From assembly GCF_009695745.1 (NCBI RefSeq), contig NZ_VUNH01000006.1, positions 1 to 64,000 of the forward strand: a stretch of DNA of 64,000 nucleotides. The letters run 5' to 3'. The translations under genes and the position numbers were made by a program. Positions 1-64,000 of this stretch are shown piece after piece. The notes under the pieces were generated by a model, which made no database searches, was not told where the DNA came from, and saw nothing but the letters and a program-made list of their open reading frames with translations. The DNA comes from Pyramidobacter porci. Lineage in GTDB: Bacteria > Synergistota > Synergistia > Synergistales > Dethiosulfovibrionaceae. How positions within the stretch are numbered: the first letter of the stretch is position 1; each line of letters begins with the position of its first letter.

Positions 1-307
1 TGTCCCATAAAGCGATGTCAATTGCCGAAATACCAGCAAAAACTACGGGGCCTCCGTTTTGTCCCCAGAATGTGCACTTATAGAGCTTGTCCCAGATGAC
101 TTCATTATCCAGAGGGTTCATGCCAATAATCAATGTAGCCAAGTCTTTGATCATGCCAAAAGCAGCAGGCGCTGCTATACCATAGCAGAGGGCTGCCTCG
201 CCATCGCCGTAAACGCCCTCATCTGTATGAATACGGCAAAACACTGGGCGCCATGAAGCTCTGTCAGGATTCTGCTGTTGATAGACATCTACCTTTGTGA
301 TCTTCAT
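1..307 (-). CDS. Mandelate racemase/muconate lactonizing enzyme (enolase superfamily), 5' part only
   Basis: Reading leftwards from an ATG at 307, with a clear AGGAGG-type ribosome site at 318-323, the frame stays open to the window edge (about 102 codons). The protein begins MKITKVDVYQ and continues with VFCRIHTDEGVYGDGEAA, NPLDNEVIWDKLYK and AISAIDIALWD. This is the N-terminal capping domain of the MR/MLE family, which abstracts the alpha-proton of a sugar acid or similar carboxylate. The catalytic barrel lies outside the window, so the substrate cannot be named. GC is lower than in the backbone to the right. Family assignment is firm, function unknown. Confidence 0.8.
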   Translation of the reverse strand, partial: MKITKVDVYQQQNPDRASWRPVFCRIHTDEGVYGDGEAALCYGIAAPAAFGMIKDLATLIIGMNPLDNEVIWDKLYKCTFWGQNGGPVVFAGISAIDIALWD

Positions 308-496
308 CGTAGAAATTCCTCCTAAAATAGCTCTATATTTAACCTGTCATGTGTTTCACTACTTACTGCTCCATCCTGCTATCCCGTAGATAAATGGATA
401 TGTAAAGTGAGAATCCTTTTTGTTCACCTCCTTTTTATATTCAAACATTTCGTTTGGGCAACGTGAATATTAAGCTACTTAGCAACTTGTATAACA

Positions 497-536
497 ACCT
501 ATTAGGTAGTATATTATATTGACTGCAAAAAGTCAA
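497..536 (-). promoter_or_regulatory. Promoter and palindromic operator for the MR/MLE gene
   Basis: On the minus strand there is a -35 TTGACT (531-536), a 17-nt spacer and a -10 TATACT (508-513). The -35 lies in an inverted repeat TTGACT/AGTCAA (519-536), and ACCTATTAGGT (497-507) is a second palindrome over the expected start of transcription. This suggests control by a dimeric repressor not seen in the window. The AT-rich stretch 308-603 otherwise holds only the roughly 200-nt leader of that gene. Confidence 0.6.
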
Positions 537-603
537 GGTTGCTTGAGCGACCTGACTCAATTTTGTAAAAATTAAATTTACCTAGTTTAAAATAATAAAA
601 AAG

Positions 604-810
604 TATCTGTGTCTAGCATTGGGCATCGCCACGTCGGTGTATCCGCTGGCGGCCGACACGCTGACGGTGATGGGCGTGATCACGCACAACTATTTCGCCT
701 GGGTCGCCGTGGTCTCGATGCTGGTTCTGACGATCACCGGCTGGGATCGTTTCATCCCGCTGTTCAGCATCCCCCGCGAGCCGGAGGTCAGTCTGAAGAA
801 GGAGGCTTAA
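604..810 (+). pseudogene. C-terminal remnant of a membrane transporter
   Basis: An open frame ending at TAA 808-810 encodes about 68 residues with two hydrophobic segments (ALGIATSVYPLAAD and NYFAWVAVVSMLVLTIT) and a charged tail ending SLKKEA. It resembles the last one or two helices of a secondary transporter. It has no ribosome site, starts abruptly where AT-rich DNA changes to GC-rich DNA, and no upstream part is present. The best reading is a truncated gene left after an insertion or deletion at about 604. The family was not recognised. Confidence 0.5.
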
Positions 811-859
811 CGCGAGATGCTTCATGCGAGCCGTCCGAAAAAAATGAGCGGAACGGCGA

Positions 860-875
860 TGTTCCACGTGGAACA
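860..875. other. parS-like ParB-binding palindrome, copy 1
   Basis: Perfect 16-bp palindrome TGTTCCACGTGGAACA, matching the general bacterial parS consensus TGTTNCACGTGNAACA. It is flanked by CGGCGA/TCGCCG, which lengthens the palindrome. It lies in the 811-1155 intergenic stretch and is followed by the hairpin at 891-916. Confidence 0.7.
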
Positions 876-890
876 TCGCCGCTGAAAAAT

Positions 891-916
891 GCCCGGCAGC
901 TGCTGAGCTGCCGGGC
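891..916. terminator. Strong hairpin after parS copy 1
   Basis: GCCCGGCAGCT and AGCTGCCGGGC pair as an 11-bp stem with a 4-nt loop. No long T-run follows, so it may be a Rho-independent-like end for the remnant at 604-810 or a structural part of the repeated parS-hairpin unit. The same unit recurs at 2029-2095. Confidence 0.55.
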
Positions 917-1155
917 GTTGCGTTAGGTCCGAAAGGGACTCGCCCCAAATGGAGTGGTGATGCCGTTTCTTTGTTGTCAGCGCACCGGACCGGCGTCTCC
1001 GCATTTCAGCCAGCGCCGTCGAGTGGCGCTTGTCCCGTTTTCTTGATATAATCCAAACGGAAACGCGCGGTCAATCCCCTACGGAAAATGGAACGACTCA
1101 AGGAGCTGGATATCTTGGGTTGTTATAATAACCATCAAAGGAGGTTTGTTGCCGA

Positions 1156-1965
1156 ATGACGTTGCCGTTTGATGTCGCGCCCTTTCGTTCCGCGCATCCG
1201 CGGGAAATGCGCCGGCTGATCCGCGAGGAAAAATGGATCTATCCCACGTCGGGGCTCTGCCATTGTCACGTGCAGGCGAACCTGATCGTTTTGCCCAAGG
1301 AGTGGGCCTACGATTTCCTCGTGTTTGCCCAGCGCAATCCCAAGCCCTGTCCGATCCTCGACGTCACCGAACCCGGAGATGGCGAGGCAAAGCTCATCGC
1401 TCCCGGATCGGACGTTCGCACCGACATCCCCAGATACCGGGTCTGGAAAGACGGCGAGCTGATCGACGAACCGACGAGCGTCGCAAAATACTGGCGGGAG
1501 GATTTGGTCGCCTTCCTGCTCGGCTGTTCCTTCAGCTTCGAGGGGGCGCTGCTGGAAGCGGGGATCCCCATCCGTCATATCGACATGAACTGCAACGTGC
1601 CTATGTACGTCACCAACATTCAGAACAGGCCGGCGGGACGTCTCTCGGGGCCGATGGTGGTCAGCATGCGCCCGGTAAAGCACAAGCAGGTGCCCAAAGC
1701 GGTGCTGGCGACGGGAAGGTTTCCGGCTGTTCATGGCGCGCCCGTTCACATCGGAGACCCTGCTGCCATCGGCATCAAGAACATCGACAAACCTGAATTC
1801 GGCGATCCGGTGGAGATCCGCGAGGGCGAAACGCCGGTCTTCTGGGCCTGCGGCGTCACGCCGCAGGCGGTGCTGATGAAGAGCAAGCCGCCCTTCGCCA
1901 TCACTCACGCCCCCGGACATATGTTCATCGGCGACCCGAAGGACGTGGATTACGCCGTTTTCTAG
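1156..1965 (+). CDS. DUF1445 family putative hydro-lyase (YcsI/D-glutamate cyclase-like)
   Basis: A 269-aa soluble protein of the DUF1445 family, the usual length for it. Typical blocks are NLIVLPKEWAYDFLVFAQRN near residue 40, the DIPRYRVWKDGEL segment, the SFSFEGALLEAGIPIRHI core and the C-terminal CGVTPQAVLM...THAPGHMFIGD signature. Members include a mitochondrial D-glutamate cyclase and bacterial proteins annotated as hydro-lyases, so a role in amino or hydroxy acid breakdown is an inference. ATG 1156 is preceded by AAAGGAGG, and a TATAAT-like -10 lies at 1124-1129. It stands alone between two parS-hairpin units. Confidence 0.85.
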   Translation: MTLPFDVAPFRSAHPREMRRLIREEKWIYPTSGLCHCHVQANLIVLPKEWAYDFLVFAQRNPKPCPILDVTEPGDGEAKLIAPGSDVRTDIPRYRVWKDGELIDEPTSVAKYWREDLVAFLLGCSFSFEGALLEAGIPIRHIDMNCNVPMYVTNIQNRPAGRLSGPMVVSMRPVKHKQVPKAVLATGRFPAVHGAPVHIGDPAAIGIKNIDKPEFGDPVEIREGETPVFWACGVTPQAVLMKSKPPFAITHAPGHMFIGDPKDVDYAVF

Positions 1966-2028
1966 GAACGAAGCGCTGAAAGCAGAGCTCCTCGTGAAAA
2001 TCGGTATGAAAAAATGTTTCAGCGGCGG

Positions 2029-2044
2029 TGTTCCACGTGGAACA
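2029..2044. other. parS-like ParB-binding palindrome, copy 2
   Basis: Second perfect TGTTCCACGTGGAACA. It is embedded in a longer inverted repeat (CAGCGGCG on the left, CGCCGCTG on the right, spanning about 2019-2054). It lies between the convergent genes at 1156-1965 and 2152-3573. Confidence 0.7.
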
Positions 2045-2056
2045 TCGCCGCTGAAA

Positions 2057-2088
2057 AACGCCCGGCAGCTGTTAAGCTGCCGGGCGTT
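2057..2088. terminator. Bidirectional terminator-like hairpin
   Basis: AACGCCCGGCAGCT and AGCTGCCGGGCGTT form a 14-bp stem with a GTTA loop, with A-rich DNA before and T-rich DNA shortly after. It would end transcripts of both convergent neighbours. The stretch from 2029 to 2095 is about 90 percent identical to 860-926. Confidence 0.7.
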
Positions 2089-2151
2089 GCGTTATGTCAG
2101 AGGTATGATGTTTTTTTCGCTTTTCGGCGTTTTGCCGCGGCGGCGTTTGCG

Positions 2152-3573
2152 TTACCAGCCCATCAGCACGGCGATCTCGATCATGATCATCTGCGCGAGA
2201 AAGAGCATGGCGAAGAGCTTGGCGAACCATTTCAGCCACAGGTCGTAACGGATGTCGGCGAGGCCGCAGATGACGACGATGCCGCAGGTCGGCCAGAGGA
2301 TGTTGGAGAGCCCGTCGCCGAACTGATAGGCCAGGCAGGCTACCTGGCGGCTGACGCCCAGCGCGTCGGCCAGCGGCGCCATGATCGGCATGGTCACGGC
2401 CGCCTGTCCGGAGGCTGACGGCACGAGGAAGTTGATGATCGTCTGCGTGACGAACATCAGCTGCGCGGAGATGGCCGAGGGCGCGTTTTTGAGCAGATCG
2501 GCGAGCGCGTTGATGATCGTGTCCATGATCATGGCGTCCTTCATGATCACGACGATGCTTTTGGCCAGTCCGGTAAGGATGCAGCCCCAGAGTACGCTTT
2601 TTGCCCCCGCCAGCATTTCGGCGCAGTACCTGTTGGGATTCCATCCGGAGATCAGCGCGGCCGCGGCCGACATGACGATGAACAGGCCGCAGAGCTCTTT
2701 GTAGCCCCAGCTCCATCGCGTCAGGCCGACCATCAGCGCGGCCAGCGTGACGAGCACGTCGAGCAGGATCAGCCCGTGCCGCCAGGTGAAGTCGTATTGG
2801 TCGAGTTCGCCGCGGTCGAAGGAATGGAGGCAGGGTTCGCCGTACATCACCGAGGACTGGGGCGATCTTTTCACTTTCGCGGCGTAGCGCATCACGTAGG
2901 CGATGCAGATCCCCATGAACACGGCGAAGCAGACGGCGCGGTAGACGACGCCGGAGTAGAGCGGCACGCCGGCGATGGACTGGGCGACGGCGACCGAGTA
3001 GGGATTCAGCGTCGCGGCCATGAAACCCACGTATTCGCCGAGGGCGAGGATGGCAAATCCCGTCATCGCGTCGTAGCCGATGGCAACGCCTAGGCCGACG
3101 ATCAGCGGGTAGAAGCCGTAAAACTCGCTGAGCATGCCGAAGACCGAGCCGCCCAGGCCGAAGAGGACCATGAGAATGGGGATGAGCAGCTTTTCGCGGC
3201 GGCCGACCTTTTTCATGACCTTGCCGATGCCGGCGTGGAACGCGCCGGTCTTGACCATGACGCCGAACGTGGCCGCGCAGGCGAGGATGACGAAGATGAT
3301 GTCGGCGGCCTCGTAGCAGCCCTGATAGAGCGAGGCGAAAAGGCCGATGAAGCCGGTGGGCTTCGTCTGCGCCTTGGGGATGGCGTGGTACGATCCGGCG
3401 ACGGCGACGTTGCGCATCGTGCCGTTGACGTCGACCTTCTGGTAGTCGAAGCTGCCCGACGGAATCACCCAGGACAGCGCGGCCATGACCGCGACGATGG
3501 CGAAGACGACCAGCCAGGTGTCGGGCATGTGCAGTTTCCTTTTTGCCGCCGCTTGGGCGGTTGGTTCGCTCAT
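2152..3573 (-). CDS. YfcC-family membrane carrier (C4-dicarboxylate/amino acid type)
   Basis: A 473-aa protein with about 12 predicted transmembrane helices. It begins with a short basic N-terminus and HMPDTWLVVFAIVAVMAALSWVIPSGSFD, which is typical of the YfcC/DcuC superfamily (PF03606). Further conserved blocks are LGEYVGFMAATLNPYSVAVAQ and VPSASGQAAVTMPIMAPL near the C-terminus, where the family has its substrate-binding re-entrant loop. Substrates in this family include dicarboxylates and basic amino acids; none can be fixed from sequence. It lies 76 bp downstream of the sulfur amino acid PLP enzyme and shares its promoter, so it may import or export that enzyme's substrate or product. 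Confidence 0.85.
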   Translation of the reverse strand: MSEPTAQAAAKRKLHMPDTWLVVFAIVAVMAALSWVIPSGSFDYQKVDVNGTMRNVAVAGSYHAIPKAQTKPTGFIGLFASLYQGCYEAADIIFVILACAATFGVMVKTGAFHAGIGKVMKKVGRREKLLIPILMVLFGLGGSVFGMLSEFYGFYPLIVGLGVAIGYDAMTGFAILALGEYVGFMAATLNPYSVAVAQSIAGVPLYSGVVYRAVCFAVFMGICIAYVMRYAAKVKRSPQSSVMYGEPCLHSFDRGELDQYDFTWRHGLILLDVLVTLAALMVGLTRWSWGYKELCGLFIVMSAAAALISGWNPNRYCAEMLAGAKSVLWGCILTGLAKSIVVIMKDAMIMDTIINALADLLKNAPSAISAQLMFVTQTIINFLVPSASGQAAVTMPIMAPLADALGVSRQVACLAYQFGDGLSNILWPTCGIVVICGLADIRYDLWLKWFAKLFAMLFLAQMIMIEIAVLMGW

Positions 3574-3649
3574 GATGAAAGCCTCCTCGAAAACGTTTTT
3601 GAAGGCGCGCTTTTGCCGCGGCCTGTCAGTCCTTTTCGTCCCGCGCCAA

Positions 3650-4834
3650 CTACGCTTTCAGCGCGCCGCTGGCCTCGAGGGCCTGCTGCAGGTCGGCGAT
3701 CAGGTCGGCGGGGTCTTCAAGCCCGACGCTGAAGCGGAAGAAGCCCTCGCGGTAGACGGGCGGATAGTGGGGCAGCTTGTCGCTGTTCTTGTCGTAGTAG
3801 ACGATCAGGCTTTCGATATCGCCGAGCGACACGGCGTGCGTGATCAGGCGCAGGCTGTCGAGGAACTTTTGATGGACCCTCTCGTCGCCCTTGATGTCGA
3901 ACGAGATCATGCCCGAGTACTGGCCGCCCATGAGGCGCTTGGCCAGTTCGTGCTGAGGATGGCTCGCCAGTCCCGGGTACCAGATGAAGCGCACGGCCGG
4001 ACTCCGTTCGAGGAATTCCGCCACCGCCTGCGCGGCGCGGCAGTGCTGAGCCATGCGCAGCGGCGCCGTCGCCAGCCCGCGCGCCACCAGCCAGGCGTTG
4101 AACGGGCTGAGGATGCCGCCATAGTTGACCATGGCCTCTTCCTTGATCTTCGTCAGCAGCTCGCGGCGCCCCAGCACGCAGCCGCCGAGCGAATCACCGT
4201 GGCCGTTGATGTACTTGGTCATGCTGTGGATCTCGAGGTCGGTCCCATGCTCGAGCGGGCGCAGGCAGAGCGGCCCGGCGAACGTAGCGTCGACGGAAAG
4301 CAGCGCCCCCGCTTCGTGAGCGGTCCGCGCCAGCGCGTCGAGGTCGGCGATGCCCGTGGTCGGGTTGCCGGGCGTTTCGGCGTGGATCAGCTTCGTGTTG
4401 GGGCGCACGGCGCGGCGCACCGCCTCCGCATCGGTAATGTCGACGAAGGTCACCTGGATGCCGTACTTTTTCGGCAAAAACTCGCGGAACTGCAGGTTCG
4501 TGGCGCTGTAGCAGACCTCGGAAATGACGGCGTGATCGCCCGAGTTGAGAAACGTGGTGAACACGCTCATCAGCGCCGCCACGCCGCTGGCGAACACCGC
4601 GCCGTCCTCCGCGCCGGTGAGGGCACAGAGCCGGTCCTGCAGCACCATCTGGTTGACGTTGCGGTTGCGCTGGTAGATGTTGCTGTTGATGCCGCTCCAG
4701 TCGACGGGCGTGCCGTCGGTGGGAATGCGGTAGTTGGACGTCATGTAGACCGGCGTGTTGATCGCGCCGAAAGCATCGTCCCTGCGCGCGCCGGCGTGAA
4801 CCGCCAGCGTGTTGACGCTCAGTTTCCGTTCCAT
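3650..4834 (-). CDS. Cys/Met metabolism PLP-dependent enzyme (cystathionine gamma-synthase/methionine gamma-lyase family)
   Basis: A 394-aa fold-type I PLP enzyme. It has the N-terminal NTLAVHAG block, the SGVAALMSVF cofactor-phosphate region, SVDATFAGPLCLRPLEHG, and the PLP-lysine block SMTKYINGHGDSLGG near residue 200. Family members add, exchange or eliminate the gamma-substituent of cysteine, homoserine esters or methionine. Absence of a biosynthetic operon and the adjacent carrier suggest catabolism, but this is inference. The start at 4834 (MERKLSVNTLAVHAG) follows an AAGGGG ribosome site; the in-frame upstream extension is not family-like and is rejected. First gene of an operon with 2152-3573. 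Confidence 0.88.
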   Translation of the reverse strand: MERKLSVNTLAVHAGARRDDAFGAINTPVYMTSNYRIPTDGTPVDWSGINSNIYQRNRNVNQMVLQDRLCALTGAEDGAVFASGVAALMSVFTTFLNSGDHAVISEVCYSATNLQFREFLPKKYGIQVTFVDITDAEAVRRAVRPNTKLIHAETPGNPTTGIADLDALARTAHEAGALLSVDATFAGPLCLRPLEHGTDLEIHSMTKYINGHGDSLGGCVLGRRELLTKIKEEAMVNYGGILSPFNAWLVARGLATAPLRMAQHCRAAQAVAEFLERSPAVRFIWYPGLASHPQHELAKRLMGGQYSGMISFDIKGDERVHQKFLDSLRLITHAVSLGDIESLIVYYDKNSDKLPHYPPVYREGFFRFSVGLEDPADLIADLQQALEASGALKA

Positions 4835-4895
4835 GAAAAAACGCCCCTTTTCTGTCGCTGAGATTGTGGTCGCGAAACTGCCGGAGTGCAGCTTG

Positions 4896-4924
4896 ATTTT
4901 ATGCCGGAATTCCGAATTTGTAAA
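4896..4924 (-). promoter_or_regulatory. Sigma-70 promoter for the PLP enzyme-carrier operon
   Basis: Minus-strand -35 TTTACA (4919-4924), 17-nt spacer, -10 TAAAAT (4896-4901), about 62 bp before the ATG at 4834. Confidence 0.6.
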
Positions 4925-4958
4925 ATTGTTCTTCACAAGCGGCTGCCCTGCGAGGTTT

Positions 4959-5798
4959 TCAGCGCAGGCGGCGGAGCGAGACAATCAGGTTGCCGAAGCC
5001 GCCGTCCAGCCTTTTCCACGTGGCATCGACAGGGTAGACGAAGCGGTAGTCGTCGTTGCCGCGAAAGGCGGGGCCGTTCGCGTTGCCGGCGAGCGCGTCC
5101 CGACAGCCCCGGATCAGATCGTCGAGGATCGAGGCCGGCATTTCCGTGTAGTTGTGAAAGTTATACCATTGGCTGATCTGGCACTCGCGCATGCGTTTGA
5201 GACGCAGCAGCCCGCTCAAGCAGGCCGCTGCCGTGGCGGAACAGTCGAGAAACAGGAAGGTGCTGCGGCTGCCCGCGTCGCCGGAGAAGAAAACACCCGT
5301 TTTGGAGTCGAGAAAGCCCATGGAGCCGCGCGTGTGCCCGGGGACGTCGACGGCGGTGACAATGCGGCGGCCAAGATCGAAACGTCCGCCATCGTACAGC
5401 GGCCGCCATTTGATGGGATGGGGCGGCGTGAAATCGTCCCGCGTGAACTGCAGGGGAACTCTGCGCAGCGAGCAAAGACGGCTTTCGAACTGGAATTTGC
5501 GTTCCACGGCGTTCTGCTCGGCGATCATGCCGGCGTCGCGCGCCGGAATCCAGACTTCTTCGAAGTCGAGCGCGCCGCCGATGTGGTCGAAGTGGCCGTG
5601 CGTGCATACGACGGTGAGAGGCAGGCGGGTCAGTTTTTTCACGAAGGCGCGCAGGTTGCCGAGGCCGGTCATCGTGTCGATCAGCAACGCACCCTGGCGC
5701 CCCTCGACAAGATAACAATAAACGCTGCCGCTGCCCTCGAGGCGCAGGATGCCGTCGCCGAAGTCGACAACTTTGAAAAAATCGCTCCGTTCGTTCAC
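4959..5798 (-). CDS. MBL-fold metal-dependent hydrolase
   Basis: A 279-aa protein of the metallo-beta-lactamase superfamily. The metal-binding HxHxDH motif is visible as CTHGHFDHIGGA near residue 70, with a second ligand region VDVPGHTRGSMGFLD and a third in FFSGDAG. Such enzymes hydrolyse thioesters, lactones or phosphodiesters; the substrate is unknown. GTG at 5798 is preferred over GTG at 5804 because AGGAG lies 8 nt before the former and only 2 nt before the latter. The reading frame stays open far upstream inside hydA, but that extension is only a shadow of hydA. Confidence 0.8.
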   Translation of the reverse strand: MNERSDFFKVVDFGDGILRLEGSGSVYCYLVEGRQGALLIDTMTGLGNLRAFVKKLTRLPLTVVCTHGHFDHIGGALDFEEVWIPARDAGMIAEQNAVERKFQFESRLCSLRRVPLQFTRDDFTPPHPIKWRPLYDGGRFDLGRRIVTAVDVPGHTRGSMGFLDSKTGVFFSGDAGSRSTFLFLDCSATAAACLSGLLRLKRMRECQISQWYNFHNYTEMPASILDDLIRGCRDALAGNANGPAFRGNDDYRFVYPVDATWKRLDGGFGNLIVSLRRLR

Positions 5799-5850
5799 GT
5801 TCACCGCTCCTCTCGCGCCGCGAAAAATGTCATATCGCCAAAGATACAAC

Positions 5851-5889
5851 AAAGGCGCCGCCCTGTCCACTGGAAAGAGCGGCGCCTTT
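5851..5889. terminator. Hairpin between hydA and the MBL-fold gene
   Basis: AAAGGCGCCGC pairs with GCGGCGCCTTT around a 17-nt loop. T-rich DNA follows on the minus strand. It is a second stop signal behind the stronger terminator at 5909-5942. Confidence 0.6.
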
Positions 5890-5908
5890 CGGTCTTTGCG
5901 GGGCGCGC

Positions 5909-5942
5909 AAAAAAAAACTCCGCCCCGGGCGAACGGGGCGGA
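5909..5942 (-). terminator. Rho-independent terminator of the hydrogenase operon
   Basis: Stem TCCGCCCCG/CGGGGCGGA with a 6-nt loop, followed on the minus strand by nine T. It lies 33 bp after the hydA stop. Confidence 0.9.
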
Positions 5943-5974
5943 ACTCCACGTCTGCCGCGGCGGGAAACGGCCCG

Positions 5975-7708
5975 CTACTTTTCGCCGGGCATCTTCCAGC
6001 CGTGGTATGTCGTGTGAAGCAGATGGTGCGCTTTTTCCGACAGCGGCGCGCCGAGGAACTGTTTGTAGCACGCGAGGATGGACGGGTTCTCGTGCGAAAA
6101 GCGCAGCTCCATGCCGCGGTCGATGTCGTAGAGCGTAGGGGCGCGTTGAGGCGCCATCTCCACGCGGTCGTGGATCGGCTGCCCGCCGCCGCCGACGCAG
6201 CCGCCGGGGCAGGCCATGACTTCGACGAAATCGTAACGCACGTCGCCGCGGTCGAGCGCGGCCAGCAGCTTGTCGGCGTTGCCGAGGCCGTTGACGACGG
6301 CCACTTTGAGCGCGGTCCCGGCGATGTCGAACGTGGCTTCCTTCCAACCGTCCATGCCGCGCACCGACTTGAAGGCGTCGGGCTCGGGATTTTTGCCGGT
6401 GACGAGGAAGAACGCGCTGCGCAGCGCCGCTTCCATGACGCCGCCAGTGGCGCCGAAGATCGCGCCCGCGCCGCTGCCGACGCCGAGCGGCATGTCGAGC
6501 TCTTCGTCTTCGAGGTCCTGCGGCTGGATCTGCAGCGAACGGATCAGACGCGATACTTCGCGCGTGGTCAGAGCAACGTCCACGTCCTGCCCCGCGCCGG
6601 CTCCGTCCATGCCGGGCAGCGCGCACTCGGCCTTTTTGGCCAGGCAGGGCATGATGGAGACGGAAAAGATCCTGGACGGATCGACGCCGAGCGTCTGCGC
6701 GTACCAGCTCTTGGCGACGGCGCCGAACATCTGCTGCGGCGACTTGGCCGACGACAGCTGGCCGACGAACTGCGGCCAGTGGCTCTTGACGAAGCGAATC
6801 CAGCCGGGGCAGCAGGAGGTGAACATCGGGAATTTCTCGTGGTCGCGGTGCTTGAGACGCTCCACGAACTCGCTGCCTTCCTCCATGATCGTGAGGTCGG
6901 CGGAGAAGTTGGTATCGAACACGTAGTCGAAGCCGACGAGGCGCAGCGCCGCGGCCAGACGTGTGACGGTGGCCTCCCCGGGCTTCATGCCGAACTCTTC
7001 GCCCCAGGCGGTGCGGATGGCCGGCGCGATCTGGACGAGCACGATCTTTTCGGGATCGTCGATGGCGTCGAGCACTTTCTGCGTGTCGTCGCGTTCGTGC
7101 AGCGCGCCCACGGGGCAGTGAGTGATGCACTGGCCGCACAGAGCACAGTCGGCGTCTTCGAGGCGGTAGACGCGGGCCACGTCGACGGTGGTTTTGGCCC
7201 CGGTGTTGACCACGTCCCAGACGTTGGCGTGCTGAATCTTGTCGCAGACCTGCACGCAGCGCATGCACTTGATGCAGAGCGAAAAGTCTCGGATGAGCGG
7301 AAAATCGGGACTGGTTCGCCGGTTGACGTAATGCTTTTCAAACGGAGTGTCGTGGATGTTGAGCTCGTTGGCGATGCGCTGCAGCTCGCAGTTGCCGCTG
7401 CGCACGCACGTCGGACAGTGGTTGTCGTGCTCGGAGAGGATCATGCGCACGTTGGCGCGGCGGGCCTCGCGGGCCTTCTTGCTGTTGGTGCGGATGACCA
7501 TGCCCTCTTCAACGGGATTGTTGCAGGCCGTGAAGAGCCGCTCGTACCCTTCCACTTCGACGACGCAGACGCGGCAGGCGCCGATCTCGTTGACGCCGGC
7601 GAGGAAGCAGAGCGTGGGGATCCTGATCCCCGCGGCCTTGGCGGCGTCGAGGATCGTCGTTCTTTCCTGAACCTGAATGTGTTTCCCATCGATGACGACA
7701 TTTACCAT
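5975..7708 (-). CDS. hydA: [FeFe]-hydrogenase catalytic subunit (HydA/HndD type)
   Basis: A 577-aa iron-only hydrogenase. From the N-terminus: 2Fe-2S domain (Cys 34, 45, 48, 62), His-ligated 4Fe-4S cluster (H94, C98, C101, C107), two 4Fe-4S motifs (C145-148-151-155 and C188-191-194-198), then the H-cluster domain with L1 TSCCPGW (about 297), L2 MPCLAKKAE (about 352) and L3 MACPGGCVGGGGQP (about 497). All H-cluster ligands are present. It is soluble, with no signal peptide. ATG 7708 overlaps the stop of the upstream flavoprotein by 7 nt, implying translational coupling and a complex. It probably disposes of fermentation electrons as H2, or oxidises H2. Confidence 0.95.
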   Translation of the reverse strand: MVNVVIDGKHIQVQERTTILDAAKAAGIRIPTLCFLAGVNEIGACRVCVVEVEGYERLFTACNNPVEEGMVIRTNSKKAREARRANVRMILSEHDNHCPTCVRSGNCELQRIANELNIHDTPFEKHYVNRRTSPDFPLIRDFSLCIKCMRCVQVCDKIQHANVWDVVNTGAKTTVDVARVYRLEDADCALCGQCITHCPVGALHERDDTQKVLDAIDDPEKIVLVQIAPAIRTAWGEEFGMKPGEATVTRLAAALRLVGFDYVFDTNFSADLTIMEEGSEFVERLKHRDHEKFPMFTSCCPGWIRFVKSHWPQFVGQLSSAKSPQQMFGAVAKSWYAQTLGVDPSRIFSVSIMPCLAKKAECALPGMDGAGAGQDVDVALTTREVSRLIRSLQIQPQDLEDEELDMPLGVGSGAGAIFGATGGVMEAALRSAFFLVTGKNPEPDAFKSVRGMDGWKEATFDIAGTALKVAVVNGLGNADKLLAALDRGDVRYDFVEVMACPGGCVGGGGQPIHDRVEMAPQRAPTLYDIDRGMELRFSHENPSILACYKQFLGAPLSEKAHHLLHTTYHGWKMPGEK

Positions 7709-9534
7709 TTTTCCACACGCCCCCCCTTGAACACGCCATAGCCGAAGTGATCGCAGCGCAGGCAGCGTCCGGATTCCTGGCACGCTTCCTGGTCGCTCAT
7801 CGGCAGTTCCATCAGATCGAAATCGCGGATCCGCTCCGCAGCGGGGCGTTCCACCATGTTCACGCGACCGCAGGACGTGTGGTCGTCGAAGCGCACCTGC
7901 GGCACTTCGATGCCGCTCGTGATCACGTGGTCGAAGCCCAGATACTCGTCGATATTGGCCGCCGCGACCTTGCCGCCGGCGATGGCGCGGATGACCGTGG
8001 CGGGGCCGGTGACGCAGTCGCCGCCGGCGAAGATGCCGTCGGCATTCCTGATGCCGGTGGTGTCCATGCTCTCGATCGCGCCGCGCTTGACGGGGATGCC
8101 GTACTGTTCGAACTTGCGCGACTCGATGCCCTGGCCGATGGCCACCAGTACGCGGTCGCAGCGGAAGCAGATCTCCGGCGCGTCCGCGTCGACCGGCGCC
8201 GGCCGGCCGTTTTTGAACTCGCCGATGATCTGCGGCTGCGTGCAGAGCGAAACGACCTTGTTGTTTTCGTCCCTGATGACGCGGAGCGGCGCGTGCAGCT
8301 CGACGATCTCCACGCCGTCGGCGATGGCGCCTTCCACCTCCTCGGGCAGGGCGGTCATGTCCTCTTTGCGGCGGCGGTAGACGAGGCGCACCGACTTGGC
8401 GTGGCACCTTACCGCCGAGCGGGCCACGTCCATGGCGACGTTGCCGCCGCCGACGACGATCACGTCGAGCCCGGTGAAGTCGGGATAATGGCCGTCGCCG
8501 ATGGCGCGCAGCATCTCCACGGCGGAGATGACGCCCTCGGCCTCTTCGCCTTCGATGCCCAGCTTCTTGTCGATGTGGGCGCCGATGGAGAGGTACAGCG
8601 CGTCGTACCGGTCGTACAATTCCTTGACGGAGACGTCGTTGCCGACGCTGATTCCGGTTTTGACGTGGATCCCTGCCGAAAGGAGGCCGGCAATCTCGCG
8701 GTCGAGCACTTCGCGGGGCAGGCGGTAGGCGGGGATGCCGTAGCGAAGCATTCCGCCCAGCTGCTGACGCTGCTCGTAAACGGTCACGTCGTGCCCCATG
8801 ATGGACAGATAATAGGCGGCGCTCAATCCGCCGGGGCCGCCGCCGACGACGGCGATTTTTTTGCCCGTGGCGGGGGCGCGCTTCGGCACGGGGATTGTCT
8901 CCTCGTGCTCCACGGCGTAGCGCTTGAGCCCGCGGATGTTGATGGGATTGTCCACCAGCGTGCGGCGGCAGCGGGTCTCGCACGGATGCTCGCAGATCAT
9001 GCCGCACACGGCGGGCAGCGGATTGTCCTTGCGGATCAGCTGCACGGCGTCGCCGTAACGGCCGGCGTGGATCAGGGCGATGTAGCCGGGAATGTCCACG
9101 TGCGCCGGGCACAGCGAGACGCAGGGCACGGGCTGGTTCTGCAGGCACATGCAGCGGCCGTGCTGAATGTGTTCGACAAAGTCGTCGCGGAAGCCGCGCA
9201 CGCCTTTGAGCACCATGCGGGCGGCTTCCTGCCCGATGGCGCAGTCCGAGGTGAGGTAGACGCTCTCGGCCGTTCGCTCGATGGTGTCGATGGTGCTCAT
9301 GTCGGCGCGGCCGTCCAGCACGGAATTGAGAAGTTCTTCCAGACGGCTGAGGCCGACGCGGCAGGGCACGCACTTGCCGCACGACTGCGAGTGGCAGATG
9401 TGCAGGAACGAAACGGCCAGATCGACCGGACACAGTTCGGGAGGACTGGCCTGAATGCGGCGCTCCATGTCCTTGTACAGGCCTTCGACGGTCGTCTGCG
9501 CCTGATTTTTTGTGACGATGCTGAGTCTGCTCAC
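7702..9534 (-). CDS. NuoF-type 4Fe-4S domain fused to a GltD-like NAD(P)H oxidoreductase, hydrogenase partner
   Basis: A 610-aa protein. Residues about 40-110 carry the C-terminal iron-sulfur region of NuoF/HydB (CGKCVPCRVGLSRLEELL). From about 130 on it is like the small subunit of glutamate synthase: cysteine clusters (CLQNQPVPCVSLCPAHVD, CGMICEHPCETRCRR), an FAD motif GGGPGGLSAAYYL and an NAD(P) motif VGGGNVAMDVARSA. The FMN/NADH domain of NuoF is absent. With hydA this matches the glutamate-synthase-linked (group A2) hydrogenases; electron transfer between NAD(P)H, possibly ferredoxin, and HydA is inferred. GTG 9534 follows GGGGGAAG. Confidence 0.88.
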   Translation of the reverse strand: MSRLSIVTKNQAQTTVEGLYKDMERRIQASPPELCPVDLAVSFLHICHSQSCGKCVPCRVGLSRLEELLNSVLDGRADMSTIDTIERTAESVYLTSDCAIGQEAARMVLKGVRGFRDDFVEHIQHGRCMCLQNQPVPCVSLCPAHVDIPGYIALIHAGRYGDAVQLIRKDNPLPAVCGMICEHPCETRCRRTLVDNPINIRGLKRYAVEHEETIPVPKRAPATGKKIAVVGGGPGGLSAAYYLSIMGHDVTVYEQRQQLGGMLRYGIPAYRLPREVLDREIAGLLSAGIHVKTGISVGNDVSVKELYDRYDALYLSIGAHIDKKLGIEGEEAEGVISAVEMLRAIGDGHYPDFTGLDVIVVGGGNVAMDVARSAVRCHAKSVRLVYRRRKEDMTALPEEVEGAIADGVEIVELHAPLRVIRDENNKVVSLCTQPQIIGEFKNGRPAPVDADAPEICFRCDRVLVAIGQGIESRKFEQYGIPVKRGAIESMDTTGIRNADGIFAGGDCVTGPATVIRAIAGGKVAAANIDEYLGFDHVITSGIEVPQVRFDDHTSCGRVNMVERPAAERIRDFDLMELPMSDQEACQESGRCLRCDHFGYGVFKGGRVEKW

Positions 9535-9661
9535 GATTCTTCCCCCTATTTTGAAAAATATACCTTTCCGCCGGCCCCCTTCGAATCTCCGGTTCAAGGC
9601 ATGCTGTTTTTGCGAAAATTCCATTTTTCTCCGTCTCTGTAAAAGACAGTAATATAAGCTT

Positions 9662-9690
9662 ATTCTAGACAATATGGGGAAAAGTTTCAA
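9662..9690 (-). promoter_or_regulatory. Sigma-70 promoter of the hydrogenase operon
   Basis: Minus-strand -35 TTGAAA (9685-9690), 17-nt spacer, -10 TAGAAT (9662-9667), giving a leader of about 120 nt before GTG 9534. Confidence 0.65.
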
Positions 9691-9751
9691 TAGGGAATTA
9701 TTTTTCTCAAATTGATTTGATAGGACTAACTTGATCTGGGCTTATAAAACG

Positions 9752-9799
9752 CAAACGGCATTTTACATCATAATAATGTAAAATGTCGTTTGTTTTTTT
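9752..9799. terminator. Terminator between the liv and hydrogenase operons
   Basis: A 16-17-bp stem (CAAACGGCATTTTACAT with ATGTAAAATGTCGTTTG, one mismatch) followed by seven T on the plus strand and a TTTTAT tract on the minus strand. It lies about 145 bp after livF, whose transcript it most likely ends. Nothing else was seen in 9800-9943. Confidence 0.75.
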
Positions 9800-9943
9800 G
9801 GCTTTCGGGCCGGTTCGATTTCATGCAAATCCTCAATAGAACGGCTTCGCGGTGAGTGCCTCGCGCCCCGAGGAAATTCAGCAGATCGGAACTATCTTGC
9901 CTGTGCGGTCTGCGCAATTCGTTTTGCGAATCTCACCCGCTTG

Positions 9944-10663
9944 TCAGCCGCCCAGGTAGGCTTTTTTGATGGCGGGGGAGTCGAGCAGCTCACGCCCGGT
10001 GCCGGTGGCGACGATGCGGCCGGTTTCCAGCACGTAGCCGCGGTCAGCGATGGACAGCGCCATGCGCGCGTTCTGCTCGACGAGCAGGATCGTGGCGCCG
10101 TTCGCGTGCAGATTGCCGATGATGTCGAAAATGGCTTCGACGAGCAGCGGCGCCAACCCCATGGACGGCTCGTCCAGCATGAGCAGCTTGGGACGGCTCA
10201 TCAGCGCGCGTCCCATGGCGAGCATCTGCTGCTCGCCGCCGGAGAGCGTGCCGGCGATTTGACGGCGGCGTTCCTTTAGGCGCGGAAAAAGCGCGAAGAC
10301 CGTTTCCAGATCGGCGGCGAGGCTCTGTGCGCCGGCGGCATGGCGCGTGTAGGCCCCCATTTCCAGATTTTCCTGCACCGACATGTGCAGAAAGATGCGT
10401 CGGCCTTCGGGCACCTGGGCAAGCCCGAGTTCAACCACTTTGTAGGGCGGCACTTTCGCCAGCTTCCGGCCGAAAAAAGAGACGCCGCCCGTGCGCGGCA
10501 GCAGGCCGGAGATGGCGTTCAGCGTCGTGGACTTGCCGGCGCCGTTGGCGCCGATCAGCGTGACGGTCTCGCCCTGAAAGACTTCGAAGGAAATGCCCTT
10601 GACGGCGTGGATGCTGCCGTAAAAGACGTGGACGTCGTCGACTTTGAGAATCGCTTCGGCCAT
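9944..10663 (-). CDS. livF: Branched-chain amino acid ABC transporter ATP-binding protein LivF
   Basis: A 239-aa ABC ATPase. Walker A GANGAGKST is near residue 38, the signature LSGGEQQMLAMGRALM near 140, Walker B LLMLDEPSMGL near 160 and the switch His in ILLVEQNARMAL. The short length and KVDDVHVFYGSIHAVKGISFEV start are typical of LivF. Last gene of the operon livK-livH-livM-livG-livF. Its ribosome site (AGGAGGG) lies in the end of livG and the two genes are 2 nt apart. Confidence 0.95.
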   Translation of the reverse strand: MAEAILKVDDVHVFYGSIHAVKGISFEVFQGETVTLIGANGAGKSTTLNAISGLLPRTGGVSFFGRKLAKVPPYKVVELGLAQVPEGRRIFLHMSVQENLEMGAYTRHAAGAQSLAADLETVFALFPRLKERRRQIAGTLSGGEQQMLAMGRALMSRPKLLMLDEPSMGLAPLLVEAIFDIIGNLHANGATILLVEQNARMALSIADRGYVLETGRIVATGTGRELLDSPAIKKAYLGG

Positions 10664-10665
10664 GG

Positions 10666-11499
10666 TTAGCCCTCCTTCTGCCGGCCGAGGTAGGCCTCGA
10701 TGACGGCGGGATCGCTCTGGATGTCCGCCGGCGCGCCCTTGGCGATGACGCGCCCGAAGTTGAGCACGCAGATGCCCTCGCACAGGTTCATGACCAGATT
10801 CATGTCGTGTTCGATGAGCATGATGGCGATCGGGAACATCTCGTGCACGCGGCGGATGCTGTCGGCCAGCTCGCGCGTCTCCGAGGGGTTCATGCCGGCG
10901 GCCGGCTCGTCGAGCAGCAGCAGCGATGGATAGGTGGCCAGCGCGCGCACGATCTCGAGGCGGCGCTGCGCGCCGTAGGGCAGCGAGCCGGCCTTGACGT
11001 CGGCCAGACCCTGCATGTCGAAAATGGACAACAGTTTCAGGGCGCGATGATGCGCGGCCAGTTCCTGGCGTCGGTAGCGCGGCAGGCGCAGGATGGCGCC
11101 GAACAGGCCGTAGTGGATGTCGTTGGTCATGGCGGCCTTGACGTTGTCGGCGACGCTGAGGTTCTTGAAAAGCCGAACGTTCTGGAACGTGCGGGCGATG
11201 CCGAGGCGGTTGGCCTGCGCCGGCGTCATGCCGGCGGTGTCCTGGCCGTCGAGCAGCACGGTGCCCGTGGTGGGGTGGTAGACCTTGGTGAGCAGATTGA
11301 AGACCGTCGTCTTGCCGGCGCCGTTGGGGCCGATCAGCCCGGCGATCTCCGTGCGGCCGATGGTGAGGTTGAAGTTCTCGACGATCTTCAGACCGCCGAT
11401 CGTCAGCCCAAGGTTGACGCACTCCAGGATCGGGGCGCGCCCGGCGTCGCGCTCGGGAACCAACGCGCGCGAAGGGACGGGAACGAGCTTAGTGGCCAT
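10666..11499 (-). CDS. livG: Branched-chain amino acid ABC transporter ATP-binding protein LivG
   Basis: A 277-aa ABC ATPase with Walker A GPNGAGKTT near residue 57, the LivG-specific insertion IARTFQNVRLFKNLSV, the signature-like LPYGAQRRLEIVRAL and Walker B LLLLDEPAAGM. A roughly 20-residue N-terminal extension precedes the usual family start. It overlaps livM by 11 nt. With LivF it forms the ATPase dimer that drives amino acid uptake. Confidence 0.95.
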   Translation of the reverse strand: MATKLVPVPSRALVPERDAGRAPILECVNLGLTIGGLKIVENFNLTIGRTEIAGLIGPNGAGKTTVFNLLTKVYHPTTGTVLLDGQDTAGMTPAQANRLGIARTFQNVRLFKNLSVADNVKAAMTNDIHYGLFGAILRLPRYRRQELAAHHRALKLLSIFDMQGLADVKAGSLPYGAQRRLEIVRALATYPSLLLLDEPAAGMNPSETRELADSIRRVHEMFPIAIMLIEHDMNLVMNLCEGICVLNFGRVIAKGAPADIQSDPAVIEAYLGRQKEG

Positions 11500-12559
11500 G
11501 GGGCATTTCCTCCTTCGCTTTTCTGCCGAAGCGCTTCAGCCGCGCGAAGAAATTCCTCACGGAGGCGCTGTTGGAGCCCAGCATGATGGCGATCAGCAGC
11601 ACCGCGTAGATCAGCATGCGGTAGTCGCGGAACTCGCGCAGTTTTTCCGGCAGGATCGTCAGCGCCGCGGCGGCGGCGATCGAGCCGAGCATGTTGCCCT
11701 GTCCGCCCAGCACCACGAAAACGAGGATCAGGATCGAAGTGTTGAAGTCGAACTTGTTGGCGACGATGGTGGAGTAGTTCATGGCGAACAGGCAGCCGGC
11801 CGCGCCTGCCAGCGCCGCGGAAACGACGAAGGCGGTCATCTTGTAGCGGGCGACGTCGATGCCGACGCTCTCGGCGGCGATACGGTCGTCGCGGACGGCC
11901 TGGAAAGCGCGCCCCAGACGGCTGTTGATGAGGTTGTAGACGACGACCAGCGCGATCATCACCAGCGCGAAGCCGGCGCCGAACGTGGCGATCTTGCGGA
12001 TGCCGCCGATGCCCATCGGGCCGCCGACGATCAGACGGCCGCCGGGCAGCAGCCCCGTTGTGTCGGCCAGCATGCTGAAGTGCAGCCCCGCCCTGTCGAC
12101 GCCCATGTAAAAGTTGTTCAGCACGCTTTTGATGATCTCGCCGAAGGCCAGCGTGACGATGGCCAGGTAGTCGCCCTTGAGCCGCAGCACGGGAATGCCG
12201 ATCAAAAAACCGGCCAGCGCCGCGAACGCCGCCCCTGCCGCCATGGAAACGGACAGGCGCAGCGGCACGAAAGGCACGAGATCTTGCAGCAGGATGGCGC
12301 AGGCGACGCCCGAGAACGCGCCCACAGACATAAAACCGGCGTGTCCCAGCGACAGCTCGCCGAGCACGCCGACCACCAGATTCAACGCCACGGCCATGAC
12401 CATGTAGGCGCAGATCGGCACCAGCATCCCCTTCATGGACGAACTGAGCGTCCGCGTCGAGATCATCACTTGCAGGACGGCGTACGCCAGCGTCACGAGA
12501 GCGTAAGTGCCGTAAACGCGGCGCGCTTCCGCCCGTTTGAGGTTGATCAGCCGCTTCAT
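11489..12559 (-). CDS. livM: Branched-chain amino acid ABC transporter permease LivM
   Basis: A 356-aa membrane protein with about 9-10 helices and the family blocks LGELSLGHAGFMSVGAF, RLKGDYLAIVTLAFGEI and GRAFQAVRDDRIAAESVGIDV (the EAA-like ATPase contact). It starts at 12559, 2 nt after the livH stop. Confidence 0.95.
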   Translation of the reverse strand: MKRLINLKRAEARRVYGTYALVTLAYAVLQVMISTRTLSSSMKGMLVPICAYMVMAVALNLVVGVLGELSLGHAGFMSVGAFSGVACAILLQDLVPFVPLRLSVSMAAGAAFAALAGFLIGIPVLRLKGDYLAIVTLAFGEIIKSVLNNFYMGVDRAGLHFSMLADTTGLLPGGRLIVGGPMGIGGIRKIATFGAGFALVMIALVVVYNLINSRLGRAFQAVRDDRIAAESVGIDVARYKMTAFVVSAALAGAAGCLFAMNYSTIVANKFDFNTSILILVFVVLGGQGNMLGSIAAAAALTILPEKLREFRDYRMLIYAVLLIAIMLGSNSASVRNFFARLKRFGRKAKEEMPHGH

Positions 12560-12561
12560 GG

Positions 12562-13443
12562 CTACACCTTCTCCTGCGCCTGACGGCCCAGCAGTCCCGC
12601 TGGCTTGACCAGCAGCACTACGATCAGCACGGCGAAGACCACGGCGTCGGAGAGCTGCGTGGAAATGTACGCCTTGGCGAAAATCTCGATCACGCCCAGC
12701 AGCAGCCCACCCAAAAAGGCGCCGGGAATGGAGCCGATGCCGCCGAACACCGCAGCCGTGAACGCCTTGATGCCCGGCAGCGAGCCCGTCGTCGGCATCA
12801 GCGTCGGATAGGCCGAGCACAGCAGCACGCCGGCCACGGCCGCCAGCCCGGAACCGATGGCGAACGTCAGGGAAATGGCGGCGTTGACGTTGATGCCCAT
12901 CAGCAGCGCCGCGCCCTTGTCCTCCGAGCAGGCGCGCATCGCTTTGCCCATGCGCGTGCGGCCGACGAACCACGACAGCGCCGTCATGATGACGAGGCAG
13001 GAAGCGATCGTCACGATCGTCACGTGCGAGATGGAAAGCCGGCCGCCGAACAGCTTGACCGCGCCGTGTCCGACCACCGAGGGGAATACCTTGGGATTCG
13101 ACGTCCACAGCAGCAGGGCCGTGTTCTGCAAAAAGTAACTGACGCCGATGGCCGTGATCAGCACCGCCAGCGACGGCGCCTGACGCAGCGGCTTGTAGGC
13201 CAGCTTTTCCACGACGACGCCCAGCAGCGTGCAGACTCCCATGGCCAAAGCGACGCCGGCGAGCGCCGGCAGATGGAAACGGAACACGGCGTAAAAGCAC
13301 ACGTAGGCACCGACCATGATCACGTCGCCGTGGGCGAAGTTGAGCATCTTGGCGATGCCGTAGACCATGGTGTAGCCCAGCGCGATGATCGCGTAAATGC
13401 TGCCCAGGCTGATGCCGCTGATGAAGAAGTTCAAAAAGGTCAT
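12562..13443 (-). CDS. livH: Branched-chain amino acid ABC transporter permease LivH
   Basis: A 293-aa permease with eight or so helices. Signature blocks are GSIYAIIALGYTMVYGIAKM, NFAHGDVIMVGAY and GRTRMGKAMRACSEDKGAALLMGINV (ATPase contact). It follows livK after a 171-bp gap that contains an attenuator-like hairpin. Confidence 0.95.
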   Translation of the reverse strand: MTFLNFFISGISLGSIYAIIALGYTMVYGIAKMLNFAHGDVIMVGAYVCFYAVFRFHLPALAGVALAMGVCTLLGVVVEKLAYKPLRQAPSLAVLITAIGVSYFLQNTALLLWTSNPKVFPSVVGHGAVKLFGGRLSISHVTIVTIASCLVIMTALSWFVGRTRMGKAMRACSEDKGAALLMGINVNAAISLTFAIGSGLAAVAGVLLCSAYPTLMPTTGSLPGIKAFTAAVFGGIGSIPGAFLGGLLLGVIEIFAKAYISTQLSDAVVFAVLIVVLLVKPAGLLGRQAQEKV

Positions 13444-13521
13444 GAGTTCACCTCGAAAGATCTCGCAAAAAAAATGGAAAAACGGCGAACGGCAGGATAG
13501 AGCCGTTCGGAAGAGAAAAGC

Positions 13522-13571
13522 GAGAGCGCCGCCGAAAGGACCGGTCAGGCCGGCCTTCCGGCGACGCTCTC
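13522..13571 (-). terminator. Partial terminator/attenuator between livK and livH
   Basis: GAGAGCGCCGCCG and CGGCGACGCTCTC (one mismatch) form a 13-bp stem on a 24-nt loop, followed on the minus strand by GCTTTTCTCTT. Such a hairpin behind the binding-protein gene usually lowers transcription of the membrane and ATPase genes relative to the binding protein. Confidence 0.55.
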
Positions 13572-13614
13572 AGGCAAGGCGGAACGGCGCGCCGTCCGCT
13601 TGCGCCCGTGAAGT

Positions 13615-14739
13615 TTAATCGAGCCCGACGTAAGCGCCGTTTCTGATGATCATGGCCTTGGGATCCTTGGAGATCTCGCCGTTGGGCTTCCACGTCATGT
13701 TGCCGCCCGTCAGTCCGTTGAACGTCATCGTCGTGAACTGCCCGATCATCAGTTCGCAGAGCTTCTCGGCATCCATGTCGGGCGCGGCCTTGGCGTTTTC
13801 GAGCGCCTGCTTGTAAGCGTAAACGCAGTCGTACGCGTCGGCGGCAAACTGATTGGGCACTTCGCCGAAGCGTTTCCGGTACTCGGCCACGAAAGCGGCC
13901 GTGCGCTCATCCGTGGAGTCGGCGTTGAACGGCGTCAGAAGCATGACGCCTTCGGCCAGATCCTTGTTGAAACCTTCCATGGTCAGGATGCCGTCCATGC
14001 CGTCCACGCCGAACCACTTGGGCGCGAAGTTCATGGCCGCCGCCTGAGCGAGGATCAGCGAGGCGTGCTGGTAGTACATGGGGAGGAACACCAGCTCCGC
14101 GCCGCTCTTCTTGGCGTCGGCCAGCTGCACCGAGAAGTCGGTGTCGTTGCCGTCGGCAAACGTGGTGTCGCTGACCACTTCCAGACCGGCTTCGGCCGCC
14201 TTGGTCGCGAACGTGTCATGAATGCCCTTGGAGTACACGTCGTCGTTCTTCCAGATCACGGCGACTTTCTTGGCCAAAGCTTTGCCGGCGATGTACTGCG
14301 CGGAGGCGGAGCCCTGATTGGGATCGACGAAGCACATCTGGAACACGTTGTCCTTGCCGGCGGTCACGGCGACGGCCGAAGCGGAAGGCGTGAGCGCGAA
14401 GATACGGTCGGCAAAATTCTCCGCGGCCGTCGCCTCGCAGGGTTTGGACGTGACCGATCCGAGCGAGAGCTGCATGCCCCAGTCCTTGAGGGCGTTGTAG
14501 GCGTTGACGGCCTTTTCGGCGTCGTGCGTGTCGTCCTCGTAATTCAGCTCGAATTTGATGCCGCCGGCCGCGTTGATCTCGTCGACGGCGATCTGCGCGC
14601 CGTTCTTGGCGGCGTTGCCGTAAATGGCGGCGCCTCCCGTCAGAGGAGCCGTGCCGCCCAGCTTGAAGGCCCCGGCGCCGAAGGCGCAGCCGGCCGTCAT
14701 GGAGACGGCGAAAACGAATGCGAATACGTTCTTTTTCAT
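13615..14739 (-). CDS. livK: Branched-chain amino acid ABC transporter substrate-binding protein
   Basis: A 374-aa periplasmic binding protein of the Leu/Ile/Val type. A signal peptide (MKKNVFAFVFAVSMTAGCAFGAGA) is followed by FKLGGTAPLTGGAAIYGNAAKNGAQIAVDEINAAGG, the standard ligand-site start. The Cys in the signal region lacks a clear lipobox, so the protein may be free in the periplasm. The start at 14739 follows AGGA; longer in-frame starts would precede the signal peptide. First gene of the liv operon. Ligand specificity (Leu/Ile/Val versus other amino acids) is not decided by sequence. Confidence 0.93.
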   Translation of the reverse strand: MKKNVFAFVFAVSMTAGCAFGAGAFKLGGTAPLTGGAAIYGNAAKNGAQIAVDEINAAGGIKFELNYEDDTHDAEKAVNAYNALKDWGMQLSLGSVTSKPCEATAAENFADRIFALTPSASAVAVTAGKDNVFQMCFVDPNQGSASAQYIAGKALAKKVAVIWKNDDVYSKGIHDTFATKAAEAGLEVVSDTTFADGNDTDFSVQLADAKKSGAELVFLPMYYQHASLILAQAAAMNFAPKWFGVDGMDGILTMEGFNKDLAEGVMLLTPFNADSTDERTAAFVAEYRKRFGEVPNQFAADAYDCVYAYKQALENAKAAPDMDAEKLCELMIGQFTTMTFNGLTGGNMTWKPNGEISKDPKAMIIRNGAYVGLD

Positions 14740-14874
14740 CGTGCAAAACATCCTTTCAGCGAGAATTTGCAGAGCATGCGCTTTCAGGCAGGTCTGCCAA
14801 CGCGAAAGAAGCATGAGCTTTCCCCGACGGTTTGGGGGAGAGGCGCAGCGCCTTTCCCGTCGATATGAAAATGA

Positions 14875-14903
14875 ATTATATGAGCGGCTCAGCGAAAAGT
14901 AAA
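14875..14903 (-). promoter_or_regulatory. Promoter of the livKHMGF operon
   Basis: Minus-strand -35 TTTACT (14898-14903), 17-nt spacer, perfect -10 TATAAT (14875-14880). The leader of about 130 nt contains a small GGCGCTGCGCC hairpin. The AT-rich DNA 14904-15030 holds no gene. Confidence 0.7.
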
Positions 14904-15030
14904 CTGTCGACGCCGTTAAAATAAGTAATATTGCAATTATTCCGTTAATTCAAGTCTAAAAATTAGACGGCAAATAATAAAATAATCAGAACATTCATTT
15001 TCGTTTCGTTGAACGACGGCGGGCAGAAAA

Positions 15031-15072
15031 AACGGGGGCTGACCGATTGTTTTCGGTCAGCCCCCGTTTTTT
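15031..15072. terminator. Strong bidirectional terminator after nudC
   Basis: AACGGGGGCTGACCGA pairs perfectly with TCGGTCAGCCCCCGTT (16 bp). T-runs lie on both strands. It ends the minus-strand nudC transcript. Confidence 0.92.
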
Positions 15073-15109
15073 CGAATGAATTTCGCGCGGCAAAGCGCGG
15101 CAAAAAACG

Positions 15110-15901
15110 TCAGCGGCGTTCCGCCGCGCCGCCGTGGCGCGCGAGAAAATCGCGGATCAGCCAGCCGGCCACGGTGATCGAGCCGGGAATGTTGGCGGGG
15201 ATCTCGTCGGGGGCGAACCAGTGCGCCTCGCCGATCTCCACGCCGTCGGGGCGAAGTTCGCCGCTCTTCCAGCGGGCGCGGCAGGCCAGCATCAGCGAGC
15301 GGGGAAACGGCCAGTACTGGCTGTACAGGTACTGAATGCTGTTCCGGTCCACTTCGACGTTCACTTCCTCGCGCACTTCGCGGACAACGGCGTCCTCGAT
15401 CGACTCGCCGACTTCGAGGAATCCCGCCAGCACGCTGAAGCGGTTGAGTCGGTTCCGCCGGTTCATGGCCAGCAGCAGCTTGCCGTCGCGCTCGACGGCC
15501 ACGATCATGGCCGGGCAGATGACGGGAAAGAGCGTGTGTCCGCAGTTGGGGCACTTCATGGCGTGCTGCTCGCCGGGCGCGGGCTCCATCTTCGCGCCGC
15601 AGCAGCCGCAGTAGCGGGCTTGACGATGCCAGTCGGCCAAGCCCCAGGCGGCGCTCATGGCCTGAAAATCTTCTCTGCCGAACTGCTCGCCGAAGGCGCG
15701 GCGGCTGACGGCGCTCCAGCCCGCGGGGAGCTTGGCGCCCTCTTCGACGCGCCCCCAGACGCAGCCGGCCGGGCCGAGACTGCCGAAGGGCCCCGAGTCG
15801 CTCAACGGCAATTGCCCCGCCTCGGCGGCGTCGGGCAGGCGCCCCTGAAAGAGCAGGACCGAATCGCCCTGAAAAAGTACGGCCGTGTTTTCGTCAAGCA
15901 T
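15110..15901 (-). CDS. nudC: NAD+ diphosphatase/NADH pyrophosphatase (Nudix)
   Basis: A 263-aa NudC-type Nudix hydrolase, which cleaves NAD(H) (and can decap NAD-RNA) to NMN and AMP. A zinc ribbon CGCCGAKM...CPNCG is near residues 97-121, the Nudix box GFLEVGESIEDAVVREVREE near 162, and the NudC-specific SQYWPFPRSLM (SQPWPFP class) near 192. Its ATG overlaps the stop of a 27-codon small ORF, so expression is probably coupled to it and to the flavoprotein gene upstream. Confidence 0.92.
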   Translation of the reverse strand: MLDENTAVLFQGDSVLLFQGRLPDAAEAGQLPLSDSGPFGSLGPAGCVWGRVEEGAKLPAGWSAVSRRAFGEQFGREDFQAMSAAWGLADWHRQARYCGCCGAKMEPAPGEQHAMKCPNCGHTLFPVICPAMIVAVERDGKLLLAMNRRNRLNRFSVLAGFLEVGESIEDAVVREVREEVNVEVDRNSIQYLYSQYWPFPRSLMLACRARWKSGELRPDGVEIGEAHWFAPDEIPANIPGSITVAGWLIRDFLARHGGAAERR

Positions 15902-15977
15902 TCAGCGCGCCCCCGGCTTTCACGGCCCGAATGGGCATGACGCGGGACGCGCTGAGCGTAACGCGTTTTTCTTCCAT
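15894..15977 (-). CDS. 27-aa small ORF coupled to nudC
   Basis: ATG 15977 has a textbook AGGAGG site 10 nt upstream and encodes a basic peptide, MEEKRVTLSASRVMPIRAVK followed by AGGALNA. Its TGA overlaps the nudC ATG (ATGCTTGA). It may be a translated leader that feeds ribosomes to nudC or a small protein; no homology was recognised. Confidence 0.4.
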   Translation of the reverse strand: MEEKRVTLSASRVMPIRAVKAGGALNA

Positions 15978-16016
15978 GAAGAATCAGCCTCCTGCGAAAG
16001 AAAATTTGAAATGCTC

Positions 16017-17396
16017 TCAGGCGCCGAGAACGGCCCTTCCGGCCACAAGGCCGCTGGCCGCCGCCTGGATGATGCCGCGGCTGACGCCGGCTCCGTCGCC
16101 GGCCATGTACAGATGTTTGACGTTCGGCACGGCGAGGTTGTTTCTCAGCTCGAGACGCAGCGAATAAAGCTTGATCTCCACGCCGTAAAGCAGCGTGTCG
16201 TTCTGGTTGACGCCGGGCATGATTGCGTTCAGCGCGTCGAGGAACTCGACGATGTCGGTCATGTGGCGATGGGGCAGCACGAGGCTGAGATCGCCGGGGA
16301 CGGCTGGGCCCGTCTGCTCGATCATGCCGCGGGCGATGCGGTCGGGCGTGGAGCGGCGGCCGTCGCGCAGGTCGCCGAGACGCTGCACCAGCAGCCCGCC
16401 GCCGGCCAGCATGTTGGCGAGGCGGGCAATGTGCGTGGCGTAACCGATCGGGTCGGTGAACGGGCGCGTAAAATTCTTGGTGACGAGCACGGCGAAGTTC
16501 GTGTTGTGCGACTTGGTGTTCTTGAGGCTGTGCCCGTTGACGGTGACGAGGCCGTGCGTGCGGTTGAACTCGGAAACGACGAAGCCCGACGGGTTCATGC
16601 AGAAGGTGCGCACGCGGTCGTCGAACGTGGGCGTGTTGTAGAGACACTTGACCTCGTAAAAGTCGCGGGTCAGCTCCTCGCAGGCGCTGTCGGGCACTTC
16701 GACGCGCACGCCGATGTCCACCGGCATCGAGGCGATCGGCAGCTTCAGGCGCCTGACGATTCCCTCCAGCCACGAAGCGCCGTCGCGCCCCGGCGCGGCG
16801 ATGACGTCGGCGGCGCGGTATTCCGTGCCGTCGCTCGTGACCACGCCGACGGCGGCGCCGTTTTCGACGAGGATGTCCTGAACGAACGTGTTCATGAGGA
16901 TGTCGCATTTGTCGCGCAGGGAGCGGTACATGGCGTCGAGCACTTCGCGCGAGGCGTCGGTGCCGATGTGGCGGATCCTGGCCGGCAGCACCTTGATGCC
17001 CTTCGCGGCGGCGCGGCGGATCGTGTCGTGCACGTTCTGCCCGCTTGGCTCGTACAGATGGGGATCCGCTCCGTCGGCGACGAAGCGGTCGTCCACGGCT
17101 TTCATCAAGCGTTCCAGCTCCGCCGTGCCAATGTACTCTTCGAGGTTGCCGCCGTAGCCGGTCGTGATCGTCAGCTTGCCGTCGGAAGCCGACCCCGCGC
17201 CGCCCCAGCCGGACACCACGGCACAGGACGGGCAGTTGACGCACTGATCGGCCTTGCCCGCCATGATCGGACAGATTCGCTCCCTGATCAGCTGCCCCTT
17301 GTCGACGATCAGCACTTTTTTGCCCGCGCCGGTCAGTTCCAGCGCCGCGAAAATCCCCGCCGGCCCCGCGCCGACGATGATCGCATCGTAGTTCAT
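16017..17396 (-). CDS. FAD-dependent dehydrogenase, COG2509 family
   Basis: A 459-aa flavoprotein. An FAD dinucleotide motif IIVGAGPAGIFAALEL is at residues 5-20. The cysteine-rich CPIMAGKADQCVNCPSCAVVSG (about 42-63) and GWGGAGSASDGKL are characteristic of the uncharacterised COG2509 dehydrogenases. The C-terminal NVKHLYMAGDGAGVSRGIIQAAASG closes the FAD site. The reaction is unknown. First gene of an operon with the small ORF and nudC. Confidence 0.88.
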   Translation of the reverse strand: MNYDAIIVGAGPAGIFAALELTGAGKKVLIVDKGQLIRERICPIMAGKADQCVNCPSCAVVSGWGGAGSASDGKLTITTGYGGNLEEYIGTAELERLMKAVDDRFVADGADPHLYEPSGQNVHDTIRRAAAKGIKVLPARIRHIGTDASREVLDAMYRSLRDKCDILMNTFVQDILVENGAAVGVVTSDGTEYRAADVIAAPGRDGASWLEGIVRRLKLPIASMPVDIGVRVEVPDSACEELTRDFYEVKCLYNTPTFDDRVRTFCMNPSGFVVSEFNRTHGLVTVNGHSLKNTKSHNTNFAVLVTKNFTRPFTDPIGYATHIARLANMLAGGGLLVQRLGDLRDGRRSTPDRIARGMIEQTGPAVPGDLSLVLPHRHMTDIVEFLDALNAIMPGVNQNDTLLYGVEIKLYSLRLELRNNLAVPNVKHLYMAGDGAGVSRGIIQAAASGLVAGRAVLGA

Positions 17397-17457
17397 GGAA
17401 ATTTCCCCCTGCGTTCCCAGCAGGAACGTTCGTTTTCATCGTTTGAGACACGGCTGA

Positions 17458-17466
17458 ATTATAGCA
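17458..17466 (-). promoter_or_regulatory. Extended -10 promoter for the COG2509-nudC operon
   Basis: Minus-strand TGCTATAAT (TGn plus perfect TATAAT) about 60 bp before ATG 17396; no good -35 was found, which fits an extended -10 promoter. Confidence 0.45.
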
Positions 17467-17496
17467 TGACGCCAAAATAAAAACGCAGCGCGAAGA

Positions 17497-17512
17497 TGTT
17501 CCACATAGAGTA
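17497..17512. other. Decayed parS-like site
   Basis: TGTTCCACATAGAGTA keeps the left half of TGTTCCACGTGGAACA and has lost much of the right half. Flanking GCGAAGA/GCTTCGC arms still pair, and a hairpin follows at 17532, so it has the same layout as the intact copies. Confidence 0.45.
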
Positions 17513-17531
17513 GCTTCGCTGAACGAAAAAA

Positions 17532-17555
17532 TCCGGCGGTCGGAGGACCGCCGGA
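17532..17555. terminator. Terminator-like hairpin after the glycosidase gene
   Basis: TCCGGCGGTC and GACCGCCGGA pair perfectly around GGAG. On the minus strand it lies about 50 bp beyond the stop of 17606-19324 and is followed by T-rich DNA (TTTTTTCG). Confidence 0.75.
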
Positions 17556-17605
17556 CGTTGGGGGATTTTCATTTTTAGTAAGGAGTGAACAGCGAATGCC
17601 CGTCC

Positions 17606-19324
17606 TTACTTTTTCAGCACCATCAGGCCGTAGGGCATTCGGCGTTCGCGACCGTCGCTGACGGCGTTGACGACATGACCGTCCCACCACATTTCCGACG
17701 AGCCGCCGCCGTCGAGATTGAGCAGGGCGGTCAGCCCCAGCTGACGGCCGAGCTGTTCGGCCTCGTTCAGGAACAGGCCGCGGCTGTGCCACGACGAGCG
17801 GCCGTCCGCCACGATCCAGACCATGCGCTTGCCGTCCCAGCCAAGCAGCGTGCGCGGATGGCGCAGGGCGAGGATGCTCAGGCTCAGCATTTCGTCCCAG
17901 AACTGGTGCCCGGGCGCGTACAGCAGCGGCCCCGCCTGCACGGCGCTGGCGACGTCGATGGGCGGAGTTTCGCGCCACTGCGTTTCAAGCGCGACGCGGT
18001 CGCCTTTTTGCAGCGCGAACGCGGGATCGCGGCTGACGATCAGCCACTCGTCGGGATTCATATCGCGGCTGAATTGGAGCGCCGGCACCGCCTCCTGCAC
18101 CAGTCCGTCGTGCACGCGGGCCACGAAGCCGTTGTTGCCGGCGCGGGCTTCGGACGCGCCCAGCGCGGGCGTGAGGATCGCCGTCGAGCCGTAATCGACT
18201 TTGGAATTGAGCAGCACGGGCACAAACGGCCCGCCGTTGACCGACAGGCGCATGCGGAATTCGCCGCCGCCGAAGTACATCGTGCCCCGTTTGTCCCATG
18301 CCGCCATGGAGCGGTTGTAATAGGGCAGCGTCACCGGCAGTCCGCCGGCGAACAGCGTGCCGATAGGGCCGTTGCCGCCGAAATAGCCGCCGTTCATGGC
18401 CGCGAGCGCCTTGTGGGCGGCGGCGATCTCCGACAGCTTGGCGAGCGTTTGAGAACTGACGGCGCGGTTCATGCCGATCACGGCGTCGGCCGGATCGGCC
18501 GGCGTGAAAGACGTCCAGAACAGGGCGCTGCTGTCGCCGGACTCCGGCAGGATCACGGCGCCGAATCCCTTGCCGAGGCGAGTTGCCCATTCGTGGGCCT
18601 GGCTGCGGTCGGCCACCAGCGGCGTGAAAACGCCGTAGCTGAAATCGACTTCCTGCACGCTCAGCGGACAAGCTTCGCTCGTCTTCTTCCGCGCGAAAGC
18701 GCTGGCCTGCGCCTCCGTGTCGAAAATGCCCAGCTGCACGCGCCAGCCCTGCGGCGGGCGGCCGACGTTTTCGCGGTGGATGCGCAGCGCGCCTTCGGGG
18801 CGTTTGATCTCATAGTCCCAGACCAAACCGGCGCGGCAGCGCCCGGCCCATTCCAAAACTTCGCTCAGCTGTGTTTCGGTGATGCTGTCCCACGGTTTGG
18901 AGAACACGCTCCGCGGCGCCGCCGGCTGAACCGACTTGGCCAGAGCCACGTAGCCGGAAATGTAGGCCGGCAGACTTTTGTCCTCCGGCGGCAGCGCCCA
19001 GGCCGCCGTTTCCGCCTCGTGGCGGAACCCCATGGCCTGAAACGCAAACATCAGCGCTTCGGCGTTCGTGCAGGCGATCTCCGGCGAGAAGTCATCGGCC
19101 GGGTAGAGGATCCCCAGCGAAAGTGCCGACAGCAGCGCCGGCCCGTAAGGCGTCGTCTCGTCCACGTCGCCGAACGTCTTGCCCGTCTTCAGCGGCAGGT
19201 CGAGGACCTGCATCAGCTCGCCCAACACCTTCCCGCGCGGCACTTCCGCGCCGGCCGTTCCCGCGGCCGCAACCAGCAAAGCCAGAGCCAAAACGGCGAT
19301 TTTTTTCAACGACATGAATGACAT
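17606..19324 (-). CDS. Exported phosphodiester glycosidase-family protein with SLH-like and SPOR-like regions
   Basis: A 572-aa exported protein. A signal peptide (residues 1-25, ending AGTAGAE) is followed by an SLH-like segment (KTFGDVDETTPYGPALLSAL...LGILYPADDFSPE, about 45-85), then a SPOR-like stretch GWRVQLGIFDTEAQASAFAR (about 190-215). The C-terminal part is the phosphodiester glycosidase/NAGPA domain (PF09992) with AAMNGGYFGGNGPIGTLF, LLGWDGKRMVWIVADGRS and LLNLDGGGSSEMWWDG. Known relatives cleave GlcNAc from phosphodiesters or act on cell-wall glycans; SLH and SPOR parts would hold it at the cell surface or on peptidoglycan. ATG 19324 follows AAGGAG. Confidence 0.82.
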   Translation of the reverse strand: MSFMSLKKIAVLALALLVAAAGTAGAEVPRGKVLGELMQVLDLPLKTGKTFGDVDETTPYGPALLSALSLGILYPADDFSPEIACTNAEALMFAFQAMGFRHEAETAAWALPPEDKSLPAYISGYVALAKSVQPAAPRSVFSKPWDSITETQLSEVLEWAGRCRAGLVWDYEIKRPEGALRIHRENVGRPPQGWRVQLGIFDTEAQASAFARKKTSEACPLSVQEVDFSYGVFTPLVADRSQAHEWATRLGKGFGAVILPESGDSSALFWTSFTPADPADAVIGMNRAVSSQTLAKLSEIAAAHKALAAMNGGYFGGNGPIGTLFAGGLPVTLPYYNRSMAAWDKRGTMYFGGGEFRMRLSVNGGPFVPVLLNSKVDYGSTAILTPALGASEARAGNNGFVARVHDGLVQEAVPALQFSRDMNPDEWLIVSRDPAFALQKGDRVALETQWRETPPIDVASAVQAGPLLYAPGHQFWDEMLSLSILALRHPRTLLGWDGKRMVWIVADGRSSWHSRGLFLNEAEQLGRQLGLTALLNLDGGGSSEMWWDGHVVNAVSDGRERRMPYGLMVLKK

Positions 19325-19461
19325 GTTCTCAGTCTCCTTTTTCCAAAACAGATGACGCCTTATTTTATCACCTTCCGTATTTTCCGTCAGGATTCGCGCG
19401 TTGACGGCGCGGCGGTCCGCCACTCTAAGGCAACACATCCCCGCGAAGCCCCCGGCATCGC

Positions 19462-19537
19462 GGCGGTACAGGCCGGCTGGGAGAGCGCTTGCATGGCATG
19501 CGAGAGGTCAGGAGGCGAATCCCTTTACATCCTCCAT
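19462..19537 (+). pseudogene. Decayed tRNA-Ala(GGC)
   Basis: The stretch keeps the D-loop and following stem GGCTGGGAGAGCG, an intact anticodon arm CTTGC-ATGGCAT-GCGAG with anticodon GGC, and AGGTCAGGAG of the variable and T region. It differs from the functional tRNA-Ala at 25342 by a broken D-stem (GGCC), a broken T-stem, a T-loop without TTC, and two extra bases in the acceptor arm with no CCA. It is probably a dead duplicate or an old integration scar. Nothing else was seen in 19325-19630. Confidence 0.65.
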
Positions 19538-19630
19538 AAGATCGGGAAAATCTAAACCTTTCGCCAGTCAGCGATGGAGTCGGGTTTATTTTTTAGGTAA
19601 GGCGCCTTTGAAATATTTGTGATTGAATCG

Positions 19631-19659
19631 TTGACATCGTCATTTTGCAGTTATAATAT
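19631..19659 (+). promoter_or_regulatory. Promoter of the alpha/beta hydrolase gene
   Basis: Perfect -35 TTGACA (19631-19636) with TATAATAT (19652-19659); a 15- or 17-nt spacer depending on the register used. The ribosome site AAGGAGG precedes ATG 19698. Confidence 0.7.
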
Positions 19660-19697
19660 ATTTGCATTGTATATTTAATATTTAAGGAGGCGTTTTT

Positions 19698-20648
19698 ATG
19701 AAGAAGCGGGTTACGCGTATTCTTGCATTATTCGGCGCAGTTTCCCTTGCCATGGGGACGATGATCTGTCAGGGGACGGCGGCGGAGCTTGCGAGGGAGA
19801 TTGTGCCGCTGGAGCGCGCGGGGGTAAAACTTTATCTGGAGTCTTTCCGGACACGGGACGCCCAGGAAAAGGATCCCATCCTGCTGGTGCATGGCCTGAC
19901 GTATTCTTCTCACGAGTTCGACGTGAACTATGGGGACTATAGTCTGCTCCGCTTCCTCGTCGCCAACGGCTACGAGGTCTGGCTGCTCGACATCGCCGGT
20001 TATGGCAACTCGCAGCCGGTGGCGGACGGCTTCACGCCGAATTCGGACTACGCCGCCGAAGACATCGCCGCCGCTGTCAGGCTTATTCTTGCCAGATGCG
20101 GCAGGAAAGAGATGGATGTCCTCGGCTGGAGCTGGGGAACCGTTACCAGTGGACGCTTTGCCGCCAAGTATCCGGGACTGGTGCGCAGGCTGGTACTTTA
20201 CGCTCCGATCGTGGCGGGGCTGGCTGACGTCAACGTCACGTCGCCTTTCAATGAAAACACGTGGGTTCATGCTGCCGGAGATTTTCAGGTGAAGGCGGAC
20301 AAGACCATCGATTATGACATCGTTGAGCCGGCTGTGGCCGACACGTTCCTGTCGAACTGCTGGCGCTACGACAAGAACAGCAGCCCGAACGGCGGCCGTC
20401 GGGACCTGCTGGTCGCTCCGGACAAGCGTTTGATTCCTACGGCGGACATCAAAGCGCCGGTGCTGATTATCGCCGGTTCGAAAGACGACTATGTCTCGCC
20501 GGCGCTCTGCAAAGAGGCGTTTGCCACTTTGTCCAACAAGGATTCACGAATCGAGATCATTGTCGGCGCGGCGCATGCGATGATGATGGAGAAACCGTAC
20601 TACAAAGTTTTCCGCGCCAAGGTTTTGGAATTCCTGAAGGCCAAATAA
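19698..20648 (+). CDS. Exported alpha/beta hydrolase (lipase/esterase-like)
   Basis: A 316-aa protein with a signal peptide (about 1-29, cleavage after QGTAA). The alpha/beta hydrolase elements are the oxyanion-hole HGLTYSSHEFD, the nucleophile elbow GWSWGT (Ser near 151), an acid residue in AGSKDDYVSP and a His in GAAHAMM near the C-terminus. It probably hydrolyses an ester or amide in the envelope; the substrate is unknown. Monocistronic, with its own promoter and a weak downstream hairpin. Confidence 0.85.
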   Translation: MKKRVTRILALFGAVSLAMGTMICQGTAAELAREIVPLERAGVKLYLESFRTRDAQEKDPILLVHGLTYSSHEFDVNYGDYSLLRFLVANGYEVWLLDIAGYGNSQPVADGFTPNSDYAAEDIAAAVRLILARCGRKEMDVLGWSWGTVTSGRFAAKYPGLVRRLVLYAPIVAGLADVNVTSPFNENTWVHAAGDFQVKADKTIDYDIVEPAVADTFLSNCWRYDKNSSPNGGRRDLLVAPDKRLIPTADIKAPVLIIAGSKDDYVSPALCKEAFATLSNKDSRIEIIVGAAHAMMMEKPYYKVFRAKVLEFLKAK

Positions 20649-20672
20649 AACCTGTAGCGACCAAGCATGAGA

Positions 20673-20711
20673 GGGCAGTCCGCTTACCGCGGGGAGCGAG
20701 GCGGCCCTTTT
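20673..20711 (+). terminator. Weak terminator-like hairpin
   Basis: Imperfect stem from GGGCAGTCCGC to GCGGCCC followed by TTTT. It lies 25 bp after the hydrolase stop. Confidence 0.4.
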
Positions 20712-20814
20712 GCTGCGGGGCGACGGGAAAAGCGGAACAGTTTTTATGGTCGTTTGCCTTTGGGATCTACATGATTTTTCTTGTCACCAACAAGCAGACC
20801 TTCGCAGAATTTAT

Positions 20815-20842
20815 TTGACAGAACCTGCCTCCAAGCTATAAT
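20815..20842 (+). promoter_or_regulatory. Promoter of the DUF4236 gene
   Basis: Perfect -35 TTGACA (20815-20820), 16-nt spacer and perfect -10 TATAAT (20837-20842), leaving an 80-nt leader. Confidence 0.8.
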
Positions 20843-20930
20843 TTACGTATAATGATAGGAATGGAGATGAACTGTTTCGTGACGGCGTGTTTTTGCGTCG
20901 GTGCGGATCTTTTAAAGGAGGCTGGACAAT

Positions 20931-21245
20931 ATGGGGTTGCGCTTTAAAAAGAGCATCAAAATTCTGCCCGGCGTCAGCATCAACATCAGCAAAACCGGCG
21001 TGAGCGCCACGATCGGCCCGAAGGGGAAGAGCGTCAACGTCGGCACGAACGGCATCTTCGGCAATCTCGGCCTGGGCAAGGGCGTTTCCTATCGCAAGAA
21101 GCTGGGCGACGTGATGCCCAAGAACGCGGGCACGGCCGGCTTTAAAAGGATCCTCAAGATCGTCATGCTGGTCGTGATCGCGGTCTATCTGATCTGGCAG
21201 TACGCTGGGCCGTTTATCGGCGGATTTTTGGGCGGCGCGAAATGA
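20931..21245 (+). CDS. DUF4236 family small membrane protein
   Basis: A 104-aa protein. The N-terminal DUF4236 block MGLRFKKSIKILPGVSINIS continues with SKTGVSATIGPKGKSVNVG, a glycine-rich beta-type repeat. A single C-terminal transmembrane helix (about 76-98) follows. Function unknown; the family is widespread as a short domain at the N-terminus of larger proteins. Ribosome site AAAGGAGG precedes the ATG. Confidence 0.8.
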   Translation: MGLRFKKSIKILPGVSINISKTGVSATIGPKGKSVNVGTNGIFGNLGLGKGVSYRKKLGDVMPKNAGTAGFKRILKIVMLVVIAVYLIWQYAGPFIGGFLGGAK

Positions 21246-21262
21246 TTTTTTCGGAGAGACGG

Positions 21263-21292
21263 GTTCCGGTTCGAAAGAGCCGGAACTTTTTT
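21263..21292 (+). terminator. Rho-independent terminator of the DUF4236 gene
   Basis: GTTCCGG pairs with CCGGAAC and is followed by six T, 18 bp after the stop codon. Confidence 0.85.
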
Positions 21293-21375
21293 GTCCGGAG
21301 GCGGCCGGTTGAACTGCAAGAATGTTTGTCGGCGTTTGGATATCTCTTCAAAGAATAATATTTATAGTGGATTCA

Positions 21376-21402
21376 TTGACAATCGGGCGAGGCGATGATA
21401 GT
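21376..21402 (+). promoter_or_regulatory. Probable promoter of the molbindin gene
   Basis: Perfect -35 TTGACA (21376-21381) followed at a 15-nt distance by GATAGT (21397-21402). The -10 is weak. Confidence 0.4.
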
Positions 21403-21447
21403 TTAATATCGATTCATGGTCAAAATAAAATTGAAGGAGGTCTTTTT

Positions 21448-21657
21448 ATGAAATACGGCGTTCGCAACGATCTGATGGCGACGGTCCAGGCGGTGAAAAA
21501 GGGCGAGATCATGTCGCAGATCGAATGCACTCTTGATGCCGCAGGCAAACTCAGCTCCGTGCTGACGACAGATTCCGTGGCCGAGCTGGATCTTAAGCCC
21601 GGCGACAAAGTGCATCTGTTGATCAAGGCGATTCACGTGATTCCCGCCAAGGACTGA
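21448..21657 (+). CDS. mop: Molbindin/TOBE-domain molybdate-binding protein
   Basis: A 69-aa single TOBE (Mop) domain. The pattern RNDLMATVQAVKKGEIMSQ, then IECTLDAAGKLSSVLTTDSV, then LDLKPGDKVHLLIKAIHV matches molbindins, which oligomerise and bind molybdate or tungstate in the cytoplasm for storage or delivery to cofactor synthesis. ATG 21448 has a strong GAAGGAGG site; the longer open frame from 21322 lacks one. No mod transport genes are nearby. Confidence 0.88.
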   Translation: MKYGVRNDLMATVQAVKKGEIMSQIECTLDAAGKLSSVLTTDSVAELDLKPGDKVHLLIKAIHVIPAKD

Positions 21658-22089
21658 TTCCCGTATTCGCTGCAACGAGGCGGCCGAGCTTACGGAGGGC
21701 TTGTTTCCCGGAACACGGGGGCGTTTTGCGCCGATCGGGGCTAAGGGGCCGGCCTGATAGCCTCGAGTAGGATACGGTTCTCCCCGCAAGGACGGAGCTT
21801 CCGTTCCGCAAGACAGGACGGGAGTCTTTATTGTTTTCTCAATCGGAGGAGTTCGGCTTGAGAGCCGGGCTCCTTCTTTTTCTTTGTGACCGGCACGGCG
21901 TCGATTCGAGATTCCCGGGACGAGTCGGTTTGCAAAACAAGCGTCATTTCGTTCGAAGAGAAAAATTTCTTTGATAAAGAGCGATCGTTGACTTTGGAAA
22001 GATGAGGATTTATATTCTATGCACTGGCCTCGCTTTTCTGTGTGCGAGGCGCTGTTTGAGGCGGCGTTTTTCATGAGGAGGGAACGGCG
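21658..22089 (+). other. 432-bp structured intergenic region with terminator hairpins
   Basis: No gene was seen. Several hairpins can be drawn: ACGGA-GCT-TCCGT (21793-21805), a rho-independent terminator GGAGTTCGGCT/AGCCGGGCTCC with a TTCTTTTTCTTT tail (21848-21885), and GCCTCGC/GCGAGGC (22027-22050). The layout (structured RNA followed by a terminator) could be the mop 3' end or a riboregulator of the broken genes downstream. No known riboswitch class was recognised. Confidence 0.4.
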
Positions 22090-22660
22090 ATGGACGAGCG
22101 GCTGAAGGCGATTCTCAAATCGCACGAGAAGGAATTCGAGGCGGTCAGCGACCAGATCTGGGATTTTGCGGAATGTCGTTTTCAAGAGGTGAAGTCGGCC
22201 GAGCTGCAGGCAAAGTTTCTCGAAGCGCGCGACTTCAAGGTGACTCGCGGCATCGGCGGCATTCCCACGGCTTTCAGGGCCGAGTGGGGAGACGGCGGCC
22301 CGGTGATCGGATTTCTCGGCGAATACGACGCGCTGCCCGGTCTGAGCCAGAAGGCCGACTGCACCGAAGAGTCGCCGCTGATCCCGGGAGCTTGCGGGCA
22401 CGGCTGCGGCCATCATCTGCTCGGCAGCGGCAATATGGAAGCGGCTTGCGCGCTGGCCGAATATCTGCGGGAGAGCGGCGAACCGGGAACCGTCGTTTAC
22501 TTCGGCTGTCCCGCCGAAGAAAGCGGCGCCGGCAAGGCCTTCATGGTGCGCGAGGGGTGTTTCGACGGCGTCGATTTCTGCCTGACGTGGCATCCCAACG
22601 TTTACAACGGCCTGATGTACCGTTCGCTGGCCAACGCGCGCGTGATCTTCAAGTTCAGCG
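22090..22660 (+). pseudogene. Truncated M20 amidohydrolase (AbgB-like), 5' part
   Basis: About 190 residues of an M20 peptidase. It has the start MDERLKAILKSHEKEFEAVS, the metal-site GACGHGCGHHLLG and GCPAEESGAGK, and the beginning of the dimerisation domain ANARVIFKFSG. Homology stops at about 22660. The frame then runs into meaningless sequence, which is the next gene (abgT-like) read out of frame. The rest of the enzyme (catalytic His and C-terminal metal ligands) is missing, so it should be inactive. Confidence 0.8.
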
Positions 22661-23854
22661 GGCGGCGTCAACGGCGCGATCCTGCCCTACGTGATCGCCC
22701 TGATCGGCACCTGCGGCAATCTTGCCTCCGATACGTGCTCGGTGCTTGTGCCGCCGCTGGGAGCGCTGGCTTTTATGGGCGCCGGGCGCAGCCCGATTGT
22801 CGGCATGTTCTGCGGCTGGCTGAGCGCCAACCTCGGCTTCTCGGCCAACCTTTTCATCGCCGGCACCGACTCGCTGCTGGCGGGCATCACCAACACTTCG
22901 ATCAAGGTCCTGCTCGGGCCGGACGCCACGTTCGAGGTCGACAGCGCCTGCAACTGGTATTTCATGTTCTGTTCCACGATCCTGATCACGCTGATCGTGG
23001 GCTGGTGCACGAACCATCTGATCGAAAAGCGCGTCGGCCCTTATAAAGGGGAAACGATGCTCGACACGACCAAGCCGCTGACCGATCTCGAGCGCAAGGG
23101 ACTGCGCAAAGCCGGCGTCGCCCTGCTCGTTTACGCTGTCGTGATTGTGGCGGGCATTTACGCCGGGCCGCTGGCCAACCCTCAGACGGGCGGCGTTATC
23201 GGCAGTTTGTTCCTGAAAGGCTTGATTCCGCTGATCCTGTTCATGTTCCTGATCTGCGGCATCGTTTACGGCAAGACCGTGGGCGTCATCAAGAGCGAAC
23301 GCGATCTCTCCAAGATTTTCACCAAGGCCATGGCCAGCATGGCTTCCTTTGTGGCGTTCTGCTTTACGGCCGGCCAGTTCACGGCGCTGTTCGGCTGGAC
23401 GAACTTGGGCGTGCTGCTGGCGATCGCCGGGGCCGATTTCCTCAAGGCCGTCAACTTTACCGGCATTCCCATGTTCGTAGCCCTTGTGATCCTGGTGATC
23501 TTCATCAACCTGTTCATGACCTCGGGGTCGGCCAAGTGGACGTTTCTCGGGCCCGTGTTCGTGCCCATGCTCATGCTGATGAACTATCACCCCGCATGGA
23601 TCCAGCTGCTGTACCGCATCGGCGACTCGCCCACCAACGCGCTCTCGCCGGTCAGCCCGTATCTGTACATGTGCTTGGCGGTGGTCAACGAGAAGTATGA
23701 CAAGGACATGAAACTGGGCACTTTCATCGCCAACTGCATCCCGACGATCTTCATCGCCCAGGTGGCGTGGATCGTCTTCGCCATCGCCTGGTTCCTCGCC
23801 GGACTGCCGGTGGGGCCCGGCGCGCCTCTGCACCTGCCCGCCGGGATTCTGTAA
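22661..23854 (+). pseudogene. AbgT-family transporter lacking its N-terminal part
   Basis: From GGVNGAILPYVIALIG at 22661 the frame encodes about 397 residues of a p-aminobenzoyl-glutamate-type (AbgT) carrier: LASDTCSVLVPPLGALAFMGAGR, GFSANLFIAGTDSLLAGITNTS, and the C-terminal FMTSGSAKWTFLGPVFVPMLM and IGDSPTNALSPVSPYL. AbgT proteins are about 510 residues, so roughly 100 N-terminal residues are gone, replaced by the 5' half of the amidohydrolase gene in another frame. No ribosome site precedes an internal start. Probably non-functional. Confidence 0.8.
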
Positions 23855-23932
23855 TTCGGGCGGCGAAAGTTCGGCCCCGGCGTCTCAAGCGCAGGGCCCG
23901 TTTCTATGGAAGAACGTGCGGATCTTTACTTC

Positions 23933-23961
23933 TTGACTGCTGATTTAAAATATAATAAAAT
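23933..23961 (+). promoter_or_regulatory. Promoter of the DUF3798 gene
   Basis: -35 TTGACT (23933-23938), 17-nt spacer, -10 TAAAAT (23956-23961). Ribosome site AAAAGGAGG precedes ATG 24015. Confidence 0.6.
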
Positions 23962-24014
23962 TCAGCGTGGTTTGTTACACACATCGAATCAATTGATAAA
24001 AGGAGGCAGAAAGT

Positions 24015-25226
24015 ATGAAAAAGTACCATCTGGCGGCGTTGTTTTTGGGCGCGGCGTTGTTCGCGGGGGCGGCCTGCGCGGCGGAGCCGGCGAAGTTCCA
24101 CATCGGCATCTGCACGGGCACGGTCTCGCAGTCGGAGGACGACCTTCGCGGCGCCGAAGCGCTGATCCAGAAATACGGCGACGTGACGAACGGCGGCATG
24201 ATCAAGCACGTGACGTATCCCGACAGTTTCATGACCGAGCAGGAGACGACGATCTCCCAGATCGCGTCGTTTGCCGACGATCCGCTGATGAAGGCGGTCA
24301 TCGTCAACCAGGGCATCCCCGGCACGACCGAGGCGTTCCGCCGCATCCGCGAGAAGCGTCCCGAGATGCTGCTCTTCGTCGGCGAAGCTCATGAGGATCC
24401 CAGCGTCATCGACAGCATCTCCGACCTCACCGTCGGCAACGACAACCTGTCGCGCGGCTATCTGAACATCGTCCTGGCCAAGCGCCTGGGCTGCAAGAAC
24501 TTCGTGCACATCTCCTTCCCCCGCCACATGAGCTACGAGCTTCTTTCCCGCCGCCGCATGATCATGGAGCAGACCTGCAAGGACATCGGCCTCGGCTTCC
24601 ACTTCGAGACCGCTCCCGATCCCACCAGCGACGTGGGCGTGGCCGGCGCGCAGCAGTTCATCCTCGAAAAGATGCCCACCTGGATCGACAAGTACGGCAA
24701 GGATACGGCCTTCTTCTGCACCAACGACGCGCAGACCGAACCGATGCTGAAGAGCATCGTCGAGCACGGCGGCTACTTCATCGAAGCCGACCTGCCCTCG
24801 CCGCTGATGGGCTATCCCGGAGCGCTGGGGCTTGACCTGGCCGACGTGAGCGGCAACTTCGAAGCGATCCTCAAGCGCGTCGAAGACACCGTGGTCGCGC
24901 GCGGCGCCGGCGGACGCATGGGCGTCTGGGCCTACTCTCTGGGCTTCACCACCTCCAAGGCGCTGGGCGAGTTCGCCGTCGACTGCATCAATCAGGGCGT
25001 CACGCACCAGAAGTTCCGCCGTTACTTCGAGATCCCCAAAGTCATCAAATTCTTCGACGCCGAGTCGCCGAACTCCTCCTGGAAGGGACGTTACTACGCC
25101 GACGCGCAGACCGACGTGGAGTCGAAGAACCATATCCTCATCCTTCAGGACACCTACATGCTCGGCGCCGGCCCGCAGCACATGACCGACATCGAAGTGC
25201 CCGAAAAGTACCTGAAGATCCACTAG
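24015..25226 (+). CDS. DUF3798 periplasmic binding-protein-like protein
   Basis: A 403-aa exported protein with a signal peptide (about 1-22, ending AACAAE) and the DUF3798 family start PAKFHIGICTGTVSQSEDDLRGAEALI. Characteristic blocks are VIVNQGIPGTTEAFRRIRE, HISFPRHMSYELLSRRR and DTAFFCTNDAQTEPMLK. The fold resembles type I periplasmic binding proteins. The family is common in Synergistota and fusobacteria; its ligand is unknown. No permease gene is adjacent. Monocistronic. Confidence 0.85.
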   Translation: MKKYHLAALFLGAALFAGAACAAEPAKFHIGICTGTVSQSEDDLRGAEALIQKYGDVTNGGMIKHVTYPDSFMTEQETTISQIASFADDPLMKAVIVNQGIPGTTEAFRRIREKRPEMLLFVGEAHEDPSVIDSISDLTVGNDNLSRGYLNIVLAKRLGCKNFVHISFPRHMSYELLSRRRMIMEQTCKDIGLGFHFETAPDPTSDVGVAGAQQFILEKMPTWIDKYGKDTAFFCTNDAQTEPMLKSIVEHGGYFIEADLPSPLMGYPGALGLDLADVSGNFEAILKRVEDTVVARGAGGRMGVWAYSLGFTTSKALGEFAVDCINQGVTHQKFRRYFEIPKVIKFFDAESPNSSWKGRYYADAQTDVESKNHILILQDTYMLGAGPQHMTDIEVPEKYLKIH

Positions 25227-25238
25227 GGAGCGTCGGGG

Positions 25239-25262
25239 CGATCCCGCCTGCGGGACGGGAAA
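25239..25262 (+). terminator. Hairpin after the DUF3798 gene
   Basis: TCCCGC-CT-GCGGGA, just after the stop, followed by A-rich rather than T-rich DNA; a weak terminator at best. Confidence 0.35.
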
Positions 25263-25278
25263 TAAAAAACCGTGGCTC

Positions 25279-25307
25279 TTGCAATTTTGATGAAGTCGTG
25301 CTAATAT
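25279..25307 (+). promoter_or_regulatory. Promoter of tRNA-Ala
   Basis: -35 TTGCAA (25279-25284), 17-nt spacer and -10 TAATAT (25302-25307), 35 bp before the mature tRNA. Confidence 0.65.
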
Positions 25308-25341
25308 GCACGAGTCGTCCGGGAACATGGGCGGCGCATCT

Positions 25342-25405
<64 letters not shown>

Positions 25406-25417
<12 letters not shown>

Positions 25418-25442
25418 TGTGATACCTAGACCGAAAGGTCTA
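25406..25442. other. Left attachment site (attL) of the integrated element
   Basis: TTACCTCCACCA (25406-25417, the tRNA 3' end) is repeated at 42675-42686. Just inside lies GATACCTAGACCGA, with the inverted motif CTAGACC-GAAA-GGTCTA (25426-25442), matched at the right end by GATACTAGACCGA and CTAGACC...GGTCTAG. Confidence 0.65.
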
Positions 25443-25450
25443 ACAAATAG

Positions 25451-25480
25451 AAGGCCTTCCTGAAGAGGAAGGCCTTTTTT
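25451..25480 (+). terminator. Rho-independent terminator after tRNA-Ala
   Basis: AAGGCCTTCC pairs perfectly with GGAAGGCCTT around TGAAGA, followed by TTTT. It lies inside the element. Confidence 0.88.
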
Positions 25481-25496
25481 GTATCTCGATGCAAAC

Positions 25497-25755
25497 AGGC
25501 GGGACGCGGTGGATACCTCGGAGCATCCAGAGCCGTGAGTGTCATGTACAGGAGAAAAAATCTATTTCGTCTCGGCTCAGTGGCGTGTCATGAGAAAAAA
25601 GAACTCAAAAAAGGTTACCCTAGTGCCCCTCGCAAGTCTGTGACAGCATTTGCGAAGGGTGGCCGGGGTGACCTTTTTGTAAACGCGCACGGATGCGATA
25701 GGCGGGACGCGGGGGATACGCGGATACATTCAGAACCGTCCAGGTAATGTATAAT
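25497..25755. repeat. Two imperfect direct repeats and a long hairpin
   Basis: AGGCGGGACGCGGTGGATAC at about 25498 recurs as AGGCGGGACGCGGGGGATAC at about 25700, each followed by related sequence (CATCCAGAGCCGT / CATTCAGAACCGT). Between them, 25611-25679 folds into a long two-part hairpin (AAGGTTACCC with GGGGTGACCTTT; CCCTCGCAA with TTGCGAAGGG) ending in five T. The short open frame across this region looks non-coding. Confidence 0.55.
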
Positions 25756-25820
25756 AGACACGACAGTCATGCCAGCATATCGACGCGGGACACTGGGACA
25801 CTCAGAAAGGAATGAACACA

Positions 25821-26192
25821 GTGAAACACCAGCCTGCTTATATAAGAACGATACTGAGCTTCAGAACAGGAAGCAGCCAGTGCTATAAAGTGAGTTTGCT
25901 CGATAAAGCGCCCGTGATAACCGAGGGTGTCAAGGACATGGCCGAGCTTTGCGAGGCATTTTGGCTCGTGGACAAGATCTGCACGGTACAGCAAACGGAA
26001 CCTTACAGCAAAGAGTATTTCCAGGTGTGGCGTCTCATCATGAAAGAAAACCATCATGCAACGCTTATCTGCGACGACGGCAACGGCAAGATCATCTCGC
26101 AGGAAGAAATAAACTACACCGATTTCCCGCTGTCCGAGGGAATCACGCTTTACATGACGAACGACGTTATCATGCTGCCGACAGAATACTAG
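25821..26192 (+). CDS. DUF6876 family protein, copy 1
   Basis: A 123-aa soluble protein. The pattern FRTGSSQCYKV, then PVITEGVKDMAELCEAFWLVDKI, FQVW, ATLICDDGNGKII, YTDFPL and a C-terminal LPTEY matches the DUF6876 family found in phages and integrative elements. GTG 25821 is chosen because AAAGG lies 9 nt upstream, it aligns with the start of copy 2 (VKH versus MKH) and gives identical length. Function unknown. Confidence 0.8.
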   Translation: MKHQPAYIRTILSFRTGSSQCYKVSLLDKAPVITEGVKDMAELCEAFWLVDKICTVQQTEPYSKEYFQVWRLIMKENHHATLICDDGNGKIISQEEINYTDFPLSEGITLYMTNDVIMLPTEY

Positions 26193-26309
26193 TGCAATCG
26201 CAGTCAGCAATCAGTCCATGGAAGTTCGCGGCATGAGCATCACAGGAAACTGCCGCGCACGGCAAAACCTATCGTAACAAGCAGCCGAACAGCAAAACAA
26301 CAAACAGAG

Positions 26310-26344
26310 AGCGAGCTATCCCGAAATGGGATAGCTCGCTTTTT
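26310..26344 (+). terminator. Rho-independent terminator between the two DUF6876 genes
   Basis: Perfect 13-bp stem AGCGAGCTATCCC/GGGATAGCTCGCT with a GAAAT loop and TTTT, placed just before the ribosome site of copy 2. Confidence 0.88.
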
Positions 26345-26367
26345 CTATTCAAAAAGGAGGAATAACC

Positions 26368-26739
26368 ATGAAGCACAGCGCAGAAGACATCAAATCAGCA
26401 TTAGCCATGCAGACAGGGACCTCTCATTATTGGAAAGTCTGCCCGTTCAAAAACGCTCCGGTCATCACCGACGGAGTGAAAGTCATGATCGACATGTGCG
26501 AAGCCTATTGGCTCGTCAATCATATCGCATCCTATCAAATGGAAGAGAAAATCCGCAACGAAGAATTTCAGGTCTGGACACTGGAACGCCGTCAGGACGA
26601 CACGGCGACGCTGACCTGCGACGACGGCAACGGGCATGTGCTGTTGAGCGACGCGATCAGCTATACCGATTTCCCGCTGCCCGAGGGAATCAAACTCTAT
26701 CTGGACAACGGCGTCCTGCTGCTGCCCAGTGAATACTAG
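26368..26739 (+). CDS. DUF6876 family protein, copy 2
   Basis: A 123-aa paralogue of the gene at 25821. It shares TGTSHYWKV, PVITDGVKVMIDMCEAYWLV, EFQVWTL, ATLTCDDGNG, YTDFPLPEGIKLYL and the terminal LLLPSEY. ATG 26368 follows AAAAAGGAGG. The two copies are clearly related but diverged, so they have probably been kept for separate roles. No catalytic motif was recognised. Confidence 0.82.
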   Translation: MKHSAEDIKSALAMQTGTSHYWKVCPFKNAPVITDGVKVMIDMCEAYWLVNHIASYQMEEKIRNEEFQVWTLERRQDDTATLTCDDGNGHVLLSDAISYTDFPLPEGIKLYLDNGVLLLPSEY

Positions 26740-26791
26740 ATAAATGCAGTCACAGTCAAACCCAGCTTAAACTATCAAGGAGGAAAATACC

Positions 26792-27484
26792 ATGCAGACC
26801 GAGAAAATGCTTGTAAGAACAGAAGCAGTCTATTCAGACGACAGGACGCGCAGATATCTTCTGCACCGCGAGTGGGATGTGAAAAAGCCCAAGGCCCTCA
26901 TCATCATGACCAATCCAAGCACAGCCGGAACCATTGCCCTCGATTTTACGACCATGTACATCCTCAACAATATCACGGCGCTCGGCTACGGTTCCGTAAC
27001 CACAGCAAACCTTGTCTCGAAAATCACGCTGAGACTCAGCGTCAAAGACGATATCGAAGCTGAGGACGAGAACTTCGACCAGATCGTCAAAGCCGCGCAG
27101 AAAGCCGACAAAGTCATCATTGCGTGGGGACGAATCGGCGAGACCAGCGTCAAAGTCAGAGCCGTGCAGGACAAACTGCTTGCCAGACTGGAACCGTTTA
27201 AGGAAAAGCTGTGCGAAATCGGCAACGAGAGCGGAGAGTCAGGATTCCATCCACTTGCGCCTCAGATTCGCTCGCACTGGATATTGAACCCGTATGAAAT
27301 TCCAGAGCCGATCGCATCCAAGGAAGAAAAGCAGCCTAAGCCCAAAGTAAAACGCAAGTCGAAATCACAGGAAGCTAAAGCCGCAGATACCGACGATCCC
27401 TGCAAGAGCGAACAGGACCGCAGTATCCCAAGTGTCCCTGATAACATTACCGATCAGCAACCGCAGAAGGAGGCGGCAAAGTGA
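26792..27484 (+). CDS. DUF1643 domain protein
   Basis: A 230-aa protein. Residues about 15-170 match DUF1643: RTRRYLLHREWD, PKALIIMTNPSTAGTIALD, GYGSVTTANLVSKI, DKVIIAWGR and FHPLAPQIRSHWILNPYEI. The last 60 residues are low-complexity and charged (KPKVKRKSKSQEAKAAD). The family occurs on mobile elements; function unknown. AAGGAGG precedes the ATG, and its stop overlaps the GTG of the next gene. Confidence 0.82.
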   Translation: MQTEKMLVRTEAVYSDDRTRRYLLHREWDVKKPKALIIMTNPSTAGTIALDFTTMYILNNITALGYGSVTTANLVSKITLRLSVKDDIEAEDENFDQIVKAAQKADKVIIAWGRIGETSVKVRAVQDKLLARLEPFKEKLCEIGNESGESGFHPLAPQIRSHWILNPYEIPEPIASKEEKQPKPKVKRKSKSQEAKAADTDDPCKSEQDRSIPSVPDNITDQQPQKEAAK

Positions 27485-27831
27485 TTGTCATCAGCAAAAC
27501 AGCAGATATCGAACAGCAAAATCTCAAAGCCAAGCTGCCTTATGAAGTCTATGATGAAATCGAAAGACTCAGTAATCAAATTGACGAATTATATGGGGAA
27601 TCGAGGGGCACTAACAGCGATGGAGGAATCATCATCGTAGCCGAGCGAAAATCCGACTTGAAAACTATCAAATCGCGATATGCCAGCCTGAATGAATCCG
27701 ACTGTGAGGGTGAGGACACTATAACGACACCGAAAGGCGACTACGTGAATCAGCTCTATCTCAACAACAACGAGTTCGGAGTGAACGTTATCATGCCGGT
27801 GCGTTTTATAAGGAAGGCGACGAAGGAATGA
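27481..27831 (+). CDS. Hypothetical protein of the element
   Basis: A 116-aa acidic soluble protein starting at GTG 27481, overlapping the previous stop by 4 nt with AAGGAGG just upstream. Residues 15-30 (AKLPYEVYDEIERLSNQIDE) look helical. No family was recognised. Its stop overlaps the ATG of the next small gene (ATGA), so the four genes from 26792 to 28053 form one translationally coupled operon. Confidence 0.65.
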   Translation: MIVISKTADIEQQNLKAKLPYEVYDEIERLSNQIDELYGESRGTNSDGGIIIVAERKSDLKTIKSRYASLNESDCEGEDTITTPKGDYVNQLYLNNNEFGVNVIMPVRFIRKATKE

Positions 27832-27914
27832 TCTACCTCATGGCGGGATTAGCGGCAAGCCTTGGCGTGCTCATCGCCATGGAAGACGAAAAGGAAGAGA
27901 ACGACGATGATTAG
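27828..27914 (+). CDS. 28-aa small membrane protein
   Basis: ATG 27828 overlaps the previous TGA. The product begins MIYLMAGLAASLGVLIAM and ends in an acidic tail EDEKEENDDD: one hydrophobic helix plus a charged end. AAGGA lies upstream. Similar tiny hydrophobic proteins are frequent in phage-like operons; no function can be given. Confidence 0.5.
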   Translation: MIYLMAGLAASLGVLIAMEDEKEENDDD

Positions 27915-28053
27915 CGCATTGACAGCGGCAGCCACGGGAGCGGCAGTGAAACTCTTTACCAAAGGCGTCATGCTCGGAATCGCCATTTACACGGCGCATA
28001 AGACGAACGGCAAAGGCGGCAAGGAGGGGCGGGACCGTCCCAGGCGCAAATAG
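27907..28053 (+). CDS. 48-aa small membrane protein with basic tail
   Basis: ATG 27907 lies inside the end of the previous small ORF (8-nt overlap), with GGAAGAG upstream. The product MISALTAAATGAAVKLFTKG continues with VMLGIAIYTAHKT and ends in a basic tail GRDRPRRK. One membrane helix is likely. Unknown function. Confidence 0.5.
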   Translation: MISALTAAATGAAVKLFTKGVMLGIAIYTAHKTNGKGGKEGRDRPRRK

Positions 28054-28067
28054 ATTGGATTACAGCT

Positions 28068-28103
28068 ATAGCGTCCGGCAGAAATGTCGGGCGCTATTTT
28101 TTT
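28068..28103 (+). terminator. Rho-independent terminator of the DUF1643 operon
   Basis: ATAGCGTCCGGC pairs with GTCGGGCGCTAT (two G-U pairs) and is followed by seven T. Confidence 0.85.
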
Positions 28104-28358
28104 CTATGAATGAATCTGAAAAATATAAAATTGTCGTTCGGACGATAAAATGCATTTTGAGTCATGTTGATTTGTTGTCTTTTTGTTGCATTGATAATCA
28201 AATATAAAATATACTGACTGGAAAAGAAGGCGGCTTTTTGAAAAAGAGATGAAATGCCATTGAAAAAAGATAACAAAAAGTAGTCATATGTAAACAGCGT
28301 TAATTTTATCGCGTTGTGGATAAGTTTTGCCATTAGCGATATTATCAAGAAGAAAAGA
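28104..28358. other. AT-rich gap without a gene
   Basis: Low-GC stretch before the promoter at 28359. A 140-codon open frame on the minus strand crosses it, but it has no ribosome site, unlikely composition and overlaps the structured RNA region, so it is not called. Confidence 0.5.
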
Positions 28359-28387
28359 TTGACAGGAAAGGTCAGACATGTTATCAT
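28359..28387 (+). promoter_or_regulatory. Strong sigma-70 promoter for the noncoding region
   Basis: Perfect -35 TTGACA (28359-28364), exactly 17 nt, and -10 TATCAT (28382-28387). Transcription would start at about 28394, immediately before the left arm of the long-range inverted repeat. Confidence 0.75.
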
Positions 28388-28393
28388 TCGCTC

Positions 28394-29010
28394 ATTCAAA
28401 ACGCAGACGGCCGCCTCCACAGGAGGTGTGAAAAGGCCAACTACGTATTGATTAAATTTTTTAAAGGGCAACCCGCCGAGATTAGTTCCGCTCTTGAACG
28501 CAGCACTGCAATGCATGAGTCGGACCTAAGACCGAAAGTGATTTCAGCGGAGACCCGTATTATATGAACAGGGCAACCCGCCGAGATTCGTCCCGCTTTC
28601 GGACGCAGCAGAGCGTAAGACGGACCTAATGCCGGAATTGATTTCAGCGGGGACCCACATTATATGAGCAGGGCACCCCTGGCAATCCCTTTCAACGCTT
28701 GAACGCTGTGTAACCGGTTGCGCAGGCAGAACTCAATAACCGACAAGGCGTCAGGCTGCGGTGCTCAGGAAATTGACAAGGACCACTTGCTAAAGCCGTT
28801 TCTTAGACGTCCGCCGCGTTGCAGCGCGTAAGCCGATCACACTGATACAGGTCATAAGAACCTGGACGGCTTTCAGCGGTCCGTATAATAATAGCAGTCT
28901 ATGGAGTGACGGAACCTCGCTAGTCGAGACCGCGCTAAAGAACCACGCACCATAGAGAAAATGAAAGACATATTATATATAATCTACGGCCTCCGTCTGC
29001 GTTTTGAGTA
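28394..29010 (+). ncRNA. Candidate large structured RNA, about 615 nt
   Basis: The region starts at a strong promoter and its ends pair perfectly over 15 bp (TCAAAACGCAGACGG at 28396-28410 with its complement at 28993-29007). Inside are many local helices: CCTCC/GGAGG (28414-28426), CGGTT/AACCG (28714-28740), AAAGCCGT/ACGGCTTT (28793-28873), CAGGT/ACCTG (28848-28864), TCTATGG/CCATAGA (28898-28956) and CTCG/CGAG (about 28916-28927). No frame is coding. Size and a closing stem recall the large ornate RNA classes of phages, but no known class was recognised. It could instead be the primase leader or a replication origin. Confidence 0.55.
28466..28895 (+). repeat. Tandem repeat units inside the structured region
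   Basis: Two units of 105 and 100 bp (28466-28570, 28571-28670) each begin GGGCAACCCGCCGAGATT and end TGATTTCAGCGG(A/G)GACCC then ATTATATGA(A/G)CAG. In each, CCGCCGAGAT can pair with the TTTCAGCGG end, closing the unit, and a GGACCTAA(G/T)(A/G)CC stem-loop lies inside. A third, expanded unit starts GGGCACCCC at 28671 and ends TTTCAGCGGTCCGTATAATAATAGCAG-like at about 28895. Confidence 0.75.
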
Positions 29011-29035
29011 ATTTTATAGATGGAGGAGTACAAAT

Positions 29036-31156
29036 ATGTACCACGATTCCGATTTTTCAGCTGACGAAAGAAACCGCTTGTGCAATCGCTGCCCGAAGTT
29101 CAAAGAGCTCTGCGAGCAGCAAAAGCAGGGTGAGCTCGACAAGAAACTGGCCAAGCTTGTTATAATGATGCTGGTCAGCGCCGGGAGATACCCGCTGGCT
29201 ATCGAGTTCGCCAAAAAGGCTCACGACAAGAAGCTGGCGCCTAAGTACTACAGATACTACCAAGGCCTGATCTTCAACAAAGAGTCGGCCCTTGTCGATG
29301 GTTTCGACTGCACGGACTTTGGCTGTACGGCAGAGGAGATCAAAAAATGCTTCTCACGTCAAGAGCTCGAAAGGCTGTACCCAAACGAGGACTTCTCGTT
29401 TCGAAAGGACAAAGAGACGGACGAACCTTTGAACTCGCCTCTGGAAATGCTCAGGTTCTTCAGGAGCGAACTGCCCGAGATCGGCATTTTCACCCGCTGG
29501 AACAAGGCCAACAACGTCTGGTGTCCTGACACGGGGAACTTCAACCCTAATCTTTATCTGGATTATGTGATGAGTTCTCTCCCGATCGTCTTGACTGAAG
29601 ACAATCCGCCGCAGCTCAGTGTGTACTGCAACGGAATTTGGAAGCAGCAGGATCTGCATTTGCGTGAAATCAATCAACTGCTCAGGATACACTACAATCG
29701 TGCCGCTCCCCACATGTGGAAGGGGTTCCCAAAGGAACTATGGCAAATGCTTCCGCAGGAATCCCCTTCATGCACGACCCTGAAGAGCGGTAAAAAATAC
29801 GTGAATGTACAGAACGGCCTTGTCTATTTCATGGACGGCGAACTGTATAAACGCTCTCATACTGACGAGGTGTACACGACCCGTCAGGTTCCAGTGCCGA
29901 TCAAGGAGGACTGCGAATGTCCGAACTTCGAATACTACCTTCAAAGCACGTTCCGTAACGACGAGGACCTCATCAAGGTCGTACAGGAAATGTGCGGCTA
30001 TCTCTTGCTTGACACCTGCAAGGCTGAAAAGATATTTTATCTCATAGGCCCGGGCGGCAACGGTAAGTCAGTGCTTTTGGGTGTTTTGGAAGCGCTTTTG
30101 GGGCACGCACAAGGCACTATCGGCTTGTCGCTGGAGGAAATCAACACCAATAAATTTGCCCGCTTCAAGTTGATTGGAAAGTTCGCCAACCTCAGCAATG
30201 AGAGCGAGGCCAGCGGCAAAGACGCTGTGAACCTCAAAGTTTCCAGGGCTCTTGCAAGCGGAAACTCCGTTTGGGTTGAGGATAAAGGGAAGCCAGGCTT
30301 CATGGCAAAGCTGACTGCGAAGCAAGTTTATTGCATGAACGAGATTATGCCCGTCAAAAACGGCACCTCTCAAGGAAACCTGCGCAGAGCGCTAATCATA
30401 CCTTTTGAGCAGGTATTCTCGTCGAATCCGGCAGAAGGCGAGCTGGCCAAGGACGTCAACCTTCTGGACAAGCTCCTTGGTGAGCTGCCCGCAATCCTCA
30501 GATGGGCGCTCGAAGGAGCCATGCGCCTGATTGAGAACAACTTCGAATTCTCGCATTCGGACAAGGTCGAGGAGTATTTCAAAATCTATGCGAACGCGGT
30601 CGATGAGCTGCAGATGAAGCGATTCGTCGAGGAGAAGATGATCCGCACCACCGGCAAGCCGACTAGCACAACTGAAATTTATAATGCGCATAGGCTCTGG
30701 TGCGAACAAAACGGCATAGAACTGCCGGACAAGGTTTCCGGAAACAAGTACTGGGATGCTCTTAAAAGCGCACTAAAAAGCCTCGGCGAGAAGAAAATCG
30801 AGAAGGTCGGCTGTAACGGAAACAGGGTCCATCTGAAAGGCTGGCGCTTGCGCACCGAAGACGATATCGACATCGATATCGAAATCGGCGAGGATACCAA
30901 GGAGGCTTCGACTCTCGACCAGATCATGGCTGAGATGCAGAAGTTGAGCCCCGAGAGGCAGCAAAGATACCTTGACAAACTGCGTACCCGCAATGCCGAA
31001 AAGGCCGCCAAAAAGGCGCAGTCGGACGAGGAAGTCGCCGAGGCCGAATCCAAGCCTAAAAAGGCCCAAAAGGCCGCCAAAAAGGCGCAGTCTGACGAGG
31101 AAGTCGATGAGGCCGAATCCCAGTCCAAGTCCAAGAAGGCCAAAAAGGTAAAGTAG
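29036..31156 (+). CDS. P4-type primase/helicase-like replication protein
   Basis: A 706-aa protein. The N-terminus has a Cys-rich start (NRLCNRCPKFKELC). The middle and C-terminal parts match the phage/plasmid primase P4 family: Walker A LIGPGGNGKSVLLGVLEALLG near 338, KFANLSNESEASG, KQVYCMNEIMPVKNG and RRALIIPFEQVF. The last 70 residues are low complexity with two KKAQSDEEV repeats. It probably starts replication of the excised element as a superfamily 3 helicase; a primase catalytic domain was not clearly seen. GGAGGAG precedes ATG 29036, and a TATAAT lies at 28978-28983. Confidence 0.85.
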   Translation: MYHDSDFSADERNRLCNRCPKFKELCEQQKQGELDKKLAKLVIMMLVSAGRYPLAIEFAKKAHDKKLAPKYYRYYQGLIFNKESALVDGFDCTDFGCTAEEIKKCFSRQELERLYPNEDFSFRKDKETDEPLNSPLEMLRFFRSELPEIGIFTRWNKANNVWCPDTGNFNPNLYLDYVMSSLPIVLTEDNPPQLSVYCNGIWKQQDLHLREINQLLRIHYNRAAPHMWKGFPKELWQMLPQESPSCTTLKSGKKYVNVQNGLVYFMDGELYKRSHTDEVYTTRQVPVPIKEDCECPNFEYYLQSTFRNDEDLIKVVQEMCGYLLLDTCKAEKIFYLIGPGGNGKSVLLGVLEALLGHAQGTIGLSLEEINTNKFARFKLIGKFANLSNESEASGKDAVNLKVSRALASGNSVWVEDKGKPGFMAKLTAKQVYCMNEIMPVKNGTSQGNLRRALIIPFEQVFSSNPAEGELAKDVNLLDKLLGELPAILRWALEGAMRLIENNFEFSHSDKVEEYFKIYANAVDELQMKRFVEEKMIRTTGKPTSTTEIYNAHRLWCEQNGIELPDKVSGNKYWDALKSALKSLGEKKIEKVGCNGNRVHLKGWRLRTEDDIDIDIEIGEDTKEASTLDQIMAEMQKLSPERQQRYLDKLRTRNAEKAAKKAQSDEEVAEAESKPKKAQKAAKKAQSDEEVDEAESQSKSKKAKKVK

Positions 31157-31173
31157 CCGCGGGATAATATATA

Positions 31174-31204
31174 GGAGGGCATGGGGCGTGACTCCATGCC
31201 CTCC
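31174..31204 (+). terminator. Terminator-like hairpin after the primase gene
   Basis: GGAGGGCATGG/CCATGCCCTCC, 11-bp perfect stem followed by TATTTC. Confidence 0.6.
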
Positions 31205-31237
31205 TATTTCCAGTGATACGGATTGAGGTGCCCGTGC

Positions 31238-31444
31238 ATGAAGATTGAGCCAGTGAAGACCAAAAAAATAAAAAGGAGCTCTTTGGAAGATTACGAAAGC
31301 ATTAAAATCAAAGATCTCCGACAGATGATGCGAGAAAACGACGGTTCAGAAAGTGCCAGAACTTTGAACGATCTGACACCTGCAATCAACCTGCTGTACT
31401 TCATTCATCAGCGTCTGATGGACGAGAACGAGGAAGAGGATTAG
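31238..31444 (+). CDS. 68-aa hypothetical protein
   Basis: A charged small protein starting MKIEPVKTKKIKRSSLEDYE at ATG 31238 (GAGG site 9 nt upstream), ending in DENEEED. Its stop lies 4 nt before the next gene, so it is co-transcribed with the recombinase. It could be a small accessory or directionality factor; no homology was recognised. Confidence 0.5.
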   Translation: MKIEPVKTKKIKRSSLEDYESIKIKDLRQMMRENDGSESARTLNDLTPAINLLYFIHQRLMDENEEED

Positions 31445-31448
31445 GGCG

Positions 31449-32975
31449 ATGGACCGTCAAGAGAAGAAAAAGCTCCTTGCCAAGTTTGGAAAAATACCGC
31501 TCGACAAGAGAGCCGTCATCTACGCCAGATATTCGACGGATGTTCAAACCCCTGAAAGTATCGAACGCCAGGTTCAGCTCTGCAGCGATTACGCGCAGGA
31601 AAACGGCCTGACGGTTCCCAAGGCTTATTGCGACAAAGCGAAAAGCGGCACTCAGACAACTACCCGCTACAACTATAACCAAATGCTGGAAGACAGCGCC
31701 GAAGGACTGTTCTCGAAGATCATCGTATTCAAACTCGACCGTTTTTCTCGGAATCTAAGAGATTTCTTAAACGATCAGTACACATTAAATGAAAACGGCG
31801 TACAAATTCTATCGACACTGGAAATTTTGCCCGACGGCATATCAGGAAAGCTCGTCAAGTATAGCCTCATAATTGGCGCGGAACTGTACTCGGATTCGGT
31901 AGCGGATCATACGTCCTCGGAAATGTACCGCAATGCCAGGCAGGGCAACTATAACGGCGGAAAAATCCCACTCGGCTACAGAGCAGTAGAGGCTGAAGGC
32001 CGCAAGAAGTATGTCATAGATGACAAGGAGTCCGAGATTGCCGCCTTCATCTTTGAGCAGTATGCCCAGGGAAAATCCTACAGCGACCTTGTGAAACTGC
32101 TTGACCAGCGGGGCTGGAGGACGAAAAACGGCGACCGGTTCAGTACCGGCAGTTTCAACAGCATCTTCAATAACCGTATTTATATCGGCGAGTATGGCTA
32201 CGGCAAAGGCACAAGCAAGGCCGTCGTTACTAAGATACCAGAGCTGCAGATCGTGCCTGACAAGATTTTTGAGAAAGTCCAGAAAAGAATGGCCCAGAAC
32301 AAGGTCCTCGCCGGACGCCGGAGGGCCAAACGCGGATACATCCTCTCAGGATTTGTCAAATGTGGCGTATGCGACAGTAATATGCACCACGAGCCGATCA
32401 GGTCAAAGGGTAAAGCAGCGTATGATTGCTACCGTTGCCCGAATACAAAGAAAAATGACGAGCACGGGGAAAAGCTGTGCGACAATCTCAGAATCAGAAG
32501 GAAGTATCTGGAACGGTATGTCATGGACAAGATCTTCCGTGATCTGTTCGGCAACGCTTCGCTTCAGGACGTGACCGAGAGACTGAATGCGCTCATACTC
32601 GAACAGGCTCAGGACAGTGAACGTGAGCTTGCGGAAAAGGAAAAGCTGCTGAAAAAGAACCAGCAGGCCTTAAAGCGTCTGAAGACACAGAAAGCTGACG
32701 GAAAGCACGGCCTTGACTGGGATGATGAGGTCGAAAAAACTAATGCGAATATCAGGGAGCTCAGGGAGGCAATAAGTAAGCTCGAAAACAAACGCGACAG
32801 CATGACCTGCAAGCCGAACGATGTTATGAGGCTGATTGGACTTATCCGAAGCGCGGAAATCAAGAAACTTCAAGCGCCTGAGATTTACGAGTTTATGGAA
32901 GCCTATCTCGATTCAGTGACAGTCGATAAGGAACATGTGCGAGTCAAGCTGAATCTCAACAAGATCGTGGAGTAG
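31449..32975 (+). CDS. Large serine recombinase, copy A
   Basis: A 508-aa recombinase. Resolvase domain: VIYARYSTD with catalytic Ser29, VQLCSDYAQENGL and IIVFKLDRFSRNLRDF. The recombinase domain follows (GGKIPLGYRAVEAEGRKKYV, FNSIFNNRIYIGEYGYG), then a zinc ribbon (CGVCDSNMHH...CPNTKKNDEHGEKLC) and a coiled coil (about 380-450). Such enzymes integrate and excise elements between short att sites. It starts 4 nt after the 68-aa gene. Confidence 0.92.
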   Translation: MDRQEKKKLLAKFGKIPLDKRAVIYARYSTDVQTPESIERQVQLCSDYAQENGLTVPKAYCDKAKSGTQTTTRYNYNQMLEDSAEGLFSKIIVFKLDRFSRNLRDFLNDQYTLNENGVQILSTLEILPDGISGKLVKYSLIIGAELYSDSVADHTSSEMYRNARQGNYNGGKIPLGYRAVEAEGRKKYVIDDKESEIAAFIFEQYAQGKSYSDLVKLLDQRGWRTKNGDRFSTGSFNSIFNNRIYIGEYGYGKGTSKAVVTKIPELQIVPDKIFEKVQKRMAQNKVLAGRRRAKRGYILSGFVKCGVCDSNMHHEPIRSKGKAAYDCYRCPNTKKNDEHGEKLCDNLRIRRKYLERYVMDKIFRDLFGNASLQDVTERLNALILEQAQDSERELAEKEKLLKKNQQALKRLKTQKADGKHGLDWDDEVEKTNANIRELREAISKLENKRDSMTCKPNDVMRLIGLIRSAEIKKLQAPEIYEFMEAYLDSVTVDKEHVRVKLNLNKIVE

Positions 32976-33041
32976 GGGCGCGTCTGTATCGAGAGGGGCC
33001 TCCTAGGTCTCACAGGGCTCGTTCCTGAGCTGCATACTAAC

Positions 33042-33078
33042 ACAGCCGGATATGTCCGATATGGGCATATCCGGCTGT
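33042..33078 (+). terminator. Terminator-like hairpin after recombinase A
   Basis: ACAGCCGGATATG pairs perfectly with CATATCCGGCTGT (13 bp). The T-run is weak. Confidence 0.6.
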
Positions 33079-33579
33079 CGTGTATGAAAGAGTGATACGG
33101 GGGACACCTTGTGATATGAGCGCAGAGTGAACGTAATGAGTGCAGGTATTTCTATCTTGAGATCAATATATATTCAAAAATAATCAATTACAACCCGATT
33201 TTCGCCCTGCGGTCGAAAATCAGGACCCGCTTGACGCTGTTAGATTATGGCGGGCGTAACAGGAAGCATGGGGAAGAAGATGTTGGTGATAAATTATCCT
33301 CCCAGTACACCCAGTACTGATTTGTGAGTAAGCCGAATCACATAGCTAGAATACACACATTAGAATATAGCGGCGAATGTGTTTTTAGTGTATTTAGTAA
33401 GTGTGGGAATATAACTAAAGAGTTTTTGTCTAGAAAATGAGGTGGCATAATAATATGAGAAAAGAATATCAGGGGAAGTGAAAATATATTGGGTGACTGT
33501 ATGTAATGAGAGCATAAGTCAATGCCAGAGGCATAATTGTTGAAACTGAAAGATTTATAGAAGTGAGGGCGGGAAGGCA
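33079..33579. other. Gap at the left edge of the low-GC cassette
   Basis: No gene was seen. It contains the hairpin repeat at 33194-33224 and then AT-rich DNA up to the methyltransferase. An 80-codon minus-strand frame in it has no ribosome site and is rejected. Confidence 0.5.
33194..33224. repeat. Left flanking hairpin repeat of the defence cassette
   Basis: GATTTTC...GAAAATC hairpin with conserved loop bases CCC and CGGT. It is 26/31 identical to 40470-40500 on the other side of the low-GC cassette. Confidence 0.65.
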
Positions 33580-35196
33580 ATGAGGGTGGCTGATTTTTTC
33601 TGCGGTGGGGGAGGTTTTTCAGAAGGCTTCCGCCAAGCGGGATTTGAAATCGTATTTGCCGTCGACAAATGGGAGCCGGCAGTCAAAACATATAGAGGTA
33701 ATAAGCCGGGAGTAAATGTGATTCAGGATGATGTTATCCGTATCGCCAATCTTCCGGATGAAGAATTTGAAGCATTGGTGCCAGATTCTGAAGTCATCAT
33801 TGGTTCACCCCCATGTCAGTCCTTTTCGCACTCGAACAAGTCAGGAACTGCGGACAAGTCGATTGGCATCCAGTTGATTGAAGCATACCTGAAAATTGTC
33901 GCTCGAAAGAAGTTTAAACAAGGATCATGCTTAAAATACTGGGTGTTGGAGAATGTTCCGGCAGTCAAGGATTACATCAAAGAGGAATACACTGCTGCAG
34001 ACTTTGAACTAGACGGTGATTTCGTTTTACGGCCTCATGATGGGGCATCAGGAAAATACAATGCGAAATACTACGGTGCTCCAACAAATAGGGAGCGTTA
34101 TCTATGTGGGGAGTTCCCTGAACCAATAAAAACGAAAAGTAATCAAGACGTAACGACTTTGCGGCAAGTCCTTGATTCACTAGGTGACCCATTGAGGATG
34201 GATGATGCCCCAATAACAGACATCAATTATCCGAACCTTACTTTGGAATCAAATCAAGTTACCGACCAGCATTACATTTATGAACTGGCAGAGTTTGAGT
34301 ACAAAACTGCAAAGCGTCTGAAACAAGACAAAGGCTATATGGGAAAGATGTCTTTCCCAGAAAACCTTGATAAACCTGCGCGAACCGTCATGGCGACTAT
34401 GACTGCAAGTGCTAGAGAAGCCATGATCTTGGGATATGGTGTTGGGCGATATCGATTGCCAACAGTCAGAGAAACGGCATGTATGATGAGCTTCCCAATA
34501 GATTTTTGGTTCTATGGGGAATCAAAGGGCGTTAAGCACACCCTTGTCGGAAATGCTGTTCCGCCAAAACTCTCATATGCAGTCGCAGTAGCAATTGCAG
34601 CAGCAGAAAATGAGCCTGTTCCCAAAGAGTACATCCCGATCCAGCACGAACAGAATAATGAACAGCTTCAATTTTTTAATTTGAACGGTGCCAAATTTGA
34701 AATCCGGAAAGAACAACCCAAAAAGAAAACGGCAAAATTCAAATATCATATTCCATACTTGATTTATTCAGCATACCGGGTCGAATTAACAAATTACCAT
34801 TCGAGCTTTGAGTCTGGTGCGTTTAAGTGGAATTCAGAAATTCACTATAGTCAAGGAAAAGATAAAGCGAAAGTACTAACGCCCCGTATAACAAAAAGAG
34901 ATATTCCAAGTGTACTCTTTGTAAAAATCGAGTCATTTATTCATGAAATATCTCGCAGTTTGCCAACAACAAATCGAAGATTTCAGAAGCTATATTGCAT
35001 GACAACAGAGGATCGAAAAGCCGCAGAGAGACTTGGCCCATATGAACTGCTAGAGAGTATCAGGCAATTCATAGATGACACTATTCCAAAAGAGGACCAG
35101 AGCAAGGAAGTTGAAGTGATCCACGGTACTAATCTGCCGTTTGCCATCCTGGTTGGATACTACACCATGTCAAGGATAGTAAACAAAATGCAGTAG
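33580..35196 (+). CDS. DNA (cytosine-5-)-methyltransferase
   Basis: A 538-aa C5 methyltransferase. Motif I ADFFCGGGGFSEGFRQAG is at 4-21, motif IV GSPPCQSFSHSN (catalytic Cys near 79), motif VI WVLENVPAV near 125, motif VIII region APTNRERYLCGEF and the C-terminal motif X VGNAVPPKLSYAVA near 330. About 170 extra residues after motif X have no recognised domain and may be fused for contact with partner proteins. First gene of a low-GC operon with a ParB-like protein, a helicase, DUF3883 and Vsr. The target sequence is unknown. Confidence 0.9.
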   Translation: MRVADFFCGGGGFSEGFRQAGFEIVFAVDKWEPAVKTYRGNKPGVNVIQDDVIRIANLPDEEFEALVPDSEVIIGSPPCQSFSHSNKSGTADKSIGIQLIEAYLKIVARKKFKQGSCLKYWVLENVPAVKDYIKEEYTAADFELDGDFVLRPHDGASGKYNAKYYGAPTNRERYLCGEFPEPIKTKSNQDVTTLRQVLDSLGDPLRMDDAPITDINYPNLTLESNQVTDQHYIYELAEFEYKTAKRLKQDKGYMGKMSFPENLDKPARTVMATMTASAREAMILGYGVGRYRLPTVRETACMMSFPIDFWFYGESKGVKHTLVGNAVPPKLSYAVAVAIAAAENEPVPKEYIPIQHEQNNEQLQFFNLNGAKFEIRKEQPKKKTAKFKYHIPYLIYSAYRVELTNYHSSFESGAFKWNSEIHYSQGKDKAKVLTPRITKRDIPSVLFVKIESFIHEISRSLPTTNRRFQKLYCMTTEDRKAAERLGPYELLESIRQFIDDTIPKEDQSKEVEVIHGTNLPFAILVGYYTMSRIVNKMQ

Positions 35197-35254
35197 CAGA
35201 AAAACGAAATGAACGATTTGCAGTCGACAATAGTCCAGGAAAGGAATGAAAACA

Positions 35255-36568
35255 ATGCCTGTAATTAACAGAGATTTCCCGCTTTCTGCTGAGGCAAGAA
35301 AGGCGCATCTCAAAGCGATATTGGAAGATAGTAAACCTATCAGTTCAGTTAAAGTCCCTGGCCATGGTTCTCAAAACGTATATAGAATACCACTTCAGTT
35401 TTTGTCATATAACCCATATAACACTCGGTTTTTGTCACAGGCGAAAACGTGGCAGAAACGGCTTGGCCGTCGACTTAGCAACGAAAATCCTCGGGATGTG
35501 GAGAAAATAGAGGAGTTCTTATGGTCATATAAAAAAGACAAGAATGAAAACACGATCAATTCACTGATCAAGGAAGGACAGCTTCAACCAGGAGTTGTAA
35601 CCATTGATGGCTTGATTCTTGCGGGTAACCGTAGATTTAGATTGCTGAATGAAATCGATAGGAATCCGGATAAGTACAATACACAGCATGCAAATATCGA
35701 AGGGTTAAAGTGCTTTGAGGCGGCAATACTTGGCACAGTACTTACGGAAAAAGAGATTGTTAGATATGAGTCGTTTTACCAATACGGGGCAGAAGATAAA
35801 GTCGATTACGACCCTATTCAAAAGTATATTGCTGCACATGACCAGAAAGACTATGGATTTGAATTGAGCGAGATAGCTGCTAATTTCGCTGCATTAACAA
35901 ACGGTGATATAAAAATCGTTCAAAGATGGTTAGATGTTTATGCATTGATGGCGGAGTACTTGGAATATATTGGTGAGCCAGAAATCTATACTGCATTATT
36001 TGGGAATGAGGAGTCTTTCCTAAACTTACTAGACACAAAAAAGAGTCTGGAACGAGGAAGGACAAAGAATGAAAGTTGGGACTATGACGATATGGATATT
36101 GCCGATTTACAGCTGAGGTATTTTGACTATATCCGGGTGGGAAAGAGTACTCATGATTTTAGAATTTTCAAAAAAATATTCTTGAACAAGAGTAGGTGGA
36201 AAGATTTCAACAAAAGCGTCGATGAAACTGTTGGGAAAGCATCGGAAGAAATATTTAGTATTGATGAATACCGCAGCAAGTATCCTGATGAAACCGAAGA
36301 TACTATTTCGGAGATACGAAATAATGATTTTCGTGAAAAAGCCGAAAAGCCGTTGAATCAGCTTTATGGCACTGAAAACGCGTATTTAGTGAGCAAAGCA
36401 GACGAAGAAACGCCATATAAAACTGCACAACAGGCTTATCAGAAACTCGAAAAACTTTCAACTTTTCTAGATCTTGGTTTAGACAGGATATCTGATCTTG
36501 ATAAATTGTTAGATAAGGTCAGAGAAATCCAGAAGTTGGTTGGAAAAATCAAAATGAAAATTGATTAG
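35255..36568 (+). CDS. ParB/Srx-like domain protein of the defence cassette
   Basis: A 437-aa soluble protein. Residues about 50-140 show a ParB/sulfiredoxin-type fold signature: YRIPLQFLSYNPYNTRF, then GQLQPGVVTIDGLILAGNRR with the GNRR element typical of ParB-like nucleotide-binding or nuclease proteins. The rest is helical and charged. Start ATG 35255 is preferred over 35246 because AAAGGA stands 9 nt upstream. ParB-like proteins in modification loci bind CTP/ATP or DNA; its exact role is unknown. Confidence 0.7.
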   Translation: MPVINRDFPLSAEARKAHLKAILEDSKPISSVKVPGHGSQNVYRIPLQFLSYNPYNTRFLSQAKTWQKRLGRRLSNENPRDVEKIEEFLWSYKKDKNENTINSLIKEGQLQPGVVTIDGLILAGNRRFRLLNEIDRNPDKYNTQHANIEGLKCFEAAILGTVLTEKEIVRYESFYQYGAEDKVDYDPIQKYIAAHDQKDYGFELSEIAANFAALTNGDIKIVQRWLDVYALMAEYLEYIGEPEIYTALFGNEESFLNLLDTKKSLERGRTKNESWDYDDMDIADLQLRYFDYIRVGKSTHDFRIFKKIFLNKSRWKDFNKSVDETVGKASEEIFSIDEYRSKYPDETEDTISEIRNNDFREKAEKPLNQLYGTENAYLVSKADEETPYKTAQQAYQKLEKLSTFLDLGLDRISDLDKLLDKVREIQKLVGKIKMKID

Positions 36569-36577
36569 GGACATGAG

Positions 36578-38521
36578 ATGAGAATAAAAATCGGTATTCT
36601 TGGAGATAACGAATCGTTTGTAATAACCCCTATTGATTTTAACGTGACGGATATAAGAGGGATTAAAGTCTATTTGAAGAATTTGAACGGTGGGCATGTG
36701 GATAATGACAAAATAATCATTCCCATCGTCAATGTCGATGTCCTAGACCTATATCATAAGACCGTTGAATTGTTTGAAGGAAGGTTTAAATGTCATATTG
36801 AGAAAGATGCCGATGCTGGTTCATTGCTAGGCAATGCAGTAAACGAGGAAGAACGATTCCGGGCTTTTTCAGCTAAAGCATATGCTATTAGGAATAATAA
36901 TATTGATAGCAGCGAATTGACTGCTTTTTTGGACTGTGTTAAACAGGATAGCTTTATTCGAACCCTGAAGCCGTTTCAAATCTTATCTGCGTATCATCTT
37001 GCGTTTTCTCACAACGCTTGCAATTTCTCAGTCCCTGGTGCGGGAAAAACATCCACAGTATTAGCGGCTTATGCTTATTTAGCTAGCTGCAATGAAATCG
37101 AAAAACTATTGGTAGTTGGACCACTTGCTTCATTTTTAGCATGGAAAAAAGAGTATTTCTACTGTTTCGGAACCGCCCCAAAAGTGCTTGAAATCATGGG
37201 GAATACCCCTGACAAGCGTATTGAAAAAGAACTAATGCGTTCAAGCATTGATTTAGATCTGATTCTGGTTAGCTATGGGAGTGTTAGCCGTCAACTTGAT
37301 AAATTATTGTTCTTCCTCAGAAACAACAGGACCATGGTAGTTCTCGATGAAGCCCATAGAATAAAAAACGTCGAAGACGGGGTTCAGAGCAATGCAACAC
37401 TTCAGCTATCTCCTTTTGCGAGGTCAAGAGCGGTTTTGACGGGGACTCCTGCACCGAACAGTTATGTTGATTTGTTTAACCTCTATAAGTTCATCTGGCC
37501 ATCACATAATATAATCGGGTTTTCAGTTCCTCAACTTGCAAACATGAGCAAGCGTGAAGGCGATCCTAGGATTAGTGAATTGATTTCTAGGATTTCTCCT
37601 TTCTATATTCGAATTAGGAAAAGCGACTTGGGGCTACCTGAACCGTGGTTTCTTCCCCCAAAGAGTGTTCAAATGTCTCCTATTCAAGATAGGATTTACG
37701 ATGCTATTTCCAGAATGGCTGTTGGAAGACTAGAAGATGGAGTATCGTCTCCCACAAATAGACTATCGGCGATCATTAGGTTGAGACAAGCTGCTTCGAA
37801 CCCAGCTTTACTAAATCGCGGGCTTGATGATTATTATGATGGATTAGATGAATCTGTTCCAAGAGTGGCACTTGATAGTAATCTCAATGTAAGTGATGAG
37901 ATCATGGATCTTATAAGGACTTACAAAGAGACAGAAATCCCCAGCAAATTCATTGAGGCCGGAGAACTGGCTAAGAGAGTTATAGCAGAAGGCGGCAAGC
38001 TAGTGATTTGGTGTGAGTTTGTTGGCACGTGTGATGACCTAAGCGATTACCTAAGTAAGTCTGGCGTCGAGAATAGGATCCTTTATGGAAAAACTGATTA
38101 CCTAGACCGCGAAAGAATAATAAATGAATTTACTGACAAAGAGAAGCCGTCCGCCTTCAATGTCGTTATAGCAAATCCTCACGCAGTTGGTGAATCGATT
38201 TCACTCCATGTAACTTGTCACAATGCTTTATATCTTGAGCAGAGCTTCAACGCTGGAACCTATATGCAGTCAAAGGATAGAATTCATCGTGTTGGCTTAC
38301 TGCAGAGTGATATAACACGGTATTATTACATTCATTCTGCAAATACTATCGATGGTGTTGTGTTTGAACGTGTCAACACAAAAGAGAAAAGAATGCTTGA
38401 GCTAATCGAGAGTCAGGATATACCGCTGATTGCGAATAATCAAGACTTCCTTGAAGACAATGAAGACGATATCAAGGCAATTATACGAGGGTATTATGAG
38501 TACCGATCTAAACATATTTGA
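36578..38521 (+). CDS. SNF2-family helicase/translocase
   Basis: A 647-aa superfamily 2 ATPase. Motif I SVPGAGKTSTVLAAYAYL is near 150, motif Ia LLVVGPLASFLAWKKE, motif II VLDEAHRIKN near 257, motif III RAVLTGTPAPNSYVDLF near 285, motif V ANPHAVGESISLH and motif VI YMQSKDRIHRVGLLQ near 565. This is the Snf2 pattern of double-stranded DNA translocases found in restriction and phage-defence loci. About 145 N-terminal residues have no recognised domain. It overlaps the next gene by 26 nt. Confidence 0.88.
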   Translation: MRIKIGILGDNESFVITPIDFNVTDIRGIKVYLKNLNGGHVDNDKIIIPIVNVDVLDLYHKTVELFEGRFKCHIEKDADAGSLLGNAVNEEERFRAFSAKAYAIRNNNIDSSELTAFLDCVKQDSFIRTLKPFQILSAYHLAFSHNACNFSVPGAGKTSTVLAAYAYLASCNEIEKLLVVGPLASFLAWKKEYFYCFGTAPKVLEIMGNTPDKRIEKELMRSSIDLDLILVSYGSVSRQLDKLLFFLRNNRTMVVLDEAHRIKNVEDGVQSNATLQLSPFARSRAVLTGTPAPNSYVDLFNLYKFIWPSHNIIGFSVPQLANMSKREGDPRISELISRISPFYIRIRKSDLGLPEPWFLPPKSVQMSPIQDRIYDAISRMAVGRLEDGVSSPTNRLSAIIRLRQAASNPALLNRGLDDYYDGLDESVPRVALDSNLNVSDEIMDLIRTYKETEIPSKFIEAGELAKRVIAEGGKLVIWCEFVGTCDDLSDYLSKSGVENRILYGKTDYLDRERIINEFTDKEKPSAFNVVIANPHAVGESISLHVTCHNALYLEQSFNAGTYMQSKDRIHRVGLLQSDITRYYYIHSANTIDGVVFERVNTKEKRMLELIESQDIPLIANNQDFLEDNEDDIKAIIRGYYEYRSKHI

Positions 38522-39395
38522 TTGTCTGCTAGATCCTTCAGAAATGTTCACCTTTTTTCAAAAAATCGGAACAGTTTTGAAGAATGATCGAGATATTGCT
38601 TCTGAACAGGTACGCGGACAGGCATTACACAACACATTATTGCTGCTGCAGAATACTGCAATGATTCAGCGGCATGATGATGAGTATATAAAGCTCTCAG
38701 ATTGCCAAACGTATGAATCTTTTTATTCTGCTCTGATGGCGAGCCTAAAGGATACATATGCCAATGAAGTCGCTACGATCATAAACTGTGATAAACACTA
38801 TGATGAAGCAAAGAACCAGTTTTTCATTTATGTAAATGACATTCCCCTGAGATATATGGGGCTAGCAATGCTGTTAGAACAGTCAGGCGAATTTGAAAGA
38901 ATCAGGAATAGAGAATACTTCATCGGAATCGATAACTACCGGAAGGTAATAAAGAAAAAGCCGTTAGTCACAATTGAAGAGTTGCAAAAAAAGCTTCGTC
39001 GTGACATTGAGTATGGAGAGCAAGCGGAACAGTTTGCATGGAAGTATGAGGTAACCAGGCTAAGGCAAGCAGGAATCAACAAGGAACCATTAAGTATTTC
39101 TAGTGTTGATGTTATGGCTGGTTATGATATGATTTCTTATGAAAGCAAATCATCCAATGGTTATGACAGATTTATTGAAGTGAAAGCGATTTCACATTCC
39201 GGTTTTTATTGGTCAAGAAATGAATATGAGACCGCAAAACTCAAAGCTGAACAGTATTATTTGTATCTTGTGGATTTGAAAAGAATCAGCGATTCTGGAT
39301 ATACGCCAGAAATAATACAGAACCCAGCAATAATTATAATGGAAAATGGTGGATGGTTTGTAGAAGCAGAATCGTATCACATCAAGCAAGTGTGA
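38496..39395 (+). CDS. DUF3883 domain protein (PD-(D/E)XK-like)
   Basis: A 299-aa protein starting MSTDLNIFDCLLD at ATG 38496 (GAGG upstream). The C-terminal third is DUF3883: GYDMISYESKSSNGYDRFIEVKA near 208-230, with the D...E-x-K pattern of PD-(D/E)XK nucleases, then FYWSRNEYETAKLKAEQYYL. It is a likely DNA-cleaving effector, or a DNA-end binder if the site is degenerate. It overlaps the helicase gene, so the two are probably made in fixed ratio. Confidence 0.75.
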   Translation: MSTDLNIFDCLLDPSEMFTFFQKIGTVLKNDRDIASEQVRGQALHNTLLLLQNTAMIQRHDDEYIKLSDCQTYESFYSALMASLKDTYANEVATIINCDKHYDEAKNQFFIYVNDIPLRYMGLAMLLEQSGEFERIRNREYFIGIDNYRKVIKKKPLVTIEELQKKLRRDIEYGEQAEQFAWKYEVTRLRQAGINKEPLSISSVDVMAGYDMISYESKSSNGYDRFIEVKAISHSGFYWSRNEYETAKLKAEQYYLYLVDLKRISDSGYTPEIIQNPAIIIMENGGWFVEAESYHIKQV

Positions 39396-39415
39396 TTTGT
39401 ATAGGAGGCTCTCCT

Positions 39416-39835
39416 ATGAAACACCGGAAGCTATCAACGACACCAGAAATTTCTAAGCGTATGTCAAATGTCCATCTGAAGGAGAGCAAGGCAGAAATCA
39501 CGCTGGCTAAGGAACTCTGGAAAAGAGGATTTCGATATCGTAAGAATTATAGAAAACTTCCTGGTTCTCCAGACATCGCCATCCTTAAACACAATATCGC
39601 AGTCTTTGTTGACGGGGAATTCTGGCATGGAAAAGACTGGGAAGACAAAAAGAATCGATTAAAAAACAATAGGTTATACTGGATAGAGAAAATTGAAGAA
39701 AATATGGCAAGAGATAGAAAAAACGATGTCTTGCTTATGGGAAAGGGGTGGCTCCCTATCCATTTTTGGGAAATGGAAGTCATTACAGATTTATCTTCTT
39801 GCATTGATATAATTGTTAATTTAGTAAGTGAGTAG
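39416..39835 (+). CDS. vsr: Very short patch repair (Vsr) endonuclease
   Basis: A 139-aa Vsr protein: MSNVHLKESKAEITLAKELW, RYRKNYRKLPGSPDIAIL (catalytic Asp in PD) and VDGEFWHGKDW, with the IPVHFWE-like PIHFWEME end. Vsr nicks T:G mismatches that arise when 5-methylcytosine is deaminated, so it is the normal companion of a C5 methyltransferase and protects the host genome from mutation. A close relative can serve as a restriction nuclease. ATG 39416 follows AGGAGG. Confidence 0.9.
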   Translation: MKHRKLSTTPEISKRMSNVHLKESKAEITLAKELWKRGFRYRKNYRKLPGSPDIAILKHNIAVFVDGEFWHGKDWEDKKNRLKNNRLYWIEKIEENMARDRKNDVLLMGKGWLPIHFWEMEVITDLSSCIDIIVNLVSE

Positions 39836-39905
39836 ATTTGTCATAATGAATATGTCAGTTATGGTAAGTCTTCGATGTGGTAATTAAAGTACGAGGAGGG
39901 GTAGG

Positions 39906-40229
39906 ATGAATATCCCAAAGTTGAATAAAAGCGAAAGGGATCGAGAGTATAATCTTTACAATACGGTCCAGCGCGAGGCTGTTGTTAAAGCATTTCTGTT
40001 TGAAGGTATGCATCATAGACAGATAGATTCTAAGATCTTAGGGCTTGACAGCGATTATACTCACGGGTTCCAGTCGATGGGGATCCTACATTATCTGGGG
40101 CTGGACAGGCATTTTAAAGGTCTTTTCAGAGATATGTCAGTTAGCGATGCAATCAATGAGTTAAAATCGACCAAAGACTCGTCTTATTTCGATTTGATAA
40201 CGATTTTAGAGGGGCATGTCATTCGCTAA
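39906..40229 (+). CDS. 107-aa orphan protein of the defence cassette
   Basis: A soluble 107-aa protein with QREAVVKAFLFEGMHHRQID, LGLDSDYTHGFQSMGILHYL and HFKGLFRDMSVSDAINEL. The pattern suggests a helical DNA-binding domain but no family was recognised. ATG 39906 has a strong ACGAGGAGG site. It is 70 bp after vsr and shares its low GC. Confidence 0.6.
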   Translation: MNIPKLNKSERDREYNLYNTVQREAVVKAFLFEGMHHRQIDSKILGLDSDYTHGFQSMGILHYLGLDRHFKGLFRDMSVSDAINELKSTKDSSYFDLITILEGHVIR

Positions 40230-40258
40230 TATTTATTATGGAACGATTATTGAATTTA

Positions 40259-40329
40259 ACCTCCCAAGCCACCCTAAATAGTCGATTCTATACAGAGATT
40301 TAGCTAGGGTAGCTAGGGTGACCTTTTTG
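40259..40329 (+). terminator. Long terminator hairpin at the cassette end
   Basis: The left arm from ACCTCCCAAGCCACCCTAAAT can pair with ATTTAGCTAGGGT...GGGTGACC, and five T follow. The right arm and tail (GGGTGACCTTTTTGT) are identical to those of the hairpin at 25611-25679. Confidence 0.6.
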
Positions 40330-40425
40330 TATTTGATGATAAGCTGATGACAGGCTCAGACTAGACTCTATAGGTATCATACCTATCAACTAATAATAAA
40401 AATAAATATTCAAATTGTTTGGTAT

Positions 40426-40702
40426 CCCAACTTAGTCCTTCGGGACTAAGTTGGGGCCCACTGTAAGAACCTGATTTTCTCCCGACGGTTGAAAATCAGG
40501 TCTTTTTTATATTGATGGATACCATTGGAATAAAGTCGTTTTCTGTGTCCCAGAGCTCCCAGAGATCATAGATACAGTAAGAGTGAGGCATTGGGATTCA
40601 ATCAATAAATACAAAAAATCAAAATACAACTCACAACCCCAGTTTTTTCCTACGGAAAAATACTGTGGCCCCTTACGCTGAAAGCAGATTTGCTTTCAGC
40701 GT
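40426..40702. repeat. Array of four hairpins
   Basis: CCCAACTTAGTCC/GGGACTAAGTTGGG (40426-40455), the repeat GATTTTC/GAAAATC with TTTTTT tail (40470-40507), CAGTTTTTTCC/GGAAAAATACTG (40640-40665) and ACGCTGAAAGC/GCTTTCAGCGT with a TGTTTTTA tail (40675-40710). Each is bounded by short C- and G-rich blocks (AACCC, GGNCCC). The second is the partner of 33194-33224. No gene lies in 40230-40851. Confidence 0.65.
40470..40500. repeat. Right flanking hairpin repeat of the defence cassette
   Basis: Matches 33194-33224 at 26 of 31 positions, in direct orientation. It also has a T-run on its right and can act as a terminator. Confidence 0.65.
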
Positions 40703-40851
40703 TGTTTTTATTGGATTGATGATGATGATTTCAGATTCTGTGTCCCGCGCCTCCCATCTCCAAATCCGTAAAGTCAAAAAATGGACTGGATCTTATTATT
40801 ATGATCAAAATATGATCGACCATATTTTCTTATAGAATCGGGAGGAATTTC

Positions 40852-42465
40852 ATGTCAGCAAGGAGAGCCAGGATAATCAGCAACACGGCAGTCATCTATG
40901 CGAGATATTCAAGTACCAATCAGCGAGAGGAATCCATTGAGGCACAGGTCAGAGCATGCCAGGAATACGCAAAGAGAAACGGACTTGTCATCGTCGATAT
41001 CTATGCGGATTCAGCCAAGACAGGAACCAATGCGGAGCGTGAAGAATTTCAGCGCATGATCGCCGACAGCGCTACAGGAAAGTTCGAGTTCGTCATCGTC
41101 CATAAACTCGACAGATTCAGCAGAGACCGATACGACAGCATAGCCTATAAGCGCAAGCTCAAACTCAACGGCGTAACACTGCGTTCCGTACTGGAAAACC
41201 TCGACGGATCGCCCGAGAGCCTGATACTCGAATCATTGCTTGAAGGCATGGCAGCCTATTACTCACAGAACCTTGCGAGAGAGGCATTGAAAGGAATGAA
41301 GGAAAACGGTTACCGCTGTATGCACAACGGGGGAATACCGCCGTATGGATATGACGTTGACAAAGAAACAAGAAAGTACGTCATCAACGAAGAGGAGGCG
41401 ATGGTAGTACGGTACATATTCAGCAGTTACGCCGACGGAGTGGGGTACAACCAGATCATCAGATATCTGAACGCCAACGGCTACCGCTCAAAACGGGGAA
41501 ATCCCTTCGGCAAGAACAGCATCCATGACCTGCTGAAAAACATCCGCTATACAGGAATCTATACATTCAATCTCAGAAAGGAGAAAGATGCAGTCGGAAA
41601 CAGAAACCACAGACCAAAATCCGAAGAAGAGCGCATCATGATCGAAGGAGGAATGCCGGCGATAATAGACAAAGATACCTTTGACAGAGTCCAAATGCAG
41701 ATACGCAGGAACAAACGACTCGCTGCCTGTGAAAAAGCCCATGAACCTTACCTGTTGTCTGGACTGATATACTGCGGTGAATGCAAAGGGACAATGTGGG
41801 GCAGCAGGATCAAAGACCGTCACGGCAACATCACACGTTTCTATGTATGTAGTACCAGAGACTACAAGAAACACTGCGACAATAGAAGCATAAGGAAGGA
41901 AGTGATCGAAGGATTCGTCCTGGCGCAGCTGGAGCGTGATATATTCAGTCATCAGGGAATAGAAAAATTACGCGTCAGCCTTATCCTGTACAGACAGAGA
42001 AGACAGGCAACAATCGTCGAAGAGAAAGAAAGACTGATATCGGAAGGAGAAGAGATCAAGCATAAGATCCAGAAGATCGTCGAACTCGTCTCGCAGAGCG
42101 GAATAACAATCGGAACAGTAAGCGATGAGATAAAGCTATTGGAAGAAAAACGCCGTCAAATCGCAGATCAGATCGATAAGCTCAATAAAGAGGCAAGATT
42201 GCTGATTCTATCGCAACGACAGCTCGAAGGCATGAAAGAACACGGGAAGGAAGTGAAGGAAAGGAAAAATCTCAAGAAACTGCGCCAGATAATATCGTAC
42301 TATGTCGAAAGCGTTGCAGTCTATCATGACAGGATCGAGATAACATACAAATTCGCCCTGCCTGATAAGCAAGCCGACGGAATCATACCTATGACAGTCG
42401 TAAGAGACCTTGCGCAAGTCAAAGAGGAGTTCAAAGCGCCTCGCAAGTCCAGGAAAGTAGTATGA
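40852..42465 (+). CDS. Large serine recombinase, copy B (probable integrase)
   Basis: A 537-aa recombinase. Catalytic domain: AVIYARYSSTNQREESIEAQ with Ser20, VIVHKLDRFSRDRYDS and LLEGMAAYYSQNLAREALKG. Recombinase domain: GGIPPYGYDVDKETRKYVI and LLKNIRYTGIYTFN. A zinc ribbon YCGECKGTMWG...CDNRSI and a coiled coil (about 375-470) follow. It lies 160 bp from attR, the usual place of the integrase, so it is the better candidate for integration than copy A. GGGAGG precedes ATG 40852. Confidence 0.93.
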   Translation: MSARRARIISNTAVIYARYSSTNQREESIEAQVRACQEYAKRNGLVIVDIYADSAKTGTNAEREEFQRMIADSATGKFEFVIVHKLDRFSRDRYDSIAYKRKLKLNGVTLRSVLENLDGSPESLILESLLEGMAAYYSQNLAREALKGMKENGYRCMHNGGIPPYGYDVDKETRKYVINEEEAMVVRYIFSSYADGVGYNQIIRYLNANGYRSKRGNPFGKNSIHDLLKNIRYTGIYTFNLRKEKDAVGNRNHRPKSEEERIMIEGGMPAIIDKDTFDRVQMQIRRNKRLAACEKAHEPYLLSGLIYCGECKGTMWGSRIKDRHGNITRFYVCSTRDYKKHCDNRSIRKEVIEGFVLAQLERDIFSHQGIEKLRVSLILYRQRRQATIVEEKERLISEGEEIKHKIQKIVELVSQSGITIGTVSDEIKLLEEKRRQIADQIDKLNKEARLLILSQRQLEGMKEHGKEVKERKNLKKLRQIISYYVESVAVYHDRIEITYKFALPDKQADGIIPMTVVRDLAQVKEEFKAPRKSRKVV

Positions 42466-42623
42466 TCGAAAATAGTTCCCGATGCTCCCTAGCGCATAGA
42501 TACAATTTTGACGAATCGATTAAACGTTGACGTGCGCAAAATAAACTCGTATCGAGCCTCCCTCGGCTCCCGCTAAAGATTCCCATCAAGCAGTTGCAGG
42601 CAAGGCTGCCCTGATCCGCCTGA

Positions 42624-42686
42624 GATACTAGACCGACAGATAACTATTTGGTCTAGGGAGCACATAGGGATGGGTTACCTCCACCA
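42624..42686. other. Right attachment site (attR) of the element
   Basis: GATACTAGACCGA (42624-42636), an inverted pair CTAGACC...GGTCTAG (42628-42656), then TTACCTCCACCA (42675-42686), the same 12 bp as the tRNA-Ala 3' end. The remaining DNA 42466-42623 shows no gene. Confidence 0.65.
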
Positions 42687-42695
42687 GACGAGTGT

Positions 42696-42728
42696 ACGGC
42701 GTCCGAAGCGATTCGGGCGCCGTTTTTT
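42696..42728 (+). terminator. Original tRNA-Ala terminator, displaced by the element
   Basis: ACGGCGTCCGAA pairs with TTCGGGCGCCGT around GCGA and is followed by six T, 10 bp after attR. Confidence 0.85.
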
Positions 42729-42825
42729 GTCGTTTCATTGCGGTCTTGAAATCGGGGCCGGCTGCCCCATAATGAAGTTCGAGCTGTTTTTCTTCATAAA
42801 ATCGGTGCTGAAAGGAGCGATATCG

Positions 42826-43059
42826 ATGCGACTTTTGCAGGAACCTGTGACGATCAAAAACGTGACGCTGAAAAACCGTCTGGTGATGCCGCCCATGGCG
42901 GCGGAAAAGGCCGACGGCGGCGCGGTGACGGCAGCGACGCTGGCCCGGTACGACGAGAAGACCCGCGGCGGGTTCATCGGCCGGGTCGAAACGGAGCACT
43001 GCTACGTCGCGGGAGAAAAAAGTAAAAATGCGGGAAGCTTTGCCTTGTTCAGGTATTGA
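42826..43059 (+). pseudogene. N-terminal fragment of an NADH:flavin oxidoreductase (old yellow enzyme family)
   Basis: ATG 42826 has an AAAGGAG site. It encodes MRLLQEPVTIKNVTLKNRLV, MPPMAAEKADGGAVTAATLARYDEK and GGFIGRVETEHCYV, the first 65 or so residues of an OYE-type flavoenzyme (normally 330-650 aa). The frame then gives a short unrelated tail and stops. The remainder of the gene is absent, so it is a truncated pseudogene at the edge of the element. Confidence 0.75.
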
Positions 43060-43083
43060 CTTTTTAGTGTCCGGGTGTAAAAA
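43056..43083 (+). promoter_or_regulatory. Promoter of the Phe/Tyr leader operon
   Basis: -35 TTGACT (43056-43061), 16-nt spacer, -10 TAAAAA (43078-43083), 55 bp before the leader peptide ATG. Confidence 0.5.
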
Positions 43084-43138
43084 TATTTTCGTCGCAATGC
43101 GCGGCGATAACCGAGAAAGAAAGGAGCGTTCCTACGCC

Positions 43139-43225
43139 ATGAAAAGAATGAGCTCGCAGCAGTTCTACTTTAGCTTCTATTACGGCGTCCATTGCGTGGG
43201 AATCTCCTTGAGGTCCGACGTTTAA
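43139..43225 (+). CDS. 28-aa Phe/Tyr-rich leader peptide
   Basis: ATG 43139 follows AAAGGAG. The peptide MKRMSSQQFYFSFYYGVHC continues VGISLRSDV; six of the seven residues FYFSFYY are Phe or Tyr. A strong terminator begins 24 nt after its stop and a permease-amidohydrolase operon follows. This is the layout of an aromatic amino acid attenuator: ribosome stalling at UUC/UAC/UAU codons when charged tRNA-Phe or tRNA-Tyr is scarce would prevent termination. A convincing antiterminator pairing was not found by eye. Confidence 0.6.
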   Translation: MKRMSSQQFYFSFYYGVHCVGISLRSDV

Positions 43226-43248
43226 CGCGTCGTGGCGCAAAGATCAAG

Positions 43249-43281
43249 GACCGGTCCCCATGCGGGGGCCGGTCTTTTTTT
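43249..43281 (+). terminator. Attenuator terminator in the leader
   Basis: GACCGGTCCCC and GGGGGCCGGTC pair around ATGC and are followed by seven T. It lies between the leader peptide and the permease gene. Confidence 0.85.
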
Positions 43282-43383
43282 ATTCTCCCGTTTTTACCGA
43301 GACGTCTTTTCCGGAGAGGCGTCTTACGTAAAAAGAGCGCTTGAAAAATTTTTCGTTGCCAATTTCCGAAAGGTGGGGTATTT

Positions 43384-44550
43384 ATGGATCAGTTAAGCGC
43401 GTTGACGATCATCGCTCTCGTTTACGCCGCGGCGAACCTTCTGGCGATGAAGACCCGTGCCCGCGTGAGCATGATGTTCATCTGCTCGGTGATTTTCCTG
43501 GCTTTGTTCTGGAGCGGGGTGCCGACGACTCTTTTCGAGGACAGCAAGATGGTGCCGCTGGCCACGTCGTTCATCGCCCTGCTGATGGTGCAGATGGGCA
43601 GCATGATGGATGCCCGCAAACTGCGCGAGGAGTGGAGGACGGTGGCGGTGTCGTTCCTCGGCATGTGCGCCGGCGCCGGCGCGATCCTGCTGATCGCGTC
43701 GCCCTTCATCAGCTGGAACTACGCCGTGGCGGCGACCGGCCCGGTATCGGGCGGCGTCGTGGCCGGGCTGATCATGACCGAGGCGGCCGACGCCAAAGGG
43801 CTGACGGCGATCGGCGTGTTCGTGACGATGCTGCTGACGGTGCAGGGTTTCTTCGGCATTCCTATCGCTTCCAACTGTCTGCTGCACGAGGGCAGAAAGC
43901 TCAAAGCCCGTTTCGCCGCCGGCGAGCGCGCGCTGACGGCGGGGCAGACCGGCACGTCCAAGTGGGAGAAAGTGATCCCGCCGATGCCTCAGCGCTGGCA
44001 GACCAGCTACGTTTACATCGCCAAGGCTTTCGCCGTCGCCTGGCTCAGCTTCAAGGCCGCGTCTCTGCTGGGCAACGCCGTGCATCCCTTTGTGATGGCG
44101 CTGCTTTTCGGCATCGTCTTTCACGAGCTGGGCTTCATCGAGACGAACATCATGACGCTGGGCAACGCGAACGGCATGGTCATGTTCGCGATCATGATCC
44201 CCATTTACATCAGGCTGGCCAAGGCCACGCCGCGCATGATCCTCGATCTGCTCGGGCCGCTGTTCATCGTTTTCGGCGCCACGGTCGCCGGCATCTTTAT
44301 CGCTTCCATCTTTTTGAGTAAAATATTCAAGTACAGCTGGTGCCTTTCCGCGGCGCTGAGCGCCACGTGCATGATCGGCTTTCCCGGCACGCTGATCATC
44401 TCCGAGGAAGTCGCCGCTCAACTGAGCGGCAGCGACGAAGAGCGGGAGTTCGTGCTCTCGCACGTGCTTCCCAAGATGCTCATCGCCGGGTTCACTACGG
44501 TCACGATCGCCTCCGTGTTCCTAGCGGCGTTCCTCGTCAAGTTTTTCTAG
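43384..44550 (+). CDS. Multi-pass membrane permease, unassigned family
   Basis: A 388-aa protein with about 10-11 predicted helices. Two similar halves seem likely, around TGPVSGGVVAGLIMTEAADAKG and ATCMIGFPGTLIISEEVA, which resemble the paired re-entrant loops of secondary carriers. No family was recognised with confidence. It is followed after 71 bp by an M20 amidohydrolase with no terminator between. The Phe/Tyr leader and the amidohydrolase suggest uptake of an acylated or peptide-bound aromatic amino acid; this is inference. Confidence 0.7.
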   Translation: MDQLSALTIIALVYAAANLLAMKTRARVSMMFICSVIFLALFWSGVPTTLFEDSKMVPLATSFIALLMVQMGSMMDARKLREEWRTVAVSFLGMCAGAGAILLIASPFISWNYAVAATGPVSGGVVAGLIMTEAADAKGLTAIGVFVTMLLTVQGFFGIPIASNCLLHEGRKLKARFAAGERALTAGQTGTSKWEKVIPPMPQRWQTSYVYIAKAFAVAWLSFKAASLLGNAVHPFVMALLFGIVFHELGFIETNIMTLGNANGMVMFAIMIPIYIRLAKATPRMILDLLGPLFIVFGATVAGIFIASIFLSKIFKYSWCLSAALSATCMIGFPGTLIISEEVAAQLSGSDEEREFVLSHVLPKMLIAGFTTVTIASVFLAAFLVKFF

Positions 44551-44621
44551 TTTTTTGCGGCTGAAAGCGGCTCCGCGGCGCGGGGCCGATAATTCAAACG
44601 ATTCGAAAGGGGTCTTTTCAC

Positions 44622-45803
44622 ATGGCAGACAGGCAGGACAGCGTCGCACGCGCTTCCGAAGCGGCCGTGGCCTTGCGCCGCGAGCTTCACCGTCACCCGG
44701 AACTTTCCTGGCGCGAGGTGGAGACGACGAAAAAAATCGCCGCCCGAATGGCGGAACTCGGTGTTTCCGTGGTCAAAAAAGGATTCAAGGGCACTCAGTG
44801 CGGCCTCGTCGCCGAGATCAAGGGGGCCAAGCCCGGCCCGACGCTGATGATCCGCGCCGACATCGACGCGCTGCCCGTCGCCGAGGATCCGTCCCACGAC
44901 GTCGCCTCCGAATGCGCGGGCGTCATGCACGCCTGCGGGCACGACGCCCACGCGGCCATCCTCGCCGGCGTCGTTCAGGTGGTGCAGGAGCACCGGGACG
45001 AACTGTGCGGCGCGGTGAGGTTCCTGTTTCAGCCCGCCGAGGAAGCCGGCCCCGGCTCCGGCGCGCCGGCGGTGATCGCCGACGGCGCGCTCGAAGGCGT
45101 CGACGCGATCATCGGCGAGCACGTGCAGAGTCAGATGCCGGCCGGCAAAATCGGCTGGAAGAAGGGGCCGATGATGGCCTCCGCCGACATCTGGGACATC
45201 GTCATCCACGGCAAGGGCGGTCACGGCGCCAGCCCCCACCGCGCCGTCAATCCGATGCTCTGCGCCGCGGCCCTGGTGCCGGCGCTGACGGCCATCGCGC
45301 CGCAGGAAGTGAGCGCCCTCGAACCGGTCGTGGTCGGCATCGGCGCCATCAAAGCGGGCGAGGCCCGCAACGTCATTCCCGATACCTGCACGATGTGCGG
45401 CACCGTGCGCTGCTCCGACATGGAAACGCGCGAAGCCATGCCCGAACGCTTCCGCCGCATCGTCGACGGCATCGCCGCGGCGTGGAACTGCACGGCCGAG
45501 CTGAAGTACGAGAAAGTCTACCCGGTCACCGTCAACAATCCCGACGTCACCGACTGGATCCTGGACGTGGCGAAAGCTGAAGGGCTTGAGGATCGCCTTG
45601 TGGAACGCGAGTTTGCCATGGGATCCGAGGATTTCAGCTACTACGGCGAAAAAATCCCGGCCGCGTACTTCAACCTCGGCATGGGCACCGACGCGCCGCA
45701 TCACAGCGCCGAGTTCCGCGTCGACGACGCCGTCGTGCCGCTGGGCGTGAAGCTGCTGTCGGCGCTGGCGCTTGATTACGGCAAAAGCCGCGGGAAGAAA
45801 TAG
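44622..45803 (+). CDS. M20D amidohydrolase (N-acyl-amino acid/hippurate hydrolase-like)
   Basis: A 393-aa zinc or manganese hydrolase of the M20D group. Blocks are LRRELHRHPELSWREVET, the metal site GVMHACGHDAHAAIL near 105, FLFQPAEEAGPG near 140, the dimerisation domain GKGGHGASPHRAVNP and the C-terminal EFAMGSEDFSYYGEKIP and GTDAPHHSAEF. It removes acyl groups from N-acyl-amino acids (for example benzoyl-glycine or acyl-aromatic amino acids). Second gene of the leader-controlled operon. Confidence 0.9.
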   Translation: MADRQDSVARASEAAVALRRELHRHPELSWREVETTKKIAARMAELGVSVVKKGFKGTQCGLVAEIKGAKPGPTLMIRADIDALPVAEDPSHDVASECAGVMHACGHDAHAAILAGVVQVVQEHRDELCGAVRFLFQPAEEAGPGSGAPAVIADGALEGVDAIIGEHVQSQMPAGKIGWKKGPMMASADIWDIVIHGKGGHGASPHRAVNPMLCAAALVPALTAIAPQEVSALEPVVVGIGAIKAGEARNVIPDTCTMCGTVRCSDMETREAMPERFRRIVDGIAAAWNCTAELKYEKVYPVTVNNPDVTDWILDVAKAEGLEDRLVEREFAMGSEDFSYYGEKIPAAYFNLGMGTDAPHHSAEFRVDDAVVPLGVKLLSALALDYGKSRGKK

Positions 45804-45834
45804 AAGTTTTGCGCCTTTTGCCGCCGCGGCGCGC

Positions 45835-45863
45835 TTGTCAAATCGGCCGCGGCCTGCTAGACT
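45835..45863 (+). promoter_or_regulatory. Promoter of thiC
   Basis: -35 TTGTCA (45835-45840), 17-nt spacer, -10 TAGACT (45858-45863), just upstream of the TPP aptamer. Confidence 0.6.
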
Positions 45864-45887
45864 GTTCCTGCATCAAACGAAAAGCGA

Positions 45888-45976
45888 ACCGGGGAGCTTG
45901 CGTCACGCAGGCTGAGAGGGAACTGGCGTTCCGACCCGTGAACCTGTTGGGATAATGCCCGCGGAGGAAGACGCAG
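45888..45976 (+). promoter_or_regulatory. TPP (thiamin pyrophosphate) riboswitch
   Basis: The conserved aptamer elements are present in order: GGGGAGC, the pyrimidine-sensing CTGAGAGGG, GACCCGTGAACCTG, and GGGATAATGCC followed by GCGGAGGAAG. A terminator follows, so binding of TPP should switch off thiC transcription. Confidence 0.96.
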
Positions 45977-45984
45977 AAAAATGT

Positions 45985-46023
45985 ATGGAGCGGGCTCCGC
46001 ACGGGGAGTCCGCTCCATTTTTT
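45985..46023 (+). terminator. Riboswitch terminator upstream of thiC
   Basis: ATGGAGCGGGCTCC pairs with GGGGAGTCCGCTCCAT around GCAC, followed by six T; the expression platform of the TPP riboswitch. Confidence 0.9.
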
Positions 46024-46095
46024 GTGCTGGAGGAAAACGCCGGTTCCACAGGAATTTTCGCTATCCACAGCGAAAGCAGGAAGGGAGTCCGCCAC

Positions 46096-47409
46096 ATGGA
46101 ACGAAACTACCACACGCAGATGGAAGCGGCGCGACGCGGCGTCGTCACGCCGGAAATGGAGATCGTCGCGAAGAAAGAACGCTGCGGCGTCGAGGAACTG
46201 ATGGGCTGGATGGCCGAGGGCACAGCCGTGATCCCCGCCAACCACGGGCATCGGGGCCTCGATCCCAACGGCATCGGCAGCATGCTCAAGACCAAGATCA
46301 ACGTCAATCTCGGCGTCAGCCGCGACTGCACGGACTACGACGTGGAAATGCAAAAGGTGATGAGCGCCGTCGCTCTGGGCGCGGAGGCGATCATGGACCT
46401 GTCCAGCCACGGCGACACGCGGCCTTTCCGCCGCAAGCTGTGCGGCGAGTGCCCCGCCATGATCGGCACCGTGCCCGTGTACGACGCGGTCATCCATTAC
46501 CGGCGCGACCTTTCCACGCTCAGCGCTCAGGATTTCGTCGACGTGGTGCGCCTGCACGCGGAAGACGGCGTTGATTTCGTCACGCTCCACTGCGGCATCA
46601 CGCGCAAGACCATCGAGCAGATCAGAAGCTGCGGACGGGCGATGAACATCGTCAGCCGCGGCGGCAGCCTTGTCTTCGCCTGGATGTGCATGACCGGCGA
46701 GGAAAACCCGTTTTATTCCCATTTCGACGAGATCCTCGACATCTGCCGCGAGCACGACGTCACCATCAGCCTCGGCGACGCCTGCCGCCCCGGCTGTCTT
46801 GCCGACGCCACCGACGTCTGTCAGATCGAGGAGCTCGTCCGCCTCGGCGAATTGACCCGCCGCGCCTGGGACAAGGACGTTCAGGTCATGGTCGAAGGCC
46901 CGGGGCACGTGCCGCTGGACCAGATCGCCGCCAACATGAAAGTGCAGCAGACTATCTGCCGGGGCGCGCCGTTCTACGTGCTCGGCCCCCTCGTTACCGA
47001 CATCGCTCCCGGCTACGACCACATCACCGCCGCCATCGGCGGCGCGGTGGCGGCGGCCAACGGCGCGGCCTTCCTGTGCTACGTCACGCCCGCCGAACAT
47101 CTGGCCCTGCCCAACGTGGACGACGTCAAACAGGGCATCATCGCCAGCCGCATCGCCGCCCACGCCGCCGACATCGCCAAGGGCATTCCCGGCGCGCGCG
47201 AGCAGGACGACCGCATGGCCGCGGCGCGCCGCAAACTGGACTGGGACGCGCAGTGGCTGGAAGCCGTCGATCCGGAAACCGCCAAAGCCATCCGCGCAAG
47301 CCGCGCGCCCGAGGACGACCACAGCGAAACCTGCAGCATGTGCGGCAAATTCTGCGCCGTGCGCAGCATGAACAAGGCTCTGGCCGGCGAGTACATCGAC
47401 ATTTTGTAA
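46096..47409 (+). CDS. thiC: Phosphomethylpyrimidine synthase ThiC
   Basis: A 437-aa radical SAM enzyme that turns AIR into HMP phosphate for thiamin. It has PANHGHRGLDPNGIG, MDLSSHGDTRPFR, the VEGPGHVPLDQI block, GPLVTDIAPGYDHI and the C-terminal CX2CX4C cluster SMCGKFCAVR. ATG 46096 follows AAGGGAG; the longer frame would run through the riboswitch terminator. The N-terminal extension seen in proteobacterial ThiC is absent. No other thi genes are in the window. Confidence 0.96.
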   Translation: MERNYHTQMEAARRGVVTPEMEIVAKKERCGVEELMGWMAEGTAVIPANHGHRGLDPNGIGSMLKTKINVNLGVSRDCTDYDVEMQKVMSAVALGAEAIMDLSSHGDTRPFRRKLCGECPAMIGTVPVYDAVIHYRRDLSTLSAQDFVDVVRLHAEDGVDFVTLHCGITRKTIEQIRSCGRAMNIVSRGGSLVFAWMCMTGEENPFYSHFDEILDICREHDVTISLGDACRPGCLADATDVCQIEELVRLGELTRRAWDKDVQVMVEGPGHVPLDQIAANMKVQQTICRGAPFYVLGPLVTDIAPGYDHITAAIGGAVAAANGAAFLCYVTPAEHLALPNVDDVKQGIIASRIAAHAADIAKGIPGAREQDDRMAAARRKLDWDAQWLEAVDPETAKAIRASRAPEDDHSETCSMCGKFCAVRSMNKALAGEYIDIL

Positions 47410-47411
47410 AA

Positions 47412-47455
47412 ACGAGCCGCCGCGGGGACGCAAAAGGATCCTCCGCGGCGGTTCG
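47412..47455 (+). terminator. Terminator of thiC
   Basis: ACGAGCCGCCGCGG pairs with CCGCGGCGGTTCGT (one bulge/wobble) directly after the stop; only a short T tract follows. Confidence 0.65.
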
Positions 47456-47530
47456 TCTGTTGCCGAAAGACGGCGACTCATTTTCGGTCGATAGTTTGCA
47501 AAGAAGCGTCATTCGTCATTTCAAGCCAAA

Positions 47531-47546
47531 TGTTCCACGTGGAACA
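47531..47546. other. parS-like ParB-binding palindrome, copy 3
   Basis: Perfect TGTTCCACGTGGAACA, 75 bp after the thiC hairpin. Unlike the other copies it has no hairpin directly to its right. Confidence 0.7.
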
Positions 47547-47559
47547 CTCGGGAACATCC

Positions 47560-47790
47560 GATTCAAATCGTTTCGCGAACGAGCGCGACGAAAACGGTCT
47601 GACCGTGTTGATGAGTGCCGTCCAATTCAATCCGCATATTTGCGTCATCAACGCCCTGATTAAAAACGGCGCCAGAGTGAACGGTCACGACCGTCACGGC
47701 GCTGATGCACGCGGCCGGGAGCAGCGAATATCCCGCGCCCTTTTCAACGAAAGCGAGAATGAACGCCGGTGCTCTGGGCGCGCCGGAAAA
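47560..47790 (+). pseudogene. Ankyrin-repeat protein remnant, frameshifted
   Basis: One frame reads NERDENGLTVLMSAVQFNPH and VINALIKNGARVNGHDRHG, which is a single ankyrin repeat. At about 47700 the sense shifts to a second frame reading ALMHAAGSSEY, the start of the next repeat. Neither part has a ribosome site or proper start. It is a decayed fragment of a longer ankyrin gene. Confidence 0.6.
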
Positions 47791-47796
47791 CGAAAA

Positions 47797-47833
47797 AACG
47801 GAACCTGCTTTTTCAGGCTCCGTTTTTTGTGGC
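47797..47833. terminator. Bidirectional terminator after the cytidylate kinase-like gene
   Basis: AACGGAACCTG pairs with CAGGCTCCGTT (one mismatch), with T or A runs on both sides. It lies just beyond the minus-strand stop at 47867. Confidence 0.85.
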
Positions 47834-47866
47834 TCCTTGACAATGGGCGTCGCGATCGAGTCACCT

Positions 47867-48481
47867 TTAGCCGAACTTCCGTGCGGTCTCGACGATCAGG
47901 GCCGCGGCGGCTTCGCAGCCGAAGGCGCTGCTGTTGAGCGTAAGGTGGTAACGGTGGATATGGCCCCACTTGCTGCCGGCGTAATACTGGTAGTGTTTGG
48001 AACGGATCTTGTCGTTGCGCTGCACGGTTTTCTCGGCGCCCTCCGCGGGCAGGCCGTATTCGCCGACGGCGCGGGCGACGCGGTCGGCCAGCGGCGCGTG
48101 GATGAACACGTTCAGGCAGTCGGTGCGGTCGCGCAGAATGTAATCGGCGCAGCGCCCGACGATGACGCAGGGGCCTTTCTCGGCCAGCTCGCGGATGATC
48201 TTGCTCTGCAGGATAAAGAGATTGTCCGAAGCGGGCAGCCCGTCGTTGATGAACATCGAATTAGCGTAATAGCCGTTAGCGGCCAGGTTGAACAGATAAT
48301 TGGGCGTGACCTGCTCTTCGGTGTTTCTGATGTAATCGATGGCAAAACCACTCTTCTTGGCGGCGAGGTCGATCAGGACCTTGTCGTAGAATCCGTATCC
48401 CAGCATTTTGGCAGCTTGTTCGCCGATGCTGCGTCCGCCGCTGCCGTACTCGCGACCAATGGTGATGATGCGTGCTGTCAT
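47867..48481 (-). CDS. Cytidylate kinase-like family protein
   Basis: A 204-aa P-loop kinase-like protein (PF13189). It starts MTARIITIGREYGSGGRSIG (modified Walker A) and continues KMLGYGFYDKVLIDLAA, GPCVIVGRCADYIL and LNVFIHAPLADRVAR. Members resemble Cmk but are found beside it and their substrate is uncertain. ATG 48481 follows AGGAGGG; the in-frame extension upstream lacks family character. Monocistronic. Confidence 0.85.
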   Translation of the reverse strand: MTARIITIGREYGSGGRSIGEQAAKMLGYGFYDKVLIDLAAKKSGFAIDYIRNTEEQVTPNYLFNLAANGYYANSMFINDGLPASDNLFILQSKIIRELAEKGPCVIVGRCADYILRDRTDCLNVFIHAPLADRVARAVGEYGLPAEGAEKTVQRNDKIRSKHYQYYAGSKWGHIHRYHLTLNSSAFGCEAAAALIVETARKFG

Positions 48482-48717
48482 GTGAATCAGTCCCTCCTGC
48501 CTCTTGAGAATGGATTTTATGCAGATTGTTCGGGAAGAATGGTGCGGCCGGGAATAAAGGCCCCACTGCTTATAATAAAATACCACAAATACCGCCTTTT
48601 TTCCAGCATCGGACTGAAGCGACGGCGATCTCTCCGAAGCCCGCGGGGGAAAAAGGAGCTCGCGAGGAATGGTTGTCGGAATTGCCGTAACAGTGAAAAT
48701 TTATTTCAATTCCGCTC

Positions 48718-48745
48718 TTGACAGACGGGAAACTACGGTTATAAT
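48718..48745 (+). promoter_or_regulatory. Promoter of the T-box-lysA transcript
   Basis: Perfect -35 TTGACA (48718-48723), 16-nt spacer, perfect -10 TATAAT (48740-48745). Together with the leader it fills the 48482-49182 gap. Confidence 0.85.
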
Positions 48746-48825
48746 TTTCACCAACAGATGAATATGGATAAAGGCGATGAACCGGATCCCGTCGATTCGT
48801 CATTTTCACGGCGCCAGAGAGGAGA

Positions 48826-49036
48826 TTCCACAGGCTGGAAGAATTTCCGCGTGAAAGAATCTGACGGGCAAGGCCCGGGGAGCTGGAATTGAAAAAGCGC
48901 GCCTGGCGCCGGAGTAAATTTCCCGGATTGACCCTCGTGATCGGGTCCGAGCGGGATGCAGCGATGCGTCCAAGCAGGGTGGTACCGCGAGACTGATCTC
49001 AGACTCGTCCCTACAGCGTGGGGGCGAGTCTTTTTG
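48826..49036 (+). promoter_or_regulatory. T-box riboswitch with first antiterminator/terminator module
   Basis: The T-box sequence AAGCAGGGTGGTACCGCG is at 48972-48989; its GGTACC-type bulge pairs with the acceptor end of uncharged tRNA. The terminator AGACTCGTCCC/GGGGGCGAGTCT with five T is at 49001-49036. Upstream DNA from about 48826 would form stem I. Because lysA follows, the specifier should be a lysine codon; an AAA is present near 48915 but I could not fold stem I well enough to assign it. Confidence 0.9.
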
Positions 49037-49077
49037 CTTCCCGCGCTGTCACGGTCCTCCCGGCGGGACGGCTGCGT

Positions 49078-49160
49078 TCAAGCAGGGTGGTACCGCGTGC
49101 CGAAAATGTGAAGCGCGTCCCTGTGTATTTGCGAAGAATACACGGGGACGCGCTTTTTTG
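49078..49160 (+). promoter_or_regulatory. Second, tandem T-box antiterminator/terminator module
   Basis: An identical T-box sequence AAGCAGGGTGGTACCGCG at 49081-49098 is followed by its own terminator (AGCGCGTCCC-TGTGTATT with AATACACGGGGACGCGCT, then six T, to 49160). Only about 42 nt separate it from the first terminator, too few for a second stem I. The second module differs completely from the first in its terminator sequence. Confidence 0.85.
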
Positions 49161-49182
49161 TGAACTTTTCCGAAGGGATGGG

Positions 49183-50442
49183 ATGGCAATGAATCATCTG
49201 ATCTGGGGTGGCTGCGACACAGTGACGCTGGCAAAACAATACGGCACGCCGCTGTACGTGATGGACGAAGCGATGCTGCGCGACCGTTGCAGAAGGCTGC
49301 GCGCCGCGGTGGCGGGACGGAACGCGCGCGTCTGCTACGCCGGCAAAGCTTTTTTGAACGTCGCCATGGCGCGTCTGGTCGACGAAGAGGGGCTGTGCCT
49401 CGACACGGTGTCGTTGGGCGAGTTCCACGTCGCCTGCGCGGCGGGCTTCCCGATGGAGCGCGTGACGCTGCACGGCAACGCCAAGACGGAGGCGTTCCTC
49501 GCCGCCGGGCTGGAAAAGCGCGTCGGCACGGTGGCGGTTGACAGCGAGGACGAGCTGGCATTGCTGGCGAGCCTCTGCGCGAAACGCGGCCTCCGGCAGA
49601 AGATCCTGCTCCGCCTCAGCCCCGGCATCGAGGCGCATACGCACCGTTTCATCCAGACGGCGCAGAAGGACTGCAAGTTCGGCGTGCCTCTGGCGCATCT
49701 GGAACGCGCCGTGCGCTTCGCCCTCGGCGCGCCGGGGCTCGACCTGGCGGGGCTGCACGTCCACGTCGGCAGCCAGATCCGCGACGTCGAGACCTACCTG
49801 CTGACGGCGGACCGCATGACGGAGATCATGCGCAGCCTGCGCGAGGCGACGGGCTTTGCGGCGCGCGAGCTCGACCTCGGCGGCGGCTTCGGCATTCCCG
49901 AGCGTCCCGGCGCGGCCGGGGCGCCGGCGGAACGTTTTGTCGCCGCCATCCTCGACCGCGTCGACGCGCGCTGCGCCGAACTGGGGCTGCCCCGTCCCGA
50001 AGTCGCTTTCGAACCCGGGAGATGGGTGGCGGGTGAAGCGGGAATTACGCTCTACACGGTGCAGGGCGTCAAGGAGATCCCCGGCGTGCGCACCTACGTG
50101 GCGGTGGACGGCGGCATGACGGACAATCCGCGCCCGCAGCTTTACCAGGCGGAGTACGGAGTGCGCCTGGCCAACGACACGGATCGCCCCGCGGGCCGCC
50201 GCGCCGCGATCGCCGGGCCGTGCTGCGAGACGGGCGACGTGTTGACGCTCGACACGCCGGTGCCGGAACTGCGCCGCGGAGACCTGCTGGCCGTGCCGCT
50301 GACGGGCGCCTACAATTATTCCATGTTCAGCACCTATAACTGCGCCCTGCGCCCCGCCGTGATCTTCGTCCGCGACGGACAGGCCCGCGTGGCGGTGCGC
50401 CGCCAGACGTTCGACGAGCTGCTGTGCGGTCAGCTGGAGTGA
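49183..50442 (+). CDS. lysA: Diaminopimelate decarboxylase
   Basis: A 419-aa fold-type III PLP enzyme that makes lysine from meso-diaminopimelate. The PLP lysine is in RVCYAGKAFLNVAMARLV near 50; further blocks are LHGNAKTEAFL, KFGVPLAHLERAV, GLHVHVGSQIRDVETY, LDLGGGFGIP, FEPGRWVAGEAG and GPCCETGDVLTLD with the C-terminal GAYNYSMFSTYN. ATG 49183 or 49189 are both possible (GGG site upstream); the longer frame would overlap the T-box. Regulated by the tandem T-box. Confidence 0.93.
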   Translation: MAMNHLIWGGCDTVTLAKQYGTPLYVMDEAMLRDRCRRLRAAVAGRNARVCYAGKAFLNVAMARLVDEEGLCLDTVSLGEFHVACAAGFPMERVTLHGNAKTEAFLAAGLEKRVGTVAVDSEDELALLASLCAKRGLRQKILLRLSPGIEAHTHRFIQTAQKDCKFGVPLAHLERAVRFALGAPGLDLAGLHVHVGSQIRDVETYLLTADRMTEIMRSLREATGFAARELDLGGGFGIPERPGAAGAPAERFVAAILDRVDARCAELGLPRPEVAFEPGRWVAGEAGITLYTVQGVKEIPGVRTYVAVDGGMTDNPRPQLYQAEYGVRLANDTDRPAGRRAAIAGPCCETGDVLTLDTPVPELRRGDLLAVPLTGAYNYSMFSTYNCALRPAVIFVRDGQARVAVRRQTFDELLCGQLE

Positions 50443-50524
50443 GCGGGGAATTCGCGGCGGAACGCCGCCGCTGGATCCGATAAAACGGTATGAGCCGATT
50501 TCGATTTTCGAGGAGGTCTTTGTG

Positions 50525-52198
50525 ATGTCTCACCGTCGAATTTCTTGTGTACTTTTCGTCGCGGCCGCTCTCTTTGCGGCGCTTTGCGGAACGGCGTTTG
50601 CCGCCGACGAAGCGGCCTCGCCTCAATTCGGGGTTCTGTCGCTGCTGCCGCCCGTGGTCGCCATCGTGCTCTGTCTGACCACGCACGAGGTCATTCCCTC
50701 GCTGTTCGTCGGCAGCTGGATCGCCGGCACCATGATCAGCGACTGGAATCCGATTTACGGTTTTGGCGCGGCCATCGAGAACATCTGGAACTCGCTCGGT
50801 GATCCGTGGGGCGCCCGCATCTTCATGACGTGCATCGTCATGAGCGGCATGGTCGGCGTCATGCAGGCGGGCGGCGGCGTGCGAGCCGCCGTCAACGCCC
50901 TGTCGCGCAGGATCAGAAGCAGCCGCAGCGCCATGCTTTTCACCGAGCTGGCCGGGATCGTGATTTTTTTTGAGGACTATGTGACCGCCGCCGTGGTCGG
51001 CACGACGATGCGTCCTATTTCCGACAGCTACCGGGTGTCGAAAGAAAAGCTGTCCTACCTCGTGGACAGCACGGCCGCTCCGGTGGCGGCCATCGCCGGC
51101 GTCTCGTCCTGGGTGGCCTATATGGTCGGCCAGATCGGCAAACAGTACGGCGAGCTCGGCATTCAGGGCAGCGCTTACAACACGTATCTTCAGTCTATCC
51201 CGTTCGTGTTCTACAATCTGATCGCTCTTCTGCTGGTGACGCTGGTGGTCCTGAGCAGCCGCGATTTTGGGCCGATGCTGGCCGCCGAGCGCCGCGCCCG
51301 CAGCTCCGGCAAAGTCCTTCGCGACGGCGCCATGCCGTTGACGAGTGCGGCCGGCGATCCCGACCTCGAACCGGCCGAAAACGTGCCCGACCGCGTCGTC
51401 AACTTCGTGCTGCCGGTCGTGTTTCTCGTGGTTTTCATCGTCGGCATGCTGCTGGTCACGGGAGGTTTCCCAAAAGTGGGGCTGAGCGAAGCCATGGCCA
51501 ACTCCGACAGCTCGCTGGCGCTGATCTACGGTTCTTACGCCGCGGCGGTGATGACGCTGGCGCTGTTCCGTCTTCAGCGCGCGGCCAGCCTGAGCCGCCT
51601 GTTCCGCGGCTTTCTCAAGGGCGGCCAGGCGGTCTTCGTCGGTTCGATGATCCTCATCTACGCCTGGGGCATCAGCGCTTCGATCAAATCCGTCGGCACG
51701 GCGGCATATCTCGTCTCGGTCACGAAGGACTTTCTCTCGCCCGCTTGGATCCCGCTGCTGACCTTCCTGACGGGCATGGTCATCTCCTTCTGCACGGGCA
51801 CGTCCTACGGCACGATGGGAATCCTGATGCCTATCGTCGTGCCGCTGCTGGCCAAAGTTTCGGCCGCGGCCGGCATCGACGTGACGACCTACATGCTGCC
51901 CACCGTCGGCGCCGTGTTCGCCGGCGCCGTCTTCGGAGATCACTGCAGTCCCATCAGCGATACGACGATCATGTCGTCCATGTTCTGCGGCGCCGATCAC
52001 ATCGACCACGTCAAGACGCAGCTTCCTTACGCGCTTCTGGCGGGCGTGGGGGCGGCGGCAGGCTATCTCTGCATTGCCCTCGGCCTGAATCACTGGCTGT
52101 CGCTGGCAGTCGGAGCGGCGCTGGTCGCGGCGGCCTTCTTCGCCGTGTCCGGCCGCGTCGATGACTACGTTTCCGCCGGCGGCGAAACGCAGGATTGA
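50525..52198 (+). CDS. nhaC: Na+/H+ antiporter NhaC family protein
   Basis: A 557-aa membrane protein with a signal-like first helix ending FAADEA and about 11 further helices. The NhaC signature GDHCSPISDTTIMSSMFCGADH is near 480, preceded by FCTGTSYGTMGILMPIVVPL. Members exchange Na+ or Li+ for H+, and some exchange organic acids or amino acids. AGGAGG lies 8 nt before ATG 50525. It is 82 bp after lysA without a clear terminator, so it may share the transcript, and a lysine-linked transport role is possible. Confidence 0.85.
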   Translation: MSHRRISCVLFVAAALFAALCGTAFAADEAASPQFGVLSLLPPVVAIVLCLTTHEVIPSLFVGSWIAGTMISDWNPIYGFGAAIENIWNSLGDPWGARIFMTCIVMSGMVGVMQAGGGVRAAVNALSRRIRSSRSAMLFTELAGIVIFFEDYVTAAVVGTTMRPISDSYRVSKEKLSYLVDSTAAPVAAIAGVSSWVAYMVGQIGKQYGELGIQGSAYNTYLQSIPFVFYNLIALLLVTLVVLSSRDFGPMLAAERRARSSGKVLRDGAMPLTSAAGDPDLEPAENVPDRVVNFVLPVVFLVVFIVGMLLVTGGFPKVGLSEAMANSDSSLALIYGSYAAAVMTLALFRLQRAASLSRLFRGFLKGGQAVFVGSMILIYAWGISASIKSVGTAAYLVSVTKDFLSPAWIPLLTFLTGMVISFCTGTSYGTMGILMPIVVPLLAKVSAAAGIDVTTYMLPTVGAVFAGAVFGDHCSPISDTTIMSSMFCGADHIDHVKTQLPYALLAGVGAAAGYLCIALGLNHWLSLAVGAALVAAAFFAVSGRVDDYVSAGGETQD

Positions 52199-52262
52199 AA
52201 TGCGCGGCCCCCCAGGCGGACCGTAGAGATGCAGGAAACTGAATCTGACGAACGAACGATGA

Positions 52263-52278
52263 TGTTCCACGTGGAACA
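52263..52278. other. parS-like ParB-binding palindrome, copy 4
   Basis: Perfect TGTTCCACGTGGAACA with an extra A/T pair on each side (ATGTTCC...GGAACAT), between nhaC and the thioesterase gene. Confidence 0.7.
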
Positions 52279-52282
52279 TTTT

Positions 52283-52322
52283 GCGCGTCCCCCGATGACG
52301 GTTGAGCCATCGGGGGACGCGC
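52283..52322. terminator. Very stable hairpin after parS copy 4
   Basis: GCGCGTCCCCCGATG and CATCGGGGGACGCGC form a perfect 15-bp stem with a 10-nt loop, starting 5 bp after the palindrome. No T-run follows on the plus strand. Confidence 0.65.
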
Positions 52323-52465
52323 TGTCGTCGGAATCTGCTCGGCATCCGTCTTTGGAACCGGCGCGGCGGGCGCGCCGGGATCGCGGCGTGGTAAAATTGT
52401 CGGAAAGGACAATGTCCGTTTGCCGCCGCTTATTTAGAATCGCCCCAGAGAGAGGAAGATAGCCC

Positions 52466-53215
52466 ATGGCCCTGATGTTCACGAAAAAATTTTCGGTCCC
52501 CCGGTCGGAGGTGACGCCCTGCAGCGCGCTGAAACCGTTTCACCTGCTGAACATGTTTCAGGACGCGGCGGACGGCGCCGTCGACGCCATGGATCCGCCG
52601 CCCGACTACTGGCGTTGCGGCTGTGCCTGGATGCTGCACCAGTATTCGATCCGCCTCGACCGGCCGCTGATGAGCGGCGATGCGGGCGCGATCAACACGG
52701 GGCACATGCCGCTGCGCGATCTCTATTCGGTGCGCCGCTTCCGGCTGCTCGACGGGCGGGGAAAGCAGACCGGGCTCGCCGACAGCATGTGGATCTTCGT
52801 CGATCTGGCCTCGCGGCGTCCCGTGCGGTTGAGCCGCCATCTGCCGAGGGTGTTCATGGAAAAGGCCGAGGAGACGCCGTTCGAACCGGTCTTCGTGGCG
52901 CCGAAAAGGCTGGAGCGCGCCGATCGGTCCGTGCGGCTGCACGTGCGCCTCGGCGAGCTGGACGCAAACGGCCACGTCAACAACGCCTATTACCTGAGCT
53001 GGGCTGCCGAGGCCGTGCCGCGCGAGGTCTACATGAGCTGCGGTCTCGTCGGGGCCGACATTCTCTACAAGCATGAAGCCGTCTACGGCATGGACCTGAC
53101 GGTGACGACGCAGCAGGACGGCCTGGACTTCCGTCACGAGATCCGAAGCGACGGCGGCGAGCTGATCGCCCAGTTCTCGACGCGCTGGGCCGAAGTGGGG
53201 AGCGCGCGGCCATGA
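52466..53215 (+). CDS. Acyl-ACP thioesterase family protein
   Basis: A 249-aa double hot-dog protein. The N-terminal half has HLLNMFQDAADGAVDAM and WMLHQYSIRLDRPLMSGD; the C-terminal half has the conserved ELDANGHVNNAYYLSWAAEA. Family members release fatty acids from acyl-ACP and set chain length. AGAGAGGAAG precedes ATG 52466. It overlaps the ROK kinase gene by 4 nt (ATGA). Confidence 0.85.
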   Translation: MALMFTKKFSVPRSEVTPCSALKPFHLLNMFQDAADGAVDAMDPPPDYWRCGCAWMLHQYSIRLDRPLMSGDAGAINTGHMPLRDLYSVRRFRLLDGRGKQTGLADSMWIFVDLASRRPVRLSRHLPRVFMEKAEETPFEPVFVAPKRLERADRSVRLHVRLGELDANGHVNNAYYLSWAAEAVPREVYMSCGLVGADILYKHEAVYGMDLTVTTQQDGLDFRHEIRSDGGELIAQFSTRWAEVGSARP

Positions 53216-54084
53216 TCGCCGCGGCGGATCTTGGCGGTCACACGCTGACGGCCGGGTTGGTCGAAAGCGGGCGCGTGTTGCGCAAAAAGACCGTGCCGAC
53301 GCCGCCGCAGCGCACGCCGGCAGCCGTCTGCGCGGCGCTGGCGGCGCTGCTGGCGGAGCTGGGGGCCGGTGACGCGCCGCTGGTCATGGGCGTGCCGGGC
53401 ATGGTGCTCGACGGCCGGAGCATCGGTTGCTGCCCGAACCTGAACGGCTGGGATGGGCTGACGGACTATGCCCTTGGCGAACTGACCGGGCGCGAAACGT
53501 CCCTCGCCAACGACTGCGACTGCGCGGCGCTGGGCGAGATGCGCGGCGGCGCGGCGCGGGGACTGAAAGACTTCGTCTTCTGCGCGCTGGGCACCGGCGT
53601 GGGCGGTGCCGTGATCGTCGGCGGCCGGCTCGTGCGCGGCCGGCGCGGCCGCACCGGCGAGATCGGTCACTTTCCGCTGCTGGAGGACCGCGGCTGCGGC
53701 TGCGGCGGACGCGGGCACGTGGAAAGCTTCTTTTCCGCCGACGTTCTGGAACGCGCCGGCGAGAAATACGGCTACGGCCGCGACATGAAAAAACTCTGGG
53801 AACAGCGCGAGAACGCCTGGCTGGCCCGTCCTTTCGCCGAGGGACTGCGCGCGCTGGCCTGCGCCTTTACGACGCTGACCCATCTGCTCGACCCCGAGGC
53901 GATCGTCGTCGGCGGCGGCCTGTCGCGTCTCGACGGGCTGCTTGACGATCTGCGCGACTACATGCAGCCGCTGCTGTCGCCCGTGTACCGCCCCGGGCCG
54001 GAGATGCGGCTGGCGCGCCTCGGCGAGGACGCGCCGCTGCTCGGCGCCGAAGCTCTGTGGGCGGAAGTTCACCCCAACGGGTGA
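53212..54084 (+). CDS. ROK family sugar kinase/glucokinase-like
   Basis: A 290-aa ROK protein without a DNA-binding domain, hence a kinase. It has AAADLGGHTLTAGLV (ATP phosphate 1, DxGG), NLNGWDGL, LANDCDCAALGEMRGGAARG (catalytic Asp), CALGTGVGGAVIVGGRLVRG and the GEIGHFPL zinc-linked motif followed by CGCGGRGHVES. In the last, the usual CxCGxxGC ends in His instead of Cys, an altered zinc ligand. It is translationally coupled to the thioesterase, an unexpected pairing. Confidence 0.85.
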   Translation: MIAAADLGGHTLTAGLVESGRVLRKKTVPTPPQRTPAAVCAALAALLAELGAGDAPLVMGVPGMVLDGRSIGCCPNLNGWDGLTDYALGELTGRETSLANDCDCAALGEMRGGAARGLKDFVFCALGTGVGGAVIVGGRLVRGRRGRTGEIGHFPLLEDRGCGCGGRGHVESFFSADVLERAGEKYGYGRDMKKLWEQRENAWLARPFAEGLRALACAFTTLTHLLDPEAIVVGGGLSRLDGLLDDLRDYMQPLLSPVYRPGPEMRLARLGEDAPLLGAEALWAEVHPNG

Positions 54085-54180
54085 TGCGTTTCGATAAAGT
54101 CGGCTTTATGATCGGTTCAGATTGAGGTTCCGCGCCCCGATCCGGAGAAAATGAAACGATCCAAAAGGAGAGATTGATCC

Positions 54181-54990
54181 ATGAAAAAACTCTGTGCTCT
54201 GTGTCTTTCCCTGTGTTCCGTCCTGACGGCCGCGGCCGCCCTTGCCGCCGTGCCGCCCATGCCCCAGCAGGTTCAGCAGCGGTCGGACGGGGTCCTGCCG
54301 CGCGACGGGAAGCTGCCCGAACTGTCCCACGATCACACCGACAAATGTCCGCCGCTTGACAAGGACAAGGTGCACCTCGTCTGCATCCTCGACCGTTCCG
54401 GTTCGATGCAGCACCTCACCGGCGACACCATCGGCGGCTACAACAGCTTCATCGACAAGCAGCGTCAGGAAGCCGCTTCGGCCATGGTCACCACGGTGCT
54501 GTTCGACCACCAGTACGAGATTCTTTACAGCGACAAGCCGATCAAGGACGTGGCGGCGCTCACCGAGAAGGAGTACTTCGCCCGCGGCAGCACGGCGCTG
54601 CTCGACGCGGTGGGGCGCACGGTCCTGCAGGTGGACGGCGACTTCAAGAAAAACGGGACCTGCCCCAAGTCGGAGCTGGTGATCTTCATGATCATGACCG
54701 ACGGGCTGGAAAACTCCAGCCGCGAGTTCAGCCGCGCCGCCGTCAGGAAGCTCGTCTCCGACGCGCAGGAAAAGTACGGCTGGCAGTTCATCTTCATGGG
54801 CGCCAACATCGATTCCGTGGCCGAGGCCGGCTCGCTGGGCATCCGCAAAGAAGCCGCCATGGACTACGCCGCCGATTCCAAGGGCGTGGGGGCCGTCTAC
54901 GAGAGCGCCGGCGAAGCGGTGAAGATGCTTCGCGAGAAAGGGCAGCTCGACGGCAGCTGGAAAAAAGCTCCGGCTCCCGAAAAGAAATAA
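54181..54990 (+). CDS. Exported von Willebrand factor A domain protein
   Basis: A 269-aa protein with a signal peptide (1-23, ending AAALAA). The VWA domain has the MIDAS motif CILDRSGSMQHLTGDTIGGY near 70, a second Thr region ARGSTALLDAVGRTV and the third element MIMTDGLENSSRE. All metal ligands are intact, so metal-dependent protein binding in the periplasm or at the surface is likely. Partner unknown. It has its own AAAAGGAG site and a hairpin afterwards. Confidence 0.85.
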   Translation: MKKLCALCLSLCSVLTAAAALAAVPPMPQQVQQRSDGVLPRDGKLPELSHDHTDKCPPLDKDKVHLVCILDRSGSMQHLTGDTIGGYNSFIDKQRQEAASAMVTTVLFDHQYEILYSDKPIKDVAALTEKEYFARGSTALLDAVGRTVLQVDGDFKKNGTCPKSELVIFMIMTDGLENSSREFSRAAVRKLVSDAQEKYGWQFIFMGANIDSVAEAGSLGIRKEAAMDYAADSKGVGAVYESAGEAVKMLREKGQLDGSWKKAPAPEKK

Positions 54991-55007
54991 CGTCGTGTAG
55001 AATAAGT

Positions 55008-55040
55008 GCCGGAGAACTCTCTCGCGAAGAGTTCTCCGGC
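55008..55040 (+). terminator. Hairpin between the VWA gene and creA
   Basis: GCCGGAGAACTCT pairs perfectly with AGAGTTCTCCGGC around 7 nt; followed by ACGTTTCATT, a weak T tract. Confidence 0.65.
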
Positions 55041-55070
55041 ACGTTTCATTCGAATCGGAGGTGGCCGAAA

Positions 55071-55559
55071 ATGAAAAAGAAAATGATCGTCGCTGTCATC
55101 CTGTGCCTGGCTTTCGCCCTGCCGGGAAGAGGCGCGCCGAAAGAGCGCTGGGAAGTCGGCGAAGTGGACACGGCTTTCAAACTGGTGGGGCCCAATCACA
55201 AAGTCGTCGTCGAAGCGTTCCGCGATCCCGATTTCCCCTCGATCGTGTGCTATGTCTCCTACGCCAAGGCCGGCGGTGTCTCCGGCGCTCTGGGGCTGGC
55301 CGAGGATCCGGCGCGGTTCTCGCTGTCGATCGTGCGGACCGGGCGCGAGCCCATCGTTCCCGATAAACGCCAGAAAAAAGAGACGCAGGTGTTCAAATCC
55401 CGCTCGGCCATTTTCCGAAAGATGAAGGTTGTGCGCTTTTACGACGGCGAGACCGACTGTTTCGTTTATCTCGCCACCTCCACGCTGTTGCTCGACGGCA
55501 GCCCCTTCAACGCCATCGCCGTGATCCCGCTGGCGGGAGAACCGGGAAGCGGAAAGTGA
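55071..55559 (+). CDS. creA: CreA family periplasmic protein
   Basis: A 162-aa protein with a signal peptide (about 1-22) and the CreA pattern: VGEVDTAFKLVGPNHKVVVEAFRDPDFPSIVCYVSYAKAG shortened here to its key blocks EVDTAFKLVGPNHKVVV and CYVSYAKAGG, then GALGLAEDPARFS and ETQVFKSRSAIFRKMKVVRF. Found in many bacteria; function unknown. GGAGG precedes ATG 55071. Confidence 0.88.
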   Translation: MKKKMIVAVILCLAFALPGRGAPKERWEVGEVDTAFKLVGPNHKVVVEAFRDPDFPSIVCYVSYAKAGGVSGALGLAEDPARFSLSIVRTGREPIVPDKRQKKETQVFKSRSAIFRKMKVVRFYDGETDCFVYLATSTLLLDGSPFNAIAVIPLAGEPGSGK

Positions 55560-55596
55560 CGAATCTCCGCCGCTTCGCGACGTGTTTTTCGCTTGC

Positions 55597-55625
55597 TTGA
55601 CAAATACCTAATAGGGGTATATTAT
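55597..55625 (+). promoter_or_regulatory. csoR-copA promoter with CsoR operator
   Basis: Perfect -35 TTGACA (55597-55602), 17-nt spacer, -10 TATTAT (55620-55625). The spacer is filled by the inverted repeat ATACCTAATAGGGGTAT (55604-55620), of the kind bound by CsoR copper sensors (ATACC...GGTAT). Binding there would block RNA polymerase until Cu(I) releases the repressor. Confidence 0.8.
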
Positions 55626-55656
55626 GCACTCATAACGAGTCGGGGGGAAAGAATAC

Positions 55657-55962
55657 ATGGACGAAAAATGCTGCGCGCGCGTTCAGCGTACCAAGGAGCG
55701 CTCGCCCGAAGAGTACCGCAAGCTGATCAACCGCCTCAGCCGCATCGAGGGACAGATCCGCGGCATCAAGGGCATGGTGGAAAAGAGCGCCTATTGTCCG
55801 GAGATCCTGATCCAGTGTTCGGCCGTCACGGCGGCGATGAACGCCTTCAACCGCGAGCTGCTGGCGAACCACATCCGTTCCTGTGTGCTCGACGACATCC
55901 GGGCAGGGCGGGAGGGAACGATCGACGAGCTGCTGGCGACGCTGCAGAAGCTGATGAAGTGA
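55657..55962 (+). CDS. csoR: Copper-sensing repressor CsoR (DUF156 family)
   Basis: A 101-aa all-helical repressor. The Cu(I) ligand set of CsoR is complete: Cys47 (YCPEIL), His72 and Cys76 (NHIRSC). The conserved RLSRIEGQIRGIKGMVE is at 27-43. An extra CC pair lies at residues 5-6. It heads the operon csoR-copA-copZ and its own operator is visible upstream. Confidence 0.9.
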   Translation: MDEKCCARVQRTKERSPEEYRKLINRLSRIEGQIRGIKGMVEKSAYCPEILIQCSAVTAAMNAFNRELLANHIRSCVLDDIRAGREGTIDELLATLQKLMK

Positions 55963-55996
55963 CGGCGATTTTTTTGCAGGAAAAGAGGTTTTCGCG

Positions 55997-58330
55997 ATGG
56001 AGCAATACAACGTTACGGGCATGAGCTGCGCGGCCTGCAGCGCCCGCGTGGAAAAGGCCGTGTCGAAGGTCCCCGGCGTCAGCGCCGTTTCCGTCAGCCT
56101 GCTGACCAATTCCATGGGCGTGGAGGGAACGGCGTCCGAAGCGGCGATCGTCAAAGCCGTGGAACAGGCGGGCTACGGCGCCTCGCTCAAGGGCGCGGGG
56201 ACAAAGCCCTCCGCCGCGGCGAAGCTGGCCGAAGACGAGGAGGCGCTGAAGGACCGCGAAACGCCGGCGCTCAAACGCCGCCTTTTCGCGTCGCTGGGCT
56301 TCCTGGGGGCGCTGATGTACCTTTCCATGGGACATTCGATGTGGGGCTGGCCGCTGCCGCGGTTCTTCGACGGCAATCCCGTCGCCGCGGGGCTGGCGCA
56401 GATGATCCTGGCAGCCGTCGTCATACTGATCAACAAAAAGTTTTTCACGAGCGGCTTCAAAGGGCTGATGCACGGCGCGCCCAACATGGACACGCTGGTG
56501 GCGCTTGGCTCGGCAGCGTCGTTCGCTTACAGCGTCGCGGCCCTGTTCCTGATGACCGGCGCGCAGGCGCGGGGCGACGCGGCCGCGGCGGCGCATTATC
56601 TGCACGAGTTCTACTTCGAGTCGGCGGCCATGATCCTGACGCTGATCACCGTCGGCAAAATGCTCGAGGCCCGCTCCAAAGGGCGCACCACCGACGCCCT
56701 CAAAGGGCTGATGAAACTGGCGCCTCAAACCGCCACGCTGCTTCGAGACGGCGCCGAGACCGTTGTCCCCATCGACCGCGTGCAGGTCGGCGACGAGTTT
56801 GCCGTCCATCCCGGCGAGAACGTGCCCGTCGACGGCGTGATCCTCGACGGCCATTCCGCCGTCAACGAAGCGGCGCTGACCGGTGAGAGCGTTCCAGTCG
56901 ACAAGGCCCCCGGCGACAAAGTCAGCGCCGCCACGGTCAACCAGTCCGGCTACCTCCGCTGCCGCGCTACCCGCGTCGGCGAGGACACCACGCTGTCGCA
57001 GATCATCCGCATGGTCAGCGACGCCGCGGCCACCAAAGCCCCGATTGCCAAAGTCGCCGACAAGGTGTCGGGCGTCTTCGTCCCCGCCGTGATCGCCGTC
57101 GCCCTTGCGACCACCGCTGTGTGGTGGCTGCTGGGCGAAGAGTTCGGCTTCGCGCTCGCCCGCGGCATTTCCGTGCTGGTCATCTCCTGTCCCTGCGCGC
57201 TGGGCCTGGCCACGCCCGTGGCGATCATGGTCGGCAACGGCATGGGCGCGCGTCACGGCATCCTCTTCAAGACCGCCGCCTCGCTCGAGGCTGCCGGCCG
57301 CGTGCAGATCGTCGCCCTCGACAAGACCGGCACCATCACCAGCGGCGAGCCGAAAGTGACCGACCTTTTGCCCGCCGATGGCGTGAGTGAACGGGAACTG
57401 CTCGAGCTGGCCTGCGCGCTGGAAAGCAAGAGCGAGCACCCGCTGGCCCGCGCCGTGATGCAGAAAAGCCGCGACGAAGGCCTGGCCGCGGCGGAAGTGA
57501 GCGGTTTCCGCGCCCTGCCCGGCAACGGCCTGACCGCCGCGCAGAACGGGGAAGAACTGCTCGGAGGCAGCCTCAAGTTCGTCGCCGGCCGCGCCGCCGT
57601 GCCCAAGGACATGAACGCCAAGGCCGAAGCGCTGGCGGAACAGGGCAAGACGCCGCTGCTTTTCACGCGCGGCGGAAAGTTCATGGGCGTCATCGCCGTG
57701 GCCGACACCATCAAGGAAGACAGCCCGCAGGCCGTGAAGGAACTTCAGGACATGGGCATCCGCGTCGTCATGCTCACCGGCGACAACGAACGCACCGCCC
57801 GCGCCATCGGCGCGCAGGCCGGCGTCGATCAGGTCGTGGCCGGCGTACTGCCCGACGGCAAGGAAGCCGTGATCCGCGAGCTGCAGAAGCGCGGCAGAAC
57901 CGCCATGGTCGGCGACGGCATCAACGACGCCCCCGCCCTCACCCGCGCCGACACCGGCATCGCCATCGGCGCCGGCACCGACGTCGCCATCGACGCCGCC
58001 GATGTCGTGCTCATGAACAGCCGCCTCAGCGACGTTCCCGCTGCCGTGCGCCTCAGCCGCGCCACGCTGCGCAACATCCACGAGAACCTGTTCTGGGCCT
58101 TCTTCTACAACGTCGTCGGCATTCCGCTGGCGGCCGGCGCCTGGATCTCCCTGCTGGGCTGGAAGATGAGCCCCATGTTCGGCGCCGCGGCCATGAGCCT
58201 GTCGAGCTTCTGCGTCGTATCCAACGCGCTGCGGTTGAACTTCTTCGACCTGCGCAGCGCGAAAAAGGATAAAAAGATCCGGCCCGTGGGGCTGGACAGA
58301 TTGAATCGGAAAAGGAGAACGGAACAATGA
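55997..58330 (+). CDS. copA: Copper-exporting P1B-type ATPase CopA
   Basis: A 777-aa ATPase. One N-terminal heavy-metal domain (GMSCAACSARVEKAV, residues 8-22), eight membrane helices, the TGES loop (ALTGESVPVDKAPGD), the metal-passage motif ISCPCALGLATPVAIMVGNG near 397, DKTGTITSGEPKVTD near 440, the HP motif (SEHPLARAV) and the hinge MVGDGINDAPALTRADTG. The CPC plus later Asn, Tyr and Met-Ser residues fit Cu(I) export. It overlaps copZ by 4 nt. Confidence 0.95.
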   Translation: MEQYNVTGMSCAACSARVEKAVSKVPGVSAVSVSLLTNSMGVEGTASEAAIVKAVEQAGYGASLKGAGTKPSAAAKLAEDEEALKDRETPALKRRLFASLGFLGALMYLSMGHSMWGWPLPRFFDGNPVAAGLAQMILAAVVILINKKFFTSGFKGLMHGAPNMDTLVALGSAASFAYSVAALFLMTGAQARGDAAAAAHYLHEFYFESAAMILTLITVGKMLEARSKGRTTDALKGLMKLAPQTATLLRDGAETVVPIDRVQVGDEFAVHPGENVPVDGVILDGHSAVNEAALTGESVPVDKAPGDKVSAATVNQSGYLRCRATRVGEDTTLSQIIRMVSDAAATKAPIAKVADKVSGVFVPAVIAVALATTAVWWLLGEEFGFALARGISVLVISCPCALGLATPVAIMVGNGMGARHGILFKTAASLEAAGRVQIVALDKTGTITSGEPKVTDLLPADGVSERELLELACALESKSEHPLARAVMQKSRDEGLAAAEVSGFRALPGNGLTAAQNGEELLGGSLKFVAGRAAVPKDMNAKAEALAEQGKTPLLFTRGGKFMGVIAVADTIKEDSPQAVKELQDMGIRVVMLTGDNERTARAIGAQAGVDQVVAGVLPDGKEAVIRELQKRGRTAMVGDGINDAPALTRADTGIAIGAGTDVAIDAADVVLMNSRLSDVPAAVRLSRATLRNIHENLFWAFFYNVVGIPLAAGAWISLLGWKMSPMFGAAAMSLSSFCVVSNALRLNFFDLRSAKKDKKIRPVGLDRLNRKRRTEQ

Positions 58331-58536
58331 CCAAGACACTGAACGTTGAAGGCATGATGTGCGGCCACTGCGAAGCCCGCGTCAAAAAAGCCCTGGAAGC
58401 CGTGGAAGGCGTCGCCTCCGCCGAAGTCAGCCACGAAAAAGGCACCGCCGTCGTCACGCTGAGCAAAGACGTCCCCGACGCCGTGTTGAAAAAAGCCGTC
58501 GAGGACCAGGATTACGCCGTTGCCGCGATCGAATAA
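58327..58536 (+). CDS. copZ: Copper chaperone CopZ
   Basis: A 69-aa single heavy-metal-associated domain. The Cu(I) site GMMCGHCEARVKKALEAVEG is near residues 9-28. It delivers copper to CopA and CsoR in the cytoplasm. Its ATG overlaps the copA stop (ATGA). Confidence 0.93.
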   Translation: MTKTLNVEGMMCGHCEARVKKALEAVEGVASAEVSHEKGTAVVTLSKDVPDAVLKKAVEDQDYAVAAIE

Positions 58537-58556
58537 GACTTTTCACCGCCACAAGT

Positions 58557-58600
58557 TGCATCAAGCTCAGGTCGGAACGTTCCGGCCTGGGCTTGATGCA
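58557..58600 (+). terminator. Strong hairpin ending the copper operon
   Basis: TGCATCAAGCTCAGG...CCTGGGCTTGATGCA pairs over about 20 bp with inner TCGGAA/TTCCGG; no T-run follows. Confidence 0.7.
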
Positions 58601-58654
58601 TGTCATAGTGTGACAGAAGCCTGGTGTGCTGAAGTTCAAAAGTATCGATGATTA

Positions 58655-58745
58655 TACTACTTTTTAATTAAAATGCTGAACACAAGGGCGTTGCGAAGGA
58701 GATTCACAAAGCCCTTGTGTTCAGCATTTTAATTGAGAAATAGTA
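58655..58745. repeat. 91-bp MITE-like inverted repeat
   Basis: The two arms are identical over 24 bp (58666-58689 and 58711-58734) and extend imperfectly to TACTA at both ends, around a 21-nt loop. It is AT-rich and lies in DNA unlike the backbone. It may be a non-autonomous transposable element or the end of a lost insertion sequence. Confidence 0.6.
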
Positions 58746-59189
58746 TCATTTGCTGAAATGTTCACACTCATGTGGCTGTTCTGATGGTATGAAGAAATAT
58801 TTTGTAATTGTATTTCGTACTTTTGCTGATTTCTTTTAGGTTTCCCCTTCGATGCACAACCAAGAACTTTCAGTTTCCATTCGATTCTCTTGTGCTGGCT
58901 CTTCTTGCGCGTTTGTTCAATTTCTGCTTGTTGTCCTTAGAAGGTCGTATATTTGGATATTGCTCAGTATATTTTAAACACGTCATAGACTGTGATACTT
59001 AACTTTAATCATGCTATTAAAATAATATTACGTCTTACCCTCTGATGTCCAGTCTACTTCCATAATAGGTCAAAAAATAATAATAGCTAATATTATTTTA
59101 TTATAATTCTTGCAAATTGATCTTTATCGGACAGAAATTGTGAAATCTTATTTATATATCACCATTATAACAGCATAATTCTTTCGTTC
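58746..59189. other. AT-rich gap with a possible transposase relic
   Basis: No intact gene. On the minus strand a frame from about 58935 down into the inverted repeat encodes a basic stretch (EIEQTRKKSQHKRIEWKLKV, then LGCASKGKPKRNQQKYEIQL) without a start or ribosome site. It could be the tail of a transposase, but no family was recognised. Confidence 0.3.
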
Positions 59190-59218
59190 TTTACAAATAA
59201 ATTTCATTAATATATAAT
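59190..59218 (+). promoter_or_regulatory. Promoter of murI-tctCBA
   Basis: -35 TTTACA (59190-59195), 17-nt spacer, perfect -10 TATAAT (59213-59218), about 80 bp before ATG 59299. Confidence 0.75.
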
Positions 59219-59298
59219 GCCTATATCGGTTTCGTACTTAAAAATCGAGCCGGTCAAAGTATTCCACATCCATTTTCGTATATGGAGGGAGTGTTTTC

Positions 59299-60117
59299 AT
59301 GCTAAACGCGTTATCTCCTATCGGCGTAATGGACGCCGGACTGGGCGGCTATACCGTCGTCAGGGAACTGCAAAAAATTTTGCCGTGCGAAGACATCATC
59401 TATCTTGGCGAAGGCAAATACCAGCCCTACGGCAACCGCAGCAGGGAAGAGATTCTCCATCTGACGCGCCAGAGCCTTTCCTTTCTCAGAGATCAGAGTG
59501 TTAAAGTTGTCGCCGTGGCGTGCAACACTATCTCAACGTTGATCGACGCCTACCAGCCGGATTTTGACTTCAGAATCTTCAGCATCGTCCAGGCTGGGGC
59601 CGACGACGTGATCGCACTTAAACTTTCCGAAGTTGGCGTACTTTCCACCATGTTCACGGCCAAGACAGGGCAATATGTACAGCTGATCCGGGCTGGGCTG
59701 CCGGAAACAAAAGTCTATTCCAAGGGATGCCCGTGGCTGGCGCGTATCATCGAAGATGGCGATCTCGATCAGAAACGCATCAACGCGGAGCTGAAAGATA
59801 CGCTTGGCGTCCTCGTTGCTGCGCACCCCCACCTTGAATCGCTCGTTCTCGGCTGTACGCACTTCCCGCTCATCATCGACAACATTAAAAAACTGTATCC
59901 GCAGTTTACGCGCTTCATAAACCCTGCCGCGTCGCAGGCTCGAATGGTCAAAGCATATTTGAAGCGCGAAAACGCCCTTCGCCCAAACGGGCAGGGAACG
60001 CTGAGCATCTGCACTACAAGCGACACGAAAGTCTACCGCCGTATGGCGTCGTTCGTCGGCCTGAAAAACATTGAAAGCATCCGTCTCGTTCCGGCTCCGA
60101 CGCCTCTGGAAAAATAA
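59299..60117 (+). CDS. murI: Glutamate racemase-family protein
   Basis: A 272-aa Asp/Glu racemase. Blocks are IGVMDAGLGGYTVVRELQKI, IIYLGEGKYQPYGNRS, VAVACNTISTLI (first catalytic Cys) and SLVLGCTHFPLI (second catalytic Cys). DAGLGG replaces the usual DSGLGG, a mild change in the substrate loop. It may provide D-glutamate for peptidoglycan, or act on the substrate of the transporter genes that follow at 88 bp. GGAGGGAG precedes the ATG. Confidence 0.87.
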   Translation: MLNALSPIGVMDAGLGGYTVVRELQKILPCEDIIYLGEGKYQPYGNRSREEILHLTRQSLSFLRDQSVKVVAVACNTISTLIDAYQPDFDFRIFSIVQAGADDVIALKLSEVGVLSTMFTAKTGQYVQLIRAGLPETKVYSKGCPWLARIIEDGDLDQKRINAELKDTLGVLVAAHPHLESLVLGCTHFPLIIDNIKKLYPQFTRFINPAASQARMVKAYLKRENALRPNGQGTLSICTTSDTKVYRRMASFVGLKNIESIRLVPAPTPLEK

Positions 60118-60204
60118 CGTTTTGCATTCAACCTGTAATAAAAAGGTAAAGAGTTTTCAAGGCTGTAATTGTACCAGAACCATACATTCTTAGGGGGGAG
60201 CATG

Positions 60205-61185
60205 ATGAAAAAGTTTTTCGCGTTTGTAATGCTGACGGCTCTGATAGCCGTGTCTGGCGAGGCTCTGGCGGCTTCGTGGCCGAAAGGGCGAACCGTGCAG
60301 ATTTACGTTCCGTTCGCAGCAGGTGGCAACTCTGACTTGTGTGCACGCATCTTTGCCAAAGCGCTAAACAAGAAAACGGGGCACAACTTTGTTGTCGTCA
60401 ACCAGACCGAAGGCAATGGCGCAGTATGTTACAACACGGTTGCCAACGCCCGCAAGGATGGCAGCGTAATCGGCTGGGTCACGCCGAGCTGGTTTACCAG
60501 CTACTTCGCGGGCAACCACGACCTTAACCCCACTGAAAAGTTCAGCACGGTTGCCGTGACCGAAGCAAAAACGTCGCAGTATCTGATCGTTCCGAAGAAT
60601 TCCCCGTTCAACACGGTGCAGGATCTGGTCGCATACTGTAAAGCCAATCCTGGAAAACTCCTGTTTGGCATGCAACTCGGCTCGGCTTCTCACTACTATG
60701 CTGAAAATGCCCGACAGAATCTGGGCGTCGAATGGAATTATGTCGAAACTGGCTCTGGCGACGCAAAACGCGTGACGGCTATCATGGGCAATATCATCGA
60801 AGCGACTACGGTCGCGGTTACGCTGGCTCAACAGTATCTGGAAGCCGGCGAGGTCAAAGTGCTTGCCGCGCTTTACGTACCCGAAAGCACGCCAGAATCG
60901 TTGAGAAACGTTCCGACGCTCAAAGACGCCGGTTTTGCCGATATCACCGTGAAAAACTGTAATTTTCTCTACACCGCCAGACTTGACGACTCACTCTGTG
61001 AGGAAATTTACAGGACATTTGCCGAAGTATTCAACGACGCTGAGGTTCAGAAACAGCTTGCCGACATGAATCAGGAGCAGGTACTCTGTCCCTCGTATGT
61101 TGATGCCGTAAAGATGGTTGAAGGCCTATATGACAGCTACCGCAATGTCGCGGCTTCGCTTGGCATCCTTGCGCCCGGCATGTAA
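60205..61185 (+). CDS. tctC: Tripartite tricarboxylate transporter substrate-binding protein TctC
   Basis: A 326-aa periplasmic binding protein of the Bug/TctC family. Signal peptide about 1-22 (MKKFFAFVMLTALIAVSGEA), then SWPKGRTVQIYVPFAAGGNSD (carboxylate-binding first loop), VVVNQTEGNGAVCYNTVANA and FGMQLGSASHYYAENARQ. ATG 60205 is preferred over 60202 by distance from the GGGGGGAG site. First gene of tctCBA. Confidence 0.92.
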   Translation: MKKFFAFVMLTALIAVSGEALAASWPKGRTVQIYVPFAAGGNSDLCARIFAKALNKKTGHNFVVVNQTEGNGAVCYNTVANARKDGSVIGWVTPSWFTSYFAGNHDLNPTEKFSTVAVTEAKTSQYLIVPKNSPFNTVQDLVAYCKANPGKLLFGMQLGSASHYYAENARQNLGVEWNYVETGSGDAKRVTAIMGNIIEATTVAVTLAQQYLEAGEVKVLAALYVPESTPESLRNVPTLKDAGFADITVKNCNFLYTARLDDSLCEEIYRTFAEVFNDAEVQKQLADMNQEQVLCPSYVDAVKMVEGLYDSYRNVAASLGILAPGM

Positions 61186-61194
61186 CGCAATCTG

Positions 61195-61226
61195 AAAAAG
61201 CCGGCGCCTTTTGCGCCGGCTTTTTT
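61195..61226 (+). terminator. Hairpin between tctC and tctB
   Basis: AAAGCCGGCGC pairs with GCGCCGGCTTT around CTTTT and is followed by six T. It probably lowers tctBA expression relative to the binding protein, as between livK and livH. Confidence 0.85.
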
Positions 61227-61259
61227 GCCAAGTTTCATTTCATAGGAGGTGATTTTCGC

Positions 61260-61736
61260 ATGAGATTCAATAAGACTATTGCGTTCAGCATCGGGTTGAT
61301 TACGTTTGCTTGCTTCGTGATTGCTCAGTCGCTAATGCTCAAGTCGCTGTTTCTCTCTCAGTCGGGCGATATCGGACCTAAAGCTTTTCCCATCGGCGCG
61401 GCTGTGGCTCTGATCCTCTGCGCGGTCGGCAAGATGGGCACGGAAGGACGGAGACCGGCCGTCCCGCTTTTTACTCGCAAGGGCTGGAAACGTGTCGCAC
61501 TGATGTTCTCCATTCTTATCAGCTACGTAGCTGCGATACACTGGCTGGGGTACATTATATCTACGCTTGCGGCTGTGCCTTTGATGGTGCTGTCCATGAG
61601 CGAAAAGAGCAGGCTCACCCCGCTTGTCCTGGCTGTCTTTGCGATTGCCGTGACAGCAGTGCTGTGGTTCATCTTTGAGTACATCATTATGGTACCACTG
61701 CCCTTTGGTAAACTGATCGAAGCTCTTGTCTATTAG
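61260..61736 (+). CDS. tctB: Tripartite tricarboxylate transporter small membrane subunit TctB
   Basis: A 158-aa protein with four helices: an N-terminal IAFSIGLITFACFVIAQSL, the GDIGPKAFPIGAAVALIL block typical of TctB, LMFSILISYVAAIHWLGYII and a C-terminal helix pair. ATAGGAGG precedes ATG 61260. Confidence 0.88.
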   Translation: MRFNKTIAFSIGLITFACFVIAQSLMLKSLFLSQSGDIGPKAFPIGAAVALILCAVGKMGTEGRRPAVPLFTRKGWKRVALMFSILISYVAAIHWLGYIISTLAAVPLMVLSMSEKSRLTPLVLAVFAIAVTAVLWFIFEYIIMVPLPFGKLIEALVY

Positions 61737-61748
61737 GAGAAATCTGTC

Positions 61749-63293
61749 ATGGATATGCTGCTCACAGTTCTTTCAGCGCTTCTCGATCCTTCTAATTTGC
61801 TTGTCATCTTTGGCGGAACTGTCATTGGTATCATTTTCGGGGCCGTTCCTGGCCTTTCAGCCACGACGGGGATCGCATTGATGCTGCCGGTATCTTTTTC
61901 GATGACACCCGTCACGGGCATTCTCTTTTTGGGTTCTGTTTACGTTGGCGGTATTTCCGGCGGTCTTATCAGCGCTGTTCTAATCGGCGTGCCCGGAACG
62001 CCCGCGTCAGTAGCGACATGCTTTGACGGCTACCCGATGGCGAAAAACGGCCGCGCGTCCCGCGCGCTTGGCATCGGTATTCTCGCCTCGTTCATAGGCA
62101 CATTTGTTAGTGTTCTCATTTCCATGATCTTTTGTCCGATTCTAGCGCGCTATGCGGTGAAAATGGGGCCGTGGGAGTTTTTCTCACTGTGCTCCTGCGC
62201 GATCATTCTCGTTGTGACGATGTCCAAAGGCAACATATTCAACGGTCTTATCGCCGGGCTGCTTGGCGTAATTATCTCCACGATCGGCATTGCCCCGATC
62301 GACGGCGCGAAACGTTTCACGTTTGACATCGTCAACTTGTATAGTGGCGTCAACCAGATAGGTCTGATCCTCGGCGTGTTTGCCGTCGCCACACTGGTGA
62401 AGAATTTCGCCAAAGGCGATACCAAAACACCCGACATCGATACCAAAAGCGTCACCGGTTTCGGCATACCGTTTGGCGAGTTTTTCTCATACTGGTTCCT
62501 GATTGTAAAATCATTCTTTATCGGTCTGTGGATTGGTTTTCTGCCGGGGCTTGGAGCGGGGCTTGCCAATCTAGTTGCCTATGCTCAGGCAAAAGCGTCG
62601 TCCAAGACGCCTGAGAAATTCGGCACGGGCTGCGACGAAGGCATCATCGCCTCTGAAACGTCAAATAACGCGGCAATCGGCGGCGCAATAATTCCGATGG
62701 TGGCTCTAGGAATTCCCGGCGATACGCCGACAGCCATGCTCATCGGAGGACTGATGATCCACGGCATCGATGCCGGCCCACTTCTTATGGTCAACAACAG
62801 GGAACTTGTGTACTGCTTCTTCGGCGTGCTGCTGTTCTCCGCCGTGTTGGTACTGGTTCTGCAATTTTTCGGCATGCGCACATTCCCGTACATTCTACGC
62901 ACGCCGGTGTGCTATCTTTACGCGGCGATCCTCGCGATCTGCGTCGTCGGGGCGTATGCTGACTCGAACACGATATTCAACTGCGGTCTGATGATCGTCA
63001 TGGGCGGCGTGGCTATTCTGATGGCAGCTGGCAATCTCCCCACTTCGCCGTTCATCCTTGGTTACATTCTCGGGCCGATGCTTGAATCAAACCTGCGTCA
63101 AGGGCTAACATACAGTCAAAATGGTTTTGTAACGTTCGTCACGCGACCGGTCAGTCTGACGCTGCTGTTGATCGCTTTCGGCTCACTGGTCTGGCCATTC
63201 GTCCGCGACAGGCGCAAAGCTGAACGACACCTTTCCGGTACAGAAACTGAAATGGAAAAGATGTCGAAAGTTTTCGACGTCAAGGAAGATTGA
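61749..63293 (+). CDS. tctA: Tripartite tricarboxylate transporter large membrane subunit TctA
   Basis: A 514-aa protein with about 12 helices. The TctA signature GAVPGLSATTGIALMLPVSF is near 32, mirrored by GFLPGLGAGLANLVAYAQAK near 262; also VYVGGISGGLISAVLIGVPG and MVALGIPGDTPTAMLIGGLM. It imports di- or tricarboxylates with TctB and TctC. It starts 12 nt after tctB. Confidence 0.93.
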   Translation: MDMLLTVLSALLDPSNLLVIFGGTVIGIIFGAVPGLSATTGIALMLPVSFSMTPVTGILFLGSVYVGGISGGLISAVLIGVPGTPASVATCFDGYPMAKNGRASRALGIGILASFIGTFVSVLISMIFCPILARYAVKMGPWEFFSLCSCAIILVVTMSKGNIFNGLIAGLLGVIISTIGIAPIDGAKRFTFDIVNLYSGVNQIGLILGVFAVATLVKNFAKGDTKTPDIDTKSVTGFGIPFGEFFSYWFLIVKSFFIGLWIGFLPGLGAGLANLVAYAQAKASSKTPEKFGTGCDEGIIASETSNNAAIGGAIIPMVALGIPGDTPTAMLIGGLMIHGIDAGPLLMVNNRELVYCFFGVLLFSAVLVLVLQFFGMRTFPYILRTPVCYLYAAILAICVVGAYADSNTIFNCGLMIVMGGVAILMAAGNLPTSPFILGYILGPMLESNLRQGLTYSQNGFVTFVTRPVSLTLLLIAFGSLVWPFVRDRRKAERHLSGTETEMEKMSKVFDVKED

Positions 63294-63325
63294 TTAAAAA
63301 ACACGTTTTCTGCTGGGGAAAGTTC

Positions 63326-64000
63326 TTACTGTTGTTGTTCCAGCCTTTTGAAGAACTCTGTTAGCGCAGAGATCAGGGCTTCTTTCTCCGTAGCTTTGTA
63401 CGTTCTCGACTGCCTGTTCGTGACGATTGAGCAGGTGCGGCGCTCCGGTTCCTGCGCAAGCAAGTAGTAATCCAGATTGTACTGTTGGGCGAAGGAGCGC
63501 GCGATTGACAGCGGCAGAATAGACCAGTAGGGCGAATTGCTCAACATTGGCGGTAAAATCTGGGCAAAACTAGTCTGTACGAACGGACGTTTTTCCTCCC
63601 ACCAGCTCTTGCGCCACTGAGTAAATGAAGGAGTAATATCGAAAAAAAGTTCGCGCGAGACATCCAAATCTTTGGGATGCACGATCTTTCGGGAGTATTC
63701 AGCGCGATTGGCTTTCGACGTAAGAAGCACATACGATTCACGATATACCGGAACGATCTGGAGCTGCTCGTGAAACAGACTGGTTTCGCGATTGGTCAGT
63801 CCGATATCGCTCGATCCGCTTTCGAGAGAGTCGAAAATCTCCCAAGAGTGACTGTTGTGGATTGACAGAGCCAGATTTTTGTGACTCTGTGCATAATCGA
63901 AAAAAAACTTAGGCAGCAGATACGAACCAATGCTTTCAGTACAGGCGATTTTCACGGACGTGCGGGCCGTTTCGTTACGCAAGGCGTATGCCGACTCATA
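63326..64000 (-). CDS. LysR-type regulator, effector-binding part (5' end outside window)
   Basis: The minus-strand frame is open to the window edge (225 codons). It shows a LysR substrate-binding domain: VKIACTESIGSYLLPKFFFDYAQ, then a block with GSSDIGLTNRET, VPVYRESYVLLTS and a C-terminal SALTEFFKRLEQQQ. The helix-turn-helix lies beyond 64000. It is convergent with tctA, 32 bp away, and may regulate the tct operon. Confidence 0.8.
   Translation of the reverse strand, partial: YESAYALRNETARTSVKIACTESIGSYLLPKFFFDYAQSHKNLALSIHNSHSWEIFDSLESGSSDIGLTNRETSLFHEQLQIVPVYRESYVLLTSKANRAEYSRKIVHPKDLDVSRELFFDITPSFTQWRKSWWEEKRPFVQTSFAQILPPMLSNSPYWSILPLSIARSFAQQYNLDYYLLAQEPERRTCSIVTNRQSRTYKATEKEALISALTEFFKRLEQQQ

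Follow-up and report, generated by a model that had tools for sequence, protein, structure and literature searches.

The question raised by this locus is whether a non-coding stretch of about 0.6 kb, located directly upstream of a helicase gene in the 64-kb window (the whole stretch of DNA analysed here), is a functional RNA and, if so, what it does. The features described originally were confirmed, and the sequence is best read as coding for a large structured RNA that has a fixed 5' end and a closing stem: a candidate of ~617 nt on the plus strand (28394-29010), non-coding, with a fold z-score of -4.0 to -4.9 and without a match in Rfam. We consider it best described as a putative new orphan structured RNA heading a cassette-like replication operon.

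The island and its helicase

The element is located in an island of ~17.3 kb (25406-42686) inserted in a tRNA-Ala(GGC) gene, with a 12-bp att core, TTACCTCCACCA, present on the plus strand at 25406-25417, as the 3' end of the tRNA gene, and again at 42675-42686. The similarity of the left flank to two same-genus genomes ends at 25417, the final base of tRNA-Ala, and that of the right flank to same-genus genomes begins at 42675; in the empty site of two same-genus genomes, the left and right flanks overlap by this 12-bp core. The gene order of the island is two DUF6876 genes, DUF1643, a small protein (27481), the candidate RNA, the helicase, a 73-aa ORF, a large serine recombinase (31449-32975, plus strand), the cargo, and a second large serine recombinase adjoining the right attachment site (40852-42465, plus strand). 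The two DUF6876 genes are in tandem at the left end (25812-26739), and the 73-aa ORF has no relative in the host's order. The cargo (33580-39835) is a restriction/defence-like region of low GC content (~0.39), encoding a C5 methyltransferase, a ParB-like protein, an SNF2 helicase related to the ZorD/DrmD/DpdE models, a NOV_C protein, and a Vsr-type nuclease. Among the island proteins scanned, none was a phage structural protein or a relaxase, and there is no tRNA array at the island, only the single tRNA-Ala gene at the insertion point.

Large serine recombinases, a Cch/Cch2-type helicase, and DUF1643 occur together in this island, which is SCC-like in this respect. It resembles the pattern-2 ccr complex of SCCmec (CCPol-MP-Cch2-ccrC), in which a Cch2/SaPI5-type helicase is followed by one or more large serine recombinases, together with DUF1643 (PMC7581432, PMC10581047). 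In contrast to SCCmec, the insertion is not at the 3' end of rlmH, the att core being the 3' end of tRNA-Ala, and no CCPol/MP primase is present. In the SCC ccr complex, primase genes precede Cch2 (PMC7581432, PMC10581047), whereas here a candidate structured RNA is in the upstream position.

The helicase gene (29036-31156, plus strand) encodes a D5/SaPI5-type superfamily 3 helicase (DUF5906), which groups with the SaPI5 primase-helicase in phmmer (E 1.8e-9), profile (E 3e-56), and Foldseek (best hit) searches. No primase domain was detected in it, as the Pfam, PHROGs, and PDB sequence searches show the helicase part only, although the model of the first 170 residues is poor (pLDDT ~60 or below for the most part) and a divergent domain may be present there. 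Its N-terminus aligns immediately after the Prim-Pol domain of a relative from the same order (G152). The annotated relatives in the order have a Prim-Pol, Toprim, or NrS-1-like polymerase, either fused or directly upstream, one upstream gene being unassigned, and the candidate RNA occupies the place upstream of the helicase where the primase gene normally sits. The nearest sister element, that of G152, displays the order DUF1643, 27481 homologue, Prim-Pol-helicase, recombinase; it carries the fused Prim-Pol and no such RNA, showing that the presence of the RNA varies within this family of islands. Furthermore, a few viral relatives of the helicase are also devoid of an obvious upstream primase gene and, therefore, the absence of a primase does not by itself imply an RNA substitute.

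The helicase-then-recombinase order is repeated in other relatives. An apparently decayed sister element (L406, G039:C16:36500-43500) was also observed beside a 27481 homologue, its helicase match being split in two pieces and its recombinase containing an internal stop. In the island itself, the helicase gene is followed immediately by a 14-bp perfect hairpin (31171-31207, plus strand), at the place of the SaPI/SCC origins; this hairpin is a candidate terminator or origin feature.

Promoter, closing stem, and tandem units

A candidate sigma-70-type promoter, TTGACA-17-TATCAT (28359-28387, plus strand), matches the consensus at 11 of 12 positions, with a TG ahead of the -10 box and a predicted start at ~28394, as originally proposed. 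Sites of at least 11/12 number just five across the window, this one included, all on the plus strand. The spacing between this promoter and the terminal inverted repeat is ~8 nt. Further upstream, an intrinsic-terminator-like hairpin with a T-tract (28068-28097, plus strand) closes the preceding operon and, therefore, the promoter would open a new transcription unit. No terminator-like signal was found between the RNA and the helicase gene, the Shine-Dalgarno-like purine stretch of which (29021-29027, plus strand) lies ~14 nt past the closing stem. As the original prediction had stated, the element contains no coding frame, its longest stop-free runs being 57 codons on the plus strand and 72 codons on the minus strand.

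The two ends of the element form an inverted repeat (28396-28415 and 28988-29007, plus strand coordinates) of 20 nt, 90% complementary, which includes the 15-bp perfect core already recognized in the original prediction. This core is far beyond chance: none of 20,000 shuffles of both 30-nt ends reached 15 nt, the longest being 11. The pairing probability of the stem is ~1.0, and adding positions 28394-28395 extends it to 17 consecutive pairs. In the genome, the exact arms are found at this locus only and are thus no multicopy element, and a miniature transposable element was rejected. A 5' hairpin, CGCCTCCACAGGAGGTG, is located at 28412-28428 (plus strand), and an AT-rich palindrome, ATTATATATAAT, at 28972-28983, near the 3' end of the RNA.

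Between the arms, the two tandem units of about 100 bp described previously were recovered at 28465-28569 and 28570-28669 (plus strand), with an identity of 81-88%. Unit 1 displays an outer helix, CCGC-GAGATT/GATTTC-GCGG, and a long inner hairpin. They are followed on the same strand by an expanded third unit (28670-28897), composed of an AGGGCA box, an insertion of ~130 nt, and a hairpin module (28811-28879) ending in TTTCAGCGG, and then by a local hairpin, CTATGG...CCATAG (28898-28956). Three boxes each occur three times in the element: AGGGCA (28465, 28570, and 28670), TTTCAGCGG (28542, 28642, and 28871), and ATTATAT (28559, 28659, and 28972). Similarly, the pattern CCGCC(48-75)TTTCAGCGG has three occurrences on the plus strand of the 64 kb, all of them inside the element (28473-28550, 28578-28650, and 28811-28879). 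The third unit is thus real in that the boxes and the module recur, but its likeness to the other two is weak.

The plus strand of the whole element folds with z-scores of -4.0 and -4.35, or -4.9 when 50 nt of downstream sequence are added, compared with -2.7 for the minus strand and -2.5 to +1.0 for nearby coding sequence. Without the arms, the core is mildly more stable than shuffles (z just -1.7), indicating that most of the fold excess is owed to the closing stem. The many local helices announced originally are a weaker feature than that wording implied. In the consensus fold of units 1 and 2, 24 pairs are unchanged, two are compensatory (C-G to U-A and U-A to C-G), and none is broken; its energy (z -2.97) was matched by 1 of 500 column shuffles. 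Nevertheless, two compensatory pairs by themselves are common in column shuffles (86/500) and the two sequences scored are the same ones that yielded the fold, so that this conservation must be interpreted as moderate evidence. The inner fold of the RNA, as modelled, is ambiguous: the full-length ensemble favours the outer helix of unit 2 together with the inner hairpin of unit 1, instead of both parts of both units, leaving unit 1 without a favoured outer helix.

Searches for relatives and comparison with known RNAs

The search against Rfam, including GOLLD, ROOL, OLE, and HEARO, retrieved no match at the gathering score and none credible at E<=5. Therefore, membership of any known Rfam RNA was rejected, HEARO and OLE among them; the HNH/IscB-type gene that adjoins HEARO RNAs has no counterpart here either. 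The GOLLD/ROOL relationship suggested in the original prediction finds no support from the covariance models. In blastn searches, the phage and plasmid collections returned nothing, and 201 relatives returned only two matches, of 24 nt and 31 nt, one of them intergenic and the other inside a long protein-coding frame, which we judged to be chance. The 24-nt match (L003:1501-1524) agrees at 23 of 24 positions with the inner hairpin of unit 1 and comes from a different genome of the order, where it lies between genes in a region of ~700 bp; it is probably due to chance (E 0.001 per genome, with 201 searched). A covariance model of the unit (R1) was searched in 183 genomes of the host's order, in viral loci, and in helicase-relative loci. 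In the 183 genomes it matched the element in the window only, and it gave nothing credible in the loci from the viral motif scan or those of the helicase relatives, the best chance hit scoring 17.7 bits, compared with 120-130 bits for units 1 and 2 themselves. Searches with exact motif patterns recovered no credible homologue in viral contigs; in genome contigs, among the matches listed, all read as chance, some of them having been rescored with R1. The element is an orphan within all collections searched. No homologue having been found, the comparison that bears on base pairing is the internal one between units 1 and 2, in place of cross-species covariation, the standard proof of an RNA.

Other known types of regulatory RNA were considered. 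An antisense regulator of island genes was rejected, no complementarity of at least 12 nt being found outside the RNA itself. A type III toxin-antitoxin RNA consists of tandem repeats upstream of a ToxN-type toxin, whereas the downstream gene here encodes a helicase. The IIR transcript of the PLE satellites of Vibrio is similar in setting, as a non-coding transcript flanked by inverted repeats within an island that replicates (PMC7567579). The PLE RNA differs in having antisense matches to island gene leaders, for which the present element has no counterpart of at least 12 nt. The P4 RNA is a short molecule that works through complementarity, unlike this 0.6-kb candidate with its closing stem, for which no long complementarity was found. 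Nevertheless, the regulatory RNAs of P4 and phi-R73, named in PMC7567579, are comparable as regulatory RNAs of elements with a D5/P4-type replication protein.

A proposed leader of the replication operon and its alternatives

Our preferred explanation, to which we assign a probability of roughly one half, is a structured leader RNA of ~617 nt, possibly processed, made with the replication-initiator helicase and acting in the replication of the island. Transcription would start at ~28394, the RNA being the first product of the island replication operon; its two ends would close into a stem of ~17 bp, with the three related hairpin modules folding inside. With no terminator in its way, and with the ribosome site starting 14 nt after the stem, the polymerase would then continue into the helicase gene. 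The leader may be cut at the closing stem, giving a stable RNA, and this RNA would set how much of the replication-initiator helicase is made or how active it is, and with it the replication of the island. We infer the transcript and its processing from these features, and the replication role from its position and from two precedents: the PLE IIR transcript, which is an abundant RNA between inverted repeats in a replicating satellite (PMC7567579), and a lncRNA of Lactobacillus salivarius, the deletion of which lowers the megaplasmid copy number (PMC5643018). A long primase leader had been among the original alternatives. The leader part of that proposal has support no weaker than that for an independent RNA, given the Shine-Dalgarno sequence of the helicase 14 nt after the RNA, but the gene downstream encodes a helicase in which no primase domain was detected.

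A rather doubtful alternative is that the element is a large ornate RNA in its own right, of the GOLLD/ROOL type, which would accumulate as a stable particle acting in trans, with the helicase having its own translation start and sharing only the promoter region. The length of 617 nt is in the same size class (ROOL env-120 is 659 nt; PMC12286853), and the stem joining the ends, the several hairpins, and the mobile-element setting are also alike, with precedents in PLE and phages (PMC7567579). In contrast to GOLLD and ROOL, the element has no Rfam match at E<=5 and no tRNA array, it contains internal tandem modules, and it leads into a helicase gene without a terminator; the failure to find homologues also weighs against this explanation. 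ROOL is characterized by an octameric RNA nanocage with kissing loops, and GOLLD by a phage or prophage setting near tRNA genes; the present island adjoins one tRNA-Ala gene, and the genes scanned in it included none for phage structural proteins. The element may work like GOLLD/ROOL, although membership of these families is unsupported.

The idea of a DNA replication origin, in which the helicase would bind the units and the DNA would melt at the AT-rich stretches, seems to us unlikely. It would agree with the adjoining SaPI5-type initiator helicase, the AT-rich palindrome, and the repeated boxes. However, short iterons are not enriched in 28040-28460 or in 28394-29035, the differences between the units fit base pairing, and the promoter is placed exactly at the stem. 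Moreover, the origins of SaPI and SCCmec are built on short iterons downstream of the helicase (PMC7581432), whereas the element is upstream of it. A SaPI-type iteron origin was rejected on these grounds, and the iteron-like origin mentioned in the original prediction is weakened by the same observations and by the compensatory changes between the units.

That there is no functional RNA at all, the element being a non-coding spacer that underwent duplication and whose inverted repeat is due to chance or belongs to the DNA level (e.g., a miniature transposable element or a decayed gene), we hold to be very unlikely. The single copy, the lack of detected homologues, and the mildly significant fold of the core are in line with it, but the arms are not multicopy, no coding remnant is present, the stem is far beyond chance, and the module fold is kept between the units.

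Finally, a pre-primer RNA would remain on its template near 28970-29010 and prime island replication in place of the missing primase domain. ColE1 RNA II, a structured transcript beside a replication function and similar in length to this RNA, serves here as a works-like comparison, with no homology claimed. The support for a pre-primer is positional: the helicase is devoid of the Prim-Pol, Toprim, or NrS-1-like module of its annotated relatives in the order, the RNA is in that position, and its 3' end is AT-rich. Against it, there is no direct sign of R-loop formation, the host DnaG could prime, the SaPI primase is not essential for replication (PMC7581432), and some viral relatives have no obvious upstream primase gene either, making a pre-primer possible in principle and highly improbable in our estimation. 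We likewise see very little chance that a large structured RNA of a new class took over from the primase in a cassette-chromosome-like element, starting replication with the D5-type helicase as a primer or as an origin RNA scaffold.

If the transcript exists, it would be a large structured RNA that belongs to no Rfam family, located in an SCC-like island at the position expected for a primase. Since the biochemistry of the helicase and the recombinases is already understood from SaPI and SCCmec, the question becomes testable. Such a transcript would connect large ornate RNAs with a specific step, either the initiation of replication or the control of copy number.

What the first reader, a model, noticed from the sequence alone, without database searches (positions are those of the whole stretch)
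33580..40229. Low-GC defence-like cassette: C5 methyltransferase, ParB/Srx, SNF2 helicase, DUF3883, Vsr and a 107-aa orphan
Five or six tightly packed same-strand genes (gaps of 9 to 70 bp, one 26-bp overlap) combine a cytosine methyltransferase with an extra 170-residue C-terminal domain, a ParB/Srx-like protein, a SNF2 translocase, a PD-(D/E)XK-like DUF3883 protein and Vsr. Methyltransferase plus Vsr is classical, but the ParB-SNF2-DUF3883 set does not match DISARM, BREX, classical type I-III or the Z1/AIPR-type loci as I know them. It may be a translocase-dependent restriction system using DUF3883 or Vsr as nuclease.
Basis: partly seen in the sequence, partly recalled or inferred. Interest (0 to 1): 0.85.

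Follow-up and report, generated by a model that had tools for sequence, protein, structure and literature searches.

The report
ParB–SNF2–DUF3883 restriction-modification cassette
This is a five-gene bacterial DNA-defence cassette, carried on a mobile island, in which a DNA methyltransferase is teamed with a ParB-like DNA clamp, a DNA motor and a nuclease; the same team recurs across many phyla, yet no curated family or paper held here describes it.

Summary
Five intact, same-strand genes at 33580–39835 encode a C5 methyltransferase, a ParB-fold protein, an SNF2 ATPase, a DUF3883 nuclease with intact D…ExK site, and Vsr. The 107-aa orphan is not core.

The set is not a chance neighbourhood. 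From ParB homology alone, 96 of 101 next genes are SNF2 and 80 of 97 following genes are DUF3883, across at least eight phyla. The 26-bp SNF2/DUF3883 overlap recurs, and the three proteins co-diverge (r 0.90–0.94).

The module sits beside a C5 methyltransferase plus either a recognisable restriction enzyme (mostly BanI-like; also BglII-, Sau3AI/MutH- and Mrr-like) or, as here, a ~195-aa methyltransferase extension ("EXT") without detectable fold relatives. EXT and the BanI-like enzyme never occur together (36 versus 43 contexts, 0 both).

Best reading: an ATP-driven restriction system in which methylation protects the host and EXT or the REase reads unmethylated sites. ParB and SNF2 then load and move, and DUF3883 cuts. 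Vsr is the classical 5mC-repair accessory.

It is cargo of a 17.3-kb island in tRNA-Ala, absent from three same-genus genomes. I file it as a new, widespread R-M variant; the mechanism is inferred.

The parts
25406..25417 (.). 12-bp left repeat TTACCTCCACCA at the 3' end of tRNA-Ala(GGC); left edge of the island
   Evidence: same-genus genomes match the left flank up to window 25417
25418..42687 (.). ~17.3-kb integrative island in tRNA-Ala, absent from three same-genus genomes
   Evidence: window 25417 and 42675 map 12 bp overlapping in G113 (2584177 / 2584188) and likewise in G112; in G111 the left match begins at contig C6:28
29036..31156 (+). DUF5906/D5-like primase-helicase of the island (not part of the R-M system)
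   Evidence: PF19263 E 8e-13
31449..32975 (+). large serine recombinase 1 of the island
   Evidence: PF00239, PF07508, PF13408
33580..35196 (+). C5-cytosine methyltransferase, 538 aa; catalytic domain residues 1-343 (PCQ motif with Cys79, ENV 124-126)
   Evidence: the only PF00145 gene of the genome
34609..35193 (+). EXT: MTase C-terminal extension (residues 344-538), conserved in type A loci in place of a REase gene; no fold match
35246..36568 (+). ParB-like protein, 440 aa: box I N56xxN59xR61, box II G127N128R129R130, ParB N+M-domain fold
36578..38521 (+). SNF2-family ATPase/translocase, 647 aa; GAGKT (154-158) and DEAH (257-260) conserved
38496..39395 (+). DUF3883/NOV_C protein, 299 aa, predicted PD-(D/E)XK nuclease (D211...E228-V-K230); overlaps SNF2 by 26 bp
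39416..39835 (+). Vsr-family endonuclease (ORF from 39353, likely start 39416), accessory
39906..40229 (+). 107-aa orphan, related to the N-terminal domain of HNH endonucleases; not part of the conserved unit
40852..42465 (+). large serine recombinase 2, next to the right edge of the island (candidate integrase)
42676..42687 (.). 12-bp right repeat TTACCTCCACCA; right edge of the island

Best explanation
The cassette is a multi-gene restriction-modification system built around a ParB-SNF2-DUF3883 effector module. The C5 methyltransferase marks host sites. Its C-terminal extension EXT fills the role that a separate type II REase plays in sister loci: it reads (or possibly nicks) unmethylated sites. 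The ParB-like protein, a predicted nucleotide-switched DNA clamp, is loaded near such a site. The SNF2 protein moves on the DNA using ATP, and DUF3883, a PD-(D/E)XK nuclease whose gene overlaps SNF2, cuts. Vsr repairs T:G mismatches left by 5-methylcytosine deamination. Shown computationally: gene content, conservation as a unit, intact catalytic motifs, ParB fold, exchange of EXT for REases. Inferred: order of events, clamp loading, translocation, DNA cutting, and that EXT is a reader rather than a nuclease.
For: Linkage by ParB homology alone: SNF2 next in 96/101, DUF3883 after it in 80/97, and beyond five genes only two stray SNF2 hits. SNF2/DUF3883 overlap of exactly 26 bp in 42 loci, as in the window. 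Co-divergence: Mantel r 0.94 (ParB-SNF2), 0.90 (ParB-DUF3883), 0.76 (ParB-MTase) over 69 loci. DUF3883 D/E/K invariant in 75 of 76; SNF2 Walker motifs conserved in at least 95% of 91. ParB fold. EXT versus BanI-like REase: 36 and 43 contexts, 0 both. Loci with neither mostly carry a BglII-like, Sau3AI/MutH-like or Mrr-like REase. BanI-like acidic residues are lost in the Bacteroidota members while DUF3883's are kept in all 35 type B loci. In EXT-only searches, 5 of 8 EXT MTases sit in the same cassette and the other 3 beside a NERD nuclease-helicase, again without a recognised type II REase gene.
Against: No experiment, and no direct evidence that ParB binds CTP, that SNF2 translocates or that DUF3883 cuts DNA. 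EXT has no known relative, so it could be a new nuclease, which would make the module an accessory. Most type B REases belong to families that normally work alone, so the module may not be the main nuclease there. Type B is one clade in the ParB tree, so the EXT/REase exclusion rests on few independent switches. Some loci have ParB-SNF2 without DUF3883 (type III R-M plasmids, L007, L022-L025).
Confidence: 0.5

Rival explanations
1. EXT is a new, fused type II restriction endonuclease domain (MTase-REase fusion), and ParB-SNF2-DUF3883 is a separable helper that follows any first cut, travelling from the break and degrading or re-cutting the invader.
For: EXT stands where sister loci have a REase gene. 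The ParB-SNF2(-DUF3883) module is attached to at least five REase kinds (BanI-, BglII-, Sau3AI/MutH-, Mrr-like, type III), so its job seems independent of the REase used. EXT has its own conserved polar residues, N24, N26, H47, N62 and Q126.
Against: The EXT model (pLDDT 91) matches no nuclease or other fold in PDB or the viral library. It has no recognisable nuclease motif, and its two subfamilies share few polar residues. BanI-like partners with a degraded site persist with the module.
Confidence: 0.3
2. The ParB-SNF2-DUF3883 module is a second-tier or abortive response: it senses failed or ongoing restriction and destroys host and phage DNA (or, through ParB-paired lipases, the membrane).
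For: Five loci carry a further ParB paralogue followed directly by a PGAP1-like alpha/beta-hydrolase; in four of them it lies beside a type A MTase. GmrSD, AAA_21 and Schlafen-type genes occur beside some loci.
Against: The hydrolase pair is rare and absent from the window. The tight co-divergence with DUF3883 and the 26-bp overlap point to one co-acting complex rather than an add-on.
Confidence: 0.12
3. The module protects the host: ParB-SNF2 removes restriction or repair complexes from the host's own temporarily unmethylated DNA (restriction alleviation), and DUF3883 is structural.
For: ParB-SNF2 pairs also occur with type III R-M systems without DUF3883.
Against: DUF3883's catalytic triad is invariant in 75 of 76, which is unexpected for a structural role.
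Confidence: 0.05
4. Chance adjacency of unrelated defence genes in a mobile island.
For: The genes lie on a horizontally acquired 17.3-kb island.
Against: The same order recurs in about 80 loci of many phyla, with co-divergence and a conserved overlap.
Confidence: 0.01

Closest known systems
Type II R-M with C5 methyltransferase and Vsr (Dcm-Vsr style; BanI, Sau3AI and BglII families)
   Same: C5 MTase, optional Vsr; sister loci carry BanI-like, BglII-like or Sau3AI/MutH-like REases
   Different: The window has no recognisable type II REase gene; it adds ParB, SNF2 and DUF3883 genes, and its MTase carries EXT
DISARM (class 2: DrmMII, DrmD SNF2, DrmA, DrmB, DrmC)
   Same: C5 MTase plus an SNF2-family helicase
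   Different: No DrmA/DrmB/DrmC; SNF2 scores 44 bits against a DrmD cut-off of 610; ParB and DUF3883 are absent from DISARM (established knowledge)
BREX-related and BREX helicase systems (PMC12839542)
   Same: MTase plus SNF2-type motor plus nuclease logic
   Different: Those use N6-MTase and a larger helicase with TUDOR and REase domains; that paper's text does not mention DUF3883
SNF2-DUF3883 fusions in R-M operons (Anantharaman et al. 2013, PMC3710099)
   Same: DUF3883 called a 'novel REase domain', tied to an SNF2 helicase in R-M operons
   Different: There a fusion in an operon with a HEPN-AAA protein; no ParB, EXT or REase-slot arrangement reported in the passages read
GmrSD / DndB / DdrB-type ParB-superfamily proteins in conflict systems
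   Same: ParB/Srx-type fold used in defence or conflict
   Different: Here a Spo0J/KorB-like ParB, whose best fold matches are 1vz0 and 8qa8/8qa9, nearly always tied to SNF2

Membership tests
ParB superfamily | ParB N-terminal fold with box I and box II, HTH M-domain | tested here: met
   Invariant N56xxN59xR61 and GNRR 127-130; top 14 PDB matches all ParB, best probability 1.00 but E only 0.006; weak HTH_ParB / ddrB-ParB hits in some members
ParB superfamily | CTP binding and clamp closure | not testable with these tools
   needs biochemistry
Type II R-M system | Type II methyltransferase | tested here: met
   PF00145 E 5e-36
Type II R-M system | Separate, recognisable ATP-independent REase gene | tested here: not met
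   none in the window cassette; present in sister loci
Type I R-M | HsdM N6-MTase, HsdS, HsdR | tested here: not met
   C5 MTase, no HsdS or HsdR
Type III R-M | Mod N-MTase and Res helicase-nuclease | tested here: not met
DISARM | DrmA, DrmB (DUF1998) and DrmC (PLD) present | tested here: not met
   no such genes; SNF2 far below the DrmD cut-off
BREX | PglZ, BrxC, PglX | tested here: not met
   no such families among the six proteins
Vsr (very short patch repair) | Vsr domain over curated cut-off, in one operon with a C5 MTase | tested here: met
   TIGR00632 115 bits, cut-off 98
DUF3883/NOV_C PD-(D/E)XK nucleases | NOV_C domain with conserved D...ExK | tested here: met
   PF13020 53.8 bits; D211/E228/K230 in 75 of 76; nuclease activity itself not tested
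ParB-SNF2-DUF3883 R-M cassette (defined here) | C5 MTase + ParB-like + SNF2 + DUF3883 in this order on one strand | tested here: met

The most novel reading that the evidence does not exclude
A new R-M type: an ATP-dependent (and probably CTP-dependent) restriction machine in which a ParB-family sliding clamp and an SNF2 motor, guided by a new-fold domain on the C5 methyltransferase itself, deliver a DUF3883 nuclease to DNA lacking 5-methylcytosine. To my knowledge it would be the first restriction system to use a ParB clamp.
Probability: 0.3. Interest if true: 0.88.

Novelty: new variant of a known kind. Interest (0 to 1): 0.74.

Why it matters
If right, a chromosome-segregation-type ParB clamp has been recruited into a restriction machine that recurs from Bacillota and Bacteroidota to Pseudomonadota and candidate phyla, mostly hidden behind 'hypothetical protein' labels. 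It gives a testable model for how a C5 type II methyltransferase can be coupled to an ATP-driven nuclease. The swap between EXT and several REase families is a natural experiment for finding what EXT does. EXT itself is a confidently predicted domain with no structural relative found.

Tried and rejected
Vsr as restriction nuclease: rejected, optional and variably placed.

The 107-aa orphan as core component: rejected, absent from L029 and L030; it is an HNH-endonuclease N-terminal-type domain and no HNH relic lies downstream.

EXT as a BanI-like REase remnant: no profile similarity (hhalign probability 0.1), no PDB sequence hit, no fold hit.

A viral-collection scan with the single ParB protein and one with EXT found nothing. 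ParB, DUF3883 and BanI-like profiles against PDB sequences gave only chance hits. Rfam: none.

A first att-site guess from a 26-nt repeat at 25656/40306 was dropped once the empty site was mapped. The careful ParB tree was not finished; the quick tree is used. REBASE and DefenseFinder were not available. Only about 0.25-2% of sampled genomes carry EXT, so a random genome sample gave few reciprocal tests.
Full report
Observation. The cassette is real and intact. On the + strand of a GC-rich Coriobacteriia-type genome (2.5 Mb, 22 contigs; the taxon is my inference), a 37-43% GC stretch holds six packed ORFs: C5 MTase 33580-35196, ParB-like 35246-36568, SNF2 36578-38521, DUF3883 38496-39395, Vsr 39416-39835 and a 107-aa ORF 39906-40229. 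Pfam confirms all but the ParB-like protein and the orphan. PADLOC and NCBIfam give only generic or distant hits.

Setting. The cassette is cargo of a mobile island. The left flank of the window up to the 3' end of tRNA-Ala (25417) and the right flank from 42675 lie next to each other, overlapping by 12 bp, in same-genus genomes G112 and G113; in G111 the right flank lies at the matching place on a contig that begins inside the left flank. The island therefore spans 25418 to about 42687 (17.3 kb), bounded by TTACCTCCACCA, with two large serine recombinases and a D5-like primase-helicase. None of 182 other genomes of the class, or 187 of the phylum search, has the ParB-like gene at E 1e-3. One Olsenella MAG has a 33% relative, L033. 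The closest relatives are Lachnospiraceae L029 (ParB 81% identical) and goat-gut L030 (76%). DNA similarity to them starts exactly at the MTase ATG and ends in Vsr, which delimits the unit as MTase-ParB-SNF2-DUF3883-Vsr.

Is it more than chance? A genome-collection scan with a ParB alignment gave 274 confirmed relatives, of which the 80 best were kept; 18 viral contigs, plasmids and phages were added. Neighbourhoods were read with HMMs made from the window proteins. Excluding the window, the gene after ParB is SNF2 in 96 of 101 cases and the next one DUF3883 in 80 of 97. At more than five genes distance there are only two stray SNF2 hits. The SNF2-DUF3883 overlap is exactly 26 bp in 42 loci, as in the window. 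Distances co-vary strongly: Mantel r 0.94 ParB-SNF2, 0.90 ParB-DUF3883, 0.76 ParB-MTase (n=69), 0.56 ParB-Vsr (n=22). A reverse scan of the viral collection with the DUF3883 profile returned 13 loci, 11 of them strong matches on contigs that mostly coincide with the ParB-bearing ones. The loci span at least eight phyla. Some loci are near-duplicates across collections (for example L011 and L048), so counts are not independent events.

Two architectures. Type A, the window's kind: a long C5 MTase (532-580 aa) with a C-terminal extension (EXT) directly before ParB, and no REase gene. Type B: a shorter C5 MTase and a ~300-aa BanI/DpnII-like REase gene directly before ParB, as in Streptococcus phage Javan191. 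EXT and the BanI-like gene are mutually exclusive: 36 and 43 ParB-centred contexts, 0 with both. Most remaining loci with a C5 MTase carry another REase: BglII-like (L050, L070, L071, L095), Sau3AI/MutH-like (L021, L033, L101, L104) or Mrr-like (L084). In a few (L031, L090, L094, L098) none was recognised. ParB-SNF2 without DUF3883 accompanies type III R-M genes in Lactobacillales. In the ParB tree type B is one clade (95*), type A falls in several clades with REase-bearing loci nested among them, and the window groups with L029 and L030 (100*) (quick tree, single run). The switches are therefore few, but more than one.

EXT. The AF2 model is confident (pLDDT 91, pTM 0.82), a beta region followed by helices. 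No PDB sequence hit, no PDB or viral fold match (best E 0.62 and 0.25), and no similarity to the BanI-like profile. Searched without ParB bias, EXT MTases occur in 1 of 398 further Bacillota and 7 of 395 further Bacteroidota genomes. EXT thus goes with ATP-driven nuclease machinery and was not seen with a type II REase gene. I take it as a site-reading or docking domain, but a new nuclease is not excluded.

Nuclease. DUF3883 keeps D211, E228 and K230 (and E178, E243) in 75 of 76 sequences: 27/28 type A, 35/35 type B, 13/13 others. In the BanI-like partners the acidic residue aligned with the glutamate of a genuine BanI-type enzyme (L130) is Asp in Clostridia and mostly Asn or Lys in Bacteroidota (aligned by eye), so their cutting may be dispensable there. 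DUF3883 has been called a novel REase domain, fused to SNF2 in R-M operons (PMC3710099). In L070 and L071 an HNH protein whose N-terminal domain resembles the window orphan directly follows SNF2.

ParB-like protein. The AF2 model (pLDDT 91) finds only ParB proteins among credible PDB matches: 1vz0 probability 1.00 with E 0.006, then KorB and Pnob8 ParB. The E-values are modest; the fold call rests on fourteen top hits all being ParB, plus box I and box II conservation. Among 68 members only a few reach weak ParB-superfamily Pfam hits, and no PADLOC or NCBIfam family fits. CTP binding is inferred.

Literature. No paper in the open-access library holds DUF3883 with SNF2, ParB and methyltransferase. 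Of the nine with ParB, SNF2 and restriction-modification, passages from six were read and none describes this set. Most subscription papers and REBASE were not searchable, so novelty is provisional.

Verdict. A conserved and, as far as tested, undescribed R-M variant. Gene content, unit and conservation are shown; reading, loading, translocation and cutting are inferred.

Noticed in passing
L056:9890-11976, L063:6384-8474, L064:9908-11962, L069:14349-16446, L079:9845-12006: A second ParB paralogue (~415 aa, own clade) directly followed by a PGAP1-like alpha/beta-hydrolase, in four of the five beside a type A MTase: a possible ParB-lipase effector pair.
   Followed up: partly
L144:4442-10379, L148:3713-9739, L147:558-3376: EXT-bearing C5 MTases paired with a NERD nuclease-helicase protein (and, in L144 and L148, an ~830-aa unknown protein and, in L144, a large helicase): a different EXT-linked system in Bacteroidota.
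   Followed up: partly
L070:5237-9238, L071:956-4906: ParB-SNF2 followed by an HNH endonuclease in place of DUF3883, with a BglII-like REase upstream; the HNH N-terminal domain is homologous to the window's 107-aa orphan.
   Followed up: partly
L007, L022-L025: ParB-SNF2 pair without DUF3883, downstream of type III R-M genes on Lactobacillales plasmids and related contigs.
   Followed up: partly
window 25418-42687: 17.3-kb island in tRNA-Ala with two large serine recombinases and a D5-like primase-helicase, absent from three same-genus genomes.
   Followed up: yes
L145 (SNF2 split into 435 and 255 aa with two ORFs between) and L142 (ParB frame broken): Apparently inactivated copies of the cassette (or assembly errors).
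   Followed up: no
L004:7893-15044, L008:7836-15089: Exiguobacterium plasmids: ParB plus a longer SNF2 (857-878 aa) followed by a ~1120-aa protein; L004's has Ig-like repeats, and there are no R-M genes immediately beside it.
   Followed up: no
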